From positions 1-28,386 of IMG/VR virus record IMGVR_UViG_3300010293_000031: a stretch of 28,386 nt of DNA. One strand, given 5' to 3'. The first letter of the stretch is position 1; each line of letters begins with the position of its first letter. A program made the translations under genes and the position numbers. This DNA comes from a virus. The notes below the pieces were generated by a model that saw only the letters and a list, made by a program, of their open reading frames with translations, was not told where the DNA came from and made no database searches. Below, piece by piece: positions 1-28,386 of the stretch.

Positions 1-156
1 ACAAACGTAGCGATGCTTATGAAGTTTATGCGCTACCTGCAAGCTCACAGTCACACCCAAGACGGAAGCCTGGTCATCCCGATGTTTATGAAAGATGAAC
101 CGCAGATCAATGATTGTGGCTACCCGTTAAAGGGAAATAATGACGTTTACTTCTGA
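1..156 (+). CDS. C-terminal end of an unidentified protein (partial)
   Basis: An open frame enters from the left edge and ends at a TGA at 154-156. It gives 51 codons ending in GNNDVYF, just before the ribosome site of the next gene. No domain is recognisable in what remains. A second frame starting at base 3 is also open for about 30 codons, so the choice of frame is not certain. The chosen frame ends at the position expected in a tightly packed phage operon. Confidence 0.4.
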   Translation, partial: TNVAMLMKFMRYLQAHSHTQDGSLVIPMFMKDEPQINDCGYPLKGNNDVYF

Positions 157-169
157 GGAGGGAGAAACC

Positions 170-394
170 ATGACAATCGAACCTATTTTAACAGAAATCT
201 GGCGGGCATTCTGGTTAATTTCGTGGGTTACGGTTAGCGTCGCGGTCGGCCTTGCCCTTTTAGCGGGGATGATGGCCACAATCATGTGCGGCGGGAAGTA
301 TGTTTATCGCTATTTCAACTGGGCCTACAAGGAAGCCATCAAACCGCACTTTACCGCAGAGATCAAGGAGATCGGAAAGAAGGTGAAGCCATGA
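170..394 (+). CDS. Small single-pass membrane protein
   Basis: This 74-residue protein has one strong hydrophobic segment at about residues 9-34 (WRAFWLISWVTVSVAVGLAL and onward), followed by a positively charged tail rich in Lys. That pattern fits a single transmembrane helix with a cytoplasmic C-terminus. The ATG at 170 is chosen over the ATG at 140 because GAGGAGGG lies just upstream at 156-163. Its stop overlaps the next start as ATGA. No family is recognised. Small phage membrane proteins of this kind can be holin-like or host-takeover factors, but nothing here decides between those, and no endolysin lies beside it. Confidence 0.7.
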   Translation: MTIEPILTEIWRAFWLISWVTVSVAVGLALLAGMMATIMCGGKYVYRYFNWAYKEAIKPHFTAEIKEIGKKVKP

Positions 395-684
395 CCGAGA
401 GCGATAGGAAATACCTGACTGAAGTGGTGCTGAAAAAGTGCTGGCACCCCAATCGAGACGACATGATGGATCTCTACGAGGCAGTCGTGCGGGATGAGAA
501 GTGGGGAAAGTTCCTTGTCTATGCGTGGCGTATATGGGAACTTACCGCAAAAGACACGGAACTTTATCATGATTTCATCTCCTGGCTCTACAACCACGTC
601 GCCGATCCCGCAGAGTGGGAGAAGAGATGCCAGATGGTGGCGGATTTCTATGGGTGGAAGGAGGCCGGGGATGAAGCGGTATAA
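391..684 (+). CDS. Hypothetical early protein, 97 aa
   Basis: The 97-residue soluble protein starts at the ATG of an ATGA overlap with the membrane-protein gene, so the two are probably translationally coupled. It is rich in Trp, Tyr and charged residues and looks alpha-helical (for example LYEAVVRDEKWGKF). No catalytic motif or known domain is visible. A start at 286 would give a longer frame, but that would run deep into the upstream gene and lacks a suitable ribosome site. It overlaps the next gene by 14 bases. Confidence 0.6.
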   Translation: MTESDRKYLTEVVLKKCWHPNRDDMMDLYEAVVRDEKWGKFLVYAWRIWELTAKDTELYHDFISWLYNHVADPAEWEKRCQMVADFYGWKEAGDEAV

Positions 685-1153
685 ACTTACTTGGGATAGT
701 CTTGATGAACACCAAGATGGAAATTACGTCCTTTTCTCCGAAGCCGATGCCAGGATAAAGGAGCTTGAAGCCCGAATCAAAGCACTGGACCATGACGAGG
801 AGCGATTTGTTGGCGCAGCGAATAAAGCCGGTATCCCTTTATGGGCTGATGGATTCAGGAGAGGACGCAATTCAGTGCTAAAAGACAATAAATCGGGCTG
901 TTGCTGCTTGTTTAACGAGCAGGATGAAATCGTCAGCCTTTGCATCGCCCATAAAGAACGAGAAGAATCTTGGAAGCGGGAGTACCGCCTCATCAATGCG
1001 GCCAAACTTAAGGCCGAGGAACGGGTGAAAGAATTGGAGGGGCATCTCCCCTTTGAAGCCCGTTGCCCCGAATGTGGCTGGTTTGGGATGAGCGATGACT
1101 GTAGATACATGAAGTGTCCGAACTGTGAAGGCAGGGTTGGACGAAAGGCTTAA
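671..1153 (+). CDS. Zinc-ribbon protein with coiled-coil segments
   Basis: The 160-residue protein starts at ATG 671, preceded by AAGGAGG at 659-665. A start further upstream would run almost entirely through the previous gene. Two charged helical stretches (about residues 26-40 and 95-125, KAEERVKELE) suggest short coiled coils. The C-terminus has paired cysteines, C132-x2-C135 and C149-x2-C152, with one more at C144, in the arrangement of a zinc ribbon. A cluster SGCCCLFNEQ lies in the middle. A nucleic-acid or protein-binding role is an inference from the zinc ribbon. No specific family is recognised. Confidence 0.65.
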   Translation: MKRYKLTWDSLDEHQDGNYVLFSEADARIKELEARIKALDHDEERFVGAANKAGIPLWADGFRRGRNSVLKDNKSGCCCLFNEQDEIVSLCIAHKEREESWKREYRLINAAKLKAEERVKELEGHLPFEARCPECGWFGMSDDCRYMKCPNCEGRVGRKA

Positions 1154-1238
1154 ACATTCCCGCAATCAAGTTGTGAGCCTCCAGGGGGATATTGTAGGAC
1201 AGGATGGAATCAACCGCTGGCTGCGGGAGACCAAATGA
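1137..1238 (+). CDS. Possible 33-codon small protein (uncertain)
   Basis: Between the zinc-ribbon gene and the next membrane-protein gene, one frame reads through from a TTG at 1137 to a TGA at 1236-1238. The product would begin MDERLKHSRNQ and end WLRETK. AAGG at 1128-1131 is a weak ribosome site. Its stop forms an ATGA overlap with the ATG at 1235, which is the reason to consider it. It may equally be chance reading of a 100-base spacer. No similarity is recognised. Confidence 0.22.
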   Translation: MDERLKHSRNQVVSLQGDIVGQDGINRWLRETK

Positions 1239-1252
1239 GAGGAGATGGAAGC

Positions 1253-1582
1253 ATGAAATTCTACCCACCCGTTCTCAACGAAGAGGAGCGCCGCGACCTT
1301 CTCATTCGAGCAAAGCGGGGAGATGAGAGGGCCACCAGTATTCTATGGGAGAGGTACTCTCTAAGAACGTGGACGCAAGAGGAGCTGGACGCCCTAAACC
1401 TGCTTATAGATAATGATGTCAGGAACGAGGTTACAGAGCCATACCTCAAGGCTTTAGAGAAGGCGAGGAAGCTGCGCCTAAAAAAACGGAGCGGAGAGCT
1501 GGGTAGAACGGAATGGTTACTGCTTGTAGCAATATTGTACATAGGCCTCGGGATCATTTGGTACGTATTCATTAAACACTAA
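1253..1582 (+). CDS. Hypothetical protein with C-terminal membrane anchor
   Basis: The 109-residue protein starts at ATG 1253, with GAGGAG at 1238-1243 as ribosome site. An in-frame ATG at 1235 is possible but overlaps that site. Residues about 1-60 are soluble and contain LIRAKRGDERATSILWERY, which loosely resembles the first helices of sigma-factor region 2, although the match is too short to support a sigma function. Residues about 88-107 are a clear hydrophobic helix (LLLVAILYIGLGIIWYVF), making it a tail-anchored membrane protein. The stretch KARKLRLKKR before the helix is strongly basic, so the N-terminal part should lie in the cytoplasm. Confidence 0.6.
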   Translation: MKFYPPVLNEEERRDLLIRAKRGDERATSILWERYSLRTWTQEELDALNLLIDNDVRNEVTEPYLKALEKARKLRLKKRSGELGRTEWLLLVAILYIGLGIIWYVFIKH

Positions 1583-1602
1583 ACAACGAAAGGAGGAGCA
1601 CA

Positions 1603-1782
1603 GTGACAAAGCTACAGTTCCGATTAACGAGAGCGGCAAGGGGAGTAGGCGGGGATCGCTATGAATGTAACGAAGTCGATGGGGAGGACACGATGACAAT
1701 CTACATCCCACAAAGTATCAGTAGAGCAGGCAGCAAGATCATGGATCGTGTTGAGGTAACGATCAAGGAGGCGAAGGAATGA
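1603..1782 (+). CDS. Small hypothetical protein, 59 aa
   Basis: A GTG at 1603 follows AAAGGAGGAG at 1590-1599 and opens a 59-codon frame (MTKLQFRLTR... ending VTIKEAKE). Its TGA overlaps the ATG of the following ATPase gene as ATGA. The ribosome site, tight packing and coupled overlap support a real gene. The protein is small and basic with alternating beta-type stretches, and may be a compact beta fold. No family is recognised. Confidence 0.6.
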   Translation: MTKLQFRLTRAARGVGGDRYECNEVDGEDTMTIYIPQSISRAGSKIMDRVEVTIKEAKE

Positions 1783-2606
1783 GCAGTATCCTACTATTCG
1801 GCCCGCCAGGGAGCGGGAAGACCACACTGGCAGCGAGTATGAGCAAACTAGGCTTCATACCACGGTACATCGACCTCGATCGTAAGGTAAGGACGATGGT
1901 CAACCTCAGAGGAATGCTCGAGGAAGGGAAGATTCAGGTGATCGACTTCCAGAGTAAGCTAACGGAGAGCTCATTCGCTAAGAGGGTGAGGCTCGGCCCG
2001 GACACAGGCCCAATTCAACAACCGCAGGGGTATCTGGAGCTGGCGGATATTATTACGGAGCTCGAGGAGAATCCTCCTGATGATCATCTCCAAGTAGTCC
2101 CTGTACTCGATTCACTGAGTAGAGTGCTCGAACACATGAAGAGGTGGATCTTCCACATTCAGAAGCGTAATGTGATCTCTCAGCCTGACTGGGGAACGAT
2201 CCTGAGTAATCTCGAGGAGCTCTTCGACGCCTTCATCGGCCTTCAGGTACCGAGTGGAGAAGAGCCTGCACGGTATCCCCACGTCATCGTCATTGCACAC
2301 GATAAAATGGAGAAGGATGAGTTTACGGGTCACACCCTTATAAAGCCGCTCATTGATGGGGCGATGAGGGATAAGGCCGGCTCAGTGTTCGATGAAATGT
2401 ACTACTGTACTGTCGAGGTGGATAAGCAGGGAGAGGCGGAGTACTGTGTTACAACGCGGCCTGTCGGCAAGATCAATCAAGCGCGTACCTCAAGAGACAT
2501 TGAGACCTTCCTACCGGCGGACTTCAGTGAGATCTTTAAAGGAGAGGGGTTCGTGGGTGAAGCGAAGGAGAAAGGAGCGAAGAAGTGGCAAAAGGCAAAG
2601 AAGTAG
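1779..2606 (+). CDS. Sak4-like RecA-fold ATPase (putative recombinase)
   Basis: This 275-residue P-loop protein carries Walker A GPPGSGKT at residues 8-15, a Walker B strand VVPVLD at about 106-111 and a sensor-like strand HVIVIAHDK at 168-176. This is the layout of the AAA_24/Sak4 group, single-domain RecA-like ATPases that in some phages act in single-strand annealing recombination. The C-terminus is Lys-rich (KEKGAKKWQKAKK), which may contact DNA. It is coupled to the previous gene by an ATGA overlap. A Cas4/RecB-like nuclease follows directly and a putative ssDNA-binding protein lies further on, the usual partners of Sak4. The family call is from motifs and context; the recombination role is inferred. 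Confidence 0.75.
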   Translation: MSSILLFGPPGSGKTTLAASMSKLGFIPRYIDLDRKVRTMVNLRGMLEEGKIQVIDFQSKLTESSFAKRVRLGPDTGPIQQPQGYLELADIITELEENPPDDHLQVVPVLDSLSRVLEHMKRWIFHIQKRNVISQPDWGTILSNLEELFDAFIGLQVPSGEEPARYPHVIVIAHDKMEKDEFTGHTLIKPLIDGAMRDKAGSVFDEMYYCTVEVDKQGEAEYCVTTRPVGKINQARTSRDIETFLPADFSEIFKGEGFVGEAKEKGAKKWQKAKK

Positions 2607-3424
2607 CCCCACCTAAGAAGCTACGGCTAAGTGCAAGCAGAGTAAGCATCTATCTGCACTGTCCAAAGCAGTACTGGTGGACGTATCACGAGCAATTAAA
2701 AGTAAAGAGTGTATCCCTCCCTCTTGCAGTCGGCGGGATCACGCATCGCCTCCTTCATCAGATGCATGTGGGAAAGTTGCCCATTGAGCGGATGAAGGAC
2801 TATGATGAGGTGGTCATGAAGCACTATCCTCACCTCACATCTCAAGAGGCGAAGGAGGTGGCAGTGCAAGCAATGACGCTCTTCGCAGGGTATGCCCAAA
2901 AGTATGAGCAGGACCCGCTTGAGGTAGTGAGCTCAGAAATGCATCTTGAGAGTGATCGCGGCCTTTACATTCTCTACGCAAGAGTAGATGGGCTAGTACG
3001 GACGCAAGATCAAAGGTTGTGGAGATTTGAGACGAAGACGACCTCAAGGATCGACTCGGCCTATCTCAGTGGACTAAAGGGAGGGATTCAGGGAGGTATT
3101 GCACACGCCCTCCTAAAGGAGGCGGTCCCTGAGAGAGTGTACGGCACCATTTATAATCTGATCGTAAAGACGAAAGTTCCTCAGTTCGAGAGAAGCCCTG
3201 TGCTTGCAGAGAAGTCTCTTGAGGCGATGACAGAGGGGATGCTTAGGGGAGTATACGAGGGCATTGTGAATGCGCGCTTCTACCCCAGTATGCAGTGTTT
3301 CTTTTACAACAGGCAATGCGACTTTCTGCCGCTGTGCAAGAACGACTCGCCCCAAATGAGGGAGTCATTCTATGAACATCGGGAAGAGGTGATCCCTCAG
3401 AATGAGGAAGAAGAGGAGGACTAA
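2585..3424 (+). CDS. PD-(D/E)XK nuclease with Fe-S cluster, Cas4/RecB-like
   Basis: The 279-residue protein shows the signature of Cas4/AddB-type exonucleases. The N-terminal cysteine is C26 (YLHCPKQYWW). His54 lies in GGITHRLLH, Asp135 in RVDGL and E149-x-K151 in FETKTTS, followed by the helix motif GIQGGIAH. Three C-terminal cysteines (C238, C245, C251) complete four ligands for a 4Fe-4S cluster. All expected metal and catalytic residues appear intact. Translation starts at GTG 2585 inside the end of the ATPase gene, with AAAGGAG upstream. The C-terminus is very acidic. It probably resects DNA ends to make single strands for the upstream ATPase; a role in replication or host DNA breakdown is also possible. 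Confidence 0.82.
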   Translation: MAKGKEVAPPKKLRLSASRVSIYLHCPKQYWWTYHEQLKVKSVSLPLAVGGITHRLLHQMHVGKLPIERMKDYDEVVMKHYPHLTSQEAKEVAVQAMTLFAGYAQKYEQDPLEVVSSEMHLESDRGLYILYARVDGLVRTQDQRLWRFETKTTSRIDSAYLSGLKGGIQGGIAHALLKEAVPERVYGTIYNLIVKTKVPQFERSPVLAEKSLEAMTEGMLRGVYEGIVNARFYPSMQCFFYNRQCDFLPLCKNDSPQMRESFYEHREEVIPQNEEEEED

Positions 3425-3428
3425 CGAG

Positions 3429-3719
3429 ATGAATAGCGACGAATTAAGGAGGATACGTAGCATCGAGATCCGCCTTAGCCGACTCGAGGAGGGCCTTATT
3501 GAGAGCAGGCCAGAGATACGTTTTGATGGGTCCTGCTCAGCAACAAGGCATAGAGAGACATGGACAGACTTCGAGAAGATGTTAGTTTCTGAGGCTCTCT
3601 TCTCGCTTTCACAGAAGTACGCAAGGCAGACGGGGCGTACTCCCTTAGCGATCCGCTGGGAGGCATACAAACAACTGAAGTACGCTCTATTCGAACAGAA
3701 AGATCGATCCCAGCAGTAA
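3429..3719 (+). CDS. Hypothetical protein, 96 aa
   Basis: ATG 3429 follows AGGAGGA at 3414-3420, which lies in the last codons of the nuclease gene. The product is a charged, mostly helical protein beginning MNSDELRRIRSIEIRLSRLEEGL, with a likely short coiled coil in that part. The middle (GSCSATRHRETWTDFEKML) and the C-terminal helix carry several basic residues. No family is recognised. Its place between the nuclease and the putative ssDNA-binding gene suggests a role in the same recombination or replication module, but this is context only. Confidence 0.6.
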   Translation: MNSDELRRIRSIEIRLSRLEEGLIESRPEIRFDGSCSATRHRETWTDFEKMLVSEALFSLSQKYARQTGRTPLAIRWEAYKQLKYALFEQKDRSQQ

Positions 3720-3729
3720 GCTGGGCAAC

Positions 3730-3745
3730 ACTCCTGGAAAGGAGT
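3730..3745 (+). other. Small hairpin with GGAA tetraloop
   Basis: ACTCCT at 3730-3735 and AGGAGT at 3740-3745 form a perfect 6-bp stem closed by GGAA, a GNRA-type tetraloop. It lies in the 48-base gap before the ssDNA-binding-like gene and is followed by AACTTTAATTT rather than a solid T tract. It could be a weak terminator, an RNA-processing or stability element, or chance. Confidence 0.35.
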
Positions 3746-3767
3746 AACTTTAATTTAGGAGGAGCAT

Positions 3768-4223
3768 ATGCAGGTAAAAGTACCAGAATCGATGGGGGGA
3801 GATCTTCGGATACTCCCAACGACCAATCCGCTCTATGAAGCTGAGGTTGCGGACATCTTCCTCGGAAAAAGCGGAACGGGAAACCTGAAGGCTACGGTAA
3901 AGTACATCATAACGTCAGAATACGAAGGGCCCGAAGCGAAAGCGAAGAACTTCGAGTCCACGATCGGTGCGACGGTACTTGAGACCTTCTCTCTGCAGGA
4001 GCAGGCTATCTGGAGGCTGAATACCTTCTTTAAGCAGTGCACTGGGGAGCGCATCCCTGCAGGAGACTTCAGTGAAGAGGATCTCGGGAACATGTTGAAG
4101 GACGGATGTATCGGTACCCCCTTCTCCCTCATCCTGAAAACCGAGGTAGATAAGAACGGTAATGACCGTACCGCCGTCGACAGAAGGGACAAGATCGAGA
4201 AGAAGAGGAGGGGGAAGAAGTAG
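3768..4223 (+). CDS. DUF669-like protein, putative ssDNA-binding protein
   Basis: The 151-residue protein begins at ATG 3768 with AGGAGGAG at 3757-3764. The N-terminal half is beta-rich (YEAEVADIFLGKSGTGNLKA), then comes a helix and a motif DGCIGTPFSLILKTEVDKNG. This resembles the DUF669 family of phage proteins, which sit beside recombination ATPases and are often predicted to bind single-stranded DNA. The tail is basic (DKIEKKRRGKK), unlike the acidic tails of typical SSB proteins. The position downstream of a Sak4-like ATPase and a nuclease and upstream of a ligase fits a strand-protecting role. The family assignment is tentative and the function is inferred. Confidence 0.5.
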   Translation: MQVKVPESMGGDLRILPTTNPLYEAEVADIFLGKSGTGNLKATVKYIITSEYEGPEAKAKNFESTIGATVLETFSLQEQAIWRLNTFFKQCTGERIPAGDFSEEDLGNMLKDGCIGTPFSLILKTEVDKNGNDRTAVDRRDKIEKKRRGKK

Positions 4224-4227
4224 TTCA

Positions 4228-4299
4228 CTCCTTTCCTACTTCTCCCCTGGGGTGAGCATCTCTGAGACGGGATGCTCACCCACTACTTAGAGAAAGGAG
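4228..4299 (+). promoter_or_regulatory. Stem-loop that can hide the ligase ribosome site
   Basis: GGGTGAGCATC (4250-4260) and GATGCTCACCC (4271-4281) form a perfect 11-bp stem with a 10-base loop. Outside it, CTCCTTTC (4228-4235) is complementary to GAAAGGAG (4292-4299), which contains the ribosome site of the ligase gene starting at 4306. There is no T tract after the stem, so a simple intrinsic terminator is unlikely. A translational switch or mRNA-processing site is more plausible. The pairing is seen in the sequence; its function is inferred. Confidence 0.55.
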
Positions 4300-4305
4300 A
4301 GAGGA

Positions 4306-5196
4306 ATGCCACGACAGGGAATAATGCTGTGCTCCCCCTTCGATATAACGAGATTCGGGAAGTGGGGGAATCGGGCACTGCTACAGCCAAAGTATAACGG
4401 AGAGAGATGTCGTGCTGTCTTCAATGCCGAGGGGAAAGTCGACCTTTTGAGTAGTGAAATGCACGTCATTACAGGTGTTCCACATCTCGTAAAGAGGCTG
4501 CAGAGCACACATCTGCGTAACCTCGAGCTTGATGGAGAGCTGTATACACATATGATGGACTTCTCTTTGATCAGGTCGATCGCCAGTCGTAAAAACTCCC
4601 TTCACCCAAACTATGAGGCATTAGGATACACCGTCTTTGACATCGTCAATCCCCATCCACAGGAGGAGAGGCTAAAAGGGCTGAATGCTCTACGTTCTCT
4701 TCTTCCCCTGGAGGTCGGGGTAGCGCCAACGCTCCTTGTAGACTCTCTTGAGGAGCTACGGAAACACATCGACGATCTGTGCAACGAGGGGTATGAGGGG
4801 GTTGTTCTAAGGAGGGAGGGCTCTCTCTATGAGCGTAAACGATCAACGAATGTAATGAAGTTCAAGCCGCATCTTCAAGACCTCTATAAGGTGGTGGGGT
4901 GGAAGCAAGAGATCGATATAAGGGGTACGTCTAAGCAGGCTCTCGGCGCTTTCATCTGTCAAGGAGAGGACGGGACACCCTTTGGGGTAGGCTCAGGGCC
5001 CCTCTTAACGCGGGATAATAGACAGATTCTCTGGCAGAGCAGAGAACACCTTAATGGAATGCACCTTCTGGTGAAGTACCAAAGTATAACAACTGCTAAC
5101 CACGTGCCTCTCTTCCCTGTAGCCTTAGAGCTATGGACGGAGGAAGAGAAGAGGGCGAATGACGAGAAGGAAGGGGGAGAGGAAAGTGGAGAATGA
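4306..5196 (+). CDS. ATP-dependent DNA ligase
   Basis: The 296-residue protein has the nucleotidyltransferase motifs of ATP-dependent ligases in order. Motif I is KYNGER with the lysine to be adenylated at K29. LDGEL lies at about 75-79, YTVFDIV at 108-114, EGVVLRR at 164-170 and MKFKP at 184-188. A C-terminal OB-type domain follows (YKVVGWKQE onward, about 194-278). It would seal nicks during replication and recombination. In motif I the usual KxDG is KxNG here, an Asp-to-Asn change. The start at 4306 follows AAAGGAG, which may be hidden by the stem-loop described above. An RNA ligase is less likely because the OB domain fits DNA ligases better. Confidence 0.83.
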   Translation: MPRQGIMLCSPFDITRFGKWGNRALLQPKYNGERCRAVFNAEGKVDLLSSEMHVITGVPHLVKRLQSTHLRNLELDGELYTHMMDFSLIRSIASRKNSLHPNYEALGYTVFDIVNPHPQEERLKGLNALRSLLPLEVGVAPTLLVDSLEELRKHIDDLCNEGYEGVVLRREGSLYERKRSTNVMKFKPHLQDLYKVVGWKQEIDIRGTSKQALGAFICQGEDGTPFGVGSGPLLTRDNRQILWQSREHLNGMHLLVKYQSITTANHVPLFPVALELWTEEEKRANDEKEGGEESGE

Positions 5197-5464
5197 GATA
5201 GTGATTGTTGTCTACAAGGGAGTGATGTACGTGGGGCAGTGTACTTGGAACTCAGGGAATGCGTTCATCCTGCGCTCCCCGCGTGTTATCATAATACAGC
5301 AGGGAAAGGCTTCTGTTATGGTTCGGTTCGAGGTACTCTTTGGAGAGCCTGAGACAGTTACAATAACGAGCGAGATGTATTGGGCACCAACGAACGAGGA
5401 ACTGCTTAAGGAGTATGCGGCGCACTGCTCCGGCTTAATTCTTGCGAAAGGAGGAACCGCGTAA
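5186..5464 (+). CDS. Hypothetical small beta-rich protein, 92 aa
   Basis: GTG 5186 is preferred because GGGGGAGAGG lies at 5173-5182; the ATG at 5159 is further inside the ligase gene. The product is 92 residues, dominated by short beta strands (IVIVVYKGVMYVGQ, ASVMVRFEVLFG) with one C-terminal helix (TNEELLKEYAAH), consistent with a small barrel-like fold. No catalytic motif is visible. It shares a TAATG stop-start with queD and is therefore the gene immediately ahead of the deazaguanine block. Involvement in that pathway is not shown. Confidence 0.6.
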   Translation: MENEIVIVVYKGVMYVGQCTWNSGNAFILRSPRVIIIQQGKASVMVRFEVLFGEPETVTITSEMYWAPTNEELLKEYAAHCSGLILAKGGTA

Positions 5465-5817
5465 TGATCGTCGGGAGAACGTTCCACATCGATGCTGCCC
5501 ACCGCCTTCCCAACTACAGTGGGAAGTGTGCGAATGTACATGGGCACACCTGGAAGATTACGGTTGAGGTAGAGGGGGAGATCTGCCCAGAGACGGGGAT
5601 GGTCGTAGACCTTCACGACCTTAAGGAGGCCGTCGAAGAGGAGCTACGGAAGCTTGACCATAACGATCTCAATCGCTACATGGAGATCCCTACGTGTGAA
5701 AACATGGCGGAGAGACTGCTTCTTCGCCTCTCTGAGGAATGGGCAAAGGATGGGCATGTCTACTCAGTTCAAGTCCAAGAGGGGGAGGGTGGCTATGCAA
5801 GAGCAACAAGTAATTGA
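5464..5817 (+). CDS. queD: 6-carboxy-tetrahydropterin synthase QueD
   Basis: The 117-residue protein is a compact member of the 6-pyruvoyl-tetrahydropterin synthase fold. The zinc ligands H13 (FHIDAAH), H26 and H28 (VHGH) are present, as is the catalytic Cys22. Other family features are KLDHNDLN with H66, the PTCEN motif at 76-80 and the pterin-binding Glu106 near VQEGEGG. QueD converts 7,8-dihydroneopterin triphosphate to 6-carboxy-tetrahydropterin, the second step from GTP to preQ0. The start shares TAATG with the upstream gene. folE begins inside its last 23 bases, so QueD and the enzyme supplying its substrate are co-translated. Confidence 0.92.
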   Translation: MIVGRTFHIDAAHRLPNYSGKCANVHGHTWKITVEVEGEICPETGMVVDLHDLKEAVEEELRKLDHNDLNRYMEIPTCENMAERLLLRLSEEWAKDGHVYSVQVQEGEGGYARATSN

Positions 5818-6325
5818 GAAAGCCGTCGCCCAGATACTTAGTGCTTACAAGCTCGAAGGAGCGAACTTCTCAGGAACGCCAAAGAGGGTAAGTACGTGGC
5901 TTAATCAGTTCATGAAGATCTCTGAGCCTACACTGACAGTCTTCCCTCTAAGGGGCAAGCCAGGGATGATCGTCGTTAAGAATTACGTGACGTGGTCACT
6001 CTGTCCCCATCACCTACTTCCAGTAAGGTATGTCTTTCGCATTGGCTACATTCCGAGCAGGCTAGTCTTAGGACTAAGCAAGCTCCCTCGAATTGCTGAC
6101 TATCTCTGCTCCCGCTTATTGCTACAAGAGGAGATTCCCTACGAGGTAGTAAAGCGAATCGATGAAGCAGTCGATCCGAAGGGGAGCGGATGCACTCTAC
6201 AGGGGGAGCACCTCTGCATGCAAATGCGGGGCATTCGATCGTCCTGTGTACAGGCAGCCTCATCGTCAATGAGCGGCGTCTTCTTGATAAGTGAGGCAAC
6301 GAGGGAGGAGTTTCTTCAACTATAA
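5795..6325 (+). CDS. folE: GTP cyclohydrolase I FolE
   Basis: The 176-residue protein has the core of GTP cyclohydrolase I: C70-P-H72-H73 (CPHHLLPV) and the second cysteine, C141, in GEHLCMQMRG, as zinc ligands, plus the conserved GLSKLPRIADYL and LQEE segments at 93-113. It would open GTP to dihydroneopterin triphosphate, feeding QueD. It is shorter than bacterial FolE (about 220 residues) because the N-terminal helical region is reduced. ATG 5795 has GGGGGAGGG just upstream; extending the frame further would only overlap queD. It sits between queD and queE in a clear biosynthetic order. Confidence 0.92.
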   Translation: MQEQQVIEKAVAQILSAYKLEGANFSGTPKRVSTWLNQFMKISEPTLTVFPLRGKPGMIVVKNYVTWSLCPHHLLPVRYVFRIGYIPSRLVLGLSKLPRIADYLCSRLLLQEEIPYEVVKRIDEAVDPKGSGCTLQGEHLCMQMRGIRSSCVQAASSSMSGVFLISEATREEFLQL

Positions 6326-6340
6326 CGAAAGGAGAGACAC

Positions 6341-6967
6341 GTGTACAAAATACACGAGATCTTTTACTCCCTTCAGGGAGAGGGAGAGAACGTAGGCAAA
6401 GCAACGGTCTTTGTTCGCTTTTGGGGGTGTAATCTTAGCTGTTCGTTCTGTGATACTCCGCAGAGCAAGGGAGAGAAGAGGTCACTGTCTGCAGAGGACA
6501 TATGGAAGGAGGTGAGGGCTTCTCATCCCAAAGGGCTTCTTTCTACTGTATGCTTTACAGGAGGAGAGCCACTATTACAGCTCGATGCAGAGCTCATTCA
6601 GGTGGGGAAGGCGTACGGATACCGAAGCTTTACCCTCGAGACGAACGGGACACTGTCGCTAAGTGATCCACTGCGAACGGAGGCACGATTCTTTTGGATT
6701 ACAGTTAGCCCAAAGAATGGACACGTTGACCCGCGCCTCGTCCGAATCGAGGCTGACGAGATACGCTTCCCATTTACAGAGGAAAGGCAAGAGGAGATAC
6801 TGTACTTCGTGCTCAGTCACAGGCCGAACGCTTCTCTCTATGTCAGCCCTATCAATGAAATGCGGAGGGTCGATCTAAAGAATGTCCAGGCGGCAGTCCG
6901 CTTCTGCTTGGACTATCCGCAGTTTCGACTGAGCACACAGATGCATAAACTATGGAGGATAAAATGA
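6341..6967 (+). CDS. queE: 7-carboxy-7-deazaguanine synthase QueE
   Basis: This 208-residue radical SAM enzyme has a C30-x3-C34-x2-C37 cluster motif (WGCNLSCSFC), the SAM-binding GGEP at 74-77 and ETNGT at 100-104. The N-terminal EIFYSLQGEGENVG is the QueE hallmark, and the protein ends with QMHKLW. It contracts 6-carboxy-tetrahydropterin to 7-carboxy-7-deazaguanine using a 4Fe-4S cluster. Translation starts at GTG 6341 after AAAGGAGA at 6328-6335. Its TGA overlaps the start of queF (ATGA), so the two are coupled. Length and motifs indicate an intact enzyme. Confidence 0.92.
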   Translation: MYKIHEIFYSLQGEGENVGKATVFVRFWGCNLSCSFCDTPQSKGEKRSLSAEDIWKEVRASHPKGLLSTVCFTGGEPLLQLDAELIQVGKAYGYRSFTLETNGTLSLSDPLRTEARFFWITVSPKNGHVDPRLVRIEADEIRFPFTEERQEEILYFVLSHRPNASLYVSPINEMRRVDLKNVQAAVRFCLDYPQFRLSTQMHKLWRIK

Positions 6968-7341
6968 AGCATTTACACGAGAAGAATGAGCAGTACGCGG
7001 AACCGAGCGTTGAGATTCTCGATACCTTCACCGACCCAGGAGTGTGTATTGTCGAGCTCGAGCAGAAGGAGTTCACCTCGCTCTGTCCCTTGACGCATCA
7101 GCCTGATTATGGCGTGATTACGATTGAGTACGTACCCAGGAGATTGTGCATCGAATCGAAGAGCCTTAAGCTCTACCTCAGCGCCTATAGGCAAGTCGGG
7201 GCATTCGCAGAGACCATCGCAGCGAGAATCTGCGGTGATCTCGACGAAGTGCTACAGCCACAATGGATACGAGTGACGGGTCGATTTGCCTCGCGAGGGG
7301 GTATCTCGATACTGGCGAGAGCAGAGAGGGGGGCACTATGA
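6964..7341 (+). CDS. queF: QueF-type preQ0 reductase
   Basis: The 125-residue protein matches the single-domain QueF family. The thioimide-forming cysteine is C41 in EFTSLCPLT, the general acid is D48 in QPDYG, and the core motif IESKSLKLYL lies at 63-72 followed by SAYR. A C-terminal GRFASRGGISI also fits. QueF reduces preQ0 to preQ1 with NADPH. Where the family normally has His-Glu after the core motif (FHE), this protein has FAE: A82, E83. Start ATG 6964 has GGAGG five bases upstream and overlaps the queE stop. It is about 40 residues shorter than cellular QueF, at the C-terminus. QueF points to a preQ1-level rather than a preQ0-level product. Confidence 0.85.
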   Translation: MKHLHEKNEQYAEPSVEILDTFTDPGVCIVELEQKEFTSLCPLTHQPDYGVITIEYVPRRLCIESKSLKLYLSAYRQVGAFAETIAARICGDLDEVLQPQWIRVTGRFASRGGISILARAERGAL

Positions 7342-8012
7342 CAAGCTTATCCTTTGAGGTTCCTGTACAGCACCTCGATGACTTCGACGATCTTCAGGAC
7401 CACCTCTTCGTACTCTCTTTCTTAGTACACAGAGAGGCGTATACGAAGTACCTGAGGGAGAAACGGCGAAACAGGGTCATGATTCTCGATAACTCTTTCA
7501 ATGAACTGAATGAGGCACAAAAGCCGGAGGAGATGCGGCAAGCCTATGATCTCATCGGACCGGACTATACTATCTCGCCTGATGATGATATGTGGACGGA
7601 GAGTGAGATGCTTCGAGCTTATGACAGCATGCTCGCTTTGCGCTTTCTCCCCAGTGAGCTAATCCTCCCGGTGAGATCACACGAAGAGTATCTCTCAGCG
7701 AGACGTTACGGAATAAAGAACTTAGCAGTGCCCTATGAGTACCGACCGCTCTTCGGTTCGAAGATGGTGTGGGAGAGAGTACACTTCCTCGGCCTTAGAG
7801 ATCCGATCGAGCTTACGGCAATCGAGCCAATCTCGTGTGACACGTCCATGCCGATTAAGCTCGCTCTCAGGGGGCAGACACTCAGAGACTGGATCCTGGA
7901 GTGCTGCCCGCATATCCAGACAACGCCGGGCTTCTTCGATCAGCGGATGTCGAATGAGCAGATTGAGTTTGCTCGGCAGAATATCCTAAGCCTGAAGGAG
8001 CTACTCAAATGA
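7338..8012 (+). CDS. dpdA: DpdA-type DNA guanine transglycosylase
   Basis: The 224-residue protein has the features of phage DpdA, a distant relative of tRNA-guanine transglycosylase with a TIM-barrel fold. MILDNSFNELN at 48-58, TISPDD at 78-83, HFLGLRD at 149-155 and SCDTSMP at 166-172 carry the conserved acidic residues. DpdA exchanges guanine in DNA for a 7-deazaguanine base. It lacks the zinc-binding C-terminal part of tRNA enzymes, as expected for the DNA-acting branch. The ATG overlaps the queF stop (ATGA), and the gene lies directly after the four-gene biosynthetic run. The DpdA subfamily cannot be assigned by eye. A tRNA-acting enzyme is less likely because of the small size and motifs. 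Confidence 0.8.
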   Translation: MTSLSFEVPVQHLDDFDDLQDHLFVLSFLVHREAYTKYLREKRRNRVMILDNSFNELNEAQKPEEMRQAYDLIGPDYTISPDDDMWTESEMLRAYDSMLALRFLPSELILPVRSHEEYLSARRYGIKNLAVPYEYRPLFGSKMVWERVHFLGLRDPIELTAIEPISCDTSMPIKLALRGQTLRDWILECCPHIQTTPGFFDQRMSNEQIEFARQNILSLKELLK

Positions 8013-8329
8013 AAGACAATATAAACTACCCTGCGCACTACCTGCGAGGGAAGATCGAGGTGCATGATTTCATCGCTGATCAGGGGTGCGACTGGGATGC
8101 AGGGAACGTGCTAAAGTATGTGTGTCGCTATCGAGATAAGGGAGGGCTTGAGGACCTGCTCAAAGCTCAATGGTACCTTAATTCACTTATACGGAGGTAT
8201 AAAAATGAATGTGACCGTGCTCTACTCGCGGACGGGCCGATCTGCCCAGCTCCTCAAGAGGATCGTGAGGTGCGAGACACTGACAGTAGTGGAGGGGGCG
8301 CTTCTACACAGCTTCCCCTTCCCTTCTGA
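8009..8329 (+). CDS. DUF3310 protein with an extra overlapping C-terminal tail
   Basis: Residues about 5-65 match the DUF3310 (SaV-like) phage family: NYPAHYLRGKIEVHDFI, then GNVLKYVCRYRDKGG and LLKAQWYLNSLI. The biochemical role of the family is not settled; a nucleotide-kinase annotation is carried by some members. The domain ends at about residue 65, where the formyltransferase gene begins in another frame. The last 41 residues are low-complexity (TDSSGGGAST) and end in QLPLPF at the very C-terminus, similar to the QLxLx(L/F) peptide that binds bacterial sliding clamps. The start overlaps the dpdA stop as ATGA. The 125-base overlap with the next gene is unusually long for this genome. Confidence 0.78.
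   Translation: MKDNINYPAHYLRGKIEVHDFIADQGCDWDAGNVLKYVCRYRDKGGLEDLLKAQWYLNSLIRRYKNECDRALLADGPICPAPQEDREVRDTDSSGGGASTQLPLPF
8193..8197 (+). promoter_or_regulatory. Ribosome binding site of the formyltransferase gene
   Basis: GGAGG at 8193-8197 lies seven bases before ATG 8205 and inside the DUF3310 coding frame. It supports a start that makes the two genes overlap by 125 bases. The N-terminal strand MNVTVLYS expected of the formyltransferase fold begins exactly there. Confidence 0.7.
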
Positions 8330-8672
8330 CACGATACTTGTCAGCTTGGGATATATGTATCGTATCCCAAGGGGTATCTATGAGCGGTACCCTACAATAA
8401 ACGTACACCCTGGGGGTCTGCCTGAGCTTGCAGGAAGGCATCCGCAAATACGAGCTTTGGCAGATCTAAAGAGAGAATCGACCTCCGTTGTATTACATCA
8501 AATTACATCTGACCGATATGATGAGGGGCCTATACTTCTACAGGTGGAAGTGAAGATTACGGAGGCAGATCGAGATGACCCTCTCTACTTTATGGAGCGT
8601 ACTCGACAAATCGGAGTGCATCTCGTAGCTGCCTATCTTATCGGAAAGGGGGCTGAGTTAGTTGAACTGTGA
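8205..8672 (+). CDS. dpdN: Formyltransferase, putative dPreQ1 formyltransferase DpdN
   Basis: The 155-residue protein has the formyl-transferase fold of GART and Met-tRNA formyltransferase. After an N-terminal strand (MNVTVLYS) come TINVHPGGLPELAGRHP at 64-80, with the catalytic N66-x-H68 pair, and YDEGPILLQ with D106. These are the Asn-His-Asp triad of enzymes that move a formyl group from 10-formyltetrahydrofolate to an amine. It has no tRNA-binding C-terminal domain and is shorter than GART (about 200 residues). Lying among queF and dpdA, its likely amine substrate is the aminomethyl group of preQ1, in DNA or free. That fits DpdN, the enzyme proposed for formylated dPreQ1 in phages. The fold is seen; the substrate is inferred. 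Confidence 0.72.
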   Translation: MNVTVLYSRTGRSAQLLKRIVRCETLTVVEGALLHSFPFPSDTILVSLGYMYRIPRGIYERYPTINVHPGGLPELAGRHPQIRALADLKRESTSVVLHQITSDRYDEGPILLQVEVKITEADRDDPLYFMERTRQIGVHLVAAYLIGKGAELVEL

Positions 8673-10875
8673 TCAATGTACACTCGACGGAAGGACGTGT
8701 CAGAACTACATTCCTCGGCAGAGTCAGTGGCCTGTCCTCTTCATTGGGCAGGCCCCGGGGAAGACCGAGATCATTACAGGAATGCCCTTCACGGGCTCGG
8801 CGGGTAAAATGCTATACTCGCTCTGTCAAAGCGCAGGTCTCTATAAGCGGGACATTCCCCAAGCGAACCTCGTTCTTTGCAAGCCTCCCGATGATGGGAA
8901 AGGGAATGACCGAGCCCCCACCTCACTCGAGATGCAGTGCTGTGAGGAGTCTCTGAAGGAGACGATTGGACAGGTCCGCCCCGAACTGATCGTCGCCTTT
9001 GGAACAGTGGCAGCGAAGGAACTGACAGGCCTCGGTCCAGTCTCAAGCCTGCATGGTGGCTTTTACCCCCTCCTCCCCCGGTGGGAATGGGAGTGTCAAG
9101 TGTTGTGCTGCTACCATCCAAGCTTTGTAATGAGGCAGAGACAGCAGATCCCGGTCGCAATTAAAGACCTCGCCCTCGTCAATACGTTTTTTACACAGGG
9201 CATTAAAAAGAGAGGGGAGATAAACTATATCCTCGATCCAAGCGTGGAGGAGCTCCGCGAGTACCTCGAGCGAGGGCGAGGTAAGGTGACGGCCTTTGAT
9301 ACGGAGACGACAGGCTTAAATAAGAGGAAGGATAGAGTGATAGGCTGCTCTTTCTGTAACTCCGTAGAGGATGCTTGTGCTATATACTTCGTCGAGAATG
9401 ACTCAAGGCTCGGAGCGATCAGGGAGTTTCTCGAGGATGAGCAATTCAAGAAGTGCACCCAAAACGGCTCCTATGATATGGAGATTGTATTCAACTCTCT
9501 TGGAATTGAGGTAAGGGGGTGGGTGTTTGATACAAAGATTGCTGAGCAGCTACTTAACAGTGATTTACCTAAAGATCTCGATCATCTTCGTGCTATGTAC
9601 ACGGATATGGAACCGTATAAACCGAGTAAGAAGGAGGTTGCTCAAATGCAGTATTGGGGCAAGGAAAAGATGCTCCTATATGCTGCAAAGGATGCTCTTT
9701 GTACAGAGCTCGTACGCCGAGCTCAGGAGCCTCTTCTTGGGGAACAGCAGAAAGACCTTATGAAGGAGCTGCTCATTCCGGCCTCCCTCGCTCTTAACAA
9801 AATGGAGCGGCGGGGAATGGATGTAGATGTAAATACACTTGCAGTGATGTATGCGAACGTTATTCCCGAAATCGAACAGCTCGAGCAGGAGATAAGGGAG
9901 GAGCTTGGCATCTCGATCTCCTCACCGAAGCAGATTACGAGTTACTTTAACATTGATTCCTCAGATCGAGAAGCACTTGAAGCTCTTGTTACAAGAGGAC
10001 ACGAAAAGAGCGAAGCGATACAGAAGATACTTCGTCATCGTGACTTGAGTAAAGGCGCTTCGACCTTCTTAAGGGGCGTGTACGAAAGACTCGAGGATGG
10101 GAAGATTCATACCGAGTACAACATCTCAGGAACAGGGACAGGAAGACTGAGCTCAAAGAATCCGAACCTTCAGAACGTGCAGAAGAAGTATCGTGCTATT
10201 TACGTTCCACCCTCAGGGCATGTAACTCTAAGTGGGGATTACAAACAGCTTGAGCTCCGTGTTGCAAGTATCTTAGCGCCGTGTGAGATGCTCGCGCAGG
10301 CTTTAAGAGACGGCGTAGACGTACATAATCAAGTGCTCGAGCAGATTAGGGAGTACATCCCTGAGAGACTCCTCTGGAATGCTCGAAACGTCGCAAAGCA
10401 GGTCGTCTTCGGTACTCTTTACGGAAGATCGGCAAGGTCGATTGCGATTCAGTTTGGCGTTACGATAGCGTCTGCAGAGAGCTGGCAGGACATGTGCTTT
10501 AATCGATTCCCAGGACTAAGGAAGTACTGCCAAGATCGAATGACGGATTACAGGCAAAGGGGCTTCGTTACGACGCCCTTCGGTCGGAAGCGTTACATTC
10601 AGACGTATATGCAGGCAGTGAATGCACCGATACAGAGTAGTGCGAATGATATAAAGCTTGGAGCGCTCATTAAGCTCGATGAGGAGGGCTTCGATCTTCG
10701 CCTCGATGTACATGACGCTATTGTCTGCGTTGTACCAAAGAGGGCACTGCGGGGGAAGGCGAGGAGGATGAAGGAGCTACTCGAATACGAAGTGCCCGAA
10801 ATGGGCGGGGCCTCATTCAAAGCGGAGATGGAGTGGGGGGAGAACTGGTATGAAATGAAAGGAGTAGAGATATGA
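8662..10875 (+). CDS. Uracil-DNA glycosylase / PolA-type DNA polymerase fusion
   Basis: This 737-residue fusion starts with a family-4-like uracil-DNA glycosylase: C3-x2-C6, GQAPGKTE at 29-36, GMPFTGSAG at 40-48, C73, C93/C94 and a HPSFV motif. The cysteines fit a 4Fe-4S cluster. A 3'-5' exonuclease follows (FDTETTGL from residue 212, then NGSYD and YAAKD). The family A polymerase domain carries motif A DYKQLELR (D526), motif B RNVAKQVVFGTLYG (R575, K579) and motif C VHDA (D685). Motif C is normally HDE; here Glu is Ala. The only usable start is TTG 8662, because an in-frame TAG lies immediately before it. Phage SPO1 DNA polymerase has a comparable N-terminal domain. It is probably the replicative polymerase. 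Confidence 0.9.
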   Translation: MNCDQCTLDGRTCQNYIPRQSQWPVLFIGQAPGKTEIITGMPFTGSAGKMLYSLCQSAGLYKRDIPQANLVLCKPPDDGKGNDRAPTSLEMQCCEESLKETIGQVRPELIVAFGTVAAKELTGLGPVSSLHGGFYPLLPRWEWECQVLCCYHPSFVMRQRQQIPVAIKDLALVNTFFTQGIKKRGEINYILDPSVEELREYLERGRGKVTAFDTETTGLNKRKDRVIGCSFCNSVEDACAIYFVENDSRLGAIREFLEDEQFKKCTQNGSYDMEIVFNSLGIEVRGWVFDTKIAEQLLNSDLPKDLDHLRAMYTDMEPYKPSKKEVAQMQYWGKEKMLLYAAKDALCTELVRRAQEPLLGEQQKDLMKELLIPASLALNKMERRGMDVDVNTLAVMYANVIPEIEQLEQEIREELGISISSPKQITSYFNIDSSDREALEALVTRGHEKSEAIQKILRHRDLSKGASTFLRGVYERLEDGKIHTEYNISGTGTGRLSSKNPNLQNVQKKYRAIYVPPSGHVTLSGDYKQLELRVASILAPCEMLAQALRDGVDVHNQVLEQIREYIPERLLWNARNVAKQVVFGTLYGRSARSIAIQFGVTIASAESWQDMCFNRFPGLRKYCQDRMTDYRQRGFVTTPFGRKRYIQTYMQAVNAPIQSSANDIKLGALIKLDEEGFDLRLDVHDAIVCVVPKRALRGKARRMKELLEYEVPEMGGASFKAEMEWGENWYEMKGVEI

Positions 10876-11525
10876 GTGAACAGAAAGCGCTTGTACTTTT
10901 CAGCGGGGGGCAAGATTCAACAACGTGTCTCTTTTGGGCGAGGAGGCGATTCACAAAAGTTGAAACAGTAGGCTTTCTCTACAATCAGAGACATGTAGAA
11001 CGGGAGATTGAGGCACAGCTTGCGATTACGCGTATGCTAGACATGCCTTCTCCTCACTACATCCCTCTCACTACCGAAAGCTCGGCTCTCACGGGGGAGG
11101 GGGATCTGAGTGAGATGAAGCGCGGTCTCCCTGCTTCCTTCGTCCCAGGACGCAACATACTAATGTTGACACATGCAGCGAGTTTAGCGTACTTCTTTAA
11201 TATTCATGTGCTCGTAGGAGGGATGTGCCAAACGGACTACTCAGGCTATCCGGACTGTAGAAGAGAGTTCATTGATTATATGGAGCATGCCTTAAGCGCA
11301 GGCCTTGCGTACGAGATACAGATCATAACTCCATTGATGTATCTCACGAAGAAGGAGTCAGTTCAAATGGCTATGCAGATGCCTGGCTGCCTTGAAGCTT
11401 TAGCATTCAGTCATACATGTTATGAAGGACGGAGGCCTCCCTGTGGGGAGTGCCCTGCCTGTAAGCTTAGAGCAAAGGGATTCGCGGAGGCAGGAGTAAC
11501 TGATCCGATCTTACAGATGAATTGA
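10872..11525 (+). CDS. queC: 7-cyano-7-deazaguanine synthase QueC
   Basis: The 217-residue protein has the ATP-pyrophosphatase PP-loop SGGQDST at 11-17, the QueC segments VPGRNILMLTHAASLA (91-106) and CQTDYSGYPDCR (119-130), and a zinc site formed by C183, C191, C194 and C197 near the C-terminus. QueC converts 7-carboxy-7-deazaguanine to preQ0 using ATP and ammonia. It is a plain QueC with no fused amidotransferase domain, so a direct archaeosine-type product is not suggested. It overlaps the polymerase stop as ATGA. It is the only deazaguanine gene separated from the rest of the block, by the polymerase gene. Confidence 0.93.
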   Translation: MSEQKALVLFSGGQDSTTCLFWARRRFTKVETVGFLYNQRHVEREIEAQLAITRMLDMPSPHYIPLTTESSALTGEGDLSEMKRGLPASFVPGRNILMLTHAASLAYFFNIHVLVGGMCQTDYSGYPDCRREFIDYMEHALSAGLAYEIQIITPLMYLTKKESVQMAMQMPGCLEALAFSHTCYEGRRPPCGECPACKLRAKGFAEAGVTDPILQMN

Positions 11526-11539
11526 GGGAGGCGAAGCGG

Positions 11540-12772
11540 ATGCCGATACATGTTCAATCCACACACGACGCCATTGAGTCTCTCATTCCTCGTGAGGGAT
11601 GGCTCCATGATTATTGTAACTTTGCAGAGAGTCTTGAGGCATGCCCTCGCTTTAAGTTCTTTTCTGCGTGCTGTATACTTGGGGCAGTCATTAACAATAA
11701 GGTATGGATACAAAGAGGGGATGCTGGCCTTCTCCCTAAGCTGTTCCCTAACATTTGGGTTATCCTCCTGGCACCACCAGGACGAGGGCATAAGACAAGT
11801 ACGATCAATATGGGAGTGACCTGCTTAACACAGGCCGCTCAGGAGGTGAGGATACTGGCGGATAAGCTAACACCGGAGTCCCTCGTTAAGGCATTGAGTG
11901 CTCCGGCAGGGGAGGCCGGGAAGATCCGCATTGGTCCGAGCGATGCTACTGGTCTAATTAAGGCGCCCGAACTAAGTGTCTTCTTTGGGAAGCAGCAATA
12001 TAACACAGGACTCGTGAGCTTGATCACGGATCTATATGACTACAGGGAGGAGTGGGTCAGTGAGACGATTATGCGCGGCAGGAGCGTCCTTAAGAATAAT
12101 TGCATCTCGATCCTTGGGGGGTCGACGCCTACGTGGTTACAGAAGATGTTACCTGAAGATGCATTCACCGGCGGTTTTATGTCCCGCTTCGTTCTATGTG
12201 AAATGCCAGCAACGTACTTTAAGCGAGTTGCATTCCCTCAAAGAGTCTCAGGAGACGAGTGGGACACAATCGTCGGGAAGCTGCGGCGCTTTCTCGCAAT
12301 GCACGGGGAGATGAAGTGGGCCCCACAGGCATATGAGGCCTACAAAGTGTACTACGAAGGGCTTCTCCCCAGCGGAGATATTCAACGGGACGCCTATCAG
12401 GAGAGAGAGGCAGAGCAGATCCTTAGAGTGAGTATGCTCCTTGCATTGAGCGAGGATAAAATGATGTTAGAGCTGAGACACTTCCAAAGAGCAAAAGTAC
12501 TCATTGACACATTGATGACTGAGACTCAGCCCCGCATTGACCACCTGTCGACGCATCCAAGAATGCAGCTCGTACAGGAGCTACAGGATCTGCTTAAGCA
12601 GTTCGGGGAGATGAAAGAGAGTGATATGATGAAACGAGTATACAGGGGGCTGAGTCTTGGAGAGCTACAGTTTCGAGAAGCGATTCGCATTCTTAAGATC
12701 AGCGATGTGATCGAGCAAGACGGCTTTAAGGACCCCGTATATCGTATGAAGAAGGGAGGGAAGACGAAGTGA
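11540..12772 (+). CDS. DUF3987-like P-loop protein, possible helicase
   Basis: The 410-residue protein starts at ATG 11540 with GGGAGG at 11526-11531. It resembles DUF3987-type phage/plasmid replication proteins: an N-terminal helical segment, a P-loop-like LLAPPGRGHKTS at 76-87, a strand with PELSVFF, and SILGGSTPTWLQKML before an arginine-containing TGGFMSRF segment typical of a sensor or Arg finger. A helical C-terminal region follows. The P-loop is irregular, with a His between Gly and Lys and Ala at the first Gly. A role as replicative helicase or primase partner is inferred from its position after the polymerase. No other helicase is visible in the window. Confidence 0.55.
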   Translation: MPIHVQSTHDAIESLIPREGWLHDYCNFAESLEACPRFKFFSACCILGAVINNKVWIQRGDAGLLPKLFPNIWVILLAPPGRGHKTSTINMGVTCLTQAAQEVRILADKLTPESLVKALSAPAGEAGKIRIGPSDATGLIKAPELSVFFGKQQYNTGLVSLITDLYDYREEWVSETIMRGRSVLKNNCISILGGSTPTWLQKMLPEDAFTGGFMSRFVLCEMPATYFKRVAFPQRVSGDEWDTIVGKLRRFLAMHGEMKWAPQAYEAYKVYYEGLLPSGDIQRDAYQEREAEQILRVSMLLALSEDKMMLELRHFQRAKVLIDTLMTETQPRIDHLSTHPRMQLVQELQDLLKQFGEMKESDMMKRVYRGLSLGELQFREAIRILKISDVIEQDGFKDPVYRMKKGGKTK

Positions 12773-13095
12773 TCGATTGGCATAGCATTCTATCAAAAAC
12801 AGAGTTCAAAGATCCGAGGGAGCTGCTCATTGATCGCTACTGCGAGAAGAGGCTTAGTATGCGGGAGATAGCTCTCGAGTTTAACGTCACACTTCCTACA
12901 ATTCGTAACTATCTGAATCGCTTAGGTATTAAAACGAGAGAGCGGGGAGGGGATAACTCAACTAAGGCAGTCGATATCTCTCTTGAAGACTATGAATCGA
13001 TGACGTACGAGGAGCTCTCAAAAAAGTACGGTGTCAGTCCGTGGATGATTTGGAAGAGAACAAGAGGCTTCCCTCTGAAGAGGAGACGGAGCTAA
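12769..13095 (+). CDS. Double helix-turn-helix DNA-binding protein
   Basis: The 108-residue protein starts at GTG 12769 (GTGA overlap, GGGAGG at 12754-12759). It contains two helix-turn-helix modules: LSMREIALEFNVTLPTIRNY at 29-48, followed by LNRLGIKTR, and TYEELSKKYGVSPWMIWKR at 79-97. The C-terminus is strongly basic (PLKRRRS). It has no catalytic domain, so it is probably a sequence-specific DNA binder. As the last gene of the early arm, it is a candidate regulator of the early-to-late switch, although phage proteins of this type can also be nuclease accessory factors. Its stop overlaps the stop of the convergent virion gene. Confidence 0.65.
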   Translation: MIDWHSILSKTEFKDPRELLIDRYCEKRLSMREIALEFNVTLPTIRNYLNRLGIKTRERGGDNSTKAVDISLEDYESMTYEELSKKYGVSPWMIWKRTRGFPLKRRRS

Positions 13096-15737
13096 CGGCC
13101 ACGCTCCTCCCGCTCCTGCGCACGAGACTCCTTTAGTTGTGCATACTTGTAGAGGATATCCTCTCGCTCACTGTCATTGCGTGCTCGACGTAGTTCATGA
13201 TTCATTTGAATACCCATCTCGCTAAGATGTATCTGCTCGATGGCTTGCGCTTTACGTTGAGCAGCCTCTAGATTAACGGGGGACATTTTCATACCGAGCA
13301 TAGAGGCAAGAGCCTGCGGACCGGAGAGTGATTCGGGTACGTCAGTGAAAGTGTCCCAGAGCATATTCCAGTCGGTCCCGCCAGGCATTACGGCTGGCAT
13401 AAGCTGTTCCCAAACGTAGGCAGCAGATTTGGCAAACTTAGTGCCTGGGGCTTCCCAATCGTAATACATGGGGGCTCCAGAGTACTTTGTCTTAGTGAGC
13501 AAGGAGCCTGCAATCGTAAGAGCGGGGTTCGAGAGGAAGAAGGCCATTGGGCCATTCAGCAGTTGATTCACGTCCCCAAAGCCGGGCAGCATATAAGTCA
13601 TATTCATCATATTCAGGCGGCCCTGATCGTCTCGCCAAGGCATAACGAAGAACATTCCCTTTTTTATGTACTCGGGAAGAGAGCCTTCTACACTTTGCCA
13701 CTCGCTGTCTGTAATACCGCTTTCTCGAATTCCATAATTTTGTAGGGCCTGATAGAGCGAAATCATTGTAGTAAACTGTACGGGATTCTTTACAGCAGCT
13801 TCTGCCATTAGAGGAATGATCTTACTTTGCCATGTATAGAAGGGCGCGAGGTTGGAGCGTACACGGGCTGTAAAGCGAGTTACCTCTCCATAGTTAAAGG
13901 TCCACTTTACGGCGTCCCACGCGGCCTCGCTCTTAGATATGCCCTGATCAAGATTGTGGAGGTATTTGGCAAACTTAAACATGCTCTCCTGAGCGTTGTA
14001 CAATTTTACGGAAGGCTGCATTACCCTGTCAAAAACGCTCATTGCTCCATCGATCATATTGGCGTTATAGCGAAGTCCCTCGTGCAGGGTGTTAATCTCA
14101 TTGACACTGAAGTTCCCTCCCGCTCCGGTCGTTCGAGAAAACTGCTTCCACTCAGGAGAGCCCTTCTGCATTCCCCTTAGTGCCTGAGTGTATGTATCCA
14201 AATGCCAGAAGGGTAGACCTCCAATATGATTAAGCATTGTATTCGAGAAGAGGTTGCGCATCTGAGCGGCCGGACGAGGCATGATTTTAGTCATCTTCCA
14301 TGGTGAGAGGAAGTACTTATTGAACATACTATGTGCAATCTTCGGTATTGCCTGTAGAGCACGAAGCTCCAGTTCCACGTCCCGCTGTACAAAGAGCGGT
14401 TCCCCCTTACGCACAAACGGAGCCCATTTAGAAGCGAGATAGTCCCCACTTCCGGGCTTTGGATCGTAGGCACGCACAACGCCACTATACCCTTTGAGCT
14501 TTGAAGCAAGATAAGCAGTTGCAGTATCCTTCGATGCTTGAGCAACTTCCTCAGGAATACTTGCCGGGAGGTTATGCACCATTCTTGCTAGAGCCTTGAA
14601 CTCGGGAGCAACGAGAGGATCCTCGATAGCGGAAACGAGAGTCCTCTGGATTTGGCGGACACTTGCTTTCCCGCTAAGACCCTGCTCAAGAGACTGAAGG
14701 AAAGCGCGAGGGGCAGGACCGAGGAACATCTCCTCAGGGGCCTCGACACTCTTTGTGAGGAGCTTCGAGACTTTATTACGAAATTCGAGCTCGTAGGGAC
14801 CTCGAAGCTGCATGTCCTGAATACGCCCCTCAAACTTATCGAGTACCCCGACAGCTTCCGGAGAGAGCTGCGCTTGCGATGTCCCTCGTAAGCCTCGAAC
14901 GACGTCATAGCGAGCTGTCGGAGTAAGAGAGCGAAGATCCTGCCCGAGCTCCTCACCTGTCTTCGTAGTTAAGGCCTTCATTGCCTGCGTTGTGCGGAAG
15001 GTACTCTGTAGATTCTTAGACATTCGTTCTACAGCAGGCTGCATAACATCTGCAATGCTCTTCTTAACGACCTCTGTAGCTCCGCGGCCCTCGAGGGAGC
15101 GCTCGAGAGTGGGAAGAATGCGAGCCTTAAAGGGAGGGACAACAATGTTCTCCCAGACATAATTCGTAACAGGCCTTAGAGCTTCATCTGCGTACTTAAT
15201 CGGAGCATATGCTACATCGAGGGCCCCCTTCATGCCCTTAAAGGCGTACTTGATCGGGCCACCAAGCCACTTAGACTTTCCCGGAGTGAAGAGGCCCACA
15301 AGACCGGCATTGAGGGCGATCTCCTCATTTGAGGACGAAGGTGAGGTAAGGGATTGCATTAGTTCGAGGCCCGCAGCTCCAGCGAAGGCGGCCGGCTTGA
15401 GAGTGAGCTGAAGGACATCCTTAGCGGTCTCTTTAGCAGTCTCGAGTCTGTCTGGGCTAAACAATAGCTCCCGAATGACGGAGACGGGCTCTGTAAGAGT
15501 CCTTCCTCCAATGAGGTGAAGAACATCCTCCCCAAAGGAGGTCTTCTGCGGCGCCCATATTCCAGGCTCTCTCTCCTCCGGTCTGCTATACGTTACAAGG
15601 GAGCCAAAGTTAGTCGAAGGCTTTACGGCAACGGGCTTTGTAGACAGGACGGGAGAGGGCAGCTCCGTTGAGGCAGGCTCCTCTGGAAGAAGTTCGGGGT
15701 GACTATCGAACATTTCTTCAATCGATGGGATTGCCAT
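13092..15737 (-). CDS. Large putative internal virion (ejection) protein, 881 aa
   Basis: This is the largest protein in the window and the last of the late arm. The first 60 residues are Pro/Ser-rich, then come Ala-rich helical stretches (around 100-155) and long helical segments. A conserved-looking block near residues 480-700 contains PRPAAQMRNLFSN and APFYTWQSKIIPLM. The Asn-rich MLNHIGG and aromatic-rich helices resemble large phage structural or polyvalent proteins rather than an enzyme. No lysozyme or transglycosylase motif was recognised. It starts at ATG 15737 (TGATG overlap) after TAGGAGG. Podoviruses carry proteins of this size inside the head for ejection with the DNA; that role is inferred from size, order and composition. 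Confidence 0.6.
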   Translation of the reverse strand: MAIPSIEEMFDSHPELLPEEPASTELPSPVLSTKPVAVKPSTNFGSLVTYSRPEEREPGIWAPQKTSFGEDVLHLIGGRTLTEPVSVIRELLFSPDRLETAKETAKDVLQLTLKPAAFAGAAGLELMQSLTSPSSSNEEIALNAGLVGLFTPGKSKWLGGPIKYAFKGMKGALDVAYAPIKYADEALRPVTNYVWENIVVPPFKARILPTLERSLEGRGATEVVKKSIADVMQPAVERMSKNLQSTFRTTQAMKALTTKTGEELGQDLRSLTPTARYDVVRGLRGTSQAQLSPEAVGVLDKFEGRIQDMQLRGPYELEFRNKVSKLLTKSVEAPEEMFLGPAPRAFLQSLEQGLSGKASVRQIQRTLVSAIEDPLVAPEFKALARMVHNLPASIPEEVAQASKDTATAYLASKLKGYSGVVRAYDPKPGSGDYLASKWAPFVRKGEPLFVQRDVELELRALQAIPKIAHSMFNKYFLSPWKMTKIMPRPAAQMRNLFSNTMLNHIGGLPFWHLDTYTQALRGMQKGSPEWKQFSRTTGAGGNFSVNEINTLHEGLRYNANMIDGAMSVFDRVMQPSVKLYNAQESMFKFAKYLHNLDQGISKSEAAWDAVKWTFNYGEVTRFTARVRSNLAPFYTWQSKIIPLMAEAAVKNPVQFTTMISLYQALQNYGIRESGITDSEWQSVEGSLPEYIKKGMFFVMPWRDDQGRLNMMNMTYMLPGFGDVNQLLNGPMAFFLSNPALTIAGSLLTKTKYSGAPMYYDWEAPGTKFAKSAAYVWEQLMPAVMPGGTDWNMLWDTFTDVPESLSGPQALASMLGMKMSPVNLEAAQRKAQAIEQIHLSEMGIQMNHELRRARNDSEREDILYKYAQLKESRAQEREERGR

Positions 15738-16909
15738 CAGAGACCTCCTACCTCTTTCTCAAGCTCGCCCCATATCTCATTGAGTAGCTTCGCCTCCCGA
15801 GGCCACTGCTTAGCAAACTTTGAGGGATCCTCACGCCAACGAAGGCCGCTGCGGATAAAGTACTCCCGTGTATCAATGAGTCGCGCCTTCCCAGAGCTGC
15901 CCTTCTTTAGCATCTCCCACATGTGTCCACTTACGGAGCGTTTCCCTCCCATGAACTTCCACATTCGCTCAAGCAACTCAGCCGTCGAGAGTACCTCCTT
16001 AATATCTGCGGGAGCGCCAATCGTTTTCGATGCTTCAGAGCGAGCCTTCTGCTCGAAGGGAGTCTCAACTCCACGATACTTAAGGGTCTCATAGTTTATT
16101 CGAGGGGAAGTGATGTCCTTAAGAGCCCCAGGCCCTATCTCCTCGGGAGTAAGAGGGGCGACGGAGAGCCTCTTTACAGGCTTCGGAACACCTCCTGGAG
16201 CATAGAGATCAGGGCGCTCTTTATAAAGAGCGCGTGCTTCATCGAGAGGGAAGTCTCTAAAGGCTCCCCCGGGAGTATCTCTTGCCTCCTCACTAAGTAG
16301 ACGAAGCCGTCCCATCAGTCTTTCGCTCTCTGGGGACTGAGCCATAATTTGGTCAATAGCTGAGGGCATCCTCGCTCTTTGTCCCTCACCCCCAAGAGTA
16401 GCCTGAAGGGCTGCGCCTCGAGGAGACTGCACAACCGAAGGGGCCGGCCATGCCCGAGGAGATCCGGCGCGGAGTCCTTCTCTCCACTGCCCCTGAAGAG
16501 AGAGATCTCGCGGTATAAGGAGAGGAAGCTCTGTCTGTACGCCTAGCTCGCCCGGTCCGACCTTAAGAGCTTGAGCACGAATGTTATCCACCATCGCTTG
16601 CGCAGGATCCTTATGCGCAATACCCGCTAAGCTCTCTAAAGGGCCTGGGGACTGAAAGCCCAGCTCAGGGCTTAGTCCTCGGTAGGAGCTTGCCTCCCCC
16701 GCGAGGTAACGAGGAGGTGCCTTGCCAAAGAGAAAATCAACCTCAGGGGGTCCGCCTCCCACGGGAATCATTCCCTTTGGGGCATTGAGAAGCTCTCCCT
16801 CTCCCCTTTGAGCAAGCCTCTGAGGGATGCCCTGCTCACGTGCAACAACTCGCTCTAAAAGACTTTTCCACTGCCCTGAGGTTAGCTTAACGATAGGCTT
16901 TGTATTCAT
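15737..16909 (-). CDS. Putative internal virion protein, 390 aa
   Basis: The 390-residue protein begins MNTKPIVKLTSGQWKSLLER. Residues about 40-170 are rich in Pro, Gly and Ala and look disordered (LLNAPKGMIPVGGGPPEVD), whereas the C-terminal 130 residues are more regular and helical. No enzyme motif is visible. The stop overlaps the start of the 881-residue gene as TGATG, so the two are translationally coupled and may act together. The upstream ribosome site is weak (AGGATGG). The function is inferred only from position in the late operon. Confidence 0.55.
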   Translation of the reverse strand: MNTKPIVKLTSGQWKSLLERVVAREQGIPQRLAQRGEGELLNAPKGMIPVGGGPPEVDFLFGKAPPRYLAGEASSYRGLSPELGFQSPGPLESLAGIAHKDPAQAMVDNIRAQALKVGPGELGVQTELPLLIPRDLSLQGQWREGLRAGSPRAWPAPSVVQSPRGAALQATLGGEGQRARMPSAIDQIMAQSPESERLMGRLRLLSEEARDTPGGAFRDFPLDEARALYKERPDLYAPGGVPKPVKRLSVAPLTPEEIGPGALKDITSPRINYETLKYRGVETPFEQKARSEASKTIGAPADIKEVLSTAELLERMWKFMGGKRSVSGHMWEMLKKGSSGKARLIDTREYFIRSGLRWREDPSKFAKQWPREAKLLNEIWGELEKEVGGL

Positions 16910-16912
16910 GTA

Positions 16913-18328
16913 TTACCATCCTATGTATCGACCAGTCTTTTCAGTAAGCCACCTGTTGATTGAGCCCATATCATTTGGAATAATGACATCCTTTGTCCCA
17001 GTCCGTAATGTTATGGGACGACGTATCTTATCCATTGCTTTCAGTGTCGGAACGTCATCAAGTAGGTTAGTGGAGCGCTCCCCCCTCTTCACATTGAAGC
17101 GATCGTAAATCGCCTCCGCGGTGCTTCGTATACTCTCAAGGAGCTCATCGGACTCGCGTGCCTTAACGGCAAGCTCGAAGGAGCGAGCAAGGCGATCGAT
17201 TGCATTGTGTGCATAATTCACCTGCTTCATTCCGTAATGGGACATGCGTACCACAGTCTTACTTGTCTTTGCATCGGCGACCTCTTCATAAAAGGGGAGG
17301 TGGCCAGTCTGATCGAGAAAGTCAACAATGCTGTAGACATCACGAACCGCTCCCTTAATGCTATCGACAGCCTTCCCAGTACTTATTGCCTGAGTACGAT
17401 CACGAAGAGCTTTACGAAGAGCGGTTTCTGCATCCCGCATCTCCTTGTCCTGGGAGTCCCTAAGGGTGCGAGCATCCTTTGCATCCTGTCGTGTCCATTC
17501 CAGCTTCAGCTTATTTGCCTCGAGGGTGTTTGCTCTAGCTAATTCACGCTGAGCCTTCTCCTCAGGAGACTCTGTCTTCTCGGCCCTTGTAGTTAATGAC
17601 TCACCCTGCGCTGTCTGCAGGGCGATCTGACTTTCTGCCAGCGGTTTAACCTGGGCAGTCTCTGCGATGGTCTTCCCTGCCATGGCCTCGTTCTTTACTG
17701 CCTCAGAGGGAAGGACTTTGGCATGCTCTTTGTAGTAGTCAGTCTTAGCAAGATCCTCCAGCTCCTTACTGAAGAGGAGTTGGCGAGTGCTTGGCATTGT
17801 AGATGACGAGACGTCCCTGCCCGCTTCACCAAGCTCCTCAGGGCCGCTTTGAGTAGCCCCTGTGCCTTCAGCAATCGCCCCCGCTTTCTGCTGCTCAAGC
17901 GTGCCTACGCGAGGCGCAAAGGAGAGTGCCCCAGTCGTAGGGTCTTGGATAATAGGGGCCATCCCAGCAAACATTCCCTGCCATTTACTGAGGCGAGACT
18001 GAAAGCCTGGGTTCTGTGCAATATTATCACGGAGGGACTGAGGCATCGTTGGGTCCGAGAAGAGCTGATAAGCCTTCATCATCATGTCGTGCTGAACTGC
18101 CGGATCCGATTCCATTCTAAGAGTGTTCTTCTTAGCCTCGGCGAGAGGGTCCAGATATGACTTCTGTACAAAGTCCCCTAGCCCTTTCCCAAGTGCCTCA
18201 CCTACCGGCCCCCAACCACGATCAGTTGTGCCAAGCTGAATCGGTATGTAACCCGAGCGCTGCGGAGGGGCCGTAAACTGAGGACGATTTGCGTACATAT
18301 TGGCTAGCGTAGAAATAAAGTCAGCCAT
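16913..18328 (-). CDS. Putative internal virion protein with long coiled coil, 471 aa
   Basis: The protein has a Pro-rich N-terminus followed by an almost continuous charged helical region from about residue 210 to 340 (LARANTLEANKLKLEWTRQD, DAETALRKALRD). That region should form long helices or coiled coil. The end (NRWLTEKTGRYIGW) is rich in aromatics. No enzyme motif was seen. Long helical proteins encoded after the nozzle gene are typical of podovirus ejection proteins that form a tube through the envelope, but this is inference. The start at 18328 has a perfect AGGAGG, which lies in the last two Arg codons of the upstream gene. Confidence 0.55.
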   Translation of the reverse strand: MADFISTLANMYANRPQFTAPPQRSGYIPIQLGTTDRGWGPVGEALGKGLGDFVQKSYLDPLAEAKKNTLRMESDPAVQHDMMMKAYQLFSDPTMPQSLRDNIAQNPGFQSRLSKWQGMFAGMAPIIQDPTTGALSFAPRVGTLEQQKAGAIAEGTGATQSGPEELGEAGRDVSSSTMPSTRQLLFSKELEDLAKTDYYKEHAKVLPSEAVKNEAMAGKTIAETAQVKPLAESQIALQTAQGESLTTRAEKTESPEEKAQRELARANTLEANKLKLEWTRQDAKDARTLRDSQDKEMRDAETALRKALRDRTQAISTGKAVDSIKGAVRDVYSIVDFLDQTGHLPFYEEVADAKTSKTVVRMSHYGMKQVNYAHNAIDRLARSFELAVKARESDELLESIRSTAEAIYDRFNVKRGERSTNLLDDVPTLKAMDKIRRPITLRTGTKDVIIPNDMGSINRWLTEKTGRYIGW

Positions 18329-18332
18329 ACCA

Positions 18333-19421
18333 TTACCTCCTGAGAATGCTTCTTAATGCACTTGTTCGAGCATTCGTTGCTTGATTAGGATAGGCACCTG
18401 CCCGTAAGAGAGCCAAGTATTGAGCGTAGGGCGAATTAGCAAAGGAGAACATGGGGCTTTGTACGCCCTGCTGTCTTTGAGTAGAGGAGAGTATATACGG
18501 GGCGCCTTGTCCTTGCTCACCTTGCCTACCTTGTATAGCGTACGGATTCCCTGGGGCTTGTGGCTGTGTAAGAGCCTTTAGGCCAGTCTTAAGTGCAGTC
18601 TTTCCTGCAGCGGATGCGAGCTTGTTAGTAGTTGAGGAGCCTGCAGCTGAAGAACCTGCCGAGAGAGAATTGTACCCTGCCCCAAGATTCTTTCCTGCTA
18701 CCGTCCCTCCGAACTCTGAGGCATTAAAAGCTGTTCCCTCTGCTCCAGGAGCTGATGCAGAGCTCTCCCCACCCCCTCCAAAGAGATATGCAAGAGCTCC
18801 CTTCATTGCTGCCTTTGTCCATGATGAGTCTGGATCCTCCTCATTGAATTGAGAAGTAAGACCTGAGGTAGCCATGACACCAGGATAACCATAAAGAGCT
18901 GCGCCAATAGCGTCTACAATAGCGGGGAACGTTCCCTTCTTCATCCATTCAGGAAGATTGCGGCCCGTTCCTGCAGCAAAGAGACCTGTTGTTTGAGTCG
19001 GCTCAATGAGGGAGTTAATGAAGGCGCCCCATGACCCCTTCCTCTCGTTCTCTTCGAGGCGTCCAGCCATCCTCTTGAAGTCATTATTCCCACCAACAAG
19101 TGAACCTATCCCCTCGAGGGTCCACTTTGCAGGAGCCTGTAAAACACGTGTTGCTTGTCCCCAGAACCCTCCATCCGACTCCTTTGGAGTGAAGGGGGTT
19201 GTCTGAGCCATTCCAAGGACGCCTTCTTCGGGCTTGAGATCCGTTTTATTCTTCTCGTTGTACTCCCTGAGGGCTGCTAAATACTTCTGATCTATAGCAT
19301 TCTTGGAGGCAATGGTATCGGCATCCGTAGTCCAGGCACGATCTATGTCAATGCCGAACTTCGCGATATGCTCCTCGCGGAAAGCATTGAAGAAGTCTAT
19401 CCACTTCGGGACGGCGCTCAT
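18333..19421 (-). CDS. Putative virion protein rich in Gly, Ser and Ala, 362 aa
   Basis: The N-terminal third is helical and charged (FREEHIAKFGIDIDRAW). The middle has hydrophobic or amphipathic segments (FPAIVDAIGAALYGYPGVMA), and residues about 215-290 are a Gly/Ser/Ala-rich low-complexity stretch. The C-terminus is Gln-rich and basic, ending SILRR. This mix is common among internal or membrane-interacting phage proteins. The start overlaps the upstream stop as ATGA. The last two codons, AGG AGG, double as the ribosome site of the next gene. No homologue is recognised. Confidence 0.55.
   Translation of the reverse strand: MSAVPKWIDFFNAFREEHIAKFGIDIDRAWTTDADTIASKNAIDQKYLAALREYNEKNKTDLKPEEGVLGMAQTTPFTPKESDGGFWGQATRVLQAPAKWTLEGIGSLVGGNNDFKRMAGRLEENERKGSWGAFINSLIEPTQTTGLFAAGTGRNLPEWMKKGTFPAIVDAIGAALYGYPGVMATSGLTSQFNEEDPDSSWTKAAMKGALAYLFGGGGESSASAPGAEGTAFNASEFGGTVAGKNLGAGYNSLSAGSSAAGSSTTNKLASAAGKTALKTGLKALTQPQAPGNPYAIQGRQGEQGQGAPYILSSTQRQQGVQSPMFSFANSPYAQYLALLRAGAYPNQATNARTSALRSILRR
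18336..18341 (-). promoter_or_regulatory. Ribosome site made of the last two Arg codons of the upstream gene
   Basis: On the minus strand the final codons AGG AGG and the stop TAA of the 362-residue gene are followed closely by ATG at 18328. The consensus AGGAGG is thus coding sequence and ribosome site at once, which fixes both the C-terminal Arg-Arg and the start of the next gene. Confidence 0.7.
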
Positions 19422-20821
19422 TCCTCACCCCATAAGCTCGTAAGCCATGCCCAGAACTGGCTAAATGGTATGTTAGAGAGAGCGCTTCCTGCAAGGCCTG
19501 CGAGAGCGCTCCCTCCCTGCCCCGAGAGGAAGCCGTAGCCGAGTCCCGGCCCTTGTGTATTGGTCGTACCCGCATACCCGAATGGACTAAGGCCAAGAAG
19601 AGACATAGCGAACTGGATTGAGGGATTCGCGAGTCTATTGATAGAGCCTCCTACTGGTTCTCCCATAAGCCATCTCTGTAGTTGAGAAGCGACCTGCTCG
19701 TTAGAGATTTGTCGGGAGAGTGCACCAGCTGTACCTAACTCCTGCCCCTGTCGAGCTTGCTGAGCCTCAGCCAGCTGTGAGTAGCCTAAGCCAATCTTTC
19801 CTACATCAGAGTACACACCTGCTTCGGCTCCTGCAAGTGTCGCTCCGACTGATTGTTCGACCCCGAGAGCCTTGAGCATCCTCTCCATTGCACTCTCTCT
19901 AGCCCCGCGCTCTGCCGTAATGTCTTGCCAGAGAAGATTTGCGCGCTGTGCGGCAAGAGCTGTTTCAACATCCACTCCCGCCCTGGCCATGTTTTGAAGA
20001 GTATCGGAGGAGTGAAAACCTGCTCCACTTGCGGCCTCCATTGTCTGCGGAAGGATCCGCTGTTCGTATTCTCTCATTGCGGGATTCTGGAAGGCCGTCT
20101 CATAGTACTTTTCTCTCTGCGCCGGGTCAACGGTAAAAGCAGGCATGCCTGTGAGGAGAGAGACACGAGCGCTCTGCTGCAGGGGGTCCTGCGAATTGGA
20201 CGGGTATGCAGCACGTAGAGCACCAATACCTCTATCTGCCCCTCCTCCGGATAGAGCCATCGCTCTAGCCATAACAGGGTCCATGGAGGGCTGCCCTATG
20301 AAGGAGAAGAAGGCCTGCTCCTCAGGAGTTCGAGGAGTGTAAAGCATCCCAGGGTAGGTAGAAGGCTCTCCCCCTCCGAATTGCTGTATCATCCAATTAA
20401 AGAGGTTCTGCTGCTGCTGATTCCACCAGGGGAGCTGAGTCGGCGTCGTTGTTGATGAGCCAGCTGAGAATGGATCCCTTTCCACTCCTTTATCAGGAGA
20501 GGACATAGCGATGGGGGAGGAGTTTCCCTCAGTATTAGTAAGTGTACGGAGTAGCGCCAGTAGACCAGAAGAGGGGGACTCTCCACTTCCGCCTCCAAAC
20601 TGCCCCATAAGCCGCTTATAGATCTCATTCCCTCCATAGAGGGATTGTCCCGATGCTCCGGGCGAGAGTAAGCCTAGCAACTGCTTAAGGCGCCCCTCCT
20701 CCCCTCCGTTCCACTGAGGGTACTGTCCCGATGCTGTTGATAAGATAGACGGAAACGTTGCTGACAATTCCCTAAGTAGGGCATTATTAACATTATCATT
20801 ATCATTATCAAAGATGCTCAT
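19418..20821 (-). CDS. Putative virion protein, 467 aa
   Basis: The 467-residue protein begins MSIFDNDNDNVNNALLRELS and contains Gly/Ser/Gln-rich stretches (residues 30-140). A helical middle region follows, with repeated Ala-rich segments (AGVDVETALAAQRANLLWQD), then a Gly/Leu-rich C-terminus (LAGLAGSALSN) ending in an aromatic amphipathic segment (FSQFWAWLTSLWGEE) that could touch membranes. Its place directly after the nozzle gene matches podovirus ejection proteins. No enzymatic motif was found. Start ATG 20821 has GGGAGGAAGG upstream. Confidence 0.55.
   Translation of the reverse strand: MSIFDNDNDNVNNALLRELSATFPSILSTASGQYPQWNGGEEGRLKQLLGLLSPGASGQSLYGGNEIYKRLMGQFGGGSGESPSSGLLALLRTLTNTEGNSSPIAMSSPDKGVERDPFSAGSSTTTPTQLPWWNQQQQNLFNWMIQQFGGGEPSTYPGMLYTPRTPEEQAFFSFIGQPSMDPVMARAMALSGGGADRGIGALRAAYPSNSQDPLQQSARVSLLTGMPAFTVDPAQREKYYETAFQNPAMREYEQRILPQTMEAASGAGFHSSDTLQNMARAGVDVETALAAQRANLLWQDITAERGARESAMERMLKALGVEQSVGATLAGAEAGVYSDVGKIGLGYSQLAEAQQARQGQELGTAGALSRQISNEQVASQLQRWLMGEPVGGSINRLANPSIQFAMSLLGLSPFGYAGTTNTQGPGLGYGFLSGQGGSALAGLAGSALSNIPFSQFWAWLTSLWGEE
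20792..20809. repeat. Three tandem copies of a hexanucleotide (ATTATC)
   Basis: ATTATC occurs three times in a row on the plus strand, which reads GATAAT three times on the coding strand and encodes Asp-Asn repeats at residues 5-10 of the 467-residue virion protein. Copy-number change would add or remove two residues without shifting the frame. Confidence 0.8.
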
Positions 20822-20837
20822 ACCCTTCCTCCCTCTA

Positions 20838-22760
20838 TTAGTTCAATCTAAGGTCTATGCTTCGTGCTCTGGGTACATACCACGGTTCAATCCACTTCAG
20901 TTCAAAGAGAGGAGCGGTGGATGTCACTTTGAAGCGAATACGCTGTGTCGTAATATCAATTCCCTTCGTTCCCTCTACCCAGTCCACTTCGTTCTGGTGG
21001 GTACCGAGAGAAGTCCAAGTGGTCCCACCGTTAACTGAATAGAGAACAGTGCACGGACCCTCTTTGTAGTAAGTACGAACTTCTGTTATGCGGTGAGCAT
21101 GGCCGAAGATAAAGTCCTTCGTTACCCACGTCATTTGATTAGTGGACGTGGTGACGCGATCATCCTCATACGTCTGTCCGCTGTTCCATCCAAGGAGGGT
21201 CGTCGGAGCATCTGATGGGAGAGATCTGCGCCACCACGAACCTGTCGCAGCTGCCCATGAGCCCGTAGCAGCATTCCAAGCTACGGAACCGAGGGTGGCG
21301 TAATAATATCCCATCGCATGTATTGGATAGCCGCTAAAGCGTATCCAAGACTGCGTGTCGAAGTTGTACTTAAAGAGGAGCTCCTCATAGGGGAAGCAGA
21401 GTAGGTAAGTACGGAGCTCTTCGAGGAAGAGACTGTTCGCACGAGTAATCTTCGAGAGATCGAGTAGCTTCTCCCCAGTACGGAGGAGATAGGGATCGAT
21501 GTTCTTTGAGATGGATAAAGTCTGCGTCCCATCGAAGCTGAGGATACCCGATCCGGAGAAGAAGACGTGTACATCGCCTAAATCAACAATTGTATTCGGG
21601 GCGCTGCATCCGGTGTTCATAATCTTCAGCTCGGGATTAAAGACCCTCGTCCCTCCAACGTATACGAGCTCCCAGAGCGAGTAATCCTTGTAGACGAGAC
21701 ACTTGCTCTTAAAGAGCTTGATGTGCATAACCCAGTCGGGAGTAACATCGAGATCAATGTAGCCTGAGGTACCGCCAGACCAAGTCTCTGTAGTACCAAT
21801 GGAGCTCCAACGAATGCGTTGTGAGTAAGCTGTTCCTCCCTCCTGTGTCCCACCGAGGACGATTCGATTCTGAAAGATGCACAGCGTCCTTGCCCATGTG
21901 GGAGGGGAACCGCCGAGGGCGACGAGAGTATCCCCACTTGTGTATTTATAGATCGGGTCGAGGCCGTTCGTAATGATATAAGTATCATTAAGCGTGCCCG
22001 TAAAGAAGGGATTGTCTACAGTCCCTGTATACTCCTTCACAGCACGGATATCGTCGAGGGCAAGAGTCATTGCTCCCTTGTCAACTGCCACGTTAATGCC
22101 TACGGCTGCGATAGCCCCACAAGAGGCGGGAGCGGCGATAGTGAGGGAGCATCTCGTCCATACACCTGCAGAGAGTGCAGGAAGGTTGATCGACTCGATG
22201 GGCGAGGTACAAGCGGCAGTATCATCGAGTAGCAATTTAATATCACCTGCAGCCAAGGCAACGGAGGCCTTAGCCCAGAGGTGTATGTGGGTATAGGTGG
22301 TCAAGTCTAGAGGACCAATGACTTCGTGAGAAGCGAGGCCCGTTGTAAAGGCATCGGCGATCGTAAGAAGAAGGGACTTCGAGCCCTTCTTAAAGTCCGT
22401 GGTACTTACTGAGGATACAACGTTCGCCTCATCCGTCCAGACGTCTTCGCAGTCCTCAACTGTCGCCCCAATGGTAATGTCTTCCCACTCGAGGTTCGTA
22501 GCATTCCAGGTATACGCAGTCGTTGTAGTAAAGCAGAAGAGCTTCTCGATACCGTTATTACGATAAAAGGTATCGTAGAGCATCGGTATGCCGAGAAGAG
22601 TCCCCCCAAAGAGATGTTTCCCCCTCTCCTTCTTGAGTAGGCCCTTATCGAAGAAGACCTCAGTGATTTCAGGGCTTTGGACATCAGTCAGGAGGATAGG
22701 ATCAACGTTTACATTCAACCCGCCTGTCAAGTTAACTATGGGGTACGGCTGTCTCCTCAT
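20838..22760 (-). CDS. Tail nozzle / stabilisation-type protein with an inserted binding-like domain
   Basis: The 640-residue beta-rich protein opens with PIVNLTGGLNVNVDPILLTD and VFFDKGLLKKERGK, an opening typical of podovirus tail proteins built on a beta-propeller that stabilise the tail tip. Residues about 102-245 form a separate block (GSKSLLLTI, THIHLWAKAS, AGVWTRCSLTI, MTLALDDIRAV) with the pattern of a jelly-roll carbohydrate-binding-like domain. The C-terminal part is rich in Trp and Tyr (ATGSWAAATGSWWRRS). The start overlaps the upstream stop as ATGA. The tail assignment rests on motif style, size and position after the adaptor and fiber genes. Confidence 0.65.
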   Translation of the reverse strand: MRRQPYPIVNLTGGLNVNVDPILLTDVQSPEITEVFFDKGLLKKERGKHLFGGTLLGIPMLYDTFYRNNGIEKLFCFTTTTAYTWNATNLEWEDITIGATVEDCEDVWTDEANVVSSVSTTDFKKGSKSLLLTIADAFTTGLASHEVIGPLDLTTYTHIHLWAKASVALAAGDIKLLLDDTAACTSPIESINLPALSAGVWTRCSLTIAAPASCGAIAAVGINVAVDKGAMTLALDDIRAVKEYTGTVDNPFFTGTLNDTYIITNGLDPIYKYTSGDTLVALGGSPPTWARTLCIFQNRIVLGGTQEGGTAYSQRIRWSSIGTTETWSGGTSGYIDLDVTPDWVMHIKLFKSKCLVYKDYSLWELVYVGGTRVFNPELKIMNTGCSAPNTIVDLGDVHVFFSGSGILSFDGTQTLSISKNIDPYLLRTGEKLLDLSKITRANSLFLEELRTYLLCFPYEELLFKYNFDTQSWIRFSGYPIHAMGYYYATLGSVAWNAATGSWAAATGSWWRRSLPSDAPTTLLGWNSGQTYEDDRVTTSTNQMTWVTKDFIFGHAHRITEVRTYYKEGPCTVLYSVNGGTTWTSLGTHQNEVDWVEGTKGIDITTQRIRFKVTSTAPLFELKWIEPWYVPRARSIDLRLN

Positions 22761-23137
22761 ACCGCCCTCTTTATACGAATGCGAAATGTTCCACCAGCGA
22801 GGTCGACTGTTCCGCCTGTCTCGTTCTGTAGTCTTATATTAACGAGCCCTGCGGACTTAACATAGCCAAAGCACAGCACCCCCTGCAGATCTTGATCGGC
22901 AGATACGCTGACATAGTCACCAAGTGTAGCTTCAGGAGCGGAGACATCCCCGCTTGTCTCTCCTGCCCCATCGCTGAGTGAGCCTGGATTCCACGAGTAC
23001 GTCTCCTCGAAGTATGTTCCCATCTCATCGACAAGAGCTTCATGCATCACTTGCAATTCACGGATAAGACGGGCGGCATAGTCAATGAGGGACTCATCCT
23101 TCTCAGGGTAGGGAAATATGTGGGTACGGGAGATCAT
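22757..23137 (-). CDS. Small beta-rich tail-associated protein, 126 aa
   Basis: An N-terminal helix (IDYAARLIRELQVMHEALVDEM) leads into a beta-rich C-terminal half (GDYVSVSADQDLQGVLCFGY, then TVDLAGGTFRIRIKRAV), consistent with a short helical stalk carrying a small beta-sandwich. It overlaps both neighbours by ATGA. Position between the fiber-assembly-like gene and the nozzle gene suggests a minor tail or fiber part. No family is recognised. Confidence 0.55.
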   Translation of the reverse strand: MISRTHIFPYPEKDESLIDYAARLIRELQVMHEALVDEMGTYFEETYSWNPGSLSDGAGETSGDVSAPEATLGDYVSVSADQDLQGVLCFGYVKSAGLVNIRLQNETGGTVDLAGGTFRIRIKRAV

Positions 23138-23646
23138 ACGTCCTTTCCCCTTGCTGTCCAGTACAATACCCTCAACTGCTTCTTCAGTAGGGCACGAATT
23201 TCAGGGAGGCCGTTCGCTGCATTTACCTCAGCCTCGACTTGTGCCCAACTGGGGAAGGCAGTCGTAAAGTCAGCGTCCCTCCTTGCTTGCGGGGAGGCCG
23301 GATTATTCACCCACTGTACTCCATCCCACTTCGGGTAAGGAACGGCGGGTTCGAGCAGAGTATAATCCGCATCTATGGGGCCGATATCCTTAACAGAGCT
23401 CTTTCCTTTTTGAGGTGCGCTCTTCTTCCATACATTCTTCCCTCTGTGGTCCTCTTGTATCGTCCAACCGCTTATGGAGAAGACTGCGGCCTGCCCAGGG
23501 CCCACAACAGGAGGAGGAGTTGCTGTCGAATGTGCAGGAAGCATATACACAGGATACCCCATCTTTTTGGTCTCGACGGGATCGAGCGACGCACTGCTCT
23601 CCTTCTTGAATTCCTTCGTTACAGGGTGATAGTTATAGATCTGCAT
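23134..23646 (-). CDS. Tail fiber assembly-like protein
   Basis: The 170-residue protein starts MQIYNYHPVTKEF and has a Pro-rich middle (PPPVVGPGQAAVF). A short beta strand follows (WTIQEDHRGKNVW), then EPAVPYPKWDGVQWV and a helical C-terminus. The ordering of a Tyr/Pro N-terminal motif, a Trp-containing strand and a helical end resembles tail fiber assembly proteins of tailed phages. It directly follows the collar-domain fiber gene, the usual place for such a chaperone. Alternatively it is a minor fiber subunit. Start ATG 23646 has AGGAG upstream. Confidence 0.5.
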   Translation of the reverse strand: MQIYNYHPVTKEFKKESSASLDPVETKKMGYPVYMLPAHSTATPPPVVGPGQAAVFSISGWTIQEDHRGKNVWKKSAPQKGKSSVKDIGPIDADYTLLEPAVPYPKWDGVQWVNNPASPQARRDADFTTAFPSWAQVEAEVNAANGLPEIRALLKKQLRVLYWTARGKDV

Positions 23647-23655
23647 AGCGATCTC

Positions 23656-24231
23656 CTAATAGCGAATAATGAAGAGGACATTCGCGTTAATGGGACGTGT
23701 CTCCTCCCCGGTTGAAGCAGCTCCTGCCTCAGTCCACGTTGGTTCATTACCATCACGGATGACATTGCCCCCCACACCAGTTCCCTCGTTTATGTCTCGC
23801 CTATCTGGATGTGTATGAGGCCCGACCTCATCGACTTGAACAGAGCCAACGTTGTCTGCAGTCGCTCCACCGGCGTTACAAGCGGTACGATCTGCCGCAT
23901 CCTGATCCCTACCTGCACCGTGATCCCAGCCACGCATAAAGCGTCCACGGAGATCGGGCAGATTGAAGTGCGTCCCATCAGCCGCCCCCCAGGCAGTCCC
24001 GATGGCAGCGAAGAGATCAGCATAGCTAGCTCGAAGGAGAGATGCACCGTTACATTCGAGCCAGTTCGTAGGGACGCTCCCTCCCCCATAGGGAATGATA
24101 GTACCGACGGGGGATAGGCGCTCTCTTACGTTAATCTTAAGGTTACGTATCCTCGCAGCGCCATCAGAGAGATCGTCAGTATCTGCAGGCGATGCCTCAT
24201 ATGTAGCGTCCCACGTATCAGTGTAGCTCAT
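23656..24231 (-). CDS. Tail fiber protein with phage collar domain
   Basis: After a short N-terminal helical part (DGAARIRNLKINVRERL), residues 42-118 match the phage tail collar domain: VGTIIPYGGGSVPTNWLECNG, then YADLFAAIGTAWG and FNLPDLRGRFMRGWD. A Gly/Asn/Thr-rich segment with GPHTH (His-x-His metal-type motif) follows, and the protein ends ETRPINANVLFIIRY, the usual closing strand. Such proteins form fiber tips that touch the host surface. At 191 residues it is short and probably attached directly to the tail by its N-terminus. It is a likely host-range determinant. Confidence 0.85.
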   Translation of the reverse strand: MSYTDTWDATYEASPADTDDLSDGAARIRNLKINVRERLSPVGTIIPYGGGSVPTNWLECNGASLLRASYADLFAAIGTAWGAADGTHFNLPDLRGRFMRGWDHGAGRDQDAADRTACNAGGATADNVGSVQVDEVGPHTHPDRRDINEGTGVGGNVIRDGNEPTWTEAGAASTGEETRPINANVLFIIRY

Positions 24232-24929
24232 GGTGTTCTCCTAACGAAGGGGTCTCTCCAGTACTCCCCAAGAATGACTTCATGAGTACTGAAGGGACGT
24301 GCAATTCGGATATGATCAGGTTGGCGACTCTCTTCCATAGCGTTCGCTTTGAGGTAAAGAGCAGCACGCTGGGCAAAGTCAAAGTACTCTCCGCTGAGGT
24401 AAGCGTTCGCAATGTCCTTAGCGAGGAATACGGTCACTCCATCGAGGTTCGTATACGGCGTCTCATCAGTCTCAGCTGTCAAAGCGGCAGGCCACTGGGA
24501 GTAACGAATATAGAGGGTGTAAGCAGCGTCGGGGATAGGGATGAACTCAATGTCCCGCGATCCCGCAAGGGTGTAATGAGTAGAGCGTCCCGTACTTAAT
24601 GACTCGGCATAGGGAAGAGTCTCATCGAGCTCGCGTGTAGGAATGAAGGTGAGCTTACGTGACAGTGTTCCATCCATTAAGCGGATGGAGAGGATCTTCT
24701 TGGGGCGAGTTAGAGCCCAGTGGGTGATCCAATCGTATGTCTTCTGGCTTGCAACGGTAGCACACCCTGTCGTCTTAAGGACGATGAGCTCATCGAAGTC
24801 TTTAACGAGAGCGATGCTTTGAAGTGCCTCATTGATGCCTCGCTCAACAGCGAGAAGAGCCTCACCGTCAGTCTGAGGAAAGCCCAGAAAGACCCTACGC
24901 TTTAGCTCCGAGAACGTTGTATTGGCCAC
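24228..24929 (-). CDS. Head-tail adaptor-like protein
   Basis: The 233-residue protein is a good match in style to podovirus adaptor (tubular A/gp4-like) proteins: N-terminal helices (FPQTDGEALLAVERGINEAL), then KKILSIRLMDGTLSRKL and FIPTRELDETLP. A beta strand pair with DIEFIPIPDA is followed by a C-terminal helical part. It would connect the portal to the nozzle. Translation starts at GTG 24929 after GAGGAGGG and overlaps the preceding gene by 35 bases. The start of the collar fiber gene overlaps its stop (ATGA). Confidence 0.62.
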   Translation of the reverse strand: MANTTFSELKRRVFLGFPQTDGEALLAVERGINEALQSIALVKDFDELIVLKTTGCATVASQKTYDWITHWALTRPKKILSIRLMDGTLSRKLTFIPTRELDETLPYAESLSTGRSTHYTLAGSRDIEFIPIPDAAYTLYIRYSQWPAALTAETDETPYTNLDGVTVFLAKDIANAYLSGEYFDFAQRAALYLKANAMEESRQPDHIRIARPFSTHEVILGEYWRDPFVRRTP

Positions 24930-25527
24930 GGAGTCCCTCCTCGAGGCTTTTTCTTAATGCAGTACCCATCGCTAAGGGAATTCCGATAGACTCGCCTATC
25001 TTTGCAAAGACGTCTGCACTCTCTCCTTCTTCCTGGAAGGCCCAGGCGAACTTGAGAGCTGTGGAGACAATGAAGGGGTCATAATGATCAAAGTCCAATT
25101 GATCCGTGTTTACAGTTAATTGAGCGGGATATTTATGATAGAAGCATGTCAGCGAATTATTCGTCGTGGGAACGGGGGAAACATAAAGGGTTGAGCCAAC
25201 TCGACAGTAGTAAAGAGCACTCCCACTCCCTCCTGGCTTCAGGATATCCCACCGATCGAGAGAAATGGGCCACATACGTCGAGAAGAAGTTGTATTGTAA
25301 ATTGTATCGAGGACTCGAGGACGTGTCAGAGTACTCAATGAAACGGATGTCCAAGGGGTAGCGAGTGTCAATGTGTCTGAGACACGGAGCTCGGGTGGAT
25401 CGAAGTACAGGGCGGCCAGGAGCTGTGCATAGTTCAACGCCCGGTCCGCCCATGTCTCCGCCTTCGTATTTGTGTTACCCAGACCGTCCGTTACGGCCGT
25501 TCGAAGAGTCAGAAGAGTACTTGGCAT
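24895..25527 (-). CDS. Second adaptor-like protein, 210 aa
   Basis: The 210-residue protein has the same overall plan as its downstream neighbour: N-terminal helices (WADRALNYAQLLAALYF), then a beta block with RVLDTIYNTTSSRRMWPI and LDRWDI, strands around GSTLYVSPVPTTNNSL, and a helical end (ALKFAWAFQEEGESADVF). This suggests a related adaptor or neck protein that arose by duplication, although direct identity is low by eye. It begins two bases after the stop of the small basic protein. Confidence 0.5.
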   Translation of the reverse strand: MPSTLLTLRTAVTDGLGNTNTKAETWADRALNYAQLLAALYFDPPELRVSDTLTLATPWTSVSLSTLTRPRVLDTIYNTTSSRRMWPISLDRWDILKPGGSGSALYYCRVGSTLYVSPVPTTNNSLTCFYHKYPAQLTVNTDQLDFDHYDPFIVSTALKFAWAFQEEGESADVFAKIGESIGIPLAMGTALRKSLEEGLRGQYNVLGAKA

Positions 25528-25528
25528 A

Positions 25529-25693
25529 TTACTTGCCTTTCGTGTTAAAGGCGATTGCCAATGCCTGCTTTCTCGCCTTCTCCATCCCCTGTGGTTTGGA
25601 CTTGCCGATCTTACCGGTCTTTCGATAGGTAGCTATGAGCTCGCTCATATTACTATCGAAGGCTTGCTGACTCTTTCCCTTTGTGAGAGGCAT
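25529..25693 (-). CDS. Small basic phage protein, 54 aa
   Basis: The 54-residue protein starts at ATG 25693 with AAGGAG seven bases upstream (25700-25705 on the minus strand). It begins MPLTKGKSQQAFDSNMSELI and ends ALAIAFNTKGK. This layout, a KGKS start followed by KPQ..KQA.AIA, is common in small phage structural-region proteins of unknown role (DUF6496-like). It is strongly basic and may bind nucleic acid or capsid. Confidence 0.75.
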   Translation of the reverse strand: MPLTKGKSQQAFDSNMSELIATYRKTGKIGKSKPQGMEKARKQALAIAFNTKGK

Positions 25694-25703
25694 CACTCGC
25701 TCC

Positions 25704-25838
25704 TTAGAATGTCAGTGCTACGCCACTGTCTGTCGTTGCAGCCGCATAGGCATTGCGTCCAATGAGCACTCCAGAGTTCGTGGTCTCGTAGGTAGCGCAT
25801 CCCTGGCTGTATCCTTTCTGTGTTATTGCGTCATGGCC
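25704..25838 (-). pseudogene. Coding-like stretch without a start codon
   Basis: In the 180-base gap after the decoration-like gene, one minus-strand frame reads 44 codons to a TAA at 25706-25704, including TTNSGVLIGRNAYAAA and ending SGVALTF. The composition looks like a phage structural protein and its stop sits on the next ribosome site, as for a real gene. There is no ATG, GTG or TTG before codon 24, and the frame runs back into the palindrome at 25829-25861. It may be the remnant of a gene that lost its 5' part. A competing 35-codon ORF (25800-25693, ATG start, TGATG stop) lies in another frame. Confidence 0.3.
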
Positions 25839-25861
25839 CCATAAGGAAAGAGGCCATGACG
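25829..25861 (-). terminator. Stem-loop after the decoration-like gene
   Basis: CGTCATGGCC (25829-25838) and GGCCATGACG (25852-25861) form a perfect 10-bp stem with a 13-base loop, extended by a G-T and two T-A pairs. It starts 13 bases past the stop of the 253-residue gene. It is a natural point for partial termination or RNA processing that would keep capsid mRNA in excess. No T run follows on the minus strand, so it is not a classical intrinsic terminator. Confidence 0.45.
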
Positions 25862-25873
25862 TAAGGTAAAGGA

Positions 25874-26635
25874 TTAGTAACCAGGGACAGCCAGATTGAT
25901 TAGGCTGTATTCCGTGTCCGCGTTGACTTGAAGTACCGTTCCTACCTCTGCTTCATCCTCGGCGGTACCGTCGCGATCGAGCGGTTCGACCGCCCCCGCT
26001 ACCGCATCGCTCAGCCGAACGTGCTGTCCGATAACGATGGTTCCGTCGGTGAGTACCGCTGCCGGCCCCTTGACCTGGTTCCAGAAGTAGTAGCTTGCCG
26101 TCACCGCAATGGGAGGAATGCCCGCGGGGGCAGAGGTTGCCGTCGTGGGGAGAACGATAACGTTCGCTTGAGGGTGACAGGTAAGAGTGACCTCGGAGGA
26201 GGTTGTAAGGGCTACTCGAATGGCATCGTACAGATCGATCCATACGGCAGCAGAGGCGTCTGCTGCTGCATGACCTCGAATTTTATACAGATGCCCCTCT
26301 CCCGCCGCATCGTTGACGTGGAGAAAGCCGTCTTTGAGATAGTTTGCTGTAAGGGCGGTCGCGCCAAGTGCTACGGAGACTCTCTTGTCTCCGATAGCTG
26401 CAGCTGCTGCAACTGCAATGTTCTTCCAGTTAGCAGCGGGAGCTGGGCTCTGTGTCAGCTTCCCTGCGGCCAGTGCTACAGCAGCATTGAGAGCGTATGC
26501 GAAGACGCGCCCGTCCGAGAGCTTTCGAAGCGTACCAACGCGGTGCTTTTCGACAGAGCTCTCTTCGAACAGCCCCTGATGAAAAATTTTGGGCCGCTCT
26601 TCAATGAAATCGCCTACAAGTCTTTGATCTGCCAT
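25874..26635 (-). CDS. Putative capsid decoration or head-associated protein, 253 aa
   Basis: The protein begins MADQRLVGDFIEERPKIFHQ and has a region RKLSDGRVFAYALNAAVALA often seen in small phage head proteins. An Ala-rich, beta-rich body follows (IGDKRVSVALGATALTANYL, GTIVIGQHVRLS), and it ends EYSLINLAVPGY. It lies directly downstream of the major capsid gene with a strong GAGGAGG. Decoration proteins and head fibers commonly take this position. No catalytic motif is present. A strong stem-loop follows. Confidence 0.55.
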   Translation of the reverse strand: MADQRLVGDFIEERPKIFHQGLFEESSVEKHRVGTLRKLSDGRVFAYALNAAVALAAGKLTQSPAPAANWKNIAVAAAAAIGDKRVSVALGATALTANYLKDGFLHVNDAAGEGHLYKIRGHAAADASAAVWIDLYDAIRVALTTSSEVTLTCHPQANVIVLPTTATSAPAGIPPIAVTASYYFWNQVKGPAAVLTDGTIVIGQHVRLSDAVAGAVEPLDRDGTAEDEAEVGTVLQVNADTEYSLINLAVPGY

Positions 26636-26668
26636 GTTATGATCCTCCTCAGGATGTGGCGTTAAGGG

Positions 26669-27634
26669 TTACGCAGTAATGCCCGAGAGCACCAACTGCA
26701 CTATGGGACGCGTGCAAATCATGTTGAAGACGCACACGATCTGGGAGACGCGATCATTCGGCTGATCGGGGATTGTCTTCCAGTCGGTCATGTCCATCCA
26801 GTATGACTCATCGCACACGAACTTCAAGTAACCGGTGTGGAGGAAGTACATATTCCCATCCGGTGCCTGCGGCGACCACATAATGGGGCGCCCCTTGAAC
26901 TGCAGGGTATTGAAGCCGGCGTCTGCAAGCATCGTATTCTGCAGCTGCTTCATCTCGAAGCACTCATCCTCGTAATACTCGAAGATCGTCTGGTTCGTGA
27001 GAATAACGATGTCTCGAACCTCAGCATCGGAGTACTGGAGGATGTTGTTGAGGGAGGTACGCATGTCGGAGATACCGTACACTGCGAACGACCCGGTAGC
27101 CGTCTTCTGCTGGTTCCTCCACCACGAGTACGTCGCTCTGTTGAGATTGTGTACCGTTCCGGTTGTTGGTGTTACAGATACGAGGTTCTGGAGGCCGTTC
27201 GGCTCCTTCGAGCCGGTACCGTCAGCAAAGAGCACCCTTTCGAATTCCTGTGTCAAGGTTCTCTCTGCAGCGCCAAGCTTGATGTCTGCCAGCTTCATCA
27301 AGGCGGCCTTCCCTCGGTTCTGCTGATCGTCCTGGAACCAACGGATAACGGAGGCTGCAACGTACTTCCAGTCCTCGTATCCCAGGGTAACGATCTCCGA
27401 GTCGGTCATCGGGACCGTATCTCCCTTGCTGATCCACCGTACGGTATTATTGTCGCCGTACTCCACGGGAACTTCGATGCGCTTGTAACCGCTTACGTAC
27501 TCAATGCGGTCCCGCTCACGCATCCAGAAAAAGAAGGGCGTTTTCTTGAACTGCTGCTCGATAGCCTTCTCCTTACGATACGCCCAGGTCGAGGCGAAGA
27601 AGGTATCAACGGTTTCACTCCAAGTGGGAGGCAT
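26669..27634 (-). CDS. Major capsid protein, HK97-type fold (probable)
   Basis: The 321-residue protein follows the scaffold gene and has the expected sequence layout. An N-terminal helical arm (EKAIEQQFKKTPFFFWMR) leads into an extended-loop region (IEVPVEYGDNNTVRW), then a helix (KAALMKLADIKLGAAERTLT). The central block contains NGLQNLVSV and DIVILTNQTIFEYYEDE, and the last part has FLHTGYLKFVCDE and DRVSQIVCVFNMICTRP. The size, order and these blocks fit a major capsid protein. It is preceded by AAAGGA. A capsid-like call from sequence style alone is not proof. Confidence 0.8.
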   Translation of the reverse strand: MPPTWSETVDTFFASTWAYRKEKAIEQQFKKTPFFFWMRERDRIEYVSGYKRIEVPVEYGDNNTVRWISKGDTVPMTDSEIVTLGYEDWKYVAASVIRWFQDDQQNRGKAALMKLADIKLGAAERTLTQEFERVLFADGTGSKEPNGLQNLVSVTPTTGTVHNLNRATYSWWRNQQKTATGSFAVYGISDMRTSLNNILQYSDAEVRDIVILTNQTIFEYYEDECFEMKQLQNTMLADAGFNTLQFKGRPIMWSPQAPDGNMYFLHTGYLKFVCDESYWMDMTDWKTIPDQPNDRVSQIVCVFNMICTRPIVQLVLSGITA

Positions 27635-27646
27635 AGCCTATTCCTT

Positions 27647-28351
27647 TCAGCCGAACATCCCCTTCTTTTCAAGATCCTCAATAGCCTTTGCAGCTGCGTC
27701 CATCCTCGTCTCAGGAGCGCCAGCATTCGTAGCGCCGCGGGCGTGCGTAGGCTTTTCGCCTTGAGGTTTTACTCGGGGCGGCAATTGGTGAAGAACGTCA
27801 TGCTTCTTTCTTCGGGACTCAGAGGTGTCCTCATCCTCGCTTTGTTTACGGGCCTTCGGGCCCTCTTCCTTCTTCGCTAGCTGATACGCCTCTTTGATCG
27901 AGAGGTTTGGGTTACGAGATGCCACTTGGTAGATGGCCCCCTTTAAGCTGTCGAAGTCGTCACTCTCTCCAAGGTCTTTACGGAGCTCTCGAATCTCGTC
28001 TCTTACACGCATCTCCTCAAGCTTTACGAGAAGAGGTTGACCAATACCTCTTTCAACTGCCTGAAAGACGAACCGAACGAGTTGAGCATTGCTCATCTTT
28101 TCGAAGGTGCTAGGATCGAAGGCTCCTTCCTCAGCAGGGGCCTTCGATTTTGGGGAGGCATCTACCTCAGCTGCCAGCTCTTCGACGCTCATCGGCCCTT
28201 TGCGCCGCGAACTAAGAGCCGCCTCCTCAAGCTCCTGCATACGGTCGAGGATAGTGTTGTATTGAGTAGCCGTCAAGGTAACTGAAGACTCCTCCTCCTT
28301 TTTCTCAGTCTTAGCTTCTACCTTCTCTTCACTCTTTACTTCTTCACCCAT
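27647..28351 (-). CDS. Capsid scaffolding protein (probable)
   Basis: The 234-residue protein is extremely charged and low-complexity at both ends. It has an acidic/Lys-rich N-terminus (EEVKSEEKVEAKTEKKEEE), a predicted helical core (FVFQAVERGIGQPLLVKLEE, RDEIRELRKDL) and a basic, Pro/Arg-rich C-terminal part (ESRRKKHDVLHQLPP) followed by a final helix. This is the typical composition of phage scaffolds, with a basic end that contacts the capsid protein, and the next gene encodes the capsid. The start ATG 28351 follows GGAGAGGAG. Confidence 0.78.
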   Translation of the reverse strand: MGEEVKSEEKVEAKTEKKEEESSVTLTATQYNTILDRMQELEEAALSSRRKGPMSVEELAAEVDASPKSKAPAEEGAFDPSTFEKMSNAQLVRFVFQAVERGIGQPLLVKLEEMRVRDEIRELRKDLGESDDFDSLKGAIYQVASRNPNLSIKEAYQLAKKEEGPKARKQSEDEDTSESRRKKHDVLHQLPPRVKPQGEKPTHARGATNAGAPETRMDAAAKAIEDLEKKGMFG

Positions 28352-28386
28352 CGCTCTTCTCCTCTCCCTCTAGGCTATCGCCTTCT
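28344..28386 (-). CDS. C-terminal end of the preceding late gene (probable portal, partial)
   Basis: At the right edge, one minus-strand frame stays open for 13 codons (EGDSLEGEEKSDG) to a TGA at 28346-28344, overlapping the scaffold start by eight bases. The acidic end and the position just before the scaffold fit the C-terminus of a portal protein, which normally lies there. The other two frames contain a TAG. The portal assignment is inference from gene order only. Confidence 0.35.
   Translation of the reverse strand, partial: EGDSLEGEEKSDG

Follow-up and report, generated by a model that had tools for sequence, protein, structure and literature searches.

The modification type considered here is already known: DpdN and formyl-dPreQ1 were reportedly proposed by Cui et al. 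in 2023 (NAR), with the same predicted enzyme and product as described below. For the Flavobacterium phage vB_FspM_immuto_2-6A (MW353175), the genes queD, queE, folE, dpdA, queF, a formyltransferase (immuto26A_67) and a family A polymerase were identified. This is nearly the same enzyme set as in the window, the whole stretch of 28,386 nucleotides analysed here, which derives from an uncultured virus record (IMGVR_UViG_3300010293_000031) and is possibly a fragment. The two loci share a homologous type of DpdA and a formyltransferase with the same diagnostic residues, which in immuto adjoins dpdA and queF. However, the gene order differs, no queC was present in the immuto stretch read, and the two DpdA proteins are only about 22% identical. 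The immuto formyltransferase has 175 amino acids and that of the window 155. Further, immuto QueF has two domains and keeps the FHE motif, whereas the window QueF is short with the FHE histidine replaced by alanine, and the UDG domain of the window polymerase was not seen in the immuto enzyme.

In the Campylobacter phages CP220 and CPt10, 100% of dG is replaced by dADG (PMC8306585). Their DpdA is of the same broad type as that of the window; the base, however, is different, and QueF, present in the window, was not found in CP220. For Streptococcus phage Dp-1 and Halovirus HVTV-1, dPreQ1 was detected in the DNA (PMC8306585). As in the window, a QueF accompanies the preQ0 genes in these viruses, but the formyl form is not reported there (PMC8306585), and in 2019 HVTV-1 was among the viruses without a recognised DpdA (PMC6884629). 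Enterobacteria phage 9g likewise has the preQ0 pathway and a DNA transglycosylase near polymerase genes, but its DpdA1-type enzyme belongs to another profile family, and it uses a Gat-QueC route to dG+, a product which was considered for the window and rejected. The window enzymes diverge strongly from the other members of their families.

Gene content of the operon

The complete gene set expected for the route from GTP to a formylated base in DNA is organized in one overlapping operon on the plus strand (5464-11525), in the order queD, folE, queE, queF, dpdA, a DUF3310 gene, dpdN, UDG-polA and queC. Family matches and coordinates, computed directly, showed that all genes are intact, including every one named in the initial annotation. 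The nearly back-to-back order described there was also borne out; the majority of adjacent genes share from a few to 23 bases, a pattern resembling that of a translationally coupled operon. The same gene set is present in independent viral contigs, and its occurrence is therefore not due to chance. Additions to the earlier list are the DUF3310 gene and an N-terminal family-4 UDG domain in the polymerase. Promoter-like sites were not in excess (10 seen, 11.5 expected by chance), the 16 terminator-like sites did not stand out from noise (11.3 expected, sd 3.6), and megablast of 20 kb against phages gave no matches.

Four genes encode the enzymes of preQ0 synthesis. QueD, 6-carboxytetrahydropterin synthase (5464-5817; TIGR03367, 95.6 bits, cut-off 89.25; PF01242), contains the motif residues Cys22, His26/His28 and His66. 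FolE, a GTP cyclohydrolase I of 176 amino acids with an ATG start at 5795 (5795-6325; PF01227, E 7e-36), contains the zinc and active-site motifs CPHH and EHLC. QueE, the radical SAM 7-carboxy-7-deazaguanine synthase (6341-6967, GTG start; phrog_2076, E 4e-37; PF04055), has the CX3CX2C motif, and its score lies under the NCBIfam equivalog cut-offs. The preQ0 synthase QueC (10872-11525; TIGR00364, 184.4 bits, cut-off 150.3) has SGGQDS and the four-cysteine motif. Curated cut-offs were passed by QueC, QueD and QueF.

DpdA, QueF and DpdN

The dpdA gene (7338-8012) codes for a predicted DNA guanine transglycosylase of 224 amino acids. Direct scans of the protein with Pfam, NCBIfam, PHROGs and PADLOC models gave no matches, and tblastn against phages returned nothing. 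The model phrog_19058, which matches the DpdA of the relative L003 at 3e-5, misses the window protein in a single-sequence scan. A profile search of the PDB with six relatives gave a chance match only. Scanning of genome contigs with the DpdA alignment revealed no relatives, so a host or prophage was not found. For the AlphaFold (AF2) model (pLDDT 92), the best VIA match was the crystal structure of DpdA 7ui4 (Z 14.3, rmsd 3.3, 207 residues aligned), and the best 50 VIA rows consisted of this structure and TGTs, identifying a TIM barrel of the TGT/DpdA kind. The fold assignment rests on VIA-align, because Foldseek ranked other TIM barrels alongside TGT. The residues D51, D82 and D168 are invariant across 34 sequences and correspond to the catalytic and base-binding aspartates, the motifs being matched to individual TGT residues by order and context; the HLLG...D motif aligns to 7ui4 in a weak match (E 0.02). 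With hhalign, the window DpdA matched the immuto/CP220-type DpdA (prob 99.1, E 5e-19), while the negative controls, the 9g and phi38:2 types, stayed below 1%. The profile comparison thus separates the window DpdA from the 9g type and assigns it to a divergent branch of the type that occurs in Campylobacter phage CP220 and Flavobacterium phage immuto. We take this type to be the DpdA3 of the literature. The enzyme is predicted to catalyse base exchange in DNA, and the formylated 7-deazaguanine route would now include a lineage whose DpdA went unrecognised by every family library scanned.

QueF (6964-7341) is a predicted NADPH-dependent preQ0 reductase (preQ1 synthase) of the short QueF-II type, scoring 121.9 bits with TIGR03139 (cut-off 86.9). 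In the alignment to B. subtilis QueF (4f8b), Cys55, Asp62, the glutamate and the NADPH motif ESKSLKLY are kept. The single missing active-site residue that had been noted before proved to be His96 of the FHE motif, which is alanine in the window. This histidine is usual in bacterial QueF; the position is Thr, Thr and Cys in the QueF proteins of the relatives, and since 9 of the 17 phage QueFs compared are without the histidine, it was not taken as defining. Apparent QueF matches in phages Youna2 and BSTP12 were discarded, as they fall within annotated FolE genes.

For dpdN (8205-8672), the product is a predicted formyltransferase of 155 amino acids, which matches PF00551 above the cut-off and by alignment keeps the catalytic Asn-His-Asp residues (N66/H68/D106) of the formyltransferase domain. 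Relative to PurN, about 39 residues are missing from the N-terminal half. The model is of moderate confidence (pLDDT 77), and in a structure-based search, which the initial annotation had suggested as a check, it matched formyltransferases with Z up to 14.4. DpdN shares the diagnostic signature S-x-T-G/NxHPG/G-x-x-P with 79 viral formyltransferases, which were collected by formyltransferase sequence alone. The gene was found together with dpdA at 74 and with queF at 72 of these 79 loci; after dereplication, dpdA was present in 45 of 48 and both dpdA and queF in 40 of 48. Exceptions were the contigs L077 (49.7 kb), with dpdA and dpdN and no QueF found, and L088 (61 kb), which encodes the formyltransferase and queC; its record contains no QueF, and dpdA was not found near the formyltransferase gene. 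In trees, the formyltransferases linked to dpdA and queF, including the window DpdN, stand apart from PurN, Fmt, ArnA and PurU. Residues, phylogeny and gene neighbourhood thus set DpdN apart from PurN, in a formyltransferase family linked with dpdA and queF. The signature now separates DpdN from PurN, and about 79 viral loci, now listed, connect dpdA, dpdN and queF. Formylation of preQ1 or dPreQ1 is the predicted activity.

Related phages and DpdA position 134

The nearest relatives of the window are nested in gene content, containing dpdA only, additionally queC and queF, or additionally dpdN; among them, dpdN is always accompanied by queF. They form a natural series halting at different steps of the pathway. 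In the loop following the LAVP strand, DpdA of the window has E134. This position is acidic (E or D) in phages with QueF and occupied by other residues in phages without it, irrespective of dpdN, and the pattern holds over three tree-forced changes of QueF status. The residue is E in the window and D in L003, both with dpdN, and E in L002 and L007, both without dpdN. The equivalence of E134 to a TGT residue is inferred, the profile alignment to E. coli TGT being weak (prob 21%), and two alternative alignments of the CP220 loop are possible. Since the acidic putative pocket residue tracks queF and not dpdN, preQ1 would be inserted first and then formylated in the DNA.

Tentatively, and with the odds somewhat against it, an acid at position 134 might act as a one-loop switch which sets the 7-deazaguanine entering DNA, so that related phages could change their base by gain or loss of queC and queF and then of dpdN. 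If so, carboxy-deazaguanine would be expected in L004-L006, preQ1 in L002 and L007, and formyl-preQ1 in the window phage and L003, and these bases would replace most of the guanines of the phages. With the signature, the loci and the relatives, the stage at which formylation occurs and which base DpdA selects become testable by changes of one residue or one gene.

Predicted pathway and neighbouring genes

Taken together, the operon probably directs the synthesis of a hypermodified guanine in the phage DNA. FolE, QueD, QueE and QueC would convert GTP to preQ0, which QueF would reduce to preQ1 with NADPH. DpdA would exchange guanine in DNA for preQ1. The aminomethyl amine would then be formylated by DpdN, with 10-formyl-tetrahydrofolate as the presumed donor, to yield 2'-deoxy-7-(formylamino)methyl-7-deazaguanine. 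The formylated base proposed in the initial annotation remains the best reading, by the fold and motifs of DpdA, the family of DpdN and the score of QueF; the base itself we infer. As DpdA is of the CP220 type and dG is fully replaced in CP220, replacement may be extensive here as well, and the modification might protect the DNA from host restriction.

The same final base would be obtained if DpdN formylated the free preQ1 base and DpdA then inserted formyl-preQ1. The position of dpdN beside dpdA and queF would suit this order, and preQ0 and preQ1 likewise arise by modification of the free base before insertion. However, an enzyme that accepts the neutral formamide should have a different pocket, whereas the acidic loop residue of DpdA is the same with or without dpdN and changes when queF is absent, which makes free-base formylation distinctly the less probable order. 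It is improbable that the formyltransferase is a PurN-like enzyme of purine synthesis and that the DNA carries plain dPreQ1, although cyanophages carry PurN and, by sequence, the solved structures closest to DpdN are those of GAR transformylases. DpdN reaches 32.1 bits with the curated PurN model (cut-off 150.1) and has lost residues which bind GAR in PurN, the GSN phosphate loop being replaced by R12-S13 and Glu173 by Gly. By loop, Glu173 and score it falls outside PurN, and it groups with the formyltransferases linked to dpdA and queF.

Similarly improbable is that QueF is crippled by the loss of the histidine or acts as the archaeal QueF-L (archaeosine synthase), in which case the base would be archaeosine or a derivative at the preQ0 level. 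QueF and QueF-L are difficult to distinguish in phages (PMC6884629). The window protein, however, exceeds the preQ1-synthase cut-off, is far nearer to B. subtilis QueF 4f8b (E 1e-21) than to QueF-L 5jyx (E 2e-4) and has an intact NADPH motif, the histidine is also absent from other phage QueFs, and a formyltransferase requires an amine acceptor. A role in raising queuosine in host tRNA, proposed for phages with preQ0 genes and without dpdA (PMC6884629), is the least probable of all and was rejected together with the PurN reading: a DpdA-type transglycosylase lies within the operon, and no later queuosine genes were recognised among the window proteins scanned.

Downstream of dpdN, UDG-polA (8662-10875, TTG start) codes for a single protein with family-4 UDG, 3'-5' exonuclease and family A DNA polymerase domains (PF03167, PF01612, PF00476; phrog_17). 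As annotated before, it is located between dpdN and queC. The link between modification and replication that had been read from this position was not supported and was dropped, because in L003 the polymerase gene precedes queF. The DUF3310 gene (8009-8329; PF11753, E 1.6e-15) is situated between dpdA and dpdN, sharing 125 bases with the latter. The C-terminal domain of T7 gp1.7, an annotated nucleotide kinase, is a homologue of the DUF3310 protein, and in L003 DUF3310 is fused to dpdA.

Gene content of the cassette

On the plus strand of the IMG/VR virus entry (28,386 bases), the genes queD, folE, queE, queF, dpdA, a DUF3310 gene, the formyltransferase gene dpdN, a UDG-exonuclease-polymerase A fusion and queC follow one another at 5464-11525, most of them overlapping their neighbours by a few bases. 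QueD, QueF and QueC scored above the cut-offs of curated models. Pfam and PHROGs identify FolE and QueE clearly, but both fall under the NCBIfam equivalog cut-offs. The gene set described for this region in the initial annotation was thus borne out for every gene named; its list had included neither the DUF3310 gene nor the UDG domain. This family-4 uracil-DNA glycosylase is joined to polymerase A at 8662-10875, and relatives gave near full-length matches to the fusion. A DUF3987-type primase gene follows queC, at 11522. The structural module, on the minus strand at 13092-28351, opposes the replication module and includes the genes for a major head protein (26669-27634), a virion protein (20838-22760) and a tail collar protein (23656-24231).

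Formyl-dPreQ1 and DpdN were reportedly proposed by Cui et al. in 2023. The presence of dPreQ1 in phage DNA is already published (PMC8306585; PMC6884629), and on both grounds the cassette is placed with this known type, as a member from a divergent branch.

Identity of DpdA

For the window DpdA (224 aa), no model was matched in four family libraries. Seven more viral-contig records hold relatives, with identical matches from two of them, and a structure predicted from six sequences of this set had a pLDDT of 92. With VIA-align, the top match was crystallised DpdA, a DNA preQ0 insertase (7ui4, Z 14.3), level with tRNA-guanine transglycosylases (TGTs), and 50 of the 50 rows shown were DpdA or TGT. 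Since plain Foldseek ranked TGT alongside other TIM barrels, the fold call is based on VIA-align and on motifs. In profile comparisons, the window group matched the DpdA of Flavobacterium phage immuto, Campylobacter phage CP220 and the loci L021 and L022 (probability 99.1, E 5e-19), E. coli TGT weakly, and the 9g and phi38:2 types at <1% each; the latter two types matched mutually at 99.9%.

TGT uses a general acid/base Asp, a guanine-binding Asp and a nucleophilic Asp. By order and context, D51, D82 and D168 of DpdA, invariant across 34 aligned sequences, would correspond to these residues. In the DNA of CP220 and CPt10, dADG is reported to replace 100% of dG (PMC8306585), so that extensive dG replacement is possible in the window phage.

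The family phrog_19058 ('unknown function') matched immuto DpdA strongly (E 3e-56) and that of the related contig L003 weakly, and could be relabelled as DNA guanine transglycosylase. Unannotated DpdA-like proteins, currently called hypothetical or NadR, were identified near folE/preQ0 genes at L126:9935-10705, L129:9896-10684, L127:9947-10741 and L128:9995-10867; the carriers are Weizmannia phage Youna2, Bacillus phage BSTP12, Chryseobacterium phage MA9V-3 and Aeromonas phage Ahp1.

The formyltransferase DpdN

Window DpdN (155 aa) contains a formyl transferase domain, and its model (pLDDT 77, moderate confidence) resembles formyltransferases with Z up to 14.4. The Asn-His-Asp catalytic set of E. 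coli PurN is retained; the N-terminal half is shorter by about 39 residues, and both the GSN loop and Glu173, which bind GAR in PurN, are gone.

An alignment of the formyltransferases of the window, L003 and immuto was searched against viral contigs, and the 80 best loci of 266 matches were kept. Among the 79 new loci, dpdA was found in 74, queF in 72 and both in 69, and after 90% dereplication in 45, 41 and 40 of 48, counts which describe the closest relatives (best 80 of 266) and not all phage formyltransferases. Where dpdA is present in the dereplicated set, it lies immediately upstream of the formyltransferase gene, with a median gap of 26 bases. Several loci without dpdA or queF are cut contigs. 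The long-contig exceptions are L077 (49.7 kb), with dpdA and dpdN and no QueF by HMM, and L088 (61 kb), which has the formyltransferase gene and queC, gave no QueF match by HMM and showed no dpdA in the neighbourhood.

Nearly all 48 proteins carry S-x-[TS]-G, NxHPG and G-x-x-P, the PurN counterparts being SGxGSN or SGxGTN and NxHP[SA]; none of the 48 has Glu at 173. The window and L003 proteins show this signature as S-R-T-G, NVHPG and GRHP/GKDP, and cyanophage PurN proteins, used as a negative control, retain the PurN residues. In trees, the window and L003 proteins pair on the viral dpdA/queF-linked side, apart from PurN, Fmt, ArnA and PurU; because long branches were flagged, the residues count as much as the tree.

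QueF and the order of steps

The window QueF is much nearer to nitrile-reductase QueF than to QueF-L. The His of its FHE motif is replaced by Ala, by Thr in the related contigs L002 and L003, by Cys in L007 and by Met, Asn or Gln in five further phage QueFs, and is thus missing in 9 of the 17 compared. The catalytic Cys and Asp are retained, and the short QueFs also keep the NADPH-type motif, which in the two-domain immuto QueF sits in the N-terminal half. Given its absence in other phages and the retained motifs, the loss of this His is a lineage trait and not a recent lesion.

Among the nearest relatives, of which several records are fragments, L004, L005 and L006 contain folE, queD, queE and dpdA, with queC, queF and a formyltransferase gene absent from the records; L002 and L007/L008 add queC and queF, and the further addition of dpdN is confined to the window and L003. 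This nested series would correspond to carboxy-deazaguanine, then preQ1, then formyl-preQ1, and makes L004, L005 and L006 candidates for carboxy-deazaguanine in DNA.

Four residues beyond A130, DpdA has E or D when the phage carries QueF, whether or not dpdN is present, except for N in the close kin L091 and L094. In phages that lack QueF, this position holds W, H, S, L, A, C or I. The loop after the corresponding strand of TGT lines the 7-substituent pocket. The DpdA tree requires three changes in QueF status and the residue shifts with each, a correlation of three events only, with some records fragments, two alternative alignments for the CP220 loop and a weak profile match to E. coli TGT. 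Since this residue tracks QueF status regardless of dpdN, and since the TGT loop lines the pocket, we infer that DpdA would take preQ1 into DNA first, and that DpdN would act afterwards, on DNA. With these comparisons, the assignment of DpdN, the order of the reactions and the DpdA pocket all become testable.

The order queF-dpdA-DUF3310-dpdN is common to the window and L003 despite a relocated polymerase. A DUF3310 gene directly follows dpdA in the window and L006. At L003:4947-5831, dpdA is fused in frame, in a product of 294 aa, to DUF3310, a domain of T7 gp1.7, annotated as nucleotide kinase; this is a single metagenomic instance, and a stop lost by assembly error is possible. The window DUF3310 frame (8009-8329) overlaps dpdN (8205-8672) by 125 bases, well beyond the end of the domain, and an old deletion at this junction may have shortened dpdN and lengthened the DUF3310 frame.
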